NCBI GenBank assembly: GCA_001247695.2
Contig: LGRX02003598.1
Location: 1-64,000 of the forward strand
Reading direction: 5' to 3'
Length of the DNA stretch: 64,000 nt
Source of the DNA: Cymbomonas tetramitiformis
Lineage: Eukaryota; Chlorophyta; Pyramimonadophyceae; Pyramimonadales; Pyramimonadaceae
This document shows positions 1 through 64,000 of the stretch, piece by piece (within the stretch, counting starts at the first letter, position 1; the number at the start of each line of letters is the position of its first letter). The notes under the pieces were generated by a model, which saw only the letters and a list, made by a program, of their open reading frames with translations, searched no databases and was not told where the DNA came from. A program made the translations under genes and the position numbers.

Positions 1-60
1 TGTGGCATCTCGGACTTTCACCGAGATCTCCAAACCAAGGGTTTGGCGCTCTGTTTTAGG
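1..60. repeat. Fragment of a repeat shared with the 1000-1585 hairpin
   Basis: The first 60 bases share the blocks ACCGAGATCTCCAAACC and GGTTTGGCGCTCTGTTT with 979-1016. The first 13 bases (TGTGGCATCTCGG) are the reverse complement of 1291-1303, in the loop of the hairpin. The window therefore opens inside another copy of that repeat, or at the terminal inverted repeat of an element ending near 1303. Left flank is missing, so the choice cannot be made. Confidence 0.5.
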
Positions 61-119
61 TAACGCCACTAGCACTCTGCAGAAATCTGAAGCCAAATCC
101 TATCGCCTATCTGTGAGGA

Positions 120-960
120 ATGGAAGGTGGAATGGGGGTGGCACGAATGCAGATGAGGCACCGTGACAAGTTTCACAAGTACCTATGGATGACAAAAGGG
201 CCACGGCAGAAGATTGTTAATCCGTTGGTGGTATGGGGGCTCTTCGAAGACGAGATGCGCAGCCTGAGCAAGGGTCAGACGGTTGACGGAGCAGCTTTTG
301 TGGTGCACGATGCGTTCCTCAAGAAATCTTACCAGCTGACCGTGATCCTGGGAATGGTGTATGCCGACTCCGTTATGCGGATAACGATGGGCAGGTTCAT
401 GGGAATTAGCAGTTACCGCGCCGATCCGTACAGTCTGTTTGAGGGAACTGTTGGTCCGGGGGGCGAGGGATGTATTTCCGGGGCTATTTCAAGGAAGTGG
501 AGCAGCAAGGATGGACCAACTCTAAAGGGTCAAAGAAGGTGTGGGCGGACGATGCCGATGCAATGATCACTAAGCAGATGCACGCCTCGATGGTGGCGAG
601 CACAGAATCGGGCGCCAAACCAGCACACGCCACGGGGAGACACGGACGAGGTGCCTTGGAGCGCATTCCGTACTTTGACCCGATGCACGCATATGCCCAC
701 CCATTCGCACATTGTGTGTTGTACGGGAATGTAAAGAGGTGCCTCAAGCTCTGGTTTGGCAAGCTGAGCAACAACACGCACCCTAGGCTGGTTCTGCCGA
801 AAGCGATTGTTGATGAGATCCAACGCCGGGCAGCCCTCATCCAACCGCCTCACGACATAGGCCGCCCGTACCATTGCGTGGTGAAGTACTTGGGTGCGTA
901 CACGTTCAGTCTTCCCTGCTCATCATTTCAGAAAGAGGCTCAAACGCAGCTGCAGGCAGA
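120..960 (+). pseudogene. Tnp2-type (CACTA/En-Spm) transposase, N-terminal/central part, frameshifted
   Basis: Two overlapping frames join into one Tnp2-like protein. 120-566 carries a VDGAAF segment and a stretch matching the family pattern '..vyaD....g...isSYrad' (ILGMVYADSV, GISSYRADPYSLFEG). From about 470 the next frame continues with YFRGYFKEVEQQ, then YFDPMHAYAHPFAHCVLYG and LKLWFGKLSN (the DPMHN..LG..K..L.LW region of Tnp2) and IGRPYHCVVKYLGAYT. The frame changes around the G-rich run near 455-465. The gene is then broken by the hairpin insertion; its next part resumes near 1763. Assignment rests on pattern recognition of the family. It is clearly non-functional as it stands. Confidence 0.6.
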
Positions 961-999
961 AACGATCCTGCTGATTCAACCGAGATCTCCAAACCGCAG

Positions 1000-1585
1000 G
1001 TTTGGCGCTCTGTTTGAGCTAATGCCACTATCGCAATGCAAACTGAAAAAATGTGTCGCCAAAAACATAGGGTTGCCAAGTGTTCGCCAATGTTTTCGAA
1101 GAGATACTCAAATCAAACAAACATGGGCTCTACTCCACGCGAATTTTCGCGCCGAGGAGAACGCTCGTGAGGTCGAAATAGTCCTTTTAATAGCGGATTT
1201 TCCGCTATTAAAAGGTCTGAAAACCTGCGAATCTTTCAAAAAGGAGAGGGTTAGTACAACGCGTGAAAAAACAAGCTTCTATTGTGAAACCCGAGATGCC
1301 ACACAATAGAAGCTTGTTTTTTCACGCATTGTACTAACCCTCTCCTTTTTGAAAGATTCGCAGGTTTTCAGACGCTTTAATAGCGGAAAACCCGCTATTC
1401 AAAGGACTATTTCGACCTCACGAGCGTTTTCCTTGCGAAAATTCGCGTGGAGTAGAGCCCATGTTTGTTTGATTTGAGTATCTCTTCGAAAAGATTGGGG
1501 AACAGTTGGCAACCCTATGTTGTTGGCGACACATTTTTTCAGTTGGCATTGCGATAGTGGCATTAGCTCAAACAGAGCGCCAAAC
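1000..1585. repeat. Foldback element: 285-bp arms around a 15-bp loop
   Basis: Bases 1000-1286 and 1302-1585 are near-perfect reverse complements, for example GTTTGGCGCTCTGTTTGAGC against its complement at 1565-1585, and ACAAGCTTCTATTGTG against its complement next to the loop at 1287-1301. A smaller palindrome (TTTTAATAGCGGA/TCCGCTATTAAAA) is nested in the left arm near 1193-1214. It interrupts the transposase pseudogene. It may be a head-to-head pair of element ends or a foldback transposon. No coding capacity is seen. Confidence 0.85.
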
Positions 1586-1762
1586 GTTGTGCTTATCTGA
1601 AATGACTCGCGACATGTGCAGGGTACGTGAGGGTGCGGCTGTGCCTGACCTATCCATGAACAAGCGCAATGGTGTTTGTCGTTATGGGGAGTGCGTGTGC
1701 TGTTGTGTTAGTTTGTGTAAATCGTACCCGGGGAGGGGTGTTGGGGGGCAGGTATGTGGACC

Positions 1763-2894
1763 ATGGAGGATTTCCTGAATTTCGTGGTATACTACTCACC
1801 TTGGTGTTTGGCGATCTGCTGGTCCATTGGAACATGGTCATGGAGGCTGCCTGACAACACCTGCGGCGGGCGGTGTTGCATTACACGCGAGGGATGGTAA
1901 CAGCAGATAGCCCCCTCACGGAGACGGAGGTACGGCGGGCGCGGGAGGTGGCAAAGGAGCATTTGTGGGAGCACGCCGCGATCATGGAAGATAAGGGCCC
2001 GGCGAAGATGCTTACATTCAACATGCGTCTGGCGGTGGTGCACCTGTTCCGGCAAGAATACTATCTAGGGGATGTGGGTGCGGCCATGGAGTTTTGGGTG
2101 GAACGAGGTATTCAGCGGGCGAAAGGAATCGTGAAAGACTCTCACGTCAAGAACAAGCCTGTGGAGGCCATCATGAATGGGACGTGCGAGAAGCTCGCCC
2201 TGGAGGCATATGTAAGCTTGCATCCAACAATGCGCTCCCTACCGGAGTTAGCCAACGAGCTTTACCCCGGCCAAGCAGCGGTCTCGGCTGGGCTTGTGGA
2301 CCCAGCCGCGGAGGCTAAGACATCTCCTTGCTATTTCATGGTACCGGCAGGCGCGTAGCTCACGACGCACCCGTCCTCGCAAGCTGCTTAGCACAACTGC
2401 AGCATTTGGTTGGCATGCTGCACCCCCGGCAGCAGGGCGCACAGGCATTATGCACGTGCGATATCATTGTGTACTTGAGGATGTCCCTGAATCTGGAGGA
2501 ATTCACGTCTTCCTTGTACACGAGGGCGGAGAAGCGAGTCTCCTACCACGTTTCCATCTCGGACACTGGCTTCGGGAACATGCTCCCGACTGGGCTGGAC
2601 TCCCTATCAGAATTCCCATATGCGAAGGTCCTTGCATACTACCTGGTGATAGACACCGAGAGCCAGCATACGGTGTGCCGTTTGGCCAGTTTGCGAGCGT
2701 ACCGTCAGGTAGAAGATGCATATATGGAGAACCAAGGAGTCGCTGTGCTCGCCAGAAATGATTACGTAGAGCTGCTACTGCCATGCGCGCTCATCGGAAC
2801 GAAGGCATTATTCGTTGAAACAAAGAGTAAAGACACGGGCGACAACCTCTACCATGCGGTGCACCTGCTGCGTGAGATCCAAGGCATTCATTGA
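1763..2894 (+). pseudogene. Tnp2-type transposase, C-terminal part (DUF4218-like and following region), frameshifted
   Basis: Continuation of the broken transposase in three frames. MEDFLNFVVYYSPW (1763 on) corresponds to the 'W..F..ysp.lL' segment. 1873-2358 resembles DUF4218: LTFNMRLAVVHLFRQEYYLG and VERGIQRAKGIVKDSHVKNK, the conserved E..i...K......K segment before the PE.. helix. 2328-2894 holds the C-terminal region with FTSSLYTRAEKRVSYHV, then LASLRAYRQVED and LLLPCALIGTKALFVETK, ending in a stop at 2894. At least two frame changes remain even without the hairpin. Introns could explain some but not the hairpin interruption. Confidence 0.55.
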
Positions 2895-3260
2895 TCCCCT
2901 TCCGCGCTTCGTTCAGGTAATAAGAATGTGAACTTTCCTGTGGTATCGTACGTGCCATTTTCTCGTAGGCTGCTCGAAAAAGTCACAAGCGGCAAGGGGT
3001 GTAAGTTACTGAGAATCTGGGGTGGGATGCGCAGCTTCCAGGCCTTCTCTCAACTGCAACGGCGAGCAGTCCCCGACGTTCCCAACGGTGCTGCAGATCT
3101 ATCTACGGCAGCAGAATCATTCGCCTGTCACTCTGCACGTGTATGTCACAAAGCCACGTGGGTCATACTACATAGATAGATAGATAGTTAACTGGAAGCT
3201 GGATGGAATGGGTTGCATCCCATAGTAGTGTACGTACCCAGCTGCTGACTGCTTGATTGA

Positions 3261-3293
3261 AGGGTTTTAGGGTTTTAGGGTTTAAACCCTAAA
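3261..3293 (+). repeat. Interstitial telomere-like TTTAGGG tract
   Basis: AGGGTTTTAGGGTTTTAGGG followed by the inverted TTTAAACCCTAAA: degenerate plant/green-alga-type telomere units meeting head to head over about 33 bp. Confidence 0.6.
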
Positions 3294-3658
3294 TATGGAA
3301 CCAGTCACAATGTTACATTTGTAAATATCTGTGCGATGGGAAGCATTGTCCTGCCTACACGTGTCTTCTTAACAGCCAATTACGTGCATGCATGTGTATA
3401 CAATCTTTAAATATCCAGCATATAGCTTTCTTACACGTGTGCATATCTCCTACATTCCAGCCAATCACGTGCTTACATTTGGATAAGATTCTTAAGTTTT
3501 CTTAAGTTATCCTTGAGCCATGTGGACAATATCCTCCTACCAAGAAGCTTCCACGTACTTACATTTTCTTAAGTTCTCTTAAGTATAATTCTTAAGTATA
3601 CTGTCGGCCAATAGCTAACTGTACCGATTTAAATATGCATAGTGTGGGTTTATATCGA

Positions 3659-3722
3659 AAACTTAAGAAAACTTAAGAAAACTTAAGAAAAACTTAAGAA
3701 AACTTAAGAAAACTTAAGAAAG
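3659..3722. repeat. Tandem array of AACTTAAGAAA
   Basis: Six to seven 10-11 bp units of ACTTAAGAAA in direct tandem; each contains the palindrome CTTAAG. Confidence 0.85.
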
Positions 3723-4076
3723 TACTTGCAGAAGTGTTGATGGCCGCCATGAACTAGAACCTGCATGAGTGCATACAGAATTTAGACTTAGAAATAGCTC
3801 GAACCCGTGTGTTTTGAGCAGTGAGCACACGTGATGCTACGTAGCTGTATTCCTATGCTTTAAGCTAGGTTGTATCTTTTACTGTAAAAGATACAGAATT
3901 GTAATATGTTTCTGTGTTAGCGTATTTTCTAGCTTATGACTTGGTTTTCTTGGCAGCCGAGGTCTTCGCATGGTCAGCACTCACCTGCTGTCAAGGCTGA
4001 AGTAACCTTGCTCCACATTTCTGGGACGCCATGTTTATCTTGTCACAAACTAGAAAGCTGCAAGCTAGAAACTGTA

Positions 4077-4145
4077 TACATATCGATTCCATCGATATAT
4101 CGATATATCGGAATTCTTGCAGTGATATCGGTATTGATCGATTAG
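4077..4145. repeat. ATCGAT-rich tract, left part
   Basis: Repeated ATATCGAT units (CATCGATATATCGATATATCGG, then GGTATTGATCGATTAG). The same kind of sequence continues at 7528-7710, on the other side of the LTR element, so this looks like one tract split by that insertion. Confidence 0.55.
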
Positions 4146-4150
4146 AGTGT

Positions 4151-4342
4151 TGCTGGATTCAGTGACCCGTAGGTCATACCTTACTCTGACTCCCGTTAGC
4201 TGTACCAGTACTCGTACAATACTAGGTGACAGATACCTAGGTCACAGACGGCTTATATTCGTTTAACTCTTATAATCAGTTTACACTTGTATGAAAAGTA
4301 TTCAGTGACCACTCGATATAATATGGTATATTATATCCCACA
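4151..4342 (+). repeat. 5' LTR of the gag-only element
   Basis: 192 bp, TGCTGGATTCAG to TATCCCACA, matching 7327-7518. Contains GATATAATATGGTATATTATATC, an AT-rich palindrome that could serve as promoter core (inference). Confidence 0.9.
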
Positions 4343-4713
4343 GGTTATGGGGTATTACCCCGCTTTTCTCACTGCTGACTTTGCCATGATTGGCTAAACT
4401 TTTCCGCTTGGCGGGGCGTTGGGGCCTCGCGAGGTGTTCAATCGGCCACTTTAGGGCGTGCGGTTTAAGCTAAGTTGCGGTGAGATTTCGGATTGGGACT
4501 TTCGGCAACTTCTTCGAGTGTCCGCGTTGGATTTCGTTTTTTGACTTGGACTGATCACCCCTGTCGACATCTCCTTGGCCGTCGCGTATTCGACTTCGTT
4601 GATTTCGTTCGACCCCATCTTGTACTTACTCCGCAACTGCATTACCGTCGCCCGCCACCTTACGATTTGCGCCTCGCCTTTTCCCCAACCCCCTCCTATA
4701 GGAATTTATTCTG

Positions 4714-7122
4714 ATGACTTCATCCTCGGTTGGTACACCTGCCGTGGGCGCTAGAATGCGCCTTGATTCAATTTTTGCTAGGAACGTGGGTGCTCGCTAT
4801 ACGAGCACCCCGCAGTCAGCGAAGGTCGTGCTCGCTGCTGCTGACAGGACACGCGGCAATGCCGTGTTACAATCGTCCTGGGACACTGACGTTGTGAAGC
4901 GTGTCGCGAAGGACACATTGGGAACGAAGGCGTCTTCGTTTTCAGGGAGTGAACCACATCGTCAACTACTTTCTTGGGATTCCTTGGTGATTGCCTTGGA
5001 GGCATCTTTTGTCAACAAGGACAACGCCAACGAGGACATCTTTGACCTCGTGGACGTCACCAAAGAGGTTCACCCGATCTTCAACGACATTTTACTTCGT
5101 GCGTTGGTCTCTTTGACAACACCCCACTCTCCAGCTCGAAGGTGGGTTGACGCTTCGGCTCGGATTTCTCCGCGCGACGGTAAGCGTGCCCTCCTTGAGA
5201 TCACCAAGCGGCTGCTGCCGCCTGGGCATCGGCCGCTCCGCCATCACGAGGAGCTCTTGAGCATTTCTTTTGGGTCCTCTGTTGATCCAGAGCCCTTAGT
5301 GGCCCAATTTGATGAGTGCCTAAAGGCTATCGCGGCTAGCGGAGCAGGCCCTCTGGACGACGAGGCAGCCAAGAGGCAGCTCCTGGCGGCACTGGACACC
5401 GAATTTTACAAGGAGGTAATCACCCCGCTTCGCCTGGACACTGAGTTGGCGAAGGTGAGCATCGAGGAAGTTTACACTCACATTCTAGAGGTGTGGTGGT
5501 GTGCGAACCCTAATGGCCCTCCTACCCGCCCCAAGGCAGCCGCGCCTATCCCGACGCACACGCCTCTCGGATTGGCTTACGCAGGTGGGGAGCCGAGTGA
5601 CGTCTCGGGCTTCCTCGAGGAATTCGCTCGTATCATTGGTGAGGCCTCTGCCCTGCTTGCCTCCCTCCGTCATGACGAGCGCGAGATTGCACGAGACACG
5701 CCGCCGCCACGGAATGATTCTCACCGTCCGCATGGAGGCGGTGGTGTGAGATTTCCACCGTCCAAGTGGCGTGATGAGCGAAACCGTCGTACGGACGGTA
5801 AATTTCACGGACGTGACCGTCGCGTGGGATGGAAGCACCGCTTCGGAGCATCCCCACTCCCGAAAGGCGGGAATTGGCCTCAGGGTATTAGGGCGCAGGG
5901 TGCTAGGAGCATCTCGTTTCACTCTGCATCCTCGGCCTTCGTACAGGAGTGCCCACTCTGCCCTGGGCACTTTCACGACACTGCACGTTGCCCTGAGGTG
6001 TGTGGTTCGTGCGATGTTGACCTACGTGATGCCGCCATGGACTTGGACGAGGTGGTTTCGGCCTTCCAAACCGCCTTCGACAACGAGAACGACGAGGACT
6101 TCGCTGACTTATGCCACGAGCACGACCAGCCACTGGTGCGTACCGATCCTGAGCCCTTCACCTACCCGGTGCGGCACGACGTGGGATTACGTGCCCACTA
6201 TGCGGGCTTGGGTCATGGTGCTTCGGGCGACGGCATGGAGGGTGTGCTCTCGGATGCACGAGGCGTCCTTGAGTCCCTGCGGTCTGCGGCTACGGCTGCA
6301 CAGGTCGGTGGTGCTACCGCCGCTGGTAAGCAACCGCCGCTGCACATCGGTACTTTGTCTGTACCGCAGGTGGTGTGCGATGCGCCACCACCTGCCAATC
6401 ACGAGATCGGCGCTGGGCTCCACCCGGTTTCGGCATCGGACCCTGCTTCTTTCGGGTCCCCTTTCGAGGAGCCACTCCATGTCTCTTTTATGGACCGGGT
6501 AATGCCTGCATGCTCTAACACCTCCCTTAAATTGTGCTCAATTGACTCGGTACACGAGTCGATTCACCCGGGAGAGCTTTCCGTAATCGACGATGACGAC
6601 GACTCCGACGGTTTCTCACATTCCGGAGACGAGATTCCCTCGGCCCCACCGGCTGCACGGTCACGTGTCGGTGTGGCAACATTGCCGAGGGTCTTCTCCT
6701 TTGCATCTCTAGCCCTGCCCGCACTCATGTGTCTTGCATGTGTGTCAGCGGTTCAGGGTTCGGTGGTGCTCGATCGAGCCCCTGAATTCACCGCAGCGGT
6801 ACATCCCGCTGGGGTGACTGCCAACAGTCTGTCTGCCTTGCCGTACACTTTTCCTTTCGGCAGGCCTTTTCCTTTTGAAGTTTCGGCAGGCTTGGACTCG
6901 GATTTTTACTTTTGTGGATTCCTAAATTTGCTCTACGAGTCTTCTTCTGGACTCTGGCTTCTGGATTATGGTTCTGGCTTCTGGTTCTGGACTCTGGCTT
7001 CTGGACTCTGGTTCTGGATTATGACTTCTGGACTCTGGTTCTGGCTGAACATCTTTGACTCTGACAACATCTTCAGCACTGGTGAACTCTGCAGCTTTGT
7101 GGACCACTTTGAAAGTGGCTGA
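4714..7122 (+). CDS. Gag polyprotein of LTR retrotransposon, Copia-like (802 aa)
   Basis: Single ATG-initiated ORF. Residues about 150-265 follow the Copia-type gag (UBN2-like) pattern: DGKRALLEITKRLL, FDECLKAIAASG, AKRQLLAALDTEFYKEV, SIEEVYTHILEVW. A CCHC zinc knuckle (CPLCPGHFHDTARC, exact CX2CX4HX4C) lies at about residue 414, followed by an acidic, low-complexity region. The C-terminus has an unusual Trp/Gly/Leu-rich repeat (SGLWLLDYGSGFWFW and similar), encoded by a degenerate TCTGGACTCTGGTTC minisatellite. No pol domains follow before the 3' LTR. Function inferred: particle protein for packaging. Confidence 0.75.
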   Translation: MTSSSVGTPAVGARMRLDSIFARNVGARYTSTPQSAKVVLAAADRTRGNAVLQSSWDTDVVKRVAKDTLGTKASSFSGSEPHRQLLSWDSLVIALEASFVNKDNANEDIFDLVDVTKEVHPIFNDILLRALVSLTTPHSPARRWVDASARISPRDGKRALLEITKRLLPPGHRPLRHHEELLSISFGSSVDPEPLVAQFDECLKAIAASGAGPLDDEAAKRQLLAALDTEFYKEVITPLRLDTELAKVSIEEVYTHILEVWWCANPNGPPTRPKAAAPIPTHTPLGLAYAGGEPSDVSGFLEEFARIIGEASALLASLRHDEREIARDTPPPRNDSHRPHGGGGVRFPPSKWRDERNRRTDGKFHGRDRRVGWKHRFGASPLPKGGNWPQGIRAQGARSISFHSASSAFVQECPLCPGHFHDTARCPEVCGSCDVDLRDAAMDLDEVVSAFQTAFDNENDEDFADLCHEHDQPLVRTDPEPFTYPVRHDVGLRAHYAGLGHGASGDGMEGVLSDARGVLESLRSAATAAQVGGATAAGKQPPLHIGTLSVPQVVCDAPPPANHEIGAGLHPVSASDPASFGSPFEEPLHVSFMDRVMPACSNTSLKLCSIDSVHESIHPGELSVIDDDDDSDGFSHSGDEIPSAPPAARSRVGVATLPRVFSFASLALPALMCLACVSAVQGSVVLDRAPEFTAAVHPAGVTANSLSALPYTFPFGRPFPFEVSAGLDSDFYFCGFLNLLYESSSGLWLLDYGSGFWFWTLASGLWFWIMTSGLWFWLNIFDSDNIFSTGELCSFVDHFESG
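6935..7045 (+). repeat. Minisatellite CTGG(A/C)(T/C)TCTGG inside gag
   Basis: About 18-bp degenerate units (TTCTGGACTCTGG, TTCTGGATTATGG) in frame, encoding Ser-Gly-Leu/Phe-Trp repeats. Confidence 0.7.
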
Positions 7123-7326
7123 GTGGCTGTGAGATTGAGCTGTAGGAACTTAGCTTGTGAGCGGTATCCTAGCAGCAGTTTTAGGAAGAGACCGCCCTGG
7201 CTAAAGCACAGGCCTCCCTCTAGCAGTTTCCAGCCCCTAGCTGTTTGTTGTTTCGGAACAATTTGATTTGTCTGTGCTCCGCTCTCTGCCACCTGTAACA
7301 GCACTATGTACAGTCACAGGGTGGTG

Positions 7327-7518
7327 TGCTGGATTCAGTGACCCGTAGGTCATACCTTACTCTGACTCCCGTTAGCTGTACCAGTACTTGTACAGTGCTA
7401 GGTGACAGATACCTAGGTCACAGACGGCTTATATTCGTTTAACTCTTATAATCAGTTTACACTTGTATGAAAAGTATTCAGTGACCACTCGATATAATAC
7501 GGTATATTATATCCCACA
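7327..7518 (+). repeat. 3' LTR of the gag-only element
   Basis: 192 bp copy of 4151-4342; followed immediately by the target duplication AGTGT. Confidence 0.9.
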
Positions 7519-7527
7519 AGTGTGTAG

Positions 7528-7710
7528 AAATCGGTATCGATTGATTACGGTGTTAAAAAATCAGAATCGATTGATTAGTGCATTAGAAAAATCGAAATCG
7601 ATTTATTACTAGAAGAACTAATATCGAAATCGATCAATTTGTGAATCCAGAATAATCGGAATCGATCAATTGTTAATTTGAAATAATCGAAATCGATCGA
7701 TTAAGCCGAT
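7528..7710. repeat. Degenerate tandem repeat of AATCGAAATCGATYGATTA
   Basis: Five or so units of about 35-40 bp, each containing (A)ATCG(A/G)AATCGAT(C/T)(G/A)ATT. Matches the tract at 4077-4145. Confidence 0.7.
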
Positions 7711-7896
7711 CCCAACCGATACCGAACCTTGATCGACGGTAGAGTTCAAAATTAATTTGACTAAATGGACGACGATAAAGGGCAACGTCTATCACAAACA
7801 TTGTCAAGCACTGCTCAACATTGTCAAGCGGCGCTCGTGGATAGCTAATGAACTGTCGATCTTTGGGTTAGTAGGGGATCAACGCAAGACAAGTTA

Positions 7897-8888
7897 CAGT
7901 AGTCTCTCAAATATAAGAATATCCGATTATAAGAAACTCGCCCCGGAAGAACGAACTCAAAAATCGCTTAGAATACTTGCCCCAAACCTTTTTTTTTTGG
8001 TCATATTCTTAAATTTCGACCTGAAAAAAAAAAGAATATATAGGGCAGACTTCTCGAGGGGTATTCTTATTTTCATAACCGGTTTTGCGTGTTTAAGAAT
8101 AAACTCCCGATGTTGAATGTATAGATTGATATCGACTTGAATTGGGTGATGCAGGAAATAAACCCAGATTGGGACGTTGTGTCCGAGTGCTCCAGGAAAT
8201 GGAGGAGTACTGTACGTTGCACCTTTATTCCTAACACGATGCTAAAGGGTGCAACCAATAATGCTCGCAATGTAATATATTACTACATTTAATCTGGCAA
8301 AATGATACAGTATATAAGCCAAGCAAAGAGTGCCGCGCTAGATATTATGTGTTCATATTATAGCAAGGCAATGCTGTCGTAAAGTGTCACTGGGCAATAA
8401 TAAACACCCGCGATAAATGGTTGTAGGTGTAGGGACCTGTATCGGGACCTGTTGTGAAGGGGGCTCTGCCGGTGTTGGGGTATGTAACACGGACTTGATC
8501 ACCGAGCTGCGCAACTCTTCAAATTGAGACTAGCTAATTAATCCATCAGAGAAATCCTCTTTCAGAAGCCGAAGCCTCTTCCGTGGCTGGTCGTCCATAC
8601 TTATAGTGATTTTTTACAAGACACGCTTAATTTTGTCGATTCAAACTTGAGGCAGCCGCAAATTTCGAATCGCGAAATTAAGAATAAATGGGGCGATCGA
8701 TATTTGGTCGAATTTTAGGAATATTTATGCCCTTTTCCATGTTTAAGAATATATGGGGCAGATTCGCCCAATATGGATTCTTATCACGACCCACGTGTTA
8801 AGAATTAAATTGGCGAAATTCTCAAAATCTTTAGAATATTCACCCCCGCACCTGATTCTCCGACATTCTTATATCCGAGAGACTACTG
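7897..8888. mobile_element. Non-autonomous pogo/Tc1-mariner-type element
   Basis: Terminal inverted repeats CAGTAGTCTCTC(A/G)(A/G)ATATAAGAAT at both ends, flanked by the target duplication TA (7895-7896 and 8889-8890). Further TAAGAATA...GGGGC motifs lie inside both ends (7913-8060 and 8680-8850), a layout typical of pogo/Tigger-like families. The interior has no DDE transposase; the ORF crossing its left end is fortuitous. 992 bp in all. Confidence 0.8.
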
Positions 8889-8894
8889 TACTGT

Positions 8895-8990
8895 AGTTGT
8901 CAGGCACGGCGTGTCTTGACAATGCGCACGTTGGCGAACTTGTTGTTGAACGTTGGCGTGCGCATTGTCAAGACAGGCAGTGCCTGACAA
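8895..8990. repeat. Hairpin-forming inverted repeat
   Basis: GTTGTCAGGCACGGCGTGTC...CAATGCGCACG pairs with CGTGCGCATTGTC...GTGCCTGACAAC: arms of about 36 bp with three mismatches around a 20-bp loop. It lies between the TA of the pogo-like element and the first base of the YR retrotransposon. The related word AACATTGTCAAGC occurs twice near 7797-7832. Confidence 0.75.
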
Positions 8991-8993
8991 CTA

Positions 8994-9443
8994 GTGTAAA
9001 TAATTGAGAAATTTATTTCTAAATTATTTTGGAAGTACGGGGGAGAAAATTTCTGCTTGCAAAAAATGAGCCCGAGGCTCGACGAGGACATGTGAATTTT
9101 TTGCGGATTTTCTCCCGAGGATTTCTCAAGGCAGAGCCGAGCAATCCGCGGGGTCGACTTCTCTGTGTTCTGATTGGCTACGGGGTCACGGGGGAACCGT
9201 GACAGTCGAGTCAGATCTGTGTTCAGGCAGAGCCGGAACACAGAGGTGCTTTCTGATTGGTTGAGCGACATCTGTGTTCATGCGGAGCATGCGACACAGA
9301 TGTCCAGTTTGCAAGCTTGTGTCGCTTGGGCGGAGCCCGTGAAGATGAAGAGACTTTCGGAGCTTTTGAAATAAGCTGCGACAGTTCACTTCACTTCATT
9401 CTGCGAGAACTTCGGGCTCCGAGTCTACCAATTCAAAAAGTTT
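8994..9443 (+). repeat. Split direct repeat A1
   Basis: 450 bp beginning GTGTAAATAATTGAG and ending CAATTCAAAAAGTTT; copy at 19008-19457 with no difference noticed. Probably contains the element's promoter (inference from position). Confidence 0.9.
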
Positions 9444-9492
9444 TGAAATTTTCGAAAAAGTTCTCGTGGAATATTTTAAGCGTTAAGCAGCA

Positions 9493-12400
9493 ATGGCAGC
9501 AGCGAATGAAACAACGAACGTGGGATCGGAGAAGTGCGACACTGCGTACACAGACCTGCCGATAAATTTCACAACGTGCCTCAAACTTTTTGCACACTTC
9601 CCGGACCTAGCGCTCCTCACTACCCGAGATGGCCAACATGCGATTAGCCAGGTGAATGTCAGGGAACAATGCACAGATGCAACCCTCAACACAGACCGCA
9701 GTGCCATAGCAAAAGGCCTGGCACACCTATACCCATACCTATGTGAAGCCCAACCGAGGGACATAGCGAAACCGGGGGACTTCTATGACAGTCCTACAAA
9801 CAGACGACTGAAGCAACAATACAGGAACATGCCCAGGGAGGGACCGCTGGACTCCCACGCAATACGAACTAACCTCCCACGCCTCGACTCGGAGCAGCTG
9901 AGAGCAAAAATGACGGAATGGGAGGCGAGACTGGTCCCCAGGGAAGAGATTCACAGGCAACTCTCCCTGCACCCGCTTACAAGGATTAACGAAACGGAGA
10001 ATACCGGCCCGACACCGGGGGAGGAAGAGGAAGAACCCCAGCCCCTCCACACACGCTCACAAACCAAATGGATAGATGAAATAGACCCCATGGCCGAAAA
10101 GCTTGAGACAGGCTTCGAGAAAGGCCGAACGATTGACAAGCCGAAAGAGATTGTGGCAATGAGGACCCTACTCGTTGACCCAACAGACCCACACTCCCTA
10201 GTGACGCAGTACAGAACCCAGTGGAGACACTCAGAGGGGGATGACTCCTACTCTTGGAGTACAAGGGAGACCATAACCGACTACCTGAAACTAGCCAAAC
10301 GAAGGGGCCAAAGCGCGACCACCTTCCTAACCCTGAATAGAAGACTGCGAGCAAGGGGCTCCCAGGTGACCCACCCCACAGGCCTCAAAGAAATACTGGC
10401 CGGGAGGCCGCACCTGGGACAGGCCTGGCCCACACTACATGCAGAGAACCTAACACTGGACCCGACAGAAACCAACCCAGAACAAGACATTGTGGACAAC
10501 AGAGGGCACCACTGCCAGATACGACTGGAGGGGGAACTCGCCCACAGCTACCACAGGAATGGGAAATACATAGGCACCCTCACGAAAGAAAAGCTTCTCA
10601 GACTACACGAAAGGTACACCCAGGCAGTGGGTACCACACACCACCAAACCCCACACCAGAGTACACTACGCACCGAAATGTGGGAGGACCACAAAATACA
10701 GGTCTCCACGTTCGAGGAGGAAATAGGGCACCTCCTCATTAGGTACTCAAGCAAAGAAGAAAAGGAAGAACGGAAAAAGAACCTGCAAAACCATTGGACA
10801 TTCCCTGCCCAGATGCAAAGGGCACTACAACAGGCATTCGGAATTACCACCGAACTGTTCGCCTCACCCCTCAATGTCCACCACAACACCACAACGTACT
10901 ACGCCAAGTATGACAGAGACAAGGTGTTCGGGGCCAGAGGCTCGGCCTGGACAGCAAATTGGATGAAACTGGGAGCCTACCAGTTCAACCCAGAATACAC
11001 GCCACAGGACCTCAAAAAGGCACTGGACTTTGCCATAGCGGCCACCACCACACAAGAACCGGTGTTCGGGGTCGGGGTGTACCCGACATATGAGAAAACC
11101 CCGTACAGGAAGCTCTACAATGCACATGCGGGGCACCTAATACACGAACTATTAGAAATACCACAAGGCAAGTTCACATTTCTACCCCCTGACCACTGGA
11201 TGGGTGCCACCCACCAACAAGCGAAACAATGCAACTGGAACCTCCGGGTGCTGATAGTGGCCAACAAAGAAGGATGGCAAGCACACTGCGGGGACCCAGA
11301 CACTGCCGCAGACTGTATAAGGAGGGCACTCACAACCTGCCCGCAAAGTAAGGTCCGCACCACCTCAGCTGTCAAACAGCCGATGAGGGAGGCAAACCTA
11401 CACGATGCGAATGAACCAAACCAAGAAGTACGCACCCCCAGTGTAGACTGTGTGGTGGACACAAGACCATGGCAGCGATACGAACTCCCGGAAATTAAGA
11501 CAAAGGACATGACGAATGCAATGGGAAGAATGTGCAGCACAGGGCCACATTTGAGGAACGACCTCTGCCCCCAGTGCTGCAACGTACAAGCGGAAGTGGA
11601 AACTTGGTGGGAGGACAGCCACCTCCACGTGGAAGAAGGACCAGCCAAATGGGAACTCCTCCCCGGAAGCAGAGGAGGCAAATGGAACATACACCCCCCC
11701 ACCGTACAACAGGTGGTGGAAGCCAACACCTTACACACCAGACTTACAAGACAGAATGACGCCCAAACGATATGGGACAAAGTAGCGAGGTCAAAAGTTG
11801 TCAGATACCCCACGGACTTCTGGCCCGAACACGAACCGGGAGCCCAAGGAAGGAGATGGGAATTGACAAGAGACCAAACAGAGGACCCCAGGAACCAAGC
11901 CCCGAGGAACACACCAACCCAATTGACATACCCCTCCCCTCTAAGGGCACACAAGGCAACCTCGTACCTTTACACGGACGGGAGCAAAAGAGAAATAGAA
12001 ACAGAAGAAGGAGGCAAAGAATGGGCCTCAGGAGCTGCGGTATGGGACCCCAGGACCGGGGAAGGGGAGGCCCACATGATTCGATGGGAAGGTGAAGACC
12101 AAGAGGTGAACAGAGCGGAACTTCTCGCCATACAAAAAGCGGTGACGCTCCCGCCACCACCAAGTGGCAACGGACTCACCATTTGCACGGACAGTGCCAA
12201 CTCCATTAGACAACTGGAGAGCATGAGAACGAAACCCCACAACATGGAACACCACCAGCAAAGAGACCTCCTGTATGCCATACTGGTCAACATTGAAGCA
12301 TTAGTAGCAGCAGGGCACACTGTCTCACTGCTAAAAGTCAAAGCACACACGGGAATTGTGGGGAACGAAAAAGCCGACGAGGCAGCCAAACAAGCCTGTA

Positions 12401-14145
12401 CCACGGGAACCCTCACGGAAGCGTGGGATAATAACGAGACAATAAAAGTCAAGCCCGTGATACCAGACGAAGACTCGAACAGCAGAGAGCTAAAAGGAAA
12501 ACTCGCGGTACAAAAGTACGTAACCACACTACTCCGTGAACGGCAAGCCCAAGAAAACAGTAGACTCTCAGCGAAAATGACCGACCTCCAGGGAGAACCC
12601 TCAACCTGGACCCACCAACTGAAAACTGAGCGCAGCTTCAGATGGGAGGCGCACCATGACCAAGCGCAACAAACTGAAGAGGAACAAACGACAATACGGG
12701 ACCCGGTACCCAACCAGCAGCAGCAAGCCAACCAGACCCGGGACGAAGAAGACAGGCAAATAAAAGCCATGATGGAACAAACGGAGGAAGAGGAGATGCT
12801 CCTTATGCGGGAGGTGCAGGAGCACCAAGAATACCAAGAAACAGAGGGCAAAGGGGACCCCACCCGAGGAGACGAACCCGAACCCGCAGGGACACCACCC
12901 CCACCCTCCGAAGGGGAGGAAATATTTGAGGAACTCAACGAGCTCGCGGAGAAACTAGAAGTGACCCAAGAGGTACAAAATGACGATGAAATTTTTGACA
13001 TGCTAAATGAACTCATTGAGCAGCGGGAAAAGCCACAAGGGGAGCCGACAAAAGAAAGACAAGCTCACCATGACCGTGTCACAGAGGAGTCCAGAGTCCA
13101 TGCAGTAATGGAGGACCCGATGCCCAGAACAAGATGGAAACAGCGAAAACACGATATGGCACACAGCAGAACGGAAAAAAGGAACGCCCCCTCGGTTCAG
13201 GAGGGCGGGACCACAGACAGCTGGCTGAACGAAACAATGAAGCACCTCAAAGGAGACACGCCACTACACAAAGTAGCGAACGGCTTCTGGAAAAGAGCCA
13301 CATTTGCGGTACGAAAAACAATACTCAAATGCAGACTGAGAATACTGCCAGCACAAGACTATGAGACGGCGAAAAACTCAGCCGGAGGGAACGGGAAGTG
13401 CACCCTGGAAGGATGCGGACACAAAGGGGTGGACTACGCAAAGGGCTTCCTCATGAGGGTAGGGCATGCCCTAGGTGGATGCAACAACCCACAAATGCGA
13501 GGAATGTTCACGGACAGGGCAGATGCCCACGCAGATGAGCTAAAACACATACTTGACCACCATAGGAAAGGGGGATGCAAAGTACTCGCCTACACTGGAA
13601 AAAAGAGGGACCCAGGGATTAAGCCAAGGGTACTCCCAAATTACATACTCACCAGGGGGCAATGCAGACACGACGGGAAGGACAACCCAGGCAGAAACGA
13701 TGGGCCCGACACAATACCGAGTTTTGTAGACATAGTCATGATAGAGGGTCTAGAAGACCTGGAGGACGGATGGGAATGCACACAACAGGAAGCACCAGCA
13801 AGGGTAAGAAACCTACACCTCATTGAAGTGGCCCACACCGATGACGAAAAATGGGGACCCAAACTCCTGGAAAAATACAAGAAATACGGACCGCTGCTAC
13901 AATTGCTACGCAGGCACGGATTCCGTGCCAAACTTCATGTGTTTGCAGTGGGCAGAACAGGCACGGTGTACAAACACAACCAAGACATACTCGAGCAACT
14001 TGGACTCAACAGAAAAGAGGCCACACAGGCACTACAGAGAATACACGACCTGACAGTAAACTATGCACACAGCACCTACCAGCTATACAGAAAGCTCAGA
14101 CAAGGAAAACAAGAGGAGGAGAAAGACAAGAACCACCCAGTATAA
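9493..14145 (+). CDS. YR-retrotransposon ORF1: PCIF1-like methyltransferase, RNase H and R2-type endonuclease-like region (1550 aa)
   Basis: Uninterrupted ATG ORF. Residues about 445-560 match the PCIF1 (cap-adenosine N6-methyltransferase) core: ELFASPLN at 454-461, then YYAKY and VFGARGSAW, then YQFNPEY. The catalytic NPPF of PCIF1 is here NPEY (499-502), so activity is doubtful. FTFLPPDHW and LRVLIVANKEG match the following strands. Residues about 825-975 form a complete RNase H with D829 (YTDGS), E876 (RAELLAI), D900 (CTDSAN) and D962 (GNEKADEAA). A Glu-rich low-complexity linker follows. Near the C-terminus are a Cys/His cluster (C1303...GHALGGC) and PD(T)..(E1445)VAH...EKYKKY, resembling the restriction-like endonuclease end of R2/CRE-type elements. 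No reverse transcriptase motif is present here. Confidence 0.75.
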   Translation: MAAANETTNVGSEKCDTAYTDLPINFTTCLKLFAHFPDLALLTTRDGQHAISQVNVREQCTDATLNTDRSAIAKGLAHLYPYLCEAQPRDIAKPGDFYDSPTNRRLKQQYRNMPREGPLDSHAIRTNLPRLDSEQLRAKMTEWEARLVPREEIHRQLSLHPLTRINETENTGPTPGEEEEEPQPLHTRSQTKWIDEIDPMAEKLETGFEKGRTIDKPKEIVAMRTLLVDPTDPHSLVTQYRTQWRHSEGDDSYSWSTRETITDYLKLAKRRGQSATTFLTLNRRLRARGSQVTHPTGLKEILAGRPHLGQAWPTLHAENLTLDPTETNPEQDIVDNRGHHCQIRLEGELAHSYHRNGKYIGTLTKEKLLRLHERYTQAVGTTHHQTPHQSTLRTEMWEDHKIQVSTFEEEIGHLLIRYSSKEEKEERKKNLQNHWTFPAQMQRALQQAFGITTELFASPLNVHHNTTTYYAKYDRDKVFGARGSAWTANWMKLGAYQFNPEYTPQDLKKALDFAIAATTTQEPVFGVGVYPTYEKTPYRKLYNAHAGHLIHELLEIPQGKFTFLPPDHWMGATHQQAKQCNWNLRVLIVANKEGWQAHCGDPDTAADCIRRALTTCPQSKVRTTSAVKQPMREANLHDANEPNQEVRTPSVDCVVDTRPWQRYELPEIKTKDMTNAMGRMCSTGPHLRNDLCPQCCNVQAEVETWWEDSHLHVEEGPAKWELLPGSRGGKWNIHPPTVQQVVEANTLHTRLTRQNDAQTIWDKVARSKVVRYPTDFWPEHEPGAQGRRWELTRDQTEDPRNQAPRNTPTQLTYPSPLRAHKATSYLYTDGSKREIETEEGGKEWASGAAVWDPRTGEGEAHMIRWEGEDQEVNRAELLAIQKAVTLPPPPSGNGLTICTDSANSIRQLESMRTKPHNMEHHQQRDLLYAILVNIEALVAAGHTVSLLKVKAHTGIVGNEKADEAAKQACTTGTLTEAWDNNETIKVKPVIPDEDSNSRELKGKLAVQKYVTTLLRERQAQENSRLSAKMTDLQGEPSTWTHQLKTERSFRWEAHHDQAQQTEEEQTTIRDPVPNQQQQANQTRDEEDRQIKAMMEQTEEEEMLLMREVQEHQEYQETEGKGDPTRGDEPEPAGTPPPPSEGEEIFEELNELAEKLEVTQEVQNDDEIFDMLNELIEQREKPQGEPTKERQAHHDRVTEESRVHAVMEDPMPRTRWKQRKHDMAHSRTEKRNAPSVQEGGTTDSWLNETMKHLKGDTPLHKVANGFWKRATFAVRKTILKCRLRILPAQDYETAKNSAGGNGKCTLEGCGHKGVDYAKGFLMRVGHALGGCNNPQMRGMFTDRADAHADELKHILDHHRKGGCKVLAYTGKKRDPGIKPRVLPNYILTRGQCRHDGKDNPGRNDGPDTIPSFVDIVMIEGLEDLEDGWECTQQEAPARVRNLHLIEVAHTDDEKWGPKLLEKYKKYGPLLQLLRRHGFRAKLHVFAVGRTGTVYKHNQDILEQLGLNRKEATQALQRIHDLTVNYAHSTYQLYRKLRQGKQEEEKDKNHPV

Positions 14146-14227
14146 ATTGTCCCAACATGGCCGCCACTCGGGGCGGTCCGGCCCAGAGTAGGGCCGGGGA
14201 AATCAATTTACTCATACGCCCGACGGG

Positions 14228-14299
14228 CGTGGTTTTTTCTTTTTCTTTTTTCTTTTTTCTTTTTCTTTTTCTTTTTTCTTTTTCTTTTTTCTTTTCACA
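14228..14299 (+). promoter_or_regulatory. Polypyrimidine tract ending in CACAG: candidate 3' splice site
   Basis: About 70 bases of (CTTTTT)n directly followed by TTTTCACAG and then the gag ORF. This is the textbook form of a 3' splice acceptor, placed between ORF1 and gag. It could let gag-pol be made from a spliced transcript. No donor was identified, so this is inference. Confidence 0.4.
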
Positions 14300-14311
14300 G
14301 ACCTGCGTGCA

Positions 14312-15440
14312 GTGACGCGGATGCTGGCAATGGCGAATAATGCGGAGAAGAAGTGTGACGCCGTAGCACCACGTATGCGTTTCTTTGAGGAGGCGGAGCT
14401 GGAGAGCGCAGTGGAGGTTCTGAACTTCGGGCTGGCGTCCGGCGTTTTTACGCCCGCGGTGCGAGACGGGCAAGGTAAGGTGACGGAGAAGGCGATCTTG
14501 AAGCCTCCGGCGAGGGACAGACCGGCTTTCGTAGCAGCGCTGGGGGAGGCAGCAGAGCAATGCGTGGAGGTGTTGGTGACGCGATTGAAGTTCAAGCTCC
14601 CGGAGGTACCGCAGCAGTCGGCGTCAGGGCACCGTTCCGGGCGACAAGCGGGTGCGGGAGGACGAAAGTGAGAATGAAGAGGAGGAGGAAGCGGATGACA
14701 CTGTGTTTGAGGAGGGGGAAGAGGTTGCGACGGCGGAGAGGACCAAGCGAGGTAAGAAAGGTGCAGGTATCTCGCCGGATGATCTGGCGCGGGACGAGGA
14801 CCTGAAGCGACGGATGGACGCGTTCCTGATGCAGAAGGTGGCGGGCTATGTGCCCGCAACCGGAAAAGGTGAAAGCTCGTTCCTCGCTCTGAGGGAGGCG
14901 CCTTGCGCGAAGCTGAGGAAGCAGATTGTCGCTGACCCAGTTTCGGGAGAGATGAGATCGGTGTCGGTTTCGCGTCTGACCAAAGCGCAGTTCTTGGCGC
15001 AAAACATGAAGATGGTAGAAAAGATTGAGCCTGAGTCGGAGCGGGAGCACTTTTTGAACTATGTTTCTTGGATTGTGAGCCTGGACAACAGGTATGCGTG
15101 GTCGGACCTGTATGATTTCGACACGCAGGTTCGGGATGACATGATTGCGGGTAGGATTGTGTCGTGGGACCCAATACAGTTGGGTTTCCGTTTCCAGTAC
15201 CAGTTTCTGGAGACCCTGGGGGAGGCGAGCCGGCGTCTTCTCGACGACAAGGGCAGCCGAGGGAAGGGTACTCGTGACACCCGGGACAAAGGTGGAAAAG
15301 GTAAAGGTGACCGGAAGGACGCGGTGTGTGACTTCTTTCAACTCGCGCGCGGGTGTAAGAAAGGGAAGGATTGTGGATTTATCCACGCGTGCCGCAAGTG
15401 CAAGTCGGCAGCGCACGGGGCGTCGGAATGCGAAAAATGA
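14312..15440 (+). CDS. Gag-like protein of the YR retrotransposon (one frameshift)
   Basis: Starts in one frame (14312-14671) and continues in another (14652-15440), the change lying near 14620-14650. After an acidic segment (ENEEEEEADDTVFEEGEE) come a helical domain and two zinc-binding motifs: a CCCH finger (CDFFQLARGCKKGKDCGFIH, CX8CX5CX3H) and directly after it a CCHC knuckle (CRKCKSAAHGASEC). The ORF ends with TGA at 15438-15440, but the same frame continues as pol. First gene of the gag-pol-YR block. Confidence 0.7.
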
Positions 15441-15446
15441 CTAGCA
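15438..15446 (+). promoter_or_regulatory. In-frame TGA-CTA-G between gag and pol: candidate readthrough site
   Basis: The gag stop is followed in the same frame by CTAGCAGTGGAAGAG and an open pol frame. UGA followed by CUAG is a known favourable context for stop-codon readthrough. Gag-Pol synthesis by readthrough is therefore suggested but not shown. Confidence 0.45.
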
Positions 15447-17746
15447 GTGGAAGAGGAGGAACGGGAGGAGGAACGGGAGCCGGTTTCGCCTGTACTGAGG
15501 GAACCGGCAGGAGGAAAGGAGGAGGCAGCGCGGAAGCAGGCGCGCAAGCCGGAGAGGACCTGGACAGCGAAGTTTTTGGCGTTGTTCACCGCGGTGGGAG
15601 TGTCGCTGGCGTCATACGGCGTGCCGGAGGCAGACCACCGCCAGTACCTGCAGGATGTGGAGGCGGTGGGCGCGGTGGTGTCGCCACTTACGCTGCGGGC
15701 GGACAGATGGGCGCAGGCAGCCTGGGGGTTGCCGGGCGCGGAAGCAGTGGTTCGGGGGATTGCTACGGGTTTCTCGTGGCAGCAGGCTGAGCCAGAGGAG
15801 TTCTTCCGAGTGGAGAACTATGTGCCACCGGAGCACGAGGAGAAGGTCGAGATGAAGCTGCAAGAGGAAGAGGCAGCGGGAAGGATGGTGCGCACAGATG
15901 TTGAAAGTGTGCCCGGTGTGTCTGCTCTTGGGATTGTACTAAGAGTTGTGGATGGAAAGGTGAAAGAGAGGATTGTGCACGACCTGTCTAGACCTGTAGG
16001 ACTGTCTGTGAACGACAATTGTGAGATTGACAAGAGAAGGTTCCAGTCTGTGGAGGAAGCCTTTGGTCTGTTGCAGCCATACAGTTTTATGGCCAAGATT
16101 GACTTGAAAAGCGCGTACAGATTTGTGGGGATTGCTGCGCCACTGTGGAGGTTCTTGGCGAGTGAGTTCGGAGGAGTGCTGAGGATTGACACGAGGTTTC
16201 CCTTCGGGGTCAAAGCTGCCCCGGGGCTCTTTCACGACATAACTCAACTGGTGAAATTGATGATGCAGCAGAGAGGCTTCCCGGGGATTGTGGTGTACTT
16301 GGATGACTTTATTTGGTGGCTGACTCGGAAGAGGATTGTCAGCGGGGGTTTGAGATGCTGCTGGAGCTTGTTGAGTATTTGGGATTTGAGGTGGCCCCGG
16401 AGAAGGTGGAGTCACCTAGGCAGGATTTGGTCTTCTTAGGAATTAGACTGCAGTCCAACTACTCAGGACTGGGGATTGTGACGATGAGTGTGGAGGAGAG
16501 CCGAGTCCAGAAGGTGGCCTTAGCCTGCAGAGAGATGGCAGTGCTGAAGACAGTGAGAGTAAAGGAGGTGCAGAGGTTGGTGGGCCAGTTGATGTTTTGT
16601 GCACGGGTAGTGTACGGGGCCAAGATGTTTCTGAGGTCCGGGTATGACTTTATCGGGAGGGCTGGCAAGATGAGGAGGTTCTATGACACGGTACCGAGGG
16701 ACCTCAGCCGGGACTTGATGTGGTTGGCCAAAATTTTGGAGGAGTACAATGGTCAGGCGGTGGTGCTGAACCGAAGGCCAGTGGTGAGAGACTTCTTTGC
16801 AGTGGATGCTGCTGGGGAAGAAGCAGTGGACGGAGGAATGGGTGGTTTCTTCGGGGGAAGATGGTTCGCAGTGAAATGGGAGGAGGTGAGGCAATGGAAG
16901 GTACAACCTTTTAGCCCCTTCAGAGATGTGGCCTCGAGCCACATCAACTATTTGGAGCTGTTCGTGATTTTCTGGGCCCTGAGGAAGTGGGGGCACCTGT
17001 TGAGAGGGTGTAAAGTTGTCATGTGGAGTGACAATGAAGCAGCCCGATTGATGACAAGGAACCTGTGGGGGAAGGCAGCTTTCATTCCTTTGCTAAAGGA
17101 GATTTTGTTGCTGACTATCAGACATGATGTGAGGCTGGTGATGAAAAGGATTTCCACAAAGGCCAATGACTTGGCGGATGCTCTGAGTAGGAGTCAGATG
17201 GGAAGGTTTCAGGACCTGCTGAAGGGGTGGTCGAGGAGAGAGGCCCCGAGGGACCTGGATGACTGGATGGTGCAGGACTGGTTGTGGGACAAAATTAGGC
17301 CGCTCGGGCCCTTTGCAGTGGATGCATGCTGTGATGAAGTGGGAGCGAACTCCCGGTGTTTCCGTTGGTGGTCCAAGGAGGACTCTTGTTTGATGAAACA
17401 GTGGAGGGGGCTGAATGTGTACTGCAACCCACCCTTCTCCTTGCTGTGGGAAATTCTGACCCATTTCCTCAGGGAGAAGCGAGCAGCGCCCAACACAACC
17501 TCTGCAGTGTTTGTGCTACCCTTCTGGCCAACTGAGAGATTCTGGCTGGAGCTTGTGGTGCCAGCCATTGAGGCTGGGTTGTTTGTTATCCTTGAGTACA
17601 TCCCAGTAGACACAGATGTGTTCACCTCACCGAATGGGGTTAGGGGATTGAGAAAGGACTGTGGCCCCACGAGGTGGCCAGTAGTGCTGGTAGCCTGCCC
17701 AGTGACAGCCCCGAAGGGGAAGGCATGGAAGAGAATTGGTGTGTGA
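15441..17746 (+). CDS. Pol of the YR retrotransposon: RT, RNase H and Dam-like methyltransferase (one frameshift)
   Basis: 15441-16310 and about 16310-17746 are in different frames; the break falls just after the RT catalytic motif VVYLDDF (YLDD at 16296-16307). RT motifs before it: IVHDLSRP, MAKIDLKSAYR, RFPFGVKAAPGLF. RNase H follows: FFAVDAAGEE (D), INYLELFVIFWAL (E), VVMWSDNEAA (D), ANDLADALSR (D). Then a Dam/N6-adenine-methyltransferase-like domain as known from DIRS elements: FAVDACCDEVGANS, VYCNPPFSLLWEI (intact NPPF) and VFVLPFWPTERFW. The 3' end overlaps the recombinase ORF by 22 bases. Confidence 0.82.
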
Positions 17747-18831
17747 CTGACCATGGAGGGGGGAAGAGGGGCAATGCAGAGTATGCAAAGCCCAAGGAAT
17801 GGCTGAGAGCCAGGTGGAACTTCATCCTGAGTGTTGCTGATGCGGAGAACACAAAGAAGAACCACACGACCGGCCAGAGAGCCTTTGTCAGATTTATGCT
17901 AGCCTTCGGAGAAGGACCGGTGGTACCGGTGTCAGATGAGGATCTAGCGATGTTTTATGTGTTTCAGTCACAGACTTGTAAAGTCTCTACCTTGAAGAGC
18001 TATACAGCCGGTGTGAGAAGATTGCACCTAGAGGCGAAGTATGAGTGGGTGCCTGTTAGCCACAGATTCCAAGTAGCTCAGACTATGAGAGGACTGAAGA
18101 GGCTGCTAGGAGATGAAGTAAAACAGAAGCTCGCAATTACATTGTATATACTTGCAAGAATGTATCAAGTAATGGATTTTGATGACTGTAACATGGTAAC
18201 TTTGTGGGCAGCAATGTTGACTGCTGTGTTGTGCTTGCTTCGAAAAGACAATGTCTGTGTTGGGAAAGTTGATGCCTTTAATGTTAGGCGGGTCCTTAAA
18301 AGAAAGGACTTTGAGATGAGGAATGAGACTGTGTGGGTGACACTAGTGTTCTCGAAAGTGATCCAATTTGAGGAAAGGACACACAAAGTGGCCATGAGGG
18401 CCACAGGAGGAATGTTGTGCCCGAAACGGGCCTTAGCCAAGTGTTTTGAGCTAACCCCGGCAGAGCCGGAGAGCCCGGCTTTCCTGTGGAAGTCAAGGGG
18501 CAGGACTGTGCCCATGACACACGGAGTGTTCGTGGGGGAGATGAAAAAGCTGATCCGGAAGATCGGTCTTGACCCGAGTCAGTACTCGGGTCACAGTTTT
18601 CGGAGAGGGGGGGCCACGGTGGCCTTTAACCTCGGGGTGGACCACCTTTTGATCAAACTGCAAGGAGACTGGGTCTCCAATGCATACCAGAGGTATGAGC
18701 AGTTGACGAAGGCACGGAGGCTGGAGCTGCCAAAGAGGCTGGCTGCCAGGATGAAACAGATTGAGTGTAAGTGGAAGTGCTTGGGTAAGCACAAGTCTGG
18801 CAGCAAGCAACTTCGGCTGTTGGGTAGCTGA
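17725..18831 (+). CDS. Tyrosine recombinase (YR) of the retrotransposon (368 aa)
   Basis: ATG at 17725, just inside the end of pol; an upstream in-frame GTG at 17674 is a less likely start. Conserved catalytic residues of the family are visible: R173 (CLLRKDN), H290 and R293 (GHSFRRGGAT), W316 (QGDWVSN, the His/Trp position) and Y324 (YQRYEQL). The N-terminal half resembles a core-binding SAM-like domain (TKKNHTTGQRAFVRFML, STLKSYTAGVRRLH). It would integrate the circular cDNA by site-specific recombination in place of an integrase. The ORF is intact. Confidence 0.9.
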   Translation: MEENWCVTDHGGGKRGNAEYAKPKEWLRARWNFILSVADAENTKKNHTTGQRAFVRFMLAFGEGPVVPVSDEDLAMFYVFQSQTCKVSTLKSYTAGVRRLHLEAKYEWVPVSHRFQVAQTMRGLKRLLGDEVKQKLAITLYILARMYQVMDFDDCNMVTLWAAMLTAVLCLLRKDNVCVGKVDAFNVRRVLKRKDFEMRNETVWVTLVFSKVIQFEERTHKVAMRATGGMLCPKRALAKCFELTPAEPESPAFLWKSRGRTVPMTHGVFVGEMKKLIRKIGLDPSQYSGHSFRRGGATVAFNLGVDHLLIKLQGDWVSNAYQRYEQLTKARRLELPKRLAARMKQIECKWKCLGKHKSGSKQLRLLGS

Positions 18832-18845
18832 AGCGCCAGCCAGTT

Positions 18846-19007
18846 GGGAGGAAGGAACTTGCAGAAGCCGTAGGCCTGCAGTTGGGCTGACTCTTCGGCA
18901 ACCCTGGTTGCAGACCACCTCCCTAGAAGTCCTCAAAGTTTGTTGTGAAACAAAGGTGCTTCTGAGCACCACCTATGTCTCGGAAATTATCTCCCTGGGA
19001 AGTACTT
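18846..19007 (+). repeat. Split direct repeat B1
   Basis: 162 bp, GGGAGGAAGGAACTTGCAG to GGGAAGTACTT; copy of 19475-19637 with a few differences (ACCTATG versus ACCCATG, one indel). Confidence 0.9.
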
Positions 19008-19457
19008 GTGTAAATAATTGAGAAATTTATTTCTAAATTATTTTGGAAGTACGGGGGAGAAAATTTCTGCTTGCAAAAAATGAGCCCGAGGCTCGACGAG
19101 GACATGTGAATTTTTTGCGGATTTTCTCCCGAGGATTTCTCAAGGCAGAGCCGAGCAATCCGCGGGGTCGACTTCTCTGTGTTCTGATTGGCTACGGGGT
19201 CACGGGGGAACCGTGACAGTCGAGTCAGATCTGTGTTCAGGCAGAGCCGGAACACAGAGGTGCTTTCTGATTGGTTGAGCGACATCTGTGTTCATGCGGA
19301 GCATGCGACACAGATGTCCAGTTTGCAAGCTTGTGTCGCTTGGGCGGAGCCCGTGAAGATGAAGAGACTTTCGGAGCTTTTGAAATAAGCTGCGACAGTT
19401 CACTTCACTTCATTCTGCGAGAACTTCGGGCTCCGAGTCTACCAATTCAAAAAGTTT
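19008..19457 (+). repeat. Split direct repeat A2
   Basis: 450 bp copy of 8994-9443, joined directly to B1. Confidence 0.9.
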
Positions 19458-19474
19458 CCCACACCCGCCCGCCC

Positions 19475-19637
19475 GGGAGGAAGGAACTTGCAGAAGCCGT
19501 GAGGCCTGCAGTTGGGCTGACTCTTCGGCAACCCTGGTTGCAGACCACCTCCCTAGAAGTCCTCAAAGTTTGTTGTGAAACAAAGGTGCTTCTGAGCACC
19601 ACCCATGTCTCGGAAATTATCTCCCTGGGAAGTACTT
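19475..19637 (+). repeat. Split direct repeat B2, right end of the YR element
   Basis: 163 bp copy of B1. Separated from A2 by 17 bp of C-rich sequence. Ends at AGTACTT, the same word that joins B1 to A2. Confidence 0.88.
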
Positions 19638-20485
19638 CCTCGTTTCAACCGCGCTCCGCACACGCTGCCCACACGCGCGCCTGCTGCATCTGATCTCATC
19701 CATGCCACTTCCTGCGAGGCATAAAATAAACGACATGTGACACGTGGAAGGGGCCGCTCCTCACCCAATCGCGACATCGTGACACCGCAGACCGCACCGG
19801 CGCGGGTCCTTCGTCCTATTGGATATTGGTAATAGCTAGTATACAAATTAAATAACGGGCAAGCAAGCAAGCCGCTTGCGTAGCGTTTATAAAGAAACTG
19901 CTCATAATGGTGTTATTTCGCTACTAATCGCTATAAACTACACTTTAAAATTATACCATAGAACTACGGTATAGTAACATATTAGTGAAAGGGACATTCG
20001 ATTGTATCTAGAGCACTAGCTAGGGCGAAGGCATCGGACGTCTTCAAACTGGCCATGTAGCATATCATAGCATAGCCGCCTGAAATATTGTTATGGCACA
20101 CCGAAACACCCGAGGTTATGAAGGTATGCCACCAGTTCCTTTACGGCCAGGTGAAATTTTAGGCTTGACAACAGCCAGGCCAACCGCCTCCTTCGACGAC
20201 TCGCAGTCGCATATCGGGTGTTCATCCGTCTCAGTCTACGTGTTGCAAACACGTGGTGCTCATAATCGGTACACGTTAGAGCTTCAGACTGTATGAATGT
20301 TGCAAGGCCTGTTCGGATCGGCCGTTGGCACTGGGCGATCATAAAGTCCTGATACGAGTGTTCTCCTAAGTCTCAGTAAAAAAAAGCTTGTGTACGTGCA
20401 GTTCGGCGAGGGTCGTTTCGTGTTGCTGGCTATCCAGCGCTGCTGACTTTTGTATCATTTATTGGGGAACTGAGCAGGGGCTTCG
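19638..20485. other. Upstream region of the Fea1-like gene
   Basis: No long convincing ORF. Contains TTTATAAAG near 19888 (TATA-like), and probably the true first exon and promoter of the gene downstream, because the signal-peptide exon has no ATG of its own. The exact start could not be placed. Confidence 0.4.
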
Positions 20486-20767
20486 GTGGCTTACTCACGG
20501 CTTTCAGCAGAGCTGGAGTTTCATCGTGCCTTGGTGTGCCTTGTTGTACTATTTGCCGCTCATGCAGCCTCTGCGGACACCACTGGACAGAGCTATTACA
20601 CTATGGCTGGTTCAAACTACACACCCACAAGCGACGTTGAAGGTAACCTCGCCGTCACAGATGCGGTGTCTGCTCTGAAAGCGGCACTCGACGGTTCCGA
20701 CTGGTATGCGGCCAAGCAAGCTTACACTGATATTGTCCACGACTCGGTCGCTACTGTGAACTTACAG
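20486..20767 (+). other. Fea1-like gene: signal-peptide exon
   Basis: Encodes a hydrophobic leader with a likely cleavage after AHAASA, then SNYTPTSDVEGNLAVTDAVSALKAAL, the start of domain 1, ending VNLQ at donor CAG|GTGGGT. The same domain start recurs in every C exon as STYTPAANVSGSRAVTDDVCAMK. Confidence 0.7.
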
Positions 20768-23700
20768 GTGGGTGCCATCACTGCACACTCGTGCCCTCAG
20801 CGTAAAGACGGCTGAAACGATGTAAAACGTGCAACTCCTGAAGGTTCACGTGGGCGGTCAACGGACTGGCCTGGCTACGCGCATACGCCAGTCCACTGTA
20901 AGTACAAGAGCGACCCGGCGATACGTGAACTGAATGACATTATTCGCCTTCAAATATACACTGAAAGACTTTTAAGGAACAGCAGACTAAGGGGAGCTCG
21001 CACAACGGGCACCTCGGTGAACCAAACTGCTGAGTGAGACAATTTCCAACGACTTTTCGGGTGGTGGCTGCAAGCGCCACTCAGTGGGTAAACACATGGT
21101 TCACCAATGTCTGGACTACAATCTGACTATTTTGGCCAAATACCCAACCCTAGTAGTGGTTAGGGTTTCGCTGGATTTGGAACGACAGTACTCGACCTCA
21201 GGACGAGAGCTTTCCAGCGTCGATTTGAAATACCGATTCCCTAGGGACCCTGGTAGCGAAGAGAAAAACGGCATCCTGGGACATTGCACGACTCCAAACG
21301 AAGCGATGCCCAGTGATGACGATTGGAGTAGATTTCTAATCTGAGTTTCTCCCTCGAATCGCCAGTAGTGGTAACCACTGGCAAGGCATCCAAGTGGCAG
21401 ATTGAAGTGCCCGGACCAAAGCCACTTATAGTACTCACTGCCTTTAAGTCGCTGCCTATATTCTGGAAATCGAATATGTGTAAAGTTCTTCAAGCTACAG
21501 CCAAGTTACTCCCGCAAGCCATGTGTAACAAAATTGGGTTCTTCAGGTCATCGGCGCGCTTGGTCACTCCTGATAACAATGTCAATGCACCATGTCAAAA
21601 GTACGTGATCGGTTGCATGCAGGAACTAGCGAAGGAGAACTTCACCGGGATGGACCAGTTCGACACTTTCAGTGTCTATTATGACTCGGCCACCTGGATC
21701 GATGATTTGGCGCTGATGACGCTGGACGGCACGTCGCCGTGGACAGATGACTCAGCGCGCAAGGAGGGCTGTGAGACGACTGTGATGAATGCGCTGCTGA
21801 CGAACTCGGCGCTGAACAACCTGTACAAGGCCATGAAAATGGTGAGCCGGCCACAGAGTCCCGGCGGGCACTCCTCGCTCGCTCGCTCGCGGCGGCGGCG
21901 GCCACAGTGCAGCACAGCACTTGTGCAAGAGTGGGCTGTGTGTAGCTGAGCGGGGAGATCTGTCAGCTGGAACAAACAAAGCGGGTGGATGTGATCTTGC
22001 TGCGCATCCTGGGGGGCTCGAGAGTGGGGTTGATGCGAAGGGGCGTATGCGTGCGTGCGTATGACACGCTTTGGCGCCGGTGATAAGGTAAGCACAGGCT
22101 GGCAGCCGAGATGGGGCCCATAGATATGTTTGGACTACAACCTCACTATCTTGGGCAACTGCCCTGAGGCTGTAGTTAGGGTTTTGCTCGGGACGACAGT
22201 AGTCGGAAGTATTAAGCGAGAGGAACATTTGCAGATGATGTTTTAAAAAGAACCCTCTTCATTCCCAAAGGACCCTAGCGATCGAAGAGAGAATGGCATT
22301 TGGCCTCGCGCATGCCTCCACGCGAAAATGGATGACCGGACTGATGACGCGGTCATACGATTTAGGTTGACGGATCCTACTCACATCGCCATCAGTGGGC
22401 AACCACAGACAAGCAAGGCATCCAAATGGCAGATTGAAGTGTCGGGGTCAAAGCCACATATGGTGCTCAGTGATTAGGGTTTTAGGGTTCAAAGCCTCAA
22501 CGCTCACAGGTGCGCCATCTCAGCCAATGATTGATGCATGCGCGCGGAGTGATCAAGGGGCTTTGGGCGGGGCCGGGTGCCGGTGTACCACGGCAGGGTG
22601 AGGACGGCGAGAGGGGCGACAGCCAGGCTCCCGCCACATGGGATCTGGGCTGGGCGTACTACACAGGGGCGGAGTCCTCCTGCGCACCGTACGCCACCGC
22701 CGACAAGCGCGCCGGGAACTACGGCACGCTGTCCACCACCGAAGGTCTGGAGAGCACCGCGAAAGCCAACGAGCAGATCATGGCGGCGCTGGTATCCGGG
22801 CAAGCCGCGCTCAAGGCGGCCTCGTATGACGGCAGCGCGGTGACGGCTGCATATAACAGCGTGCTGCAGGGGATCCAGGCGACGTACATCCAGGCGAGCA
22901 TCCGCTATGCGTACAAGATGGATATCGACTTGAAGGAGGGCCTGTCATTCCAAGAGCATCGCGGGGAGGGATGGGGTTTCTGGCGGGTGGTGGAACCGTA
23001 CATTGCCGCCATAGACTCAATGGGCGCTCAGGGCGTCACTGACATGTGAGTGCAGGCCCGGCGGTGACAAGCGATGCATGCCGAGATGTGTGGTGGCTGG
23101 TGCGCAGCTGCGCTCTGTGCAGTGGGTGGGTAGGGTGATGCTTGGGCTGGGGCGATGGGTGGGCAGTAGAGTGAGGGAAAGACGAGGGGTACATGCTTGC
23201 TGCTCTTAGGGACGTGACCTGCAGTGCCGTAGCGCTCACGTAAGGTGCAGAGCGTGATGCTGGCAGGTGGTGGACTGTGTGTGGGGGGGAGGGGTATTGT
23301 GATGGAGGGAGCCCCACCATTTGCTTGTGTACGATCCAGGGTAGTCATGCATGTGGATGGCAGCACACTTATGGTGGGTGGTGTGTGGGAGGTGAGGGCG
23401 CAGGTATGATCTGAGCAAGGAGCTTTCGGCCAGCACCAGCACTGACTACTACTTCTTCTGCCTGACAAAGAATGTGATCATGGCGGCGCTGCCGGACGGA
23501 GTGAGCAGTGATGACATTGGCGAGCTGGAGGGCACGGAGAGCATCGACTGCAGCGGAGTGACCCAGTCACCTCCGGCCGGCACCGCGGTTTCACCGCCAC
23601 CCGCAGGTCATGCTGACTGCACATGCGCTTGCTGCGAGGCGTCGGACTGCCCTGTGTACACGTACAGCACGTTCTACACGGGCAGCGAGGCGGCTTGCTC

Positions 23701-26700
23701 CGCGGATGCGTGCCGGAGCATGTTCTACAGCTGCCCAGACACGGAGAGCCACAGCGACGGCAGCGATGTGGTGGCGGTGTATGGCGCCACTCCAAACACC
23801 GCCGGCGTGCCGTACACCAGCGCAGGGTCCACGTACACACCGGCGGCGAACGTGTCAGGCAGCAGGGCGGTGACGGACGATGTTTGTGCGATGAAATCAT
23901 ACTTGGATATGGATGGTGACAACTGGGCTGCAATCAAAAGTGTATACATATCGATGAGCACTGAGTCCACGGCTACGGTGGCGCTGCAGGTCCGTACACA
24001 TCCTGATGAATGCAGTTGAATGAAGAGCAGGATGGAGATGGGAAGCCTTAGCTGTGAGGGGATTGTTACCTGGAACGTGATGTTGCCACGTGGTGTCGCC
24101 ACCGCGAAGCTGCATTGCTGCGACGGACGTTGCATGGCAGAGTTATTGATGCGGCCGGGGTTGGTGTGGGTATGTTGGTCCACAGGCGCTGGCGAAGGAG
24201 GATTTCTACGGGATGGCCCAGTTCGAGACTTTCAAGTCGTTCTATAGCTCCGCTACCTGGATCGACGACTTGGCGCTGATGACGCTGGACGGCACGTCGC
24301 CGTGGGCAGATGACTCAGCGCGCAAGGAGGGCTGTGAGAAGACCGTCATGGATGCGCTGCTGACGAACTCGGCGCTGAACAACCTGTACAAGGCCATGAA
24401 AATGGTGAGCCGGCCGAAGGGTCCCGGCACTTGCGGTGTTGGTGGTGTGCATCGGAGCACTGGTGCAAGAGATGAGCCGAACGCAGTGCCTAGATGTAGA
24501 AGTAGGAAACAGATAGATGTGATATTACTGCACACGGGGGTGTGGGTGAACAGAATTGGCGTGAGGGGGGGGTAGCTTTTGTTGGAGCTGACACGCATGG
24601 CTTCGGGGTGTGGAGGGGGTGACACTCTGTGGATCTGGTGATTGTTTCTGTAAGTGCGGGCTGGTCGCCGGTGATTGATGCATGCGGTGAGAAGGTGTGA
24701 CGGGGTTTGGGGGGGCTTGCCTGTGTGTACCACGGCAGGGTGAGGACGGCGAGACCGGTGACAGCCAGGCTCCCGCCACCTGGGATCTGGGCTGGGCGTA
24801 CTACACAGGGGCGGAGTCCTCTTGCGCACCGTACGCCACCGCTGACAAGCGCGCCGGGAACTACGGCACGCTGTCCACCACCGAAGGTCTGGAGAGCACC
24901 GCGAAAGCCAACGAGCAGATCATGGCGGCGCTGGTATCCGGGCAAGCCGCGCTCAAGGCGGCCTCGTATGACGGCAGCGCGGTGACGGCTGCATACAACA
25001 GCGTGCTGCAGGGGATCCAGGCGACGTACATCCAGGCGAGCATCCGCTATGCGTACAAGATGGATATCGACTTGAAGGAGGGCACGTCATTCCAAGAGCA
25101 TCGCGGGGAGGGATGGGGTTTCTGGCGGGTGGTGGAGCCGTACATTGCTGCCAAGGACTCGGATCGCGCTCAGGGCGTCACTGACATGTGAGTGCAGGCC
25201 CGGCGGTGACGAGGGATGCATGCCGAGATGTGCGGTGGGCTGGTGCGCAGCTGCGCTCTGCGCAGTTGGTGGGTAGGGTGATGCTTGGGTTGGGGCGAAG
25301 GGTGGGCAGTAGAGTGAGGGAAAGACGAGGGGTACATGCTTGCTGCTCTTAGGGACATGACCTGCAGTGCTATGCCGTGCACGGAGATGCAGAGCGTGAA
25401 GCCGGCAGATGGTGGGCTGTGGGGGAGGGGGGGGACTTGTGATGGAGGGAGTGCCCCGCACAATTTGCTTGTGTACGATCCAGGGAAGTCATGCACGTGG
25501 ATGGCAGCACACTTATGGTGGGTGGTGTGTGGGGGGCGAGGGCGCAGGTATGATCTGAGCAAGGAGCTTTCGGCCATGAGCGACTTTGACTACTACTACT
25601 TCTGCTTGACGAAGAATGTGATCATGGCGGCGCTGCCGGACGGAGTGAGCAGTGATGACATTGGGGAGCTGGAGGGCACGGAGAGCATCGATTGCAGCGA
25701 CGTGAACCAGTCACCTCCGGCCGGCACCGCGGCCTCACCGCCACCTGCGGGGCATGCTGACTGCACATGCGCTTGCTGCGAGGCGTCGGTTTGTCCTTCT
25801 TATTCGTACTACCAATTTTACACGGGCAGCGAGTCGGCTTGCTCCGCGGATGCGTGCCGGAGCATGTTCTACAGCTGCCCAGACACGGAGAGCCACAGCG
25901 ACGGCAGCGATGTGGTGGCGGTGTATGGCGCCACTCCAAACACCGCCGGCTTGCCATATGCGGCCGCAGGGTCCACGTACACACCGGGGGCCAACGTGTC
26001 AGGCAGCAGGGCGGTGACGGACGATGTTTGTGCGATGAAATCATTGTTGGATATGGATGACACGGACTGGGCAGAAATGAAAAGTGTATACATGTCAATG
26101 AGCGCAGAGTCCGCGGCTACAGTGGCGCTCCAGGTTTGTCTGCGCCCGAGTGAATAAAGAGTCCAAGTTGAGTACTTTTTGGAGCAATGGGACTTATACG
26201 GTTTATGGAGTGATCATGCCGTTGTTGTGATTGGTGCAGCAAATAGGGTAATGAATGGAATTGCTAGTGCTTTACTTACTTGTAATTGGAATTTGCTGGG
26301 GCTGGTGATGACAGGCGCTGGCGAAGGAGGACTTCACCGGGACGGACCAGTTCGACACTTTTAAAATCTATTATGACTCGGCCACCTGGATTGATGATTC
26401 GGCGCTTACGATTCTCGACGGCAACTCGCCATGGACACATGCCTCAGCGCGCAAGGAGGGCTGTGAGAAGACCGTCATGAATGCGCTGCTGACGAACTCG
26501 GCGCTGAACAACCTGTACAAGGCCATGAAAATGGTGAGCCGGCCGAAGGGTCCCGGCTCTTGCGGTGTTGGTGGTGTGCATCAGAGCACTGGTGCAAGAG
26601 ATGAGCCGAACTCAGTGCCGCAGGCAAGACGTGGAGTTAGGAAGTATATGATGTCGGGTTTATATAATCGGATGTTTGCATTGTCAATCCAAGGTTCACA

Positions 26701-29700
26701 AGCCGTAGTCCCCGTGCTATTTGAATGTGGGTCGTCAGCTGACCAGTGATGAATGTGGTTTGACGGGGGTTTGGGGGGGCTTGCCTGTGTGTACCACGGC
26801 AGGGTGAGGACGGCGACACCGGCGACAGCCAGGCTCCCGCCACCTGGGATCTGGGCTGGGCGTACTACACAGGGGCGGAGTCCTCCTGCGCACCGTACGC
26901 CACCGCCGACAAGCGCGCCGGGAACTACGGCACGCTGTCCACCACCGAAGGTCTGGAGAGCACCGCGAAAGCCAACGAGCAGATCATGGCGGCGCTGGTA
27001 TCCGGGCAAGCCGCGCTCAAGGCGGCCTCGTATGACGGCAGCGCGGTGACGGCTGCATACAACAGCGTGCTGCAGGGGATCCAGGCGACGTACATCCAGG
27101 CGAGCATCCGCTATGCGTACAAGATGGATATCGACTTGAAGGAGGGCCTGTCATTCCAAGAGCATCGCGGGGAGGGATGGGGTTTCTGGCGGGTGGTGGA
27201 GCCGTACATTGCCGCCATAGACTCAACGGGCGCTCAGGGCGTCACTGACATGTGAGTGCAGGCCCGGCGGTGACAAGCGATGCATGCCGAGATGTGTGGT
27301 GGGCTGGTGCGCAGCTGCGCTCTGTGCAGTGGGTGGGTAGGGTGATGCTTGGGCTGGGACGAAGGGTGGGCAGTAGAGTGAGGGAAAGACGAGGGGTACA
27401 TGCTTGCTGCTCTTAGGGACATGACCTGCAGTGCAGTGCCGTGCACGGAGGGTGCAGAGCGTGAAGCCGGCAGGCGGTGGACTGTGTGGGAGGGGGGGGA
27501 CTTGTGATGGAGGGAGTGCCCCGCACAATTTGCTTGTGCATGATCCAGGGTAGTCATGCACGTGGATGGCAGCACACTTATGGTGGGTGGTGTGTGGGGG
27601 GTGAGGGCGCAGGTATGATCTGAGCAAGGAGCTTTCGGCCATGAGCGACTTTGACTACTACTACTTCTGCTTGACGAAGAATGTGATCATGGCGGCGCTG
27701 CCGGACGGAGTGAGCAGTGATGACATTGGGGAGCTGGAGGGCACGGAGAGCATCGATTGCAGCGACGTGACCCAGTCACCTCCGGCCGGCACCGCGGCCT
27801 CACCGCCACCTGCGGGGCATGCTGACTGCACATGCGCTTGCTGCGAGGCGTCGGACTGCCCTGTGTACACGTACAGCACCTTCTACACGGGCAGCGAGTC
27901 GGCTTGCTCCGCGGATGCGTGCCGGAGCATGTTCTACAGCTGCCCAGACACGGAGAGCCACAGCGACGGCAGCGATGTGGTGGCGGTGTATGGCGCCACT
28001 CCAAACACCGCCGGCGTGCCGTACACCAGCGCAGGGTCCACGTACACACCGGCGGCGAACGTGTCAGGCAGCAGGGCGGTGACGGATGATGTTTGTGCGA
28101 TGAAAACATTGTTGAATGTGGATGGTGACAACTGGGCTGCAATCACAAGTGTATACATATCGATGAGCGCTGAGTCCACGGCTACGGTGGCGCTGCAGGT
28201 CCGTACACACCCTAGCGAATTAAGCGTGCTGATGATAAGGCTGCGCTGTGAGGGGATTGATACCGTGATGTTGCCACGTGGTGTCGCCACCGCGAAGCTG
28301 CATTGCTGCGACGGACGTTGCATGGCAGAGTTATTGATGCGGCCGGGGTTGGTGTGGGTATGCTGGTCCACAGGCGCTGGCGATGGAGAACTTCACCGGA
28401 ATGGACCAGTTCGACACTTTCAGTGCCTATTATGACTCGGCCACCTGGATCGATGATTTGGCGCTGATGACGCTGGACGGCACGTCGCCGTGGACAGATG
28501 ACTCAGCGCGCAAGGAGGGCTGTGAGAAGACCGTCATGAATGCGCTGCTGACGAACTCGGCGCTGAACAACCTGTACAAGGCCATGAAAATGGTGAGCCG
28601 GCCGAAGGGTCCCGGCTCTTGCGGTGTTGGTGGTGTGCATCAGAGCACTGGTGCAAGAGATGAGCCGAACTCAGTGCCGCAGGCAAGACGTGGAGTTAGG
28701 AAGTATATGATGTCGGGTTTATATAATCGGATGTTTGCATTGTCAATCCAAGGTTCACAAGCCGTAGTCCCCGTGCTATTTGAATGTGGGTCGTCAGCTG
28801 ACCAGTGATGAATGTGGTTTGACGGGGGTTTGGGGGGGCTTGCCTGTGTGTACCACGGCAGGGTGAGGACGGCGACACCGGCGACAGCCAGGCTCCCGCC
28901 ACCTGGGATCTGGGCTGGGCGTACTACACAGGGGCGGAGTCCTCCTGCGCACCGTACGCCACCGCCGACAAGCGCGCCGGGAACTACGGCACGCTGTCCA
29001 CCACCGAAGGTCTGGAGAGCACCGCGAAAGCCAACGAGCAGATCATGGCGGCGCTGGTATCCGGGCAAGCCGCGCTCAAGGCGGCCTCGTATGACGGCAG
29101 CGCGGTGACGGCTGCATACAACAGCGTGCTGCAGGGGATCCAGGCGACGTACATCCAGGCGAGCATCCGCTATGCGTACAAGATGGATATCGACTTGAAG
29201 GAGGGCCTGTCATTCCAAGAGCATCGCGGGGAGGGATGGGGTTTCTGGCGGGTGGTGGAGCCGTACATTGCCGCCATAGACTCAACGGGCGCTCAGGGCG
29301 TCACTGACATGTGAGTGCAGGCCCGGCGGTGACAAGCGATGCATGCCGAGATGTGTGGTGGGCTGGTGCGCAGCTGCGCTCTGTGCAGTGGGTGGGTAGG
29401 GTGATGCTTGGGCTGGGACGAAGGGTGGGCAGTAGAGTGAGGGAAAGACGAGGGGTACATGCTTGCTGCTCTTAGGGACATGACCTGCAGTGCAGTGCCG
29501 TGCACGGAGGGTGCAGAGCGTGAAGCCGGCAGGCGGTGGACTGTGTGGGAGGGGGGGGACTTGTGATGGAGGGAGTGCCCCGCACAATTTGCTTGTGCAT
29601 GATCCAGGGTAGTCATGCACGTGGATGGCAGCACACTTATGGTGGGTGGTGTGTGGGGGGTGAGGGCGCAGGTATGATCTGAGCAAGGAGCTTTCGGCCA

Positions 29701-32479
29701 TGAGCGACTTTGACTACTACTACTTCTGCTTGACGAAGAATGTGATCATGGCGGCGCTGCCGGACGGAGTGAGCAGTGATGACATTGGGGAGCTGGAGGG
29801 CACGGAGAGCATCGATTGCAGCGACGTGACCCAGTCACCTCCGGCCGGCACCGCGGCCTCACCGCCACCTGCGGGGCATGCTGACTGCACATGCGCTTGC
29901 TGCGAGGCGTCGGACTGCCCTGTGTACACGTACAGCACCTTCTACACGGGCAGCGAGTCGGCTTGCTCCGCGGATGCGTGCCGGAGCATGTTCTACAGCT
30001 GCCCAGACACGGAGAGCCACAGCGACGGCAGCGATGTGGTGGCGGTGTATGGCGCCACTCCAAACACCGCCGGCGTGCCGTACACCAGCGCAGGGTCCAC
30101 GTACACACCGGCGGCGAACGTGTCAGGCAGCAGGGCGGTGACGGATGATGTTTGTGCGATGAAAACATTGTTGAATGTGGATGGTGACAACTGGGCTGCA
30201 ATCAAAAGTGTATACATATCGATGAGCGCTGAGTCCACGGCTACGGTGGCGCTGCAGGTCCGTACACACCCTAGCGAATTAAGCGTGCTGATGAGAAGGC
30301 TGCGCTGTGAGGGGATTGATACCGTGATGTTGCCACGTGGTGTCGCCACCGCGAAGCTGCATTGCTGCGACGGACGTTGCATGGCAGAGTTATTGATGCG
30401 GCCGGGGTTGGTGTGGGTATGCTGGTCCACAGGCGCTGGCGATGGAGAACTTCACCGGAATGGACCAGTTCGACACTTTCAGTGCCTATTATGACTCGGC
30501 CACCTGGATCGATGATTTGGCGCTGATGACGCTGGACGGCACGTCGCCGTGGACAGATGACTCAGCGCGCAAGGAGGGCTGTGAGAAGACCGTCATGAAT
30601 GCGCTGCTGACGAACTCGGCGCTGAACAACCTGTACAAGGCCATGAAAATGGTGAGCCGGCCGCAGAGTCCCGGCGGGCACTCCTCGCTCGCTCGCTCGC
30701 TCGCGGCGGCGGCGGCCACAGTGCAGCACAGCACTTGTGCACGAGTGGGCTGTGTGTAGCTGAGCGGGGAGATCTGTCAGCTGGAACAAACAAAGCGGGT
30801 GGATGTGATCTTGCTGCGCATCCTGGGGGGCTCGAGAGTGGGGTTGATGCGAAGGGGCGTATGCGTGCGTGCGTATGACACGCTTTGGCGCCGGTGATAA
30901 GGTAAGCACAGGCTGGCAGCCGAGATGGGGCCCCTAGATATGTTTGGACTACAACCTCACTATCTTGGGCAACTGCCCTGAGGCTGTAGTTAGGGTTTTG
31001 CTCGGGACGACAGTAGTCGGAAGTATTAAGCGAGAGGAACATTTGCAGATGATGTTTTAAAAAGAACCCTCTTCATTCCCAAAGGACCCTAGCGATCGAA
31101 GAGAGAATGGCATTTGGCATCGCGCATGCCTCCACGCGAAAATGGATGACCGGACTGATGACGCGGTCATACGATTTAGGTTGACGGATCCTACTCACAT
31201 CGCCATCAGTGGGCAACCACAGACAAGCAAGGCATCCAAATGGCAGATTGAAGTGTCGGGGTCAAAGCCACATATGGTGCTCAGTGATTAGGGTTTTAGG
31301 GTTCAAAGCCTCAACGCTCACAGGTGCGCCATCTCAGCCAATGATTGATGCATGCGCGCGGAGTGATCAAGGGGCTTTGGGCGGGGCCGGGTGCCGGTGT
31401 ACCACGGCAGGGTGAGGACGGCGAGACCGGCGACAGCCAGGCTCCCGCCACATGGGATCTGGGCTGGGCGTACTACACAGGGGCGGAGTCCTCCTGCGCA
31501 CCGTACGACACCGCCGACAAGCGCGCCGGGAACTACGGCACGCTGTCCACCACCGAAGGTCTGGAGAGCACCGCGAAAGCCAACGAGCAGATCATGGCGG
31601 CGCTGGTATCCGGGCAAGTCGCGCTCAAGGCGGCCTCGTATGACGGCAGCGCGGTGACGGCTGCATACAACAGCGTGCTGCAGGGGATCCAGGCGACGTA
31701 CATCCAGGCAAGCATCCGCTATGCGTACAAGATGGATATTGACTTGAGGGACAGCTTGTCCTACCAAGAGCATCGCGGGGAGGGATGGGGTTTCTGGCGG
31801 GTGGTGGAGCCGTACATTGCCGCCATAGACTCAACGGGCGCTCAGGGCGTCACCGACATGTGAGTGCACCGCCATGACACTTCATGGATTGTTTTTACTT
31901 TGTATCATGCTATGGGATTACAATACACTATCGCAATGAAGCATGCTACCCATGCACGTGCCACTTACAGGATGTGACCTGCTGTACCTGGCAGGCGGTG
32001 GTCGTTGGTGGACTGTGTGTGTTGTGGTGTGTGGGTAGGGTGTTGCTCCAGTGATGGAGGGAGAGTGCTCTTACAGTATCTACATGCACACAATCAAGGG
32101 AAGCCATGATCATGGATGGCAACGCACTCGCTCACGGTGGGTGGTCTGTGGGAGGTGAGGGCGCAGGTATGATCTGAGCAAGGAGCTTTCGGCCAGCCCC
32201 AGCACTGACTACTACTTCTTCTGCCTGACAAAGAATGTGATCATGGGGGCGCTGCCGGACGGAGTGAGCAGTGATGACATTGGCGAGCTGGAGGGCACGG
32301 AGAGCATCGATTGCAGCGGAGTGACGCAGTCACCTCCTGCATCCGCTGCAGGCTCCCCGCCACCTCCCATTTTCCCAACAGGTTTGTCTATATTTGGCAT
32401 GGCCTTATTAGAATTGGGCACGAGGTGGGAGAGGATCCACATTGTTTTACGGTTGAGTTCATGTGATGATCATAACTAG
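20486..32479 (+). CDS. Secreted protein with five tandem Fea1/phytotransferrin-like domains (16 exons, about 2090 aa)
   Basis: Exons: 20486-20767; 21623-21841, 22597-23045, 23404-23989; 24186-24404, 24739-25187, 25548-26133; 26315-26533, 26803-27251, 27613-28198; 28374-28592, 28862-29310, 29672-30257; 30433-30651, 31411-31859, 32167-32479. All introns are GT-AG; every unit repeats exon lengths 219/449/586 and phases 0, 2, 0. The first exon has a signal peptide (LVCLVVLFAAHAASA) but no in-frame ATG after the stop at 20471, so an upstream exon is likely. Each domain has APATWDLGWAYYTGAESSC, KRAGNYGTL, ATYIQASIRYAYKMD, EGWGFWRVVEPYIAA and ends DDIGELEGTESIDCS. This pattern fits the Fea1 'low iron-inducible periplasmic protein' family (FEA1, ISIP2a-type). 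Inferred role: cell-surface iron binding. A GT at 32382 could be a further donor, so the C-terminus is uncertain. Confidence 0.75.
21623..23989 (+). other. Fea1-like gene: unit 1 (exons A1, B1, C1)
   Basis: A1 (ELAKENFTGMDQFDTFSVYY), B1 (GEDGERGDSQAP...GVTDM) and C1. C1 starts YDLSKELSASTSTDYYFF, finishes domain 1, then encodes a Pro-rich, Cys-rich linker (SPPAGTAVSPPPAGHADCTC; CCEASDCP; ACSADACRSMFYSC) and opens domain 2. Acceptors: GCATGCAG|GAACTA, CGGCAG|GGTGAG, GCGCAG|GTATGA. Intron A1-B1 is nearly identical to that of unit 5. Confidence 0.7.
24186..26133 (+). other. Fea1-like gene: unit 2 (exons A2, B2, C2)
   Basis: A2 is slightly divergent (ALAKEDFYGMAQFETFKSFY). B2 ends AKDSDRAQGVTDM. 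The C2 linker reads SVCPSYSYYQFYTGSESACS, the most different linker of the array. Exon lengths are the same as in the other units. Confidence 0.7.
26315..28198 (+). other. Fea1-like gene: unit 3 (exons A3, B3, C3)
   Basis: A3 has the most substitutions of the array (DFTGTDQFDTFKIYY, WIDDSALTILDGNSPWTHAS). From the second half of A3 to the end of C3 the sequence is almost identical to unit 4. Confidence 0.7.
26534..30652 (+). repeat. 2059-bp tandem duplication, nearly identical copies
   Basis: 26534-28592 and 28593-30651 align at a constant offset of 2059 bp, introns included, with only a handful of substitutions (for example near 28146 and 28234). Two further units (1-2 and 5) share the exons but have more divergent introns. 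Confidence 0.85.
28374..30257 (+). other. Fea1-like gene: unit 4 (exons A4, B4, C4)
   Basis: A4 begins ALAMENFTGMDQFDTFSAYY. B4 and C4 and both introns repeat unit 3 at an offset of exactly 2059 bp, with rare changes such as ATCACAAGT to ATCAAAAGT. Confidence 0.7.
30433..32479 (+). other. Fea1-like gene: unit 5 (exons A5, B5, terminal C5)
   Basis: B5 carries DLRDSLSYQEHRGEGWGFW. C5 finishes domain 5 and a short Pro-rich tail (SPPASAAGSPPPPIFPTG) but lacks the Cys-rich linker and any further domain start. If read through, it stops at 32479; if the GT at 32382 is used, further exons lie downstream and were not identified. Confidence 0.6.
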
Positions 32480-33809
32480 TTGAGCGTGAGTTTGGTGATA
32501 GTTGCCATGATTTGGGCATGCGTATGTCTGTATAGCCGCCGGGTGGAAGTGGATTTTGGGAGGCGGTTATGCCTATGGTGCCATTCTGGCGGGCACTGCT
32601 TCTTGGAGAGCTCGGTGGATTCGTCTGCCTTTGCTGCGAGGAGAGACAGAAGGTGGTGATGTACATCTTCTGTGTTTCCCCTTGAATTTTGTGGGGAGCA
32701 CTTAGGTGCCTGCATGTTTCCTTTTTTGACATGGGGTGTCCATGCTGTGTGGTGTGACTGCATTCATGACATAACCTTGGACCAACGGGTCCCATCCATC
32801 GACCGGGAGCCACTGGGGGACATGCCAGCAGGGCCCGCTCACTCCGTAACCCAGAGACCAGCAGTTGTTTGGCGATGATCGGTCACATCGTTTCATCTTT
32901 CCATGCTGCTTTGCATTAGGGTTGGGAATATGTATGAGTTTGTGGTATCTTGTCACGGCCCCGCCCTGCTCTTAATTTGCTTCTCACATCCACTGGGATG
33001 ATGGTGGGCTGGCTTTTGTTGGCCGATCGTATGCCGTTCAGTATGTCCGTATAGTAAATGTGCATTTGTGAAAGCATAGCATTTTCATGGTTCGGAACAG
33101 TTGGTATGACCTGTGCATGTGGGGAAATGGGAGATGGGAAGCAAGGAGTTGGGAGTTGGGAGTGGAAATGCTCATGCGGATATGCTCGCTCCTCACAACT
33201 AGCATCGAGCCTAACATGAATGTCAGAAGAAATGCCATACCTTCGTCCGTCACTTGGAGATTCACTTGATTCGTTGGACATTAGTAATTGAGCATGCATT
33301 ATGTTGCCACTGTATTTTGAACATCACTATCGTATGGTATAGTGATGGTTGCGGCTTTTGATTGGTTGAATGCTCGTCTATGATGGTTGTTGGTCATGCT
33401 CATGTTGCGCTTGGATGATTATGACTTGGTTGTATGGAGCATTTACATGCAACTCGATTGTGGGGGGCTTTGGCTACCCGCCTGTGATAAATCGACATAG
33501 TCATTGGGACCAGCACAAATTATGTGCCACCGATGTCTGATATTGTGCTAGAATTGCTTCATTCGTCAACATCAACATATTGGATCGTGCAATACGCAGA
33601 CAGGAATCCATATGCATAATTTCCTCAACTGCATGTATGCTACATTAAGGATTGTCCTCCAACGACTCTCTTATTTCGCAGGAAACGGCATTCTTGTTTT
33701 TTTCAACAACCTTCTTGCAGATTTGTTTATGATATAGCATGAAATGAGTTGCAAACTTTGCTGATGCTGTTCGGATGGTATGTGGTGTCATGATTAAGCA
33801 GACACAGAT
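32480..33809. other. Intergenic stretch, no supportable gene
   Basis: Moderately AT-rich with only short ORFs lacking recognisable domains. Last exons or 3' UTR of the Fea1-like gene may lie here. Confidence 0.4.
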
Positions 33810-34145
33810 GTGGAGTTTTGTGGAACGTTGCAATCCTCCACAATGTGGGTGGCTAACACGACATACCACTTGACCTGCCAATCGTATGTGTCTCAAGAGG
33901 CCGAGTTGTACATTCAAGCAGGCACAGTTGTGCATGGCTACAAAACCGGTGCAAGTAGTAACAGCACTACCAGCAGCAGCAGCAGCAGCAACAATAGAAG
34001 TAGTAGTGGAAGCCAAATTCGATATGTGGGTGCTTTGGAGTATTTGGGGAGCCGGCCAGTGTCATCAACATGCTTTTTGTTTCACAAGTCAGCAAATCAA
34101 CAACTACACCCACTAGAGTGTCTCGCCTGGTACACACACATATAG
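33810..34145 (+). pseudogene. Fragment resembling a beta-helix/adhesin-type repeat domain, frameshifted
   Basis: One frame reads MWVANTTYHLTCQSYVSQEA, then ELYIQAGTVVHG. This fits the 'W...tY.L.g..yV..GatLtI.aGTvv.g' signature of right-handed beta-helix surface proteins. After a (CAG)n-type simple repeat (about 33966-33992), another frame continues with IEVVVEAKFDMW and CHQHAFCFTSQQ, resembling the following 'alvVe.g..i.....PI.FTS' segment. A frame change at the simple repeat is likely. Family assignment is tentative. Confidence 0.35.
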
Positions 34146-34941
34146 ATGAATCGACAACTGGGTGATGTCGAAAACCTTAGGATTTGCTGTGATTTGTTGG
34201 CTGCATTCATTTCGAAGGCATAGGGATAGGCGAACTCCTCCTTAATTTTGAGTGCAATATAAAATATTTCAATTATTGTATGCACACACTGTATGCATGT
34301 TCGTATCCTTGGTCGCTTTCTTTGGCACCAGATATCCACAAAATGTCTCGTGCACCTTGAACCCGCCACAGCACTACACCCGGGGGCAAAGAATTCAGCA
34401 CACACACCAGGGCACTTAGCCGGATCTTCCGGAGCAACTGGAAGCGATTTTCTAAAATACGCGCGTTGTATTTTTTTCTTGTTGTCGTCCACAACTAAAA
34501 TATACTGAAACTACCCCAAATGTCATAAGGACAGTTGAAGTATGCCCACGGTACATTATCATGTTTACTTGGACATATTGAATGACCGCAGCTCGAGAAT
34601 CGATATAATATGTGCCCTCATGCCCGTTAAATGTTACATAACCGAAACCAGGGCTTTTAGGGTTAGAAGGGCGTATTTTCGTGATTTCCCAAGTTCGCAT
34701 CACGAGTTTCGCGGTGTCACAAAGTAGCGATTGTAGGGCTATCTGGGGTCTGTACACGCGTTGCGGTTTTGTAGTTTTCAAACCCCAATGCAAAAGGTGC
34801 GCACTTTTCTCAAACCCAAACCCGCACGATATGCAAAAGCTGGAAATTTATCATTACAAAGCCTCAAAATATACGAGTCGTGGAAGCGGTGATGGTCATG
34901 TATGATTGAGACAATCGATATAGAGTCTCCAACAGAGTTCG
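34146..34941. other. AT-rich spacer before element X
   Basis: No gene seen. Its last five bases (GTTCG, 34937-34941) are the target duplication of element X. Confidence 0.5.
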
Positions 34942-35447
34942 TGTGGGAGGCAGCTGTAACCCTCCTCACATAACAGACACTGTAACTACTTGTGATGGGA
35001 CTCATATAAAGCAAGGTTCTATATTATGCTTTATAAGGTCATAGTGAGCTATGTCACTCTTAGGATCTATGTCCTGACTTACTACATATACTTGCAGGTA
35101 AGAATTAGGTATTATTTGACTTTTGCCATGCGGCTGTTTTTACTCTAGAAATCTCAACTGTTTCTTTGGCCTTGGCCATTACTTATTCACTCAGCTCTCT
35201 GAGGTAATCCTAGTCAGCATGGCCAAGTCTCATCAACCTATCATATGCTTGTACTGCATTATCATGTGCCAGTATTCTTCATGACACATTATTACACAGT
35301 ACAGTAGTACTGTGTACTCCCATATAAGGGGGGTCTCTTCCTCAACAGGGGTCTCGGGCGCTAATGCTGTAAGGCGCGTATGACACTACTGGCATGTATG
35401 ACATTGCTGAGTCATCCGCGCATGACACCGTGTGTTGTCCTAGCACA
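34942..35447 (-). repeat. LTR of element X (3' LTR in element orientation)
   Basis: 506 bp, TGTGGGAGGCAGCTG to GTCCTAGCACA on the plus strand; matches 62955-63470 apart from a 10-bp indel and scattered substitutions. Confidence 0.9.
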
Positions 35448-35502
35448 ACTCCCCCCCCCTTCAGGTGGGAAGCGTCCTCGCTTGTGCTTAGATGCACAGT
35501 CG

Positions 35503-36360
35503 TTAGGCTGATTCGGAGCCCATGGTGTCCCGCTCGCTGTCGTCGGACATCACTGGTGGCGGCGTAGGGCTGTACTCCGGCATCAAGGTCACAGGCTCCT
35601 CGTCATCTTCTTCCAGATTAGCGCAGACTCTTTCATCGTTGAGCTCTGTCTCATTTTCATCTCTCCAGAGCATCTCCGCTAGATATTCACACACCGCTGC
35701 GATTGCTCCCACGGGTTGTTCCACCGGTAGAGAGCTGAATAATTGTTGAAGCAAGGTCGCGGGGATGCCATACACGTGCCATCCAGCTCCCATGCCTGGC
35801 CTAGGGTCGCCCGACTCTCTGCTGGTGGAGCCGCTCTGCGCCATCTTCTCGTGTCGTCCATAGCGGCGTTTCCGGAAGTCGCAGGGGTTTTCGGGGTCGC
35901 AAGACTTCAGGGTGGTGATAGGCGCATTGGTCCAGAAGTGGGTGGGCTTCTTGTAGGGCATACCATACTTGCAATATGTAGCCAGATGCGGAGGTGGCAA
36001 CCCTTGCATGCATCGGCGAGTGTGCAACCCATGAGGAGCTCGGCCACGCGGGCTCTCGATGAAGTAGAAGCTCGGCTGGAGGTACTTGATGATCTCCAAC
36101 GTTCTCCGTACTTGCCTGTCAGCACCACGCAGGTTTCGTATCCCCGCCGTCTTGGCTTGGCTATACTCTGTGCATGGAGGACTCGCCCAAATGACGTCAA
36201 AGTGCCTGGGCGAGAACTGCCGATAGTCCCAGTGCAGGATGTTTTCGCAGTGAGTGGGATTCCATCGGTTCTGGATGTCCACCGAGACCACCTCGCACCC
36301 TGGAAACTGCTTGCTGAACTGACGTTCGACAGAGCTCGTGCCACAAAACAACACCAGGAT
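35503..36360 (-). CDS. C5-cytosine DNA methyltransferase domain of element X
   Basis: Minus-strand ORF of about 285 aa, open back to a stop near 36380. Motif I is LVLFCGTSSVERQF (F.G.GS type), motif IV is the catalytic ASPPCTEYS with the nucleophile Cys, and motif VI is IESPRGRAPHG in place of the usual ENV. A conserved CKYGMPYKKPTHFWTN segment follows. It is clearly homologous to the domain at 60700-61424 in element Y. It sits after the chromodomain of the Gypsy pol, just before the 3' LTR. Would methylate cytosine in DNA. Whether it is active cannot be judged; its upstream linkage to pol is frameshifted. Confidence 0.75.
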   Translation of the reverse strand: MLVLFCGTSSVERQFSKQFPGCEVVSVDIQNRWNPTHCENILHWDYRQFSPRHFDVIWASPPCTEYSQAKTAGIRNLRGADRQVRRTLEIIKYLQPSFYFIESPRGRAPHGLHTRRCMQGLPPPHLATYCKYGMPYKKPTHFWTNAPITTLKSCDPENPCDFRKRRYGRHEKMAQSGSTSRESGDPRPGMGAGWHVYGIPATLLQQLFSSLPVEQPVGAIAAVCEYLAEMLWRDENETELNDERVCANLEEDDEEPVTLMPEYSPTPPPVMSDDSERDTMGSESA

Positions 36361-36559
36361 CCGTATTGGGCGTCGAGACGGTTAAAGGTGTGCTGCTCCT
36401 CGACCAGGTCCTTGGAATGGCATGAAACTGGTGGGCGACACCGTCGCGAATGTGCCCACCTCGTCGTCGGCTCGTTCTTCTGGGATCCAGGCCATTCCGT
36501 CCGCTTGTAACTCCTCAGGGTCCGTCAACCATACCGCTCCTGCTGTCTCCTCGCGTTTG

Positions 36560-37029
36560 CGAGTGACCCTGCTCCTTTCACGTTCTTACCTCTTGGCCTC
36601 GACCTTCTCGAACTCCTGCAAAGCGCGGTTAGGTATCCCTTTTCGGCCAACTCCATCGAACTCGAGGTCCTCGCGAGTCTTCCACTCATTCTCGGAGCGC
36701 GGCATACCGACTCACTTGACCATGTACTCCGTCCATGTCCGCCCACTACGTCTCCTTGTGCGTGCCCTCTCAATGCACTCTTCCGCCATCTCTTTGCGGC
36801 CGCTCACATCCACAGGAGGAGGCGGAATCTCAGCACTCCTGTCCGCGAACTTATCCTGGCCCGACTCTACCGGGGTGAGCCTGTCCACGGTGAAGACGTC
36901 GTGCACTTTCCACTGCGGTGGCAGCTTCAAGCGGTAAGCCGCAGGGGCCCCTCGGTCCTCGGGGGCGAGCTCCATCTGCCGATCGCTGTGGAAGGCCTCC
37001 TGTTGTTGATACAGCCGCCAAGAGATCAC
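36560..37029 (-). pseudogene. Element X pol remnant: post-integrase region and chromodomain with a nonsense codon
   Basis: Minus-strand EDRGAPAAYRLKLPPQWKVHDVF and DRLTPVESG match the end of Gypsy integrase (same region in Y at about 60190-60270). The chromodomain follows: TWTEYMVK, a TGA stop at 36712-36714 where a conserved Trp is expected (Y has EWKVRWLG), then VGMPRSENEWKTREDLEFDG and ALQEFEKVEAK. Upstream pol and gag of X are missing. Confidence 0.7.
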
Positions 37030-37180
37030 TCCAACCAGGGCTCATGTCCCCAGTGTCGGTGATGCTGTTGAGCTGGCACTCGATGGGGTCGTCCTTGGCA
37101 TGAGGGTCGCCTAGGTCAAGAGGGTCGTCCATGTCGGAGTCCCATGGTAACTCGTAGGTGCCTGCATCGGCCAAGAGCCC

Positions 37181-37348
37181 TAACTTTTTCATTATTCTCT
37201 TTTACCTTTCAGTAAACACCACCTCTAGCACTAGTTGTTCTTAGTCTATTCTAAATTCGTTTCAACCTTAAAGTCTAATCCGACTTCGGATTCCTATTAT
37301 TCATACTTCAACACATCCGAAACGGCTTTCATTGCGCAGTTTGGTCCA
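37181..37348 (+). repeat. 5' LTR remnant of element Y
   Basis: TAACTTTTTCATTATTCTC to TTTGGTCCA, matching 62072-62240 almost perfectly. Homology stops abruptly at 37181, where element X sequence begins. Confidence 0.85.
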
Positions 37349-37351
37349 ACT

Positions 37352-37363
37352 TGGTATCAGAAC
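37352..37363 (+). promoter_or_regulatory. Primer-binding site of element Y
   Basis: TGGTATCAGAAC, three bases after the LTR end; matches the initiator tRNA-Met 3' end complement (TGGTATCAGAGC) at 10 or 11 of 12 bases. Confidence 0.75.
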
Positions 37364-38009
37364 GTAGTTCTGACTACGTCAAACACTTTAGGTCAACTCT
37401 CCTTGCTCCCACACTTAAGGGACAAGGAGCATCTTATAACAAGACTTTGGTTAGACAGTGTGCTGCTGGGGTGCCGAGTTTCGGCATCTTGTTCAGCGGA
37501 GCCACTTCTACCAGGTCCTGTTGATACGTAGAGCCCAAAACCTCGAGTGGTGACTGGCCGTCTGCAAGATGTTGTTCACCAAGTCAACGGAAGAGGCCTC
37601 AAACCACCCTTAAGTGTGGTACACCGTTGACCAACCATCTTTGGAACTTCAGTGAGCTGCCAACGAGCTGTATTTGGCCATCCCACCTTGCCGAGCCCAC
37701 ACCACCGGGCCTGGTGCATACTCTGAAGCCGGAACCTCAGACCCGACCCGGCAGGTGTAAGATGTTGTGGTGAAAGTCAACGGAAGAGCCCTCCACACAG
37801 TGTAAAAAGCGTTGACCGAGCCCCACTAGCCCACTGATAGGCCCACTTGGGTCAGAACCGCTCTCCACCGGTTCTCACAGCCAGCTGTCGCCTTCCTGAG
37901 CCCCAAGAGGCCCAAACGGACCCCTCAGCGCTGGGGGAGCCCCTGAGTGACACCACACCAACTGTAACAGCCCTAGACGGCTTACAACACCGTTACAAGA
38001 ACCCCTAAT
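37364..38009 (+). other. Untranslated leader of element Y
   Basis: No ORF with support. Region between primer-binding site and the first long ORF. Confidence 0.5.
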
Positions 38010-41000
38010 ATGCCAACGACGACTGGGACCCCACCGTCACCAGGGCACAGGTTCCACTGGCTCAGAGGGCCCGGAGGACCTGTAGTTCTCGCCCTTAGCC
38101 AGCCCTATCCTGGGTCTTCCGGAGGGGAGCCACCCCACCTTGTCCTCCGACACCCAAGCCCTCTTGGGTATGCCGGGAGGAGAGGCAGGGTTTGGGGCAA
38201 ACCCTAGCCTGGAAGCTGCAGCCCCCTGGTTTGGGCCACCTCTACCAGCCCACCCTTGGGTGCTACCTCCTGGGAGCATGGTGCTGTCAGCACCCCCGGC
38301 AGCCCAACCCAGTCCAGCCGCTGCGCCGGTCACCGCGGGGGGCGTAACCTACTACCCTCCTGCACCACCGGCTGCCCAACCCAGCCTGGCTGCTGCAGTT
38401 CCAGTTACCGCTGGAGGGGTGACTTATTACCCACAACCTGCAGGGGCCGTGGGGCTGGAGACACCTGGGCTCCCGGGGGGATACTACGGAGGAGTGATGC
38501 CGGGCGCATGGGGAACGCCGCACACTCCCGTCCCCTTCGTGTACGGGGAAGCGGGAGGGGCTGCACCCATGCCCTTGGGGCCCCACTTGCCCTACTGGGG
38601 TCTACCGCACCCTGCGACCGGGGCTGGGATCTACCCCCAGCCATACCCCGCTCTTCTGCCTTATGGGGCCCCGGGGCACACTCCTTACCATCATCTTCCC
38701 CCGGAGTACCTGCCGGTTCAACCGAGCTGGGGCCTAGCGGGAGGGCAAGGGGTGCCTCCGAACCCTACTCCGCAGGAAGCCCCGCTCGCGGACCCGCTCG
38801 GCACACCTCCCAGATCGACCCTCACCACCTTGGGGTCTGGAGGAGAGAGGCAAAACCTCTCAGGATCCGCCACAGCAGACCCTGCAGCCGGGAGCTATTC
38901 CGCCGGGCAGTCGCTGTCCAGCTACGGCGGAACCTCGCCGGCCTTCTCACCGTCTGATCAGCCCCCAGCTGACCAACCCCGCGCTCGCAGACTGTTGGGG
39001 AAGAAGAAGGTGAGCTTCGAGGCGGACGCTGGAGGAACCGGACTCGGGGAACCGGTCCCACCTGCTGCCACAGGCGAGGCATTGGCAGCACCCCCTGCGG
39101 CAGGGCTCTCTGGAAGGCCCGAGCATGGCGTAGACAGTGGGGAGCCACGCGCGGGGGTGGGTGCGAGAGGAGATGGTGTGGCGGGAAGGCACAGCCGAGG
39201 CGAAGGGCCGTACTCCACGGCCTCAGTACCAGTGGAGCCTCATAAGGAGCTGACACTGGGCCAACCACTCCTGGAAACCTCTGAGCTGTCAACCCCCGTC
39301 GAGCGCCTGAGTGCACCTGCCCGCTTACCCTACCGGCCACCGGAGTATGTGCCCACCGCTGACTATGAGGAAGTAAGAATGAGGAAGATAGCCGACCTAC
39401 TCTCCCTCCAGGGTTGCTTACTCCGGCGCGAGACCAGCTGGCCCGCCTGGTGGAAACTCTGCCGGACCCGAGGAAAGAGGCAGACCGGCACTTTCTTTTC
39501 ACAGCCTGCGTGGCCAATGCGGATGCCGCCGAGGCCTGGGAGAGTTACACAGTGCCAGAACCAGAGACAGCGAGGAGGCGGGCGCCTAGGGTCTACCGGA
39601 TTCAGTACTACCGCCACAGATCCGGGGCGCGAGGCCACAACTACCTTATGGCTACTGCGACAACACCCCGCACTCCACCTGGCGAACCTGCAATTACATG
39701 CGTTACGCCCCTCTTGCGAGGAGAATGAGTGGATGCAGCGCCTGCTGGAGGAAGACCCGGAGGAGGTCGGACGGGCGTTGCAGGTGGGGCGGGACCTCCC
39801 GAGCTTCAACTGTCACAGGAAGGACGCTACCCAAGGGGCACGATTCCACCTGTTTGAGCCCTTCAGTCGCTTCGCAGACGGACGGCTGGTCGACCGCTGG
39901 GCGGGAAAAAACGGGGAACTGATCCACTACCGGCGTGGACTTTTTGAGCCGGGTGAGGTCTGTCCCTGCAGCTCCTGCCTGCGCGCCCGGAAGCGAGACA
40001 GTGAAACTCTAGAGGGCCCCTTGCAGAGGAGCTGGCGTCAGTACGCCGAGGAGGAGAAGCGCCGGTCGCCAGCGGTCCCTGCGCCCGTCCCTCCACGTCC
40101 CCCTCCGCGAGGGGATGTGCCGGAGAACCTCGAAGACTGGGCGGAGGAGTTGCTGCGGCAGGGCTGTGAGGATGACCTTGGGTCGGGTCGTTCGGGCACC
40201 CCTGGTGTTTCCATGTTGGACGTGCTGGTGGCGGGAGTGGTCGAAAGGTTGCGTCCACATCAACCAGTGCCGGGGTCTCGGACCGCTGAGAACGCACTGC
40301 CAGTCGCCCCTGCGGACTCGCTTCACCCGGCCGGCCCGCCGCTCCCACTACCACCCCCATCATCACTGGTGGACAGTGGAGATAGAACGTCCCGGGAAAT
40401 GGTTCCCCTGACTCCGGGGACTCAGCGTGTCCTGGTCATCCACTCCATTGAGGGAGCGGTGCTATGGGAAGTACTGCCCTTCGGAGACCTGCCAGAGGGG
40501 GATCTCTCTCCGCGACCCCTGGCACAGTTGCCCCGCGAGGGTCCGCGAGACGGACTCCTGGACCTGTGGCAACTGGTGGCACATAAGACGGGGGTGACGC
40601 TGGATGATTACTTGACCCACGCCCGTGCCCCTCGAGCAGAGTACATGGTCAGTCTGGGGGACGGGTCCAGCCCGGGAGGGGGACACGCCTGGGGCTATGC
40701 CTGGATGGTGGACCAGCAAGTGTTTGGGGAGCTGGTCAACCGCCAGCGGCGAGTGATCCCTCTGCACTGGGTCCCCTGGGGGAGCATGAGCAATCTGGGC
40801 CCGATGCAATTCCACGATGCGGACAGGAGGCTAATTATCAGCCTCTTCCAGCGAGCCCGTGATGGAGTTCGTTTCCCTCCAGTAGCATGGGCCCCAGCTG
40901 CCGCCCGCCGTGCGTACCGCACCTACACGGAGAAGGCTCCCGAGCAGGTCCCTCTCAGCTCTCCCCTGAACCCTCGCTACACAGGAGGGGGTTCAACCGA

Positions 41001-41709
41001 TGGACCGGCTTATCAGTCCGTCTCCTGGGTGCCCCCTCCGCCAGCAGGACCTCCCCCCAGCTCGGCGAGAGCCCGCGCGCCCGGGACAGGACTCCCTCCG
41101 AGAATGACCCCTCTCGCCATGCCCCCGATGAATCTGGCGCGGGAAACCCCGCAGCATCCGAGTGCCCCAGCACTGCCAGAGATCCCCCCCGGGACAGGAG
41201 GGTCACCGCAGCGGGAGCTCCCCCTGCAATATCCCCCGGGATATGAGCCCTGGCGGGCCGGGTTAGCCTCCTCAGCTACGCCGGGGCCCAATCCAGGGTG
41301 GGCCCCTCCCAGTCGAGGGAGACCCTGCCAGCCTGAGACGGGAGACACCTACCTGCGCAGCGGGGAACATGAGCTCAAGAGCATGCACAACCTCACGAGA
41401 CAGCTCAAGGATGAGAATACTCTCCGGGAGTCTGCTAAGAAGGTCCTTCGCAAGATCGCCCCATTTCCAGGAGAGGCCAAGCTGCTGAAGGGACTGCTGG
41501 AGTTCCACTCCAGCATCACCAATGCCCTGGAGGATGAGACGGTGAAGGCAGCGATGGCCACCGACAGGACCCCCCAAAATGGAGTCCCTCCAGGGGAGAA
41601 GGTCTTGTCCATGGGGGGGGGTGACCCGGGAGATATGGGAACACTGCCTGAGGGAGCTGCCGAAGAACAAAATGGACATGGACCCAGTTCGGTGGAAACT
41701 GACCTATGA
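38010..41709 (+). pseudogene. Element Y first ORF: proline-rich protein leading into gag, frameshifted
   Basis: The long frame 38140-41709 (about 1190 aa) begins with repeats of AAPVTAGGVTYYPPAPPAAQ and other Pro/Gly/Ala-rich sequence. An ATG at 38010 in another frame may be the original start. Between about 39400 and 39725 the neighbouring frame (DQLARLVETLPDPRKEADRH, VYRIQYYRHRSGARGHNYL) looks like the real protein, so two compensating frameshifts are likely. The ORF then continues normally (NEWMQRLLEEDP; CPCSSCLRARKRD). The C-terminus (KIAPFPGEAKLLKGLLEFHS) is the start of a gag domain and loses frame at the G8 run near 41614-41621. N-terminal function not recognised. Confidence 0.6.
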
Positions 41710-42860
41710 CACCATGGAGAAGTTCTTCGGGCGCGTGGTACAGGTGGCCCTCTACAAGGATGACCTGTCCCAGCACCATCGGAAGACTCAGGCAGCCCGG
41801 CAGCAAGATCATGAGTCCGCCGCCGCCTTCAGCCTGCGCCTGGTGCAGATGGTGCGGCTGGCTCAGCTCCTGCATCGGTGCTCGGAGGGCTGCCAGGACA
41901 TGGATGATGCTAGCCTGCCCAGCCTCCTGGTGGAGGGGCTGCGGGTGGAGACCCGGAACTGGGTCAAAGGGGAGATGGAGAGACAGAATGTGGACTTGCG
42001 AGACCTCAGCACCATCCCCCACGAGGAACCCCTGATCTGGCTAGAGACCCTGGCGACGCGCTTCGAGGAGTCGCGTCCTTCGGCAGCGCGAGCAACGCGC
42101 CCCGAGGAATCGCGTCATTTGGCAACGCGGACCTCACTTTCTCGATCCCCACGCAGATTCGCCCTGGCTACAACCACTGCAACCCCAGCGAATGACCTGG
42201 AGGCAATCTGCGCGGAGCAGGAGTCTGATATTGACGAGCCAGAAGACAGGGGTTCCCCTCAACTGGCCGCAGCCGCCGCCACCGGTGCGCCCCGGGCCCC
42301 GTTCAAATGCTTCGCATGCCAGGAAGTGGGACACCGCGTAGCGGAATGCCCCAATACAGTCCTGCGCAATAAGTGGCTGGAGGCGCGTAACGGCGCGCAG
42401 GTGGCCCGGCAAGTGGCAGCGCTACTGGACGAGGCCAGCCAGTGGCAGGAGGCCCACCAGCTGCCCGACGCCGCGGATGGAACCAGCGGGGAAGAAAGCG
42501 ACCCCGATCTCCCGGCAATGATGGCGGAAAGGTGCGGCCTGAACGCACTAGTGGGTCAAGGGGCTTTAGGCTCGCTAGGTGCACCGCTCAAGCGGCACCC
42601 CCAGCGTAGTCAACGCCATCTGCGGAACCCACATGTAGCCTTTCGGGGACGCTCGCGTCAGGGGGACCCCCAGAGGGACCTCTCTGAGGAGGTGCCCCTC
42701 CGCGAGACCACGGAGGCTGCCTCCGCCCTGGGGGAAAAGAAAGTACATTGGGCGGAGCCCGTTCATAAGTCTGCCACCTATCGCGCCACGGTCGCAGGCG
42801 TGAGTCGGCCGCAGACCGGATGGCGGGCCACCCCAGGTGGCTACTACCCAAATTCATGGT
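41579..42860 (+). CDS. Element Y gag: capsid region and CCHC zinc knuckle
   Basis: Frame following the G8 run. A helical gag region (WKLTYDTMEKFFGRVVQVAL; ESAAAFSLRLVQMVRLAQLL; LVEGLRVETRNWVKGE) is followed by a knuckle CFACQEVGHRVAEC (CX2CX4HX4C). The ORF runs to 42916 only because it enters inserted DNA at about 42860; the natural continuation resumes at 43906-43922. Confidence 0.75.
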
Positions 42861-43905
42861 CCTACCACAAGGACCACTGGGCAATTGCGGTTTCGATCAC
42901 TAAATCGACTATTTGAGGCACAAGCAACATTTGCACATGATATTTATGAGTTAAATGAATTTTATTTCTTATAGCGGCGGCCCCCATGAGACTTTAGGTG
43001 TGTGGTTGAACGACACGCTTTAGGGGTGTAATTTCACCAAAAGCTTGAAGAAAATGGTGGTCCTACCACAAGGACCACCGTTATTTTGAGTATTAGGAGT
43101 CACATGGGGGGCTCACGGTGATGCTCATGGTTATACATCTTGAGTTTATGACCAAATAAGATAACTGAATCGGTTACTTCGCACCCTCATCATCATTTCC
43201 GCTCTATTTTAGCATGGCGCATGTTCAACACAATGCAAATTCCGAATTTAGTGAATTCCGGACTTTAGAAATTGGCATTCATCCATTCTAAAATGTACAC
43301 GCCAGTCGGAAAATAAGATATTTGGATGATGTTAGACTTTCAGAAATTCGCAATACATATATACTTGAAGATTTAATGTGCCGCACACACCAACCTTGCG
43401 ATATATGCCCTCTAGCAAGCAATTATGATGGCTGGCTGGTCAGCTCGCGTGACCACTGTTTTAGGGGGGAAACCAACGAGCCAATATATTAGAGGGGAAG
43501 CCAACGAGCCAACGAGCCAATATATGCATTCCAACCGGGCCTACCGCCCAAATATGATTGGGACATATGTATAGGTTCAATTTGATGGTATCCGCGCAGG
43601 TGTAGTGTTGATATATGATTGGTAAAAAATTATTGAAGATGAGTCACTAATTTGCCACATTTTGAATGTTCCAAAAAGTCCGTTTTGAAAAATTTGAGTG
43701 TAGAGGTTTGAAATGCGTTCGTCATGGATATATGGGATGGATATAGGCCAAACCAGCGTTCAAATAAATTAATATAGGACCTATATATACCACCTTTCAT
43801 TGGTTAGACACCACAAATCACGGGAGATGGCCAATTAAATTATCGGAACAATGGTCCTCGTGGTAGGACCAAATCGTCGATTTGGTCCTACCACAAGGAC
43901 TGCGG
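42859..43905. mobile_element. AT-rich insertion in element Y bounded by GGTCCTACCACAAGGACC palindromes
   Basis: GGTCCTACCACAAGGACCA occurs at the left edge (42860-42878), again at about 43050, and with its inverse (TGGTCCTCGTGGTAGGACC, then ATTTGGTCCTACCACAAGG) at the right edge (43853-43900). The AT-rich interior contrasts sharply with the GC-rich gag/pol on both sides and has no ORF. Probably a MITE-like element; exact ends are obscured by the palindromic termini. Also holds short GCCAACGAGCC repeats near 43499-43520. Confidence 0.65.
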
Positions 43906-45930
43906 GGCAGTAGCCACAGGGTTGCGCAGTGTGCAGCGGCGTCTGTACGCGCTACAGCGGAAGGCACGCAGACTGCTTCTGGCCTTCCACAGAGGGGACG
44001 CGGAGGTGCTGCCTCCAAGGCAGCAGGACTTTGTGATCCCCGTGCACCGGTCCCGGCCCCCTCGGCGTCTGCCGGAGCGCCGCCGCACGGAAGAAGCCCG
44101 CCGACAGGCATGGATTGAGGAACGGAGGGGTGGGGGGACAGATGCAGAAGGCCTGCAAGCAGGGGGAGGCCCTGCGAGTGAGCGTCTTCGCCCGTCTGAG
44201 CAGCTGAAGGCCGCAGAGCCCCTACCCCAACAGAGGCCAGCGACCCTGTCTGCTGCGGCGTGGGAAGCTCTTTCCTCCGCAGAGCAGCGAGATGCAGCAA
44301 GAGCCCATAAGTTCTGGAAGAAGACGGGGGCCAGTCATAGACTGCAGACCCTCGTGGTGGAAGCAATGCGTAGAGTCATACCTGTCCTCTCTGGGCCAGC
44401 GGATGCCAAATTGGCTGATAGCTTCCAACCACCAAGAACTCTGGCTGATGCCTGGAAAGGCCTAGTTGTACTGTGCGAGTATATTAATAATATCCCACGT
44501 GCTCCTGCGTTGTGCTCGCTAGGCGGTCAGGATGCTAGCCTTGAGGCGGCTTCGGGCGATACGGTAGGTCGCGAATCCGGGTACCAACCCTCACACGGCT
44601 CAGGTCCCGGTGATCCCGGGTCCTCCCCCTCCTTTGAGGAAGGGAGTCAAACTAGTACGTCGCGCGATAGTGACCTCCCAGAGCTGATGTCCGCATCAGA
44701 CTCCGAATCAGAATCCTCAGGGAGTTCAGCGGAGCCGTTGTTCGAGCACGACAGAGTAGAAGAGTCGTCTGCCGCCAGCGCTGAGGTGGATAGTGCCAGC
44801 GAAGAATCGCGGCGGCCAGGCTCGGAGGTTCCCTCGTCCATGCATGTGCAGGCCACCTCGGAATCGATCGGTCCGGAGCGAACGAGCGGGTCGTCGAGAG
44901 GAAACCTGCATTGCTGCCCGCATGTGCAAGAGGACGGGCAAGTCAACTGGGAATGGCAGAGCCGGGATCCAGTAGGCCCCGGCGAGATTCTCTCCGCCCA
45001 TGTCGGACGTGACGGCCCTCCCCCGCTGGAACAGGGGCCCCTCCTGTTGGTGTTCTGGGCAGTCCTGAAGGGAAAGCGGGTGAAGGTAATGGTCGATACG
45101 GGGGCAACCGATTGTTTTATATCGGAAGACGCCGCCAAGCGTTGCGGCCTCCGTTTGCGGGGCACGGAGCCGTTGCGGGTCTCCCTCGCTGATGGGTCCG
45201 TTAAGGTGTCGGACACGGCGGCCTTTGGCAAGCTCGCGTGTACCACCTCACGGGGTTCATACGCGGAGACCCTGCGCATGCGAGTACTTCGTATAGGCGT
45301 CCAGGTAGATGTGGTTCTGGGAGGCAGCTGGCTGCGTAGGTTGTCCCCGGTTTCCCTCGATTACCAAGGATGGGGGTCCATTTCTTTCCAGCACAAGGGT
45401 AGGCCCGTGACTATTACTTGGGGAAGTCCTGGAAGAGCGGCGTCCCCGAGGGACAAACGAGCCATGCACCTCACCGAGGAGGTTTTCCTAGAGCCGGCGC
45501 AGGCGCGTCGCGAGCTGGCGCGTTACCAGCGCCGATTCGGGAATAACCCGAACGCGGGACATGATGCGTTAGTGATTGTGCCCGCCCGCACGGAAGGGCG
45601 ACCGGCGGTGGTGGCTGCTTTGGAGTCAGGGGCGACTCCGCTTGATGGGGGGGAGATGATTGAACGACCTTCAGTTTCCCTTCCAGATGGAGAGCCCCCA
45701 TCAGTTTCTCTCCCAGATGGAGAGCCCCCGTCAGTTTCTCCTCCAGATGGAGCCGCTGAGGAAGAGGACGCAGCCATGCCGGATTGGGCGCGGCAGTCAC
45801 TCAAGGACCTGCTAGAGGAGTTCCAGAACGTGATTGTGGAGGATTTGCCGCTCAATGCCGTGCTGGGAAGCAGCAAGCAGAGAGCCCACATTCGTCTCAA
45901 GGAGGACTGGAACCACGTGCCCCCTGCCCA
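43906..45930 (+). CDS. Element Y pol N-terminal part with aspartic protease (interrupted)
   Basis: Open frame of about 670 aa. A Ser/Glu-rich spacer (SASDSESESSGSSAEPL) precedes a retropepsin-like domain with the catalytic motif VKVMVDTGATDCFISEDAA (DTGA), a second strand LRVSLADGS, and VDVVLGGSWL (the hydrophobic-hydrophobic-G motif). Then comes a triple PSVSLPDGEP repeat and the beginning of RT (DWNHVPPAQRH). The frame is cut off at about 45935 by the 11 kb insertion. Roughly 60-65 residues of RT expected before LNGLTVRNRFPLP are absent on both sides. Confidence 0.75.
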
Positions 45931-45998
45931 GAGGCACTAAACGACCATATCGCAAAAATGAGACACGCGGGTGTCTCATTATATTCTCATTTTCGAAA

Positions 45999-46470
45999 AG
46001 TTATGATAACGAGGTTTTTTTATATGACTAAATAGCATTTGGAGAGTAGATAATGACACGTTATTTCAAAATTTGAAAATTTTGGGTATAGCTCGAAATT
46101 TGGGGTTTCCGGGCGATTTTTCGCCCCGTTTCGGGCGGTGCTCAGGTGTCAATCGGCGGAAGTTATGATAACGAGGTTTTTTTTATATGACTAGATAGCA
46201 TTTGGAGAGTAGATAATGACACGTTATTTCAAAATTTGAAATTTTAGGGTATAGCCCGAAATTTTGGGTTTCCAGGCGATTTTCCGCCCAGTTTCGGGCG
46301 GTGCTCAGGTGTCAATCGGCGGAAGTTATGATAATGAGGTTTTTTTTTATATGACTAAATAGCATTTGGAGAGTAGATAATGACACGTTATTCCAAAATT
46401 TGAAATTTTAGGGTATAGCCCGAAATTTGGGGTTTCCAGGCGATTTGTTACCGAGATTCGGGTGGTGCTC
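45999..46470. repeat. Three tandem copies of a 163-bp repeat
   Basis: Units start TTATGATAACGAGGTTTTTT at 45999, 46162 and 46325 and run through GGGCGGTGCTCAGGTGTCAATCGGCGGAAG; the last unit is divergent and incomplete. Confidence 0.9.
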
Positions 46471-46482
46471 AAGCGCCATTTC

Positions 46483-46742
46483 AAGGTATGGCTTACGCGA
46501 GGTCGACTTTACACAAAACTTCGGAAAATATTTTTATTCGATAAACATGTCGCTTAAACCAATCTAAACATATTGTGCGCTCTGGGTATACAAATGACCC
46601 AGGCATTGAAAAGTTATGGCCGATACCGCTCGGTTACCTCCCATACTTAACCATACTTAAGCGCACACTTAAATCGCATTTATCTCACGATCTAGAAAAT
46701 CGGAAGTTTTGTGTAAAGTCGACCTCGCGTAAGCCATACCTT
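46483..46742. mobile_element. 260-bp MITE-like element with 42-bp inverted termini
   Basis: AAGGTATGGCTTACGCGAGG...ACACAAAACTTC at 46483-46522 is mirrored at 46700-46742. No coding capacity. No clear target duplication. Confidence 0.75.
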
Positions 46743-47021
46743 GATTTGTTGAAAGTGGTGATAATGACGATGTTTTCAGCTTGGATACGTCCAAGTCATT
46801 CCAATCAAACTGAGTCTGAAGAAACTTTTGTTCATATCTTACATACACCCCGAGAATGGGAGGCTTTAATGTTAAAAGCGGTGGCACCCACCTTAAATCT
46901 AGGGGGTGTAGGTCTGCACGAGACTGTAACTGTGTGCGTAGCACAAAAAATCAACAAAAACCGACAAAAGGCAAGAAGGATGCTACCAGATAAGACGTTG
47001 GTGCTATGAAAATATACAGTC

Positions 47022-47030
47022 TTTATTTGA
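47022..47030 (-). terminator. Polyadenylation signal AATAAA (minus strand)
   Basis: TTTATTT on the plus strand gives AAATAAA about 130 bases downstream of the stop codon of the minus-strand exon at 47160. Confidence 0.4.
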
Positions 47031-47159
47031 ACAGGCAAAGCACCCAGGGTTAGGGGTTTTCTTGCGGGCGCGGTATTATTCATTGTACAGGCCGGTACGA
47101 TGGCAGTGCAGGTGCGATCTCTCAGTTCGTTTGCTGGCTGGCGTATTAAGCATAACTAC

Positions 47160-47653
47160 CTATTTGCTAACAGACATGTACAGGTCAAACGTTTGCACAA
47201 TCACCTTGGCGCGCAGAACTGGTTCAGACACTTCCATGATATCCTCCAGAAGATCCAAGCAAGTCGTGTGGGCTCGTAATTCCCACTCCGTTTTCGCCTT
47301 TTCGTCCTCGCGGTCTCCGGTCCAACGTGCGCAAACCTCTTTGAAGCGATCGAACCGTCGCATTATGTCTATGTCCACCTGTCGACGCGACGCATCTTCC
47401 GAGTGCAAGTTGAACAGGAAAGCTTTCCGAAGATACCCAAACCCTTCTTCGTCTACGAACTTAAGGGATTCAACCTGAGCGAGCTCTTCTTTTGTCCCGA
47501 TGGAAATGCCCAATTCTTCTAGCGTAGCCCTATCAACACCCGCCTTCTCCTTCCCGACGCACGGCGCTATCACCGCCGAATCCGTCTTCAACTGCGTGCC
47601 GTTATCCTCAAGCTTCCGGATAGCATCCAGTTTTTCATCATCTTGAAACAACT
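47160..47653 (-). CDS. 3'-terminal exon of an unrecognised minus-strand gene
   Basis: About 163 aa, preceded by an acceptor-like TCTTGCAG (minus strand, before GAGTTGTTTCAAG) and followed by a poly(A) signal. Begins ELFQDDEKLDAIRKLEDNG. Charged and helical, with FDRFKEVCARWTGDREDEKAK, and ends LYMSVSK. I do not recognise the family. It lies next to the 42-bp palindromic array and outside the CACTA-type element. Upstream exons were not found. Confidence 0.35.
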
Positions 47654-47747
47654 CCTGCAAGACGACTTTTACAATCGGTTTAGAAGAGCTGACATTGCGG
47701 AAAGTTTTGTATGCAGCACAACGGGCTCTGTTTAACCCTGCGAAACT

Positions 47748-48280
47748 CCCCGCCCAAGTTCTAGGAAACTTGGGCGGTCACGGTCATCGCCCCGCCCAAG
47801 TCTTCGAAAACTTGGGCGGTCACTGTCATCGCCCCGCCCAAGTTCGGAAACTTGGGCGGTCACTGTCATCGCCCCGCCCAAGTCTTAGGAAACTTGGGCG
47901 GTCACTGTCATCGCCCCGCCCAAGTCTTCGAAAACTTGGGCGGTCACTGTCATCGCCCCGCCCAAGTCTTAGGAAACTTGGGCGGTCACTGTCATCGCCC
48001 CGCCCAAGTCTTAGGAAACTTGGGCGGTCACTGTCATCGCCCCGCCCAAGTCTTAGGAAACTTGGGCGGTCACGTCATCGCCCCGCCCAAGTCTTAGGAA
48101 ACTTGGGCGGTCACTGTCATCGCCCCGCCCAAGTCTTAGGAAACTTGGGCGGTCACTGTCATCGCCCCGCCCAAGTCTTAGGAAACTTGGGCGGTCACTG
48201 TCATCGCCCCGCCCAAGTCTTAGGAAACTTGGGCGGTCACTGTCATCGCCCCGCCCAAGTCTTAGGAAACTTGGGCGGTC
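47748..48280. repeat. Array of about 13 palindromic 42-bp repeats (left part)
   Basis: Unit: GCCCAAGTCTTAGGAAACTT + GGGCGGTCACTGTCATCGCCCC. Each unit can fold: CCGCCCAAGT pairs with ACTTGGGCGG around an 8-base loop. Some units have CTTCGAAAAC in the loop. 42 is a multiple of three, so long fortuitous ORFs (LGNLGGHCHRPAQV repeats) run through it. Continues at 56771-56885 after the CACTA-type insertion. Confidence 0.92.
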
Positions 48281-48299
48281 GCGCCTACGTTTCTAGACG

Positions 48300-49060
48300 G
48301 GTTCAATACACGTGTTGAACACGTATTGGAGGCATATTGGAGGCATATTGAAGACGGTATGCTAATATCTGGACATTCCAATACACGTGTAACATATTGG
48401 CCAAACTATTGAACCGCGATCAGCCTGGACACAGCGAAAATGAGTATGCTAGCATGGGCACCCAAATGGTGTCAGACTCACCCACTAGCACTTGGTATCA
48501 TCTAAGGAAGGGTCTAGCGTTATGGGGACAAGTTTTCACGGCATTTGGACGCGTATCGCAGAAGTCGGTTCTGGGGGGCTTTTTGAATTGGGGCCCCGAT
48601 GTATTGAAATAAGGCAAAACGATTGGAGGGGTGTTCAATATGTCTGCAACCGCCTGCAACACACGTACTGAACATGTGTTAAACACATGTTGAAACATTC
48701 ACGCATAAGGAATCGTTCAATACATGTGCAATATGTCTACAATCAGATGAATCATTCAACACGTTTGCAATATATATGTTGAACACATATTGAAACATTC
48801 CCTCATGCAGAATATCTTTAGTACATGTGCAATATGTCTACAATCAGATGAATCATTCAACACGTTTGCAATATATGTGTTGAACACATATTGAAACATT
48901 CCCTCATGCAGAATATCTTTAGTACATGTGCAATATGTCTACAATCAGAGTGAATTATGCAACACATGACTGCATGGGGTAAAGGGGTAAGACCCCCCTG
49001 CTGCTCACATATTGCACAATACTTACAATATGTCCGCAATACGTATCTGGTATATTACAG
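48300..49060. repeat. Left subterminal repeat region of the CACTA-type element
   Basis: Many short variants of CAATATGT(G/C)TTGAACACATATTG and TTGAAACATTC. An about 110-bp block (TTCCCTCATGCAGAATATC...) is duplicated at 48788 and 48898. Confidence 0.7.
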
Positions 49061-49087
49061 GTATATTAAATGTGTACAGAGGCACTA

Positions 49088-49583
49088 CTATGCGTCATCA
49101 CACTTTCTGCAGTACCACATTCCAGTGGGGATGTCGGTGAGCCCTGCGCATCGCACGTGCATAGCCTCTTTGCAGCCTGCCCTCTCACACAGAAGGAGCT
49201 CGCCACCGACTCTACACTTCCCGCATGTGTCAAAGTGACCATCACTACCTACGGGCCTATCAACGAGTGCAAGTTTCTCCATATTGCGGTCGCTCGTATC
49301 AAGTATCACCGCTGAATCCATGCAGGGGTGTTTGACTATCACTACTTGCGCTTGGACTTGATTGGCCAGTAGGTAGGGCTCTCGGTTGTCCATAGTGTAC
49401 TTGGAGGTGTCCCATGGGTTGAAGGTGTAGTAAGTAACCTTGTCCACGCCGAGGATGGAGCAGTTCTTCAGCTTGAAGCTTGCGATCTGAGCTTCCGTGG
49501 GCACGGGTAGCCAATCACACTTTAAAAAAGTGTAGAGCACACCGCCAATGCTAACCCGCAGAATGGCGTTGATGATACCATGC
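49088..49583 (-). CDS. Terminal exon: DUF4216-like region and PHD finger
   Basis: Minus strand; acceptor TGCGCAG before GCATGG. Encodes HGIINAILRVSIGGVLYTFL, KCDWLPVP and EPYLLANQVQAQVVIVKHP, matching the DUF4216 pattern found at the C-terminus of Tnp2 transposases (cdW, PF.LA.Q..QV.yv..P). It ends with a PHD finger: C-x2-C (CGKCR), C..C (CERAGC), H-x2-C (MHVRC) and W-x-C-x2-C (WYCRKC). The stop follows at 49088. A PHD finger suggests chromatin-guided targeting (inference). A phase-2 intron separates it from the exon at 49718-49892. Confidence 0.6.
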
Positions 49584-49717
49584 CTGCGCACGAAATGTTC
49601 AATGTTTTTGTAATATACGTACAACATACCCTCAATATGTTGGGGACGTATTGCATATATGTTGCAGAGATATACGAAAAGGCAAAGAAGCATGCAAACT
49701 GGTGGTTGAGGTCGTAC

Positions 49718-49892
49718 CTGTCCTCCCACTCGTCATCGGCATCGGCATCATTCTTGGGGAAGGATGCGCGGACGAAACACTGGCTTGTCACTTTCCCTCT
49801 GTCCCCGTCTCTAGTGTGCCTCAGCATTGGGCGGCGGGGGGGACTCCTTGCTTTGGGCCTCGTACGCCTCGGGGGGCGTCTCGCCCGCATCT
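49718..49892 (-). CDS. Upstream exon of the PHD-finger gene
   Basis: Minus strand; acceptor ATTGTGCAG before AGATGCGG, donor GAGGACAG|GTACGA. Encodes MRARRPPRRTRPKARS and then DRGKVTSQCFVRASFPKNDA and DEWED, joining in phase to the next exon. The introns on both sides are made of the CAATATGT-type repeats. Confidence 0.5.
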
Positions 49893-50245
49893 CTGCACAA
49901 TATCGTCCCAACATGTGTTCAACATCCCATCAACATGCTGCAACCATCACGATAGCGTGCTGCAGCACTATTGCAGCGAGCCACGTGAGGAATGGTGGGA
50001 GGAAAACCATGCCCCACGAGAGTCCCTTACCTTGCACTCCCGCCGGCTAGTGGAGGGCTCGTGGGTGCCTCGGCATTGGGCGGCGGGGGGGACTCCTTGC
50101 TTTGGGCCTCGTGCGCCTCGGGGGGCGCCTCGCCCGCATCTCTGCACAATATCGTCCCAACATGTTTTCAACATCCCATCAACATGCTGCAACCATCACG
50201 ATAGCGTACTGCAGCACTATTGCAGCGAGCCACGTGATGAATGGT
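49810..50245. repeat. About 250-bp direct duplication of exon plus intron sequence
   Basis: CATTGGGCGGCGGGGGGGACTCC through ATCTCTGCACAATATCG, CAACATCCCATCAACATGC and GAGTCCCTTACCTTG occurs at about 49823-50031 and 50073-50281. The second copy duplicates the 5' part of the exon at 49718-49892. Confidence 0.8.
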
Positions 50246-50275
50246 GGGAGGGAAATCATGCCCCGCGAGAGTCCC

Positions 50276-51190
50276 TTACCTTGCCTCTTGCATGCCACGA
50301 ATCCTTTCGACAATCCGTTGCAAGCAATTAGGCACCGGTGGAACAAGTCGAAACGATTTCCCCTTAAAGGTTACCGTTGCCGGTTCTAGCTCCAAGATGT
50401 CGGAAGGTGGTAACCAAGTCGGCCACGCGGTATTGTCTGGAGATAAATCGTGCGCCAATCTGGAGAAATCGTGCGGGAGCAGTCGCGTTGGCAGCCACTT
50501 ATGATGCCATACCGTGTCCACTTCCACATAGTGCGCATCGACTTTCTTGCAATGTGTTCCAGGATCCCTACAATATAATCTCAATATGTATGCAACATAT
50601 GGTAACCATGTTGCATACATGTAGCAAAGAGTCCTGTGAAGCAAGAAAGACACAACCTCAACGTCGAGAAGAAAGAGAAAGGGTGCTACCTCGCGGACAA
50701 CTCCAGTTCCCTCGTAGATATTGGAAGATGTGGAGGCGCAATCCACGCCAAAAGGCGTTCCTTCTTCGTAATCGTTTCATACTCCGGGTCGCGGAAGCCT
50801 TCCGCGGTACTCCAACCTTCCGGGAATATGAGCTTGATATTGGGAGGGGGTTTGAGGGATGTACCCTCCTGAGCATTGGAAGACTTTGATCGGCTCTCGA
50901 TCGGCTAAGCACCCGCCTTGCGCGGGATTTCTCATCGCGCGCTTGGCTAACGAAGATTGTTGTACGGGGGGGGGCGCCTTCCCTTGGACGAGGGCGGCGG
51001 CTCTAGCCGAAGGCAAGCCGGTTCGATGTCGCTCCGCATCACTTGGTGATGATGATTGAGGGGATCGTTCATGGCGAGGTCGCTTTTCACCATGAACAAT
51101 TTGATCTCCTCGGACCATACTGCATTGAAGTCCCCTTTTACCACGCCCATCACCCTTCGAAAATGTATTGCAAGTATGCTGTAACATGTT
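50276..51190 (-). CDS. Probable further exons of the CACTA-element gene (boundaries unclear)
   Basis: On the minus strand, coding-like stretches alternate with CAATATGT-rich intron-like sequence: KKVDAHYVEVDTVWHHKWLP and WLPPSDILELEPATVTFKGK (50276-50560), GVDCASTSSNIYEGTGVV (50690-50746), and GDGRGKRGLQCSMVRGDQIV to GYIPQTPSQYQAHIPGRLEY (50777-51170). Frames change between them, consistent with introns or decay. Domain identity not recognised; position suggests the central part of the transposase-like protein. Confidence 0.35.
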
Positions 51191-51584
51191 GGACATATAC
51201 TGCGGACATATTGACGATATGCTGAAGGAACTTTCAAGTAAAGCAATAACCCAAAAGTAGGTTTTCGGACCCCCCCCACAAAAAACGCACACAAGCTATG
51301 TCGCAAAATATAGCTCCTGAGTCCATATAACAAGTCTCACCATAATTGAAGAACATGTTTTTTCAACTTTTTTAGGGCTCACTTCAACACTTCCGCAGCA
51401 TACTGAAAGGGGGGGCTAAAGGCAGGGCTCAAGGTCTTGAGCCCTCACGTATTGACGTGCGCCCTCACGTATTGAAGTGAGCCCTCACGTATTGAAGTGA
51501 TCCCTGCCTTGAGCCCTGCAGGCGGTTGCACGCGGTTGCACGCATATTGACCTTTACAAAAATTTAAAAAACTTTTTAGAGGAG

Positions 51585-51836
51585 AATCTGTTCAATACTA
51601 CTGCAATACGTGAGGGCTCACTGCAATACGTTAGCGATTGCAGGCGTATTGAAATGGCGTATTGGAGATGTATTGAAAACTGCTGATGTCAGCTTTGCCA
51701 GTGCCACGTCAGACGGATCTTCGCAAAACTGACTTGGCACTTTTTCGACCCATCTCCAATACGCCATTTCAATACGCCTGCAAGCGCTAACGTATTGCAG
51801 TGAGCCCTCATGTATTGCAGTAGTATTGAACAGATT
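51585..51836. repeat. Hairpin: 86-bp inverted arms
   Basis: 51585-51670 (AATCTGTTCAATACTACTGC...GGCGTATTGGAGATG) is the near-perfect reverse complement of 51751-51836. The arms are made of CAATACGT/GTATTGAA motifs like the subterminal repeats of the enclosing element. Confidence 0.85.
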
Positions 51837-52004
51837 GAACAATTTTCGGGGAAACAATTTTGGAATTTTAATTTTTAGGAGAATCTGCACCCCTCGTTCG
51901 TTAATCGAACGGCCGAAATCGTAACTCAAGAAGTACCCCCAAAATGCTCAAGAAGTACCCGAAATGACCCACAGTATGGACCGAAAAAACTTTCAATGGG
52001 GCTC

Positions 52005-52075
52005 GAACCCGTCACCGCAAGTCTATGAGATCGATCGGAAACCACTAGACCAGTAGGAAGCCTGGTCCCTATTGA
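52005..52075 (-). ncRNA. tRNA-like sequence with pol III boxes (SINE or tRNA pseudogene)
   Basis: Minus strand: A box TGGTCTAGTGGTTT and, about 35 bases on, B box GGGTTCGAGCCCC. A CTCATAG loop (CAT anticodon position) lies between. Acceptor and anticodon stems do not pair well, so a tRNA-derived SINE or degenerate tRNA is more likely than a functional gene. Confidence 0.45.
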
Positions 52076-52621
52076 CACCCGCATCGCGCGGACATGACGA
52101 ATCCCATATTGTGCTGTTGGGTGTTTTTGGGGGAAGTCTCGGATACATCGAGATTTCCATATTCAAATAGTTCATAACGATTATCGTATCTAAAGAGTGG
52201 GTGTTTTTAGATCCACGGGTGTTGATAGGGCCAAGACTTCCTACGATGAAATTGATAATATCGCTATAATTTTAAGTAATATTTTCACTGAAGTCTGACA
52301 CATCGCATCGTCATCATCGTCGTCATCGTCGATCGTGCTCGCATGACGCGTCGATCCGATGTGACTTCTGAACGGCAGGGAAAGTTTTTGAACACTTCGA
52401 TTTTTCTGAACGGTAAAGTTCAAACTCACGTCATTGCTCTCTTCACAGTTCGCCGTCAGCAGTGTTGCAGCAGCCTCGCCAGTGAGTTGCGTGCTGTGAT
52501 ATTTTTAATTCTCACAGGTTGCAATATGGCATTGGTTTGCAGTGCATGTTTTGGTTATGCGTGTGTATCATTTTGTGTGTGCTTCGCGCGCTCGTACTTG
52601 GCATGCGTGAAACTTTGACTA

Positions 52622-52689
52622 GGAGTGAACGGGAAATTCCCGCGAGTCCTTTGCACTCGGAATAGTTGGTTCAAACCCAACTCACTCCA
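52622..52689 (+). tRNA. tRNA-like cloverleaf with short D arm
   Basis: Four helices pair without mismatch: acceptor GGAGTGA/TCACTCC, D stem CGGG/CCCG with a 5-base loop, anticodon stem CGAGT/ACTCG around CCTTTGC, and T stem GTTGG/CCAAC around TTCAAAC. Discriminator A follows. The B box GGTTCAAACCC is perfect, the A box is not. Position 33 is C rather than U, so the anticodon (TTT if read normally) is uncertain. Could be a tRNA-derived repeat or organelle-type tRNA copy. Confidence 0.45.
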
Positions 52690-52820
52690 CATCCCCCTGT
52701 TACTTTCCTTTGCTTCTTTCGTTGACGACTGCTAATTTCTTTCTTCTTTACTAAACGTTAGTTGGTTGGTTTCGTTTTTCAGATCCGCTGAAAACGTTGG
52801 CGTGGCGAAGTCATATTAGG

Positions 52821-52887
52821 TTTTCTAATCGGCTACGGCTACAGAGCCGACAAATGACACATTTGTAATGGAAACTCGGCCGCTGCA
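52821..52887 (-). repeat. Repeat B2 of the gag-only element
   Basis: CTAATCGGCTACGGCTACAG to AACTCGGCCGCTGCA; copy at about 53551-53613 (B1). Confidence 0.85.
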
Positions 52888-53392
52888 CTGCGTGTGGAAA
52901 TTATAATGACATACGACTACTACCCTAGCCCAAATCGGTACCCACAAGGTCCCACCTCTCACGGATGCTATCCCAAGGGGTACCCACACTCCCGACACCA
53001 CGAGACATAAAATATCCGGCTCTCTCACTCAGAGTTAGGCTACGGTTCAAATACTTAGCTGGGGCTGAAACCCTCCAAAGCTACAGGGTACCTGCTCATC
53101 GCAAGTCAGGTATGTTGGCAATGCACCAACACCCAGCTAAGTCTACTGCACAGCACTTAAAGCAGGAACTAGCATGAGGGTCCTTCGCAGGCCCCCATGA
53201 GGGATAACTGTCGCTAGTCTCTGCCAAAACAGTCAGTACTGCACAGGTGCAATGCCACAGCCTACTCTCTACGGAGCCTAACAAAGATCCGTCTGCCCTT
53301 CTGCGGGCCAAGAACAATCTTCCATTCAGCTGCAACCAGTGCACTCCGATCACCGCTGCCACGGTGCTACCTGCTCAAGGGCGGGGGGCGGG

Positions 53393-53552
53393 ACTTCCAC
53401 ACAGTTAACCAGAACACGGCAAGAAGCCTTCTCAGTCACTGAGACGGCTCTTATGGCCTCCGACCGATTAGAAAACCTCAGTTTTCAGATCGGTTCCCGG
53501 TGACTGTCATACTTCCAGTCACCTGTCACAGATCAGAAAACTCTCAGTTTTC
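53393..53552 (-). repeat. Repeat A2 of the gag-only element
   Basis: ACTTCCACACAGTTAACCAG to CTCTCAGTTTTC; copy of 55061-55220. Confidence 0.85.
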
Positions 53553-54131
53553 TAATCGGCTACGGCTACAGAGCCGACAAATGACACATTTGTAATGGAA
53601 ACTCGGCCGCTGCAAGCCCACAAAGATCACCACAAAGCAGTGCGGAAAAGGGGCAATAAGAAACTCAACTAGCATTGCAACAAACTCAACTAGCATTGCA
53701 ACTCAGCAAGACCGCCCTGCTGCCTGCCGAAACCAGAAGCCCAAACCTGCAAAATTTACCGACAGCATTAAGACAACACAGCAAAAACAATCGGAGTTAA
53801 GCACTCACATCGACACTCCGTCAAAACATCAAGACTCACGCAATCGCGGCAACGACGCCAATACACGTCCACGAGACACATCGCCCCAAGAAAGCATCTA
53901 CGCATCAAAGAAAGCACAATTAAGAAACTTGAAAAGCACTCAAACAAAAACTCGCACAATTCACACCACGCGAGACTCGTGCTCGCTTACAACGGCATCA
54001 CGCCATACAAATTAGGGTTCTTCAAAATTCATTCCTACGTCTGGCAATTCCGCACAGACCAAAGTTCATTGCGATCACACGCCGACGTACGGCAACGGCA
54101 CTCATGGCCAACGGCACTCATGGCCACACGG

Positions 54132-54986
54132 TCAAAATCCACCACGTCCACGGCCACGACCAGCACCGCGAGGCAGGGTACAGTCGTTCTGGTGGTGCCC
54201 CCATTGGCGGCAATTCCAGCACTGGATCCTCACACCATCTTGGGGCATAGGAGGGGAAGGTACATTCACAACAGGATGTTCATAAGAAAAACGCTCCCCT
54301 GCTGAATTCCCCCTCGGCTGGTCGCGCTGTTTTGCTGCAGCAGCAGCCACCTGCTTCTCCGCCTTCACCAACTTCTCGGCTTTTCGCATCGCCTTGTCTT
54401 CCTCCTCGTTGTCAACATACGAGCGCAACTCCAACTTCTCGCACATCGGCCAACCCAACTCAGGCCCCTTGTCGCTGACCATTGCCAACATTTTGGCACG
54501 AGCTCGTGCTCGCTCCCTGCCCTTCTCAGCCAGGTCCATTACACGCTCAAGGGCCCTAATCGCGTCCTCAGGCAGCTCCAAACCCACCACCAATTGCTGA
54601 ACGTCCTTCACCGCTGCCATCGTCGTGACGTGAGCGACGTAGTGGTGCTGGACCTCAGCATACTGCTTGCGCAACCCCTTGTCCTTGTCCTTTTCGTTCG
54701 TGGCCCTGGTCAGCTCCACACGATCAGACCCTGGAAAGTTCTCCAGGTCCACAGGCATTTCCCAAGGGCGCCCACGCTTTCCAGCCGCTTGAGTCGCGTC
54801 CCCCAACAATTGCGCCAACCGATTGGTAAAGCGACCCATTTGGACCATCAGCTTCCCCTGTTCAGGCGTAAGCTCCTCTCCCTCACCAAAAGCAATAATC
54901 GCTGCCACATACTGGGGTCGCGCCTCCAACTCCGTAATCTTGAGCTGGCATTTCTCAGCGTCCGTGTACCACTCCATTCCGCGCAC
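54132..54986 (-). CDS. Gag protein with CCHC zinc knuckle (284 aa)
   Basis: Minus-strand ATG ORF. Begins MRGMEWYTDAEKCQLKITEL, has a long helical, Lys/Glu/Ala-rich middle (AEKLVKAEKQVAAAAAKQRD) and a zinc knuckle CWNCRQWGHHQNDC (CX2CX4HX4C), and ends in an RG-rich nucleic-acid-binding tail (RGAGRGRGRGGF). Only ORF of the small YR-type element. Confidence 0.75.
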   Translation of the reverse strand: MRGMEWYTDAEKCQLKITELEARPQYVAAIIAFGEGEELTPEQGKLMVQMGRFTNRLAQLLGDATQAAGKRGRPWEMPVDLENFPGSDRVELTRATNEKDKDKGLRKQYAEVQHHYVAHVTTMAAVKDVQQLVVGLELPEDAIRALERVMDLAEKGRERARARAKMLAMVSDKGPELGWPMCEKLELRSYVDNEEEDKAMRKAEKLVKAEKQVAAAAAKQRDQPRGNSAGERFSYEHPVVNVPSPPMPQDGVRIQCWNCRQWGHHQNDCTLPRGAGRGRGRGGF

Positions 54987-55060
54987 AAAATTAGATAAAA
55001 ATTCTCAACTGCGCTACGTAATCAGCGAACAAATTCTCACTACGGAACGCGCAGCGAGAC

Positions 55061-55220
55061 ACTTCCACACAGTTAACCAGAACACGGCAAGAAGCCTTCT
55101 CAGTCACTGAGACGGCTCTTATGGCCTCCGACCGATTAGAAAACCTCAGTTTTCAGATCGGTTCCCGGTGACTGTCATACTTCCAGTCACCTGTCACAGA
55201 TCAGAAAACTCTCAGTTTTC
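55061..55220 (-). repeat. Repeat A1 of the gag-only element
   Basis: About 160 bp; identical or nearly so to 53393-53552. Confidence 0.85.
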
Positions 55221-55341
55221 ATCTCGCGTTCATATTCGCATTTATTTGAGGTTGCTCGGTTGTTAATTATGTTTTCAATAAAGGTTTGTTTTTTGCTTTT
55301 CCGCTTTTTACTAAGTGTTGGCTCTTTACTTTCCTTTTCAG

Positions 55342-55608
55342 ATTGGCTGTTTTCGAGCAAGGCGAAATTGAGGAAATCGACCGCCTCGAGTACAACGTCA
55401 ACTTCAAGCATCCCTTCAAACATTCTAGGTTGATAAGTCCTTTATGTTTTCAATAGAATATTCTTTTGTGCATTTCCGTTTTTTTACTAAGTGTTGGCTC
55501 TTTATTTTCCATTTTAGATCGGTTGTTTTGGAGCAAAGCGAGATGGAGAAAATCGACCGCCTCGAGTACAACGTCAACTTCAAGCATCCCGTCAAGCGTT
55601 CTAGATGA
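55342..55608 (+). other. Duplicated small 3' exon (two copies)
   Basis: Two copies (55342-55429 and 55518-55608) each follow a pyrimidine-rich acceptor (CCTTTTCAG, CCATTTTAG). They encode LAVFEQGEIEEIDRLEYNVN and SVVLEQSEMEKIDRLEYNVN followed by FKHP; the second ends RSR-stop. Conserved spelling in one frame suggests real coding exons, possibly of the second gene of the CACTA-type element. A similar acceptor at 52772-52782 may be a third copy, broken by the gag-only element. Family not recognised. Confidence 0.4.
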
Positions 55609-55829
55609 ATACATTGATTTTAGGTTGGCATCTTGTAAATAGAGAGTGCACGAGTAGAACACTATTTTGTGTATTTGTAAATTTGATAGTCCCATTCGTA
55701 TTTCTTTGTGCCTAGCTAGATACATGTCAATCGTAGTAAAGATGCTCGAGTGTTCCCTACGACTGTATTCTTATTTTGTTTATCTCGCATAGCATACGCA
55801 TAGTGGATACATAGTAAACACACTGCATG

Positions 55830-56760
55830 TTGCAAATGTGCAATATGTATGTTATAGGTCTATAGTATATATTTGACATAGGCAACTTTTATTTCAATAC
55901 ATATGCGATATGTCCACAGTATATATATAGCATATTGAATTTGCTTGTTCAATACGTATGCATTAGGTCCGCAATATATATACAACATACTGAATGTTCC
56001 GTTTCAGTACATATGCAATAGGTCCGCAATATATATACAACATATTGAATTTGCATGTTCAATACGTATGCAATAGGTCCGTAGTATGTATCCAACATAC
56101 TGAATGTTCCGTTTCAATACATATGCAATAGGTCCGCAATATATATACAACATATTGAATTTGTATGTTCAATACGTATGCAATATGTCCGCAGTATGTA
56201 TCCAACATACTGAATGTTCCGTTTCAATACATATGCAATAGGTCCGCAATATATGTATAACATATTGAATTTGCATGTTCAATACGTATGCAGTAGGTCC
56301 GCAGTATGTATCCAACATACTGAATGTTCCGTTTCAATACATATTCAATAGGTCCGCAATATATATACAACATATTGAATTTACATGTTCAATACGTATG
56401 CAGTAGGTCCGCAGTGTGTATCCAACATATTGAATGTTGACTTACAATATGTATACAATATGTGAGCAATATGTCTGCAACATGCCTTCATAGTGTTTGC
56501 GACATGCATGGTGCATGTCTCCAACCCTATACTACACATGTGTTGAAGGCATATTGAAATAACTCTCTGCATCAGGACTTCAATATGTCTCCAATACATG
56601 AGGGCTCACTGCAATACTATGTTGCACACATGTTGGAGCGCTTGCTGGCATATTGCACACATATTGTAACATTTTTTATTGTATTGAACATTTATTGTCA
56701 ATACGCGTGCAATATGCATGCAATATGTGTTCAATACGATGTATTGCACGCGTCCAGAAA
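55830..56760. repeat. Right subterminal repeat region of the CACTA-type element
   Basis: Tandem units of about 115-120 bp (GTTTCAATACATATGCAATAGGTCCGC..., TGTTCAATACGTATGCA...) repeated five or more times between 55890 and 56440, then shorter CAATATGT motifs up to the terminus. Confidence 0.85.
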
Positions 56761-56770
56761 CGTAGGTGAC

Positions 56771-56885
56771 GTCACTGTCATCGCCCCGCCCAAGTCTTAG
56801 GAAACTTGGGCGGTCACTGTCATCGCCCCGCCCAAGTCTTAGGAAACTTGGGCGGTCACTGTCATCGCCCCGCCCAAGTCTTAGA
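56771..56885. repeat. Palindromic 42-bp array, right part
   Basis: Three more units of the array at 47748-48280. The last stops inside its hairpin (GTCTTAG) and joins element Y pol sequence (GACCGCCGTCTGAATGGG). Confidence 0.9.
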
Positions 56886-58028
56886 AACTTTGACCGCCGT
56901 CTGAATGGGTTGACGGTGCGAAACCGCTTTCCATTACCGGATATACAACAAATGTTCGACGACATGCAGGGGTGCGTAGTGTTCTCTTCGGCGGACGTGC
57001 GACACGGGTTCTGGCAGATGCCCATGGCAGAGGAGGACGTGGAGAAGACAGCATTTGTCTCTCACTACGGGTCCTATGAATGGTTGGTATTACCCATGGG
57101 ACTGACCAATAGCCCCTCCTCGTACCAGAGTATGATGACCCAGGCATTTCGGTCTCTGTCCTTTGTGAGGGTGTTTATAGACGACGTCATTTGCTTCTCC
57201 CGTTCTGTAAAGGAACATCTGGAGCACCTAAGACAGATGCTGACTGTTTGCCGGAATCCTGAGTGTCCCATATACTTCAGTCAATCCAAGATGAAGTTCA
57301 TGAAGAGCCGTTTGAAGTTCTTGGGGCACGTTGTGGGGGAAGGAGGATGCCGACCCCAACAGGATAAAGTGGCAGCCGTAAGGGACTGGCCTCCGCTCAC
57401 CTCCGTCACGCACGTGCGGCAATTCTTGGGGTTGGCCGGGTACTACCGGAAGTATATCCAAGGGTTTTCGGACTTGGCTCAGCCCCTGACCCGCCTCACC
57501 AAGAGCTCGGTAGAATGGGAATGGGGACCCAAGGAGCAGGCCGCCCAGGATGCCATTAAGGAGAAGCTGACCTCTGTCCCCACCCTGGCGCTGCCCAACA
57601 TGCGAGCAGCAGCAGAAGATGAAGCTCCCTTCGTGGTGCAAACCGACGCCAGCGGCGTGGCCCTAGGAGGAGTCCTGATGCAGGATCTGGGCCAGGGCCT
57701 ACGTCCCATTGCGTATGAGGGAAGGCAGTTCTCCCCAGCCGAACAAAACTATGGCACGGGGGAGAGAGAACTGTGCGCCCTGCACCACTGTTGCACGGTC
57801 GCCTGGAGGCACTATCTCGTGTTCACCAATTTCAAGCTTCAGGGCGATCACCGACCCCTGGAATGGTTGATGTCACCTGGCTGGGAGAGAGCTGAGTCGG
57901 CGTCAGGCTCGATGGTATATGGACCTAGTGGAAGTGGGGGTTCCAAAAATGGAATGGATCCCTGGGCGTATGCTCCAAGTCCCGGACGCCCTCTCGAGAC
58001 GCCCGGACTATCACTCCACTTGTCCTAG
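56886..58028 (+). CDS. Element Y reverse transcriptase and RNase H (5' truncated)
   Basis: Begins in the middle of RT: RRLNGLTVRNRFPLPDIQQM, FSSADVRHGFWQMPM, LPMGLTNSPSSYQ, catalytic VFIDDVICFS (FIDD variant of YxDD), KCxF-like QSKMKFMKSRLKFLGHVV. The connection domain follows (VRQFLGLAGYYRKYI), then Ty3-type RNase H with FVVQTDASGVALGGVL (D), ERELCALHHC (E) and LQGDHRPLEWL (D). The frame is lost near 57880; the next frame continues with MEWIPGRMLQVPDALSRRPD, the usual end of Gypsy RNase H. Confidence 0.85.
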   Translation, partial: NFDRRLNGLTVRNRFPLPDIQQMFDDMQGCVVFSSADVRHGFWQMPMAEEDVEKTAFVSHYGSYEWLVLPMGLTNSPSSYQSMMTQAFRSLSFVRVFIDDVICFSRSVKEHLEHLRQMLTVCRNPECPIYFSQSKMKFMKSRLKFLGHVVGEGGCRPQQDKVAAVRDWPPLTSVTHVRQFLGLAGYYRKYIQGFSDLAQPLTRLTKSSVEWEWGPKEQAAQDAIKEKLTSVPTLALPNMRAAAEDEAPFVVQTDASGVALGGVLMQDLGQGLRPIAYEGRQFSPAEQNYGTGERELCALHHCCTVAWRHYLVFTNFKLQGDHRPLEWLMSPGWERAESASGSMVYGPSGSGGSKNGMDPWAYAPSPGRPLETPGLSLHLS

Positions 58029-58340
58029 AGAAGGGCTCCGGGAGAGTGGTGTCATGAGTCGGGAAACCGACCTACCAGTAGGAGGCCCGCCGCCTAATGT
58101 TTCTCTCGAGGAAGAAGCCCGCCTCTCCTGTTTTGTATTGGGAGGTAGGGAAGACCCTGCCGGGGGCGGACGGCAGGATCTAGGCCTATTGTGGATGGAT
58201 GCTCTCTGTACCATGGGTCTGGCGGAAGAAGCCATGGAGGAGCACCTCGCTCCCATGACTACCCGGAGTCGAAAGTCACGGGAGTCTCGTGAGAGTGAGG
58301 GGCCCCCGTACCCACCTGAGCCCCCCCCTCCACGAAAGAG
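57919..58340 (+). pseudogene. Element Y pol spacer after RNase H (different frame)
   Basis: Continues from MDLVEVGVPKMEWIPGRMLQ and DALSRRPD into a Pro/Arg-rich low-complexity linker (PPYPPEPPPPRKRCPPPLRK) leading to the methyltransferase-like domain in yet another frame. Confidence 0.6.
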
Positions 58341-58748
58341 GTGCCCTCCTCCCTTGAGGAAGATGTGGGACCCCAGGATAGCAAGGACCGTGAGGACCGA
58401 AGGGTGTGTCAGGTCTACTTCGAGGATTTTCAGAAACAGTTTGGAGATTTCGATGTAGATGCCTGCTGCGGTGTGGGAGGACACAATCGCCGGGTGGACC
58501 GATACTGGACAGATTGTCTACGAGAATCCTGGCAGGGACTCCATGTCTGGTGCAGTCCGCCCCCCTCCAATAAACATACCACTATCGAGTCCATACTGAA
58601 AAAGTTCGTGGAGGAGTGGCTCCTGGACCCGGAGCACACCTCAGCTGTGTTCCTCCTCCCGGACCTCCAGTCTTGTATGCCCCGGTGGAGGCGCCTGTTC
58701 AGGCAAACCGGGATGCGGATAGTCCAAGCAAGTCATCCCCACACATGA
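58341..58748 (+). CDS. Dam-like (N6-adenine methyltransferase-like) domain of element Y
   Basis: FGDFDVDACCGVGGHNRRVD, then YWTDCL, SWQGLHVWCSPPPSN, a helix, and HTSAVFLLPDL follow the same order as the Dam-like domain at 17310-17540 in the YR element (FAVDACCDEVGANS, VYCNPPFS, SAVFVLPFW). Here the catalytic NPPF is CSPPPS, so activity is doubtful. It lies between RNase H and integrase and ends in a stop at 58748. Dam-like domains are known in DIRS elements; one in a Gypsy pol is unusual. Confidence 0.65.
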   Translation: MPSSLEEDVGPQDSKDREDRRVCQVYFEDFQKQFGDFDVDACCGVGGHNRRVDRYWTDCLRESWQGLHVWCSPPPSNKHTTIESILKKFVEEWLLDPEHTSAVFLLPDLQSCMPRWRRLFRQTGMRIVQASHPHT

Positions 58749-58817
58749 CCACCTGGGAAAACCCACCCAGTTGTTCGAATCCTCCGACGGCACCCGCATT
58801 ATTGACCTAACTGGCCA

Positions 58818-59780
58818 ATGCTAGTGGTGCATGCCCCCGCCACGTTGCCCCATCCAGGACGGGTGAGAGGAGCCGGTATTGCCCGTCGCCCGCCGGATCC
58901 TCCTGCCCCGCCGCAGAAGGGCAAAGCCGCACAGCTCCGAGACTCGGAGGACCCGCCCAGTGGGACGGATTTCCTCCAGGCTCTACGGGAAGAGTATGAG
59001 CGCCTTGGTCCCCTACGGGAGCTGCGCCAGCAAGTGCTAGCAGCTCCGCACAAGCGGACAACCGAGTTCTGCGTGGTTGGGCAAGTTGTGTGGCGGACGG
59101 CGGCGGGAAGATACCAACTGGTGTTGGGAAATGATTCCCCCCTCAAGGAGATCATCATGCGGCAGGCCCATGAGAGTCCCGCCGCCGGACACGTGGGTCG
59201 AGATAAGACATTGGATCGGGTGTCCCGGCGGTTCTGGTGGCGGTATATGAATAGAGACGTGGGCCTCTGGGTAGCCTCCTGTGCCACCTGTCAGGCGGTC
59301 CGACCCCGGAACACTTTCCCGGATGGGTTGTTGAATCCGCACAGAATCCCCCAGAGGATATGGCAGGTGGTGGGAATGGACTTCGTGACCGGACTCCCCC
59401 TCACCCCGCGTGGGCACGATGCGTTCACCACCTTCACCTGCAAGTTGAGCAAGCAAGTCCATGTGGCGCCCCTGAACTTTGGGGACAGCTCCTCGATGGC
59501 GGTAGCCCGAATTTACTTCGATAATGTATGGAAGCATCATGGGGCCCACATGAAAATTATCAGCGACCGAGACCCCCGCTTCATGCATGCCTTCTGGCAG
59601 TCTTTGCAGAAGCTAATGGGAGTTAAGGTGGCCACCACTACCCCCTACAATCCCCGGTCAGACGGGCAGGCTGAGCATACGAATCGGGTGGTGGAGGATA
59701 TGTTACGGACGTTTGTGGATGACCACCCGGAAGACTGGGACTTGTGGTGCACCAACGTGGACGGAGTTTGCCATCAATGA
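58818..59780 (+). CDS. Element Y integrase (zinc-binding and catalytic core)
   Basis: H2C2 zinc module: HESPAAGHVGRDKTLDRV ... ASCATCQ. DDE core: VVGMDFVTGLPLT (first D), IISDRDPRFMHAFW (second D) and SDGQAEHTNRVVEDML (E). The frame breaks near 59740-59770, and FAINDSRNESTGFFPFEM continues in the next ORF. Confidence 0.85.
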   Translation: MLVVHAPATLPHPGRVRGAGIARRPPDPPAPPQKGKAAQLRDSEDPPSGTDFLQALREEYERLGPLRELRQQVLAAPHKRTTEFCVVGQVVWRTAAGRYQLVLGNDSPLKEIIMRQAHESPAAGHVGRDKTLDRVSRRFWWRYMNRDVGLWVASCATCQAVRPRNTFPDGLLNPHRIPQRIWQVVGMDFVTGLPLTPRGHDAFTTFTCKLSKQVHVAPLNFGDSSSMAVARIYFDNVWKHHGAHMKIISDRDPRFMHAFWQSLQKLMGVKVATTTPYNPRSDGQAEHTNRVVEDMLRTFVDDHPEDWDLWCTNVDGVCHQ

Positions 59781-60732
59781 CTCCCGGAATGAAAGCACGG
59801 GATTCTTCCCGTTTGAGATGACGAGTCCTTCACCTCCTATGTCCCAACTGGATCTATTTGTTGACGCAGCCCTGGAGGATGACCCGGATCTGCGGAAACA
59901 CACGAAGGGAGCAGGCACCGCCCTTGAGTTTGCCTCCAAGTTCCGCGACATCCTGGAAACGGCCCGTGCCCGACTCGAACTAGCTCAGCAGAAGCAGCGA
60001 GCCCAGTTTGACAGCCGGCACCATCAGCGCGAGTTTGCGATTGGGGACCTGGTTTGGGTGGAGGCCAAGCACCTTACGGAGAAAGTTAAGGATAAGGAAA
60101 CTTACCGCAAGTTGGGGCCTCGCTGGCACGGACCTCTGCCAATTACCGAAAGGTTCTACAGTGACGGACAGCTGGTGCTACCCGAGGAAGACCGAGGGGC
60201 GCCAGTGGCGTACCGCCTCAAGCTACCCGGAGGGTGGCGCATACATGATGTTTTTGCTCAGCACCGACTGCGACCCTATACTGATGGAAGTGCCGCCTTC
60301 AACTCCCGGCGAGCGCGGGTTAAGCCCAAAACAGCTATCGTGGACGGGCAGAAAGAATACTACGTGGACCGAATCCTGGCCCGAAGGGTCCGACAAGTGC
60401 GGGGCCAGGAGGTAGTAGAATGGAAAGTCCGCTGGTTGGGGCTCTCCCGCGAGCACGATCAATGGCGGTCCCGCAAGGATCTGGAGCATGGAGGTCCCCT
60501 ACAACCCCTTCGCGAGTTCGAGAAGGCCCGGCTGGAAAGGGAAGAACAGGACCGCGTACAGGCGGGAGACCGGCGCCGACTAAAAGCGGAGCAATATCGA
60601 GAGGGGCAAGTGTCCGCTTTGGAGACTGCGGCTTCTGCGGGTACCTGGGAAGGTCTGGTAGAAGATATTGGGACCCCCAAGGGCCCTGCCTCCCACACGA
60701 GATCTTTGATGACCAGGCCAACGCCTTTGTAG
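59713..60732 (+). CDS. Element Y integrase C-terminus and chromodomain
   Basis: Carries the end of integrase (NESTGFFPFEMTSPSPP; QFDSRHHQREFAIGDLVWVE, the GPY/F-like KLGPRWHGPLPITERF) and then a chromodomain: KEYYVDRILARR, EWKVRWLGLSREHDQWRSRK, DLEHGGPLQPLREFE with the aromatic Y/W/W positions present. This makes it a chromovirus-type Gypsy. The frame changes near 60690, and pol continues into the methyltransferase. Confidence 0.85.
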   Translation: MWMTTRKTGTCGAPTWTEFAINDSRNESTGFFPFEMTSPSPPMSQLDLFVDAALEDDPDLRKHTKGAGTALEFASKFRDILETARARLELAQQKQRAQFDSRHHQREFAIGDLVWVEAKHLTEKVKDKETYRKLGPRWHGPLPITERFYSDGQLVLPEEDRGAPVAYRLKLPGGWRIHDVFAQHRLRPYTDGSAAFNSRRARVKPKTAIVDGQKEYYVDRILARRVRQVRGQEVVEWKVRWLGLSREHDQWRSRKDLEHGGPLQPLREFEKARLEREEQDRVQAGDRRRLKAEQYREGQVSALETAASAGTWEGLVEDIGTPKGPASHTRSLMTRPTPL

Positions 60733-61424
60733 TCGAGGCGGGACAGCTCCTGGCTTACGCCCGGTCCACCAGTGCTAACTCCCGGCCTCCTCGACTCCTG
60801 GTCCTCTTCAGTGGTACCGGGTCGGTCGAGAGGGCTTTCCGGGACAAGTTCCCAGATGCGGAATGTGTAACGGTGGATTCGGACCCAAGGTGGGAGGCCA
60901 CCCACGTGGTGTCTGTGCAAGACTGGGACGAAAAACAGTACCCCCGGCGCTACTTTGACGTGATCTGGGCCAGTCCACCCTGTACGGAGTACAGCGCTGC
61001 CAAGACTAAAGGTACACGTCGCCTAGCGGCCGCGGACGCCTGCGTCAGAAGAACCCTCAACCTCCTTTCTTGGTTCCACCCCCAGCACTGGTTTCTGGAA
61101 AATCCGCGGGGTTATGCACCTTACGGTTTGAAATTTCGCGAGGTAATCCGACAACTTCCACCACCACTGGAGTGTTGCTACTGCCAGTATGGGACTGGGT
61201 ATAAGAAACCCACGTGCATCTGGACCTCGTCGCCCCCGGCCAGGGAGTTGCGAGTATGCACCAGCCACACGCCCAGCTACGCAGTCCGGCGGTACGGCCA
61301 GCACCTGTGGTCCTCGCAGCAGGGTACCAGCCGGGGGGACCGGAAGGGGAGCAGCACCAGTTCGGCAGTGTACCCCGTTCCGACGCACCTGCTGTACGAA
61401 TTATTCGACGGGCTCCTCTTCTGA
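60690..61424 (+). CDS. C5-cytosine DNA methyltransferase domain at the end of element Y pol
   Basis: Frame from about 60420, in-phase content from about 60690 (PHEIFDDQANAFVVEAGQLL). Motif I: LLVLFSGTGSVERAF. Motif II-like acidic turn: CVTVDSDPRWEATHV. Motif IV: FDVIWASPPCTEYSAAK with the catalytic Cys. Motif VI: WFLENPRGYAPYG. Then CQYGTGYKKPTCIWTSSPP. About 210-240 aa, shorter than typical C5 enzymes; a separate target-recognition region is not evident. Homologous to the minus-strand domain of element X. Methyltransferase capture by Gypsy/Copia elements is known from algae and dinoflagellates. Confidence 0.8.
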   Translation, partial: LPHEIFDDQANAFVVEAGQLLAYARSTSANSRPPRLLVLFSGTGSVERAFRDKFPDAECVTVDSDPRWEATHVVSVQDWDEKQYPRRYFDVIWASPPCTEYSAAKTKGTRRLAAADACVRRTLNLLSWFHPQHWFLENPRGYAPYGLKFREVIRQLPPPLECCYCQYGTGYKKPTCIWTSSPPARELRVCTSHTPSYAVRRYGQHLWSSQQGTSRGDRKGSSTSSAVYPVPTHLLYELFDGLLF

Positions 61425-61458
61425 TAGCTGAAGATCCTTACGGGAGTAAGGCAGCTCT

Positions 61459-61473
61459 TAAGGGGGGGAGAGT
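61459..61473 (+). promoter_or_regulatory. Polypurine tract of element Y
   Basis: AAGGGGGGGAGAG immediately before the LTR start TGTGCCCGG; nearly the same word (AAGGGGGGGGGAG) precedes the 3' LTR of X on the other strand. Confidence 0.75.
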
Positions 61474-62240
61474 TGTGCCCGGAGCAAAGCTATAAGGAGA
61501 AATTAGGGTTAGGGTTAGGTTTAGGGAGTTACACGTTACTCCTAAACCCTACCCCAAACGGGTGTGGAAAATACCATCCGATTTACGAGCATTAGCGTAC
61601 AGAACCGACGATTACCTACGGTCAGATATTTACAGTCGAGAAATACGGGCCTCGATCGACCGAGCCGATCGATAATTATGACCTCGATCTTTATGACAGT
61701 CGACTCGAACGATAATTATGACTACCGTAAATTATGACAGTCGACGATGACGTCAGTCCTGCGATAATTGATTCAGCATTCGGGTCGTCGGGTGACGACT
61801 ACGAACTATGACAATAATACCAAGGGGAGGTACTCTGTCATCAACGATGTCCACGTCATCATACAGTTTCGATTCATCATTCCTTCTTTATTACAAGTGC
61901 AAATTCATTCGGGTGACAGCCTGTACTGTCACCCAACCGACGTCAGCACCGTACGATATAGGAATCTAGGATCAGACCGTAGCTCATCGATATGAATTAA
62001 TTATAGGACCTGCCTGATGACATCCTGACTTCGGACCTCTGTTTGCTTGTGCTTATCTTGAAGGAACTTGGTAACTTTTTCATTATTCTCTTTTACCTTT
62101 CAGTAAACACCACCTCTAGCACGAGTTGTTCTTAGTCTATTCTAAATTCGTTTCAACCTTAAAGTCTAATCCGACTTCGGATTCCTATTATTCATACTTC
62201 AACACATCCGAAACGGCTTTCATTGCGCAGTTTGGTCCAG
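61474..62240 (+). repeat. 3' LTR of element Y
   Basis: 767 bp, TGTGCCCGGAGC to TTTGGTCCA. Contains telomere-like TTAGGGTTAGGGTTAGGTTTAGGG near 61504 with an adjoining inverted copy, and ATCGAT-rich and GACAGTCGA repeats. Last 168 bp match 37181-37348. Confidence 0.8.
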
Positions 62241-62954
62241 TAAAGCTGCCAACGAGCAAGAAAAACGCCGAGTCGTCGACCAGTGCGTCAGAGCGCAAAT
62301 ATGAAGCCCCGCAACCAGAAGTAGATTCTTAAACCCCTCAAAGCCGGTCTCCAAGGAAAAATTACAATTCCCGATACAATTTGCACCGTGAATTCGCCAG
62401 TCGCGCACGCAAATGGAACGCAGAAAGGATAACGCAACGAGGCCAAAGACTCAAATATAGCTGTTACACCGGTACACTGCACAAGTCGCAATTCTCTATT
62501 CGCCACAGATCACGACGCCACGAAGAATTAAGTCTCCATTGACAATTGAAAGATAAGATACAGCGTCAAAAAGCGCCATGGAGGCCAGTAAGTGAAAAAC
62601 GACTGTACTCACTGTAGGTGGGCGCTTTTAGGCCCTAAAAGTGCCCGATTTCGGGAATCCAGTGTAAACCATCATCTCGCAACGCGCTGAAGAAGAAATT
62701 CAATCCAGATTGGTCATAAAATACAACTTATTTGAGCATTGAGCACCAACTAGCCGAAAGGAACTGAAGCGAAGCTGCTGGCCAGTGAGGCCCGGGGTAC
62801 CCGTAACGCAATAGCAGTGCGAGAGCTCAAATATCATCCGAAGCTCAGGAGAACACATAAATTCGCCCGAAAAGCTATAATTGCAAATCAGAAAAAACGT
62901 GTGGAAGCGGTGGCGGTGGTGGTGGTGGTGGTGCGTAGCACTAGGATACCATTT
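62241..62954 (-). other. Leader region of element X
   Basis: Minus-strand 5' interior of X next to its 5' LTR. No ORF of note; contains a (GGT)n microsatellite at about 62912-62932 and the putative primer-binding site at its right end. Confidence 0.5.
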
Positions 62955-63470
62955 TGTGGGAGGCAGCTGTAACCCTCCTCACATAACAGACACTGTAACT
63001 ACTTGTGATGGGACTCATATAAAGCAAGGTTCTATATTATGCTTTATAAGGTCATAGTGAGCTATGTCACTCTTAGGATCTATGTCCTGACTTACTACAT
63101 ATACTTGCAGGTAAGAATTAGGTATTATTTGACTTTTGCCATGCGGCTGTTTTTACTCTAGAAATCTCAACTGTTTCTTTGGCCTTGGCCATTACTTATT
63201 CACTCAGCTCTCTGAGGTAATCCTAGTCAGCATGGCCAAGTCTCATCAACCTATCATATGCTTGTACTACATTATTATGCAGTATGATGTGCCAGTATTC
63301 TTCATGACACATTATTACACAGTACAGTAGTACGGTGTACTCCCATATAAGGGGGGTCTCTTCCTCAACAGGGGTCTCGGGCGCTAATGCTGTAAGGCGC
63401 GTATGACACTACTGGCATGTATGGCATTGCTGAATCATCCGCGCATGACACCGTGTGTTGTCCTAGCACA
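62955..63470 (-). repeat. LTR of element X (5' LTR in element orientation)
   Basis: 516 bp copy of 34942-35447, followed by the target duplication GTTCG. Confidence 0.9.
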
Positions 63471-63475
63471 GTTCG

Positions 63476-64000
63476 AACTCCATTCTGAACGTCAAAACGA
63501 GGTCATAGTGCGCGAAGGCGGATCGGTCGTGCCATCTGCGATGTATGATCCACGTCATCGAACGTGTTCGGTTTTGCGTTCAAAATAGAGTTCGCGGAAG
63601 GCGAAACTCCGCAATTTGATATAGTCAACACTGGCCAGGTGTTCGTAACTTTTCGATTTCGAACACCATTCTGAACACGTGATGACACCGTTCGTGAAAA
63701 TGATGACACTGTCTGAGGAAATATACCTCGGGTTGAGGTATGAGTGCAGACGGACTAAAATGAATATAGCATAACATATACCTGCTAAGTAGTATCGGTC
63801 GGAATAAGTTTTAGGTACGCTATGCCTGCCGTGTCTCTAGTTCGGTCATCGGCTCACTATATTTCGTTGCAGTCTCAAAAAGCGCACTCCAAATATCATA
63901 CCCGAAATTTCCTTTCCCAGCCTTACTACTTCATCAATGCACGGTCCATGAAGTGGTCAAAATGTACCGATATATCGCGTCATGATTTTCGATTTTTATT
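63476..64000. other. Flanking sequence right of element X, no gene seen
   Basis: Contains related words GTTCGAACTCCATTCTGAACG (63471) and TTTCGAACACCATTCTGAACAC (63656), perhaps a short degenerate repeat. Otherwise nothing supportable. Confidence 0.4.

Follow-up and report, generated by a model that had tools for sequence, protein, structure and literature searches.

A LINE polyprotein with a PCIF1-like methyltransferase domain, nested in the gag of a tyrosine-recombinase retrotransposon of Cymbomonas tetramitiformis

The window, that is, the whole stretch of 64,000 nucleotides of Cymbomonas tetramitiformis DNA analysed here (contig LGRX02003598.1), holds on its + strand a confirmed open frame of 1550 aa, ORF1 (9493..14145). 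This frame combines a PCIF1-like methyltransferase core, an RNase H and an R2-type endonuclease end, and is shared between two retrotransposons, one inserted into the other, whose features are the following:

8994..19637, + strand: PAT-type tyrosine-recombinase (YR) retrotransposon in the order A1-ORFs-B1-A2-B2 (split direct repeats, rule from PMC4157794)
8994..9443, + strand: A1 repeat, identical to A2
9493..9559, + strand: start of the gag ORF, the first 22 codons of ORF1, ending in the 5' TSD copy (gag continues in 29/29 other loci)
9549..9559, + strand: 5' TSD copy, CACAGACCTGC (repeat at the insertion edge)
9560..14295, + strand: 5'-truncated LINE copy, comprising ~4.7 kb from the 3' end of a ~14-kb element, with its 3' UTR and T/C tail (common start, 3' end, close copies)
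9562..14145, + strand: C-terminal portion of the polyprotein encoded by the LINE, continuing the reading frame of the gag start (ORF, protein comparison)
10693..11412, + strand: PCIF1-like methyltransferase core, aa 401-640, with the Pfam match at aa 401-539 (Pfam, profile, model)
10858..10875 and 10987..10998, + strand: FASPLN and NPEY, respectively, within the PCIF1-like core (motif)
11965..12399, + strand: RNase H, aa 825-969, with D-E-D-D motifs (Pfam)
13399..14127, + strand: CCHC-like Cys/His stretch and R2-type restriction-like endonuclease fold, aa 1303-1545 (fold/profile match)
14146..14232, + strand: LINE 3' UTR (shared with fetched copies)
14233..14295, + strand: LINE 3' tail, (T5-6C)n (shared with fetched copies)
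14296..14306, + strand: 3' TSD copy, CACAGACCTGC (repeat at the insertion edge)
14307..15440, + strand: rest of gag, split over two frames in the window copy and including a CCCH zinc finger match below threshold (ORFs, Pfam)
15447..16439, + strand: RT of the YR element, first part (RVT_1 E 0.0012, below cutoff)
16313..17746, + strand: RT/RNase H continuation and Dam-type adenine methylase (PF05869 E 1.1e-7)
17674..18831, + strand: putative tyrosine recombinase ORF (position and motif by eye, without Pfam match)
18846..19007, + strand: B1 repeat (repeat comparison)
19008..19457, + strand: A2 repeat, identical to A1
19475..19637, + strand: B2 repeat (differs from B1 by one mismatch and a gap of 1 nt)

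The outer element is classed as PAT because it holds a methylase together with split direct repeats A1-B1-A2-B2, the combination by which the available text of PMC4157794 recognizes these elements. Its Dam-type methylase lies above the Pfam cutoff (PF05869, 32.1 bits against 28.1); the matches to its RT and RNase H are sub-threshold, and ORF 17674-18831 exhibits an HxxR..W..Y pattern by eye, with no YR match in the Pfam scan. The methylase and the split repeats are features common to the PAT-type YR elements Pat1, Toc3, and Kangaroo, compared to which the host element is ordinary save for the LINE within its gag. The window copy shifts reading frame in gag (14307-15440) and in RT (16313-16439), and most of the 39 other scored gag copies (from the best 40 of 249 candidates) are ~6-11 nt longer than it over the queried stretch. 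An inverted repeat at 8889-8998, with 42-nt arms that are 90% complementary and spaced by 26 nt, reaches the left edge of the YR element with its right arm.

The earlier note on this DNA had assigned ORF1 to the YR element, which it thought might be a hybrid with a non-LTR element. The insertion edges tell otherwise. The LINE is bracketed by an 11-bp TSD, CACAGACCTGC, with copies at 9549-9559 and 14296-14306. When 9493-10493 was searched against the window's assembly (851.7 Mb, 25,745 contigs) and the best 40 of 1082 candidates were scored, 39/39 matches besides the window itself started at query base 68, which corresponds to window base 9560, directly after the first CACAGACCTGC. A second search with the gag sequence that follows the second CACAGACCTGC (best 40 of 249 candidates scored) yielded 30 loci, one of them the window. 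Gag runs uninterrupted across the junction in 29/29 of the others (gapped alignments of 0.75-0.96 identity, with gaps of up to 9 nt), free of gaps over 50 nt in 26 of them, with L031, L033, and L035 needing gaps; ORF1 is present in 0/29 of these gag loci. At the other edge, 5/8 fetched LINE copies agree with the window in their 3' UTR and in ending with a (T5-6C)n tail, beyond which their flanks differ; the remaining three, C6875, C266, and C18371, have an earlier in-frame stop. Because of the TSD, the common 9560 boundary and the empty site in all 29 other gag loci, 9560-14295 is a 5'-truncated LINE nested in the gag of the PAT-type YR retrotransposon 8994-19637.

Ownership of ORF1 by the YR element itself, as a YR/non-LTR hybrid, would account for the single open frame that begins at the gag start codon and extends across the LINE part, and in the gene models P0021 and P0038, too, PCIF1 is combined with parts of Dam or YR kind. 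However, both are models from a TE-rich genome, and the TSD, the 9560 boundary, the 29/29 empty gag sites and the LINE's own 3' UTR and tail all contradict such ownership, which is refuted at the window locus and as a reading is extremely improbable. What the earlier note took for a hybrid is an ordinary nesting of two elements; the RNase H domains and methyltransferase folds, two of each, that it counted in one element are split between different ones, and the related elements lacking ORF1 that it named as the sign of a one-off insertion do occur, in the 29/29 other gag loci. Outside the window, P0038 and P0021 show a PCIF1-LINE stretch joined to Dam/YR or other retroelement parts, possibly through further nested insertions.

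The 5'-truncated LINE would have entered the YR gag presumably via target-primed reverse transcription, with the gag start codon falling in frame with the LINE polyprotein by chance. Since the closest of eight fetched copies differs from the window LINE at only 15 of 4586 nt, the insertion is young. A T/C tract with CACAG at 14220-14300, considered as a 3' splice site of gag, was ruled out because the tract belongs to the LINE itself, as its 3' tail. Taken as a whole, the locus is very probably explained best as the 3' part of a LINE of Dualen-like source, nested in YR gag and with its PCIF1-like domain kept.

The complete LINE encodes a polyprotein in the order weak Ulp1-like protease match, APE, RT, PCIF1-like core, RNase H, CCHC, and R2-type restriction-like endonuclease. 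APE, RT, PCIF1, and RNase H are all above Pfam cutoffs in P0017 (2996 aa) and P0020 (3233 aa). In P0017, the APE is matched by PF14529 (29.6 bits, cutoff 27.4) and PF03372 (25.3 bits, cutoff 24.5), the RNase H by PF00075 (E 9.5e-15), and the protease, below its cutoff of 20.7, by PF02902 Peptidase_C48 (E 0.0038, 17.5 bits). Its RT (RVT_1 E 5e-28) has R2 proteins as best PDB matches (E 4.9e-19), which places it in the non-LTR type. As for ORF1, the complete D-E-D-D RNase H that the earlier note described is borne out (aa 825-969, E 4.2e-15), and so is the R2-type endonuclease end with its Cys/His stretch and non-LTR origin, where the fold is present and the sequence similarity to R2 is marginal (E 0.0083). 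A further stretch of ORF1 at aa 239-256 (10207-10260), QYRTQWRHSEGDDSYSWS, looks chromodomain-like by eye and has no Pfam match.

Two copies, C1447 and C17649, define the 5' end of the LINE. Once further upstream sequence was read, each proved to hold one intact 4552-aa ORF from the first Met; of 12,582 nt compared, 76 are different between them, and their common 5' end lies 9397 nt upstream of the base equivalent to 9560, so that the element measures ~14.1 kb. In C1447, a candidate TSD of 10 bp lies 11 bases beyond this common start; for C17649, no clear TSD was found. The sequence of this 5' end was rejected as family-wide, being absent from 12/12 further copies (L083-L094, 301 nt each). At the expected 5' end, 11/12 of these long-ORF copies are mutually alike (L083 being more diverged) and L093 differs, suggesting that the LINE 5' region comes in variants. 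On contig C17649 (L044, L056), judging by eye from the flanks, the full-length LINE lies inside the PCIF1 region of a P0029-like element (family C), which would be a case of nesting among PCIF1-bearing relatives.

The family is recent and many-copied. Among the eight fetched genomic copies, three are open through the whole fetched frame (C1447, C17649, and C22807), three have a stop before the frame end, and in two the frame closes upstream inside the sequence retrieved. Of 150 scored copies, 22 have an open frame that reaches 4631 aa or more, counted from stop to stop and possibly including flank. The named protein relatives are from Cymbomonas tetramitiformis (12/15, 10/11, and 14/23 matches), in whose genome LINEs amount to 38.5 Mb in a 914.3 Mb assembly table (PMC10675990, in the part available). 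Among the more distant polyproteins, P0022 holds, between RT and RNase H, both a PCIF1-like core (with NPEY) and an adjoining C5 cytosine methylase (PF00145, E 5.2e-11). Its APE match is sub-cutoff (19.4 against 24.5 bits), and an OTU-like stretch and a 2A-like NPGP are visible in it by eye.

The PCIF1-type domain with NPPF changed to NPEY, proposed in the earlier note, is supported by Pfam, by profile and by a low-confidence model. PF12237 matches the LINE proteins examined above cutoff (E 1.4e-14 to 4.6e-20; in ORF1, PCIF1_WW at aa 401-539, E 5.8e-17), and a profile search of the PDB with the domain gave PCIF1 as sole match. The predicted structure of the core, around the ELFASPLN block for which the earlier note expected a structural match, has PCIF1/CAPAM as best match at low confidence (pLDDT 53.8, pTM 0.54), in a fold comparison limited to the PDB chains that Foldseek ranked higher, and the match is confined to the methyltransferase core. 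A WW domain had no match in the Pfam scans of the LINE proteins, nor was the helical cap-binding domain recognised, so cap specificity of the domain is putative. Relatives were also sought in virus contigs (21 pattern matches) and prokaryote genomes (93 pattern matches), where none was confirmed.

The core keeps the FASPLN and D..FG.RG blocks and the N-P-x-aromatic of motif IV. NPEY replaces NPPF in 12/12 aligned rows, in 16/16 fetched copies of family B and in 17/18 proteins with FASPLN, the eighteenth ending before the motif. Even the core of P0022, only 38% identical, still has the FASPLN loop and the N, first P, and aromatic residue of motif IV. According to the accessible portions of PMC6318281 and PMC10544176, mutating NPPF reduces or abolishes PCIF1 activity; the mutants described there change N553 and F556, and these positions correspond to the N and the Y of the LINE motif NPEY.

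The core is among the best conserved parts of the LINE polyprotein. When family A, represented by P0017, is compared with P0020 of family B, identity is 63% for the PCIF1 core, 56% for RT, 47% for RNase H, 37% for APE, and 25-39% for linkers; between family A and P0018 it is 96% for the PCIF1 core, 95% for both RT and RNase H, and 75-89% for linkers. Against P0022, the core, RT and RNase H are 36%, 31% and 33% identical, respectively. The PCIF1 regions of the best-scoring 150/150 copies in each of families A and B hold no stop.

For family B, the best 150 of 2220 candidates were scored, and the PCIF1 region was fetched from 16 copies and the RT region from 10. Of 120 PCIF1 pairs, the eight with the greatest divergence each include C17572 and show dS of 0.47-0.52 and dN of 0.006-0.014 (dN/dS 0.011-0.026), and the pooled pN/pS is 0.033 over 73 pairs with pS >0.10 and 0.045 over 46 closer pairs (one pair has pS 0). 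For RT, dN/dS is 0.032-0.056 in the eight of 45 pairs that diverge most, each of which includes C25309, and the pooled pN/pS is 0.068 over 29 pairs with pS >0.10 and 0.122 over 13 closer ones (three pairs have pS 0). Since the pairs are non-independent and the copies were ranked by PCIF1 protein score, which lowers PCIF1 dN, these values are not taken to mean that selection is stronger on PCIF1 than on RT. Nevertheless, about 0.5 substitution per synonymous site alongside no more than 3-7 nonsynonymous differences requires selection, which argues for strong purifying selection on the PCIF1-like domain of family B. The three family A copies, with 2-8 changes per domain (for PCIF1, two nonsynonymous and four synonymous over three pairs), were set aside, and the N-terminal and whole-ORF dN/dS of family A were dropped as position-wise comparisons of copies that differ there.

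These values bear on the suggestion in the earlier note that the domain might be a remnant. Were it a functionless, decaying passenger, the altered catalytic motif would be expected; yet the low dN/dS in the most diverged family B pairs, the 96% identity of the family A core to P0018 against 75-89% for linkers and the lack of stops in the best-scoring 150/150 regions per family all speak against decay. This reading is hardly credible, and the PCIF1-like domain is a component under selection, not debris.

What the domain is selected for can be approached from its motifs. LINE proteins usually bind their own RNA, and it is proposed for this reason that the PCIF1-like domain would act on, or hold, the element's own capped transcript within a ribonucleoprotein. 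The most likely reading, to which we give about an even chance given the retained SAM loop and N-P-x-aromatic, is that of an active adenosine methyltransferase with an altered motif IV, NPEY, working on the element's own RNA. A methyl mark on a template adenosine, whether next to the cap or elsewhere, may help translation, stability or self-recognition. More tentatively, the LINE might encode its own cap-adenosine N6-methyltransferase, whose NPEY domain would mark its RNA in cis (m6Am/m6A) and be required for retrotransposition, a doubtful extension for now. The capture would then be old, as the distant LINE protein P0022 has the same domain next to a cytosine methylase.

A quite conceivable alternative is a pseudo-enzyme, retained as an RNA- or cap-binding module for template recognition, for reaching the 5' end or for translation. 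It would fit the Glu found as third motif residue in every sequence where the motif is seen (12/12 rows, and 17/18 FASPLN proteins, the last ending earlier), and roles of PCIF1 independent of methyltransferase activity have been reported (PMC12896973, in the text available). However, dead enzymes would usually drift at the N, first P, and aromatic of motif IV and at the FASPLN loop, all of which are kept, even in the distant P0022 core. Methylation of DNA (target or cDNA) or of another substrate, as by the Dam of the host YR element or the dinoflagellate DNMTs, is improbable: the known accessory methylases of retrotransposons are DNA methylases, as far as the accessible parts of PMC5890265 and PMC6338049 go, and P0022 has a C5 methylase adjoining its PCIF1-like domain, but the PCIF1 family methylates RNA caps and no DNA-acting member of it was found in this analysis.

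Compared to PCIF1/CAPAM, the cap-adenosine N6-methyltransferase, the LINE core shares the Pfam family, the predicted fold, FASPLN, D..FG.RG, and N-P-x-aromatic, but has NPEY instead of NPPF, no recognised WW or helical domain, and a location inside a polyprotein. Among LINEs, Kojima and Fujiwara reportedly described in 2005 a Dualen/RandI non-LTR group in Chlamydomonas that includes a cysteine protease. This group unites APE and restriction-like endonuclease with RT and RNase H in one element (PMC4640811, in its accessible sections). The Cymbomonas LINE has both endonuclease types, RT, and RNase H in common with it, and differs in the PCIF1-like domain between RT and RNase H and in its 4552-aa polyprotein within a ~14-kb element. 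By domain content, the LINE thus appears to be Dualen-like with a captured PCIF1 domain. Unlike the R2 endonuclease, its R2-type endonuclease, of marginal similarity, coexists with APE in one protein.

Capture of methyltransferases by retrotransposons has precedents. The available text of PMC5890265 (de Mendoza et al. 2018) reports Dam in DIRS, and DNMTs in LINE, DIRS, and Gypsy elements, including SymbioLINE-Dnmt and SymbioDIRS-Dnmt3, where the captured methyltransferase is under purifying selection. Both the capture and the selection are shared with the Cymbomonas LINE, whereas those enzymes are cytosine-C5 methylases, in SymbioLINE-Dnmt mostly in a separate upstream ORF, as the same partial source has it. 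PCIF1 has 0 mentions in the main text of that paper, and a full-text literature search, with most subscription papers outside its reach, turned up no retrotransposon described as carrying PCIF1. Against the background of the known DNA methylases, a LINE polyprotein that conserves the fold of an RNA cap-adenosine methyltransferase would therefore be apparently new. If active, it would be an epitranscriptomic writer encoded by a mobile element and make retrotransposons players in RNA cap modification; if inactive, it would represent a selected cap- or RNA-binding use of the PCIF1 fold. NPEY offers a natural test of the role of the third NPPF residue, and the presence of both endonuclease types in a ~14-kb LINE with a 4552-aa ORF bears on the transition from R2-type to APE-type elements.

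Elsewhere in the window, an 802-aa ORF at 4714-7122 holds a gag-like Cys/His stretch, CPLCPGHFHDTARCPEVC, and a short-repeat end at 6940-7046. The region 21368-30494 consists of repeated units with similar ORFs, in which MSDFDYYYFCLTKNV... recurs at 25336, 27641, and 29700, and GDSQAPATW... at 22531 and 24697; in a comparison that covered 5000-25000, its repeats are 85-97% alike up to 25000.
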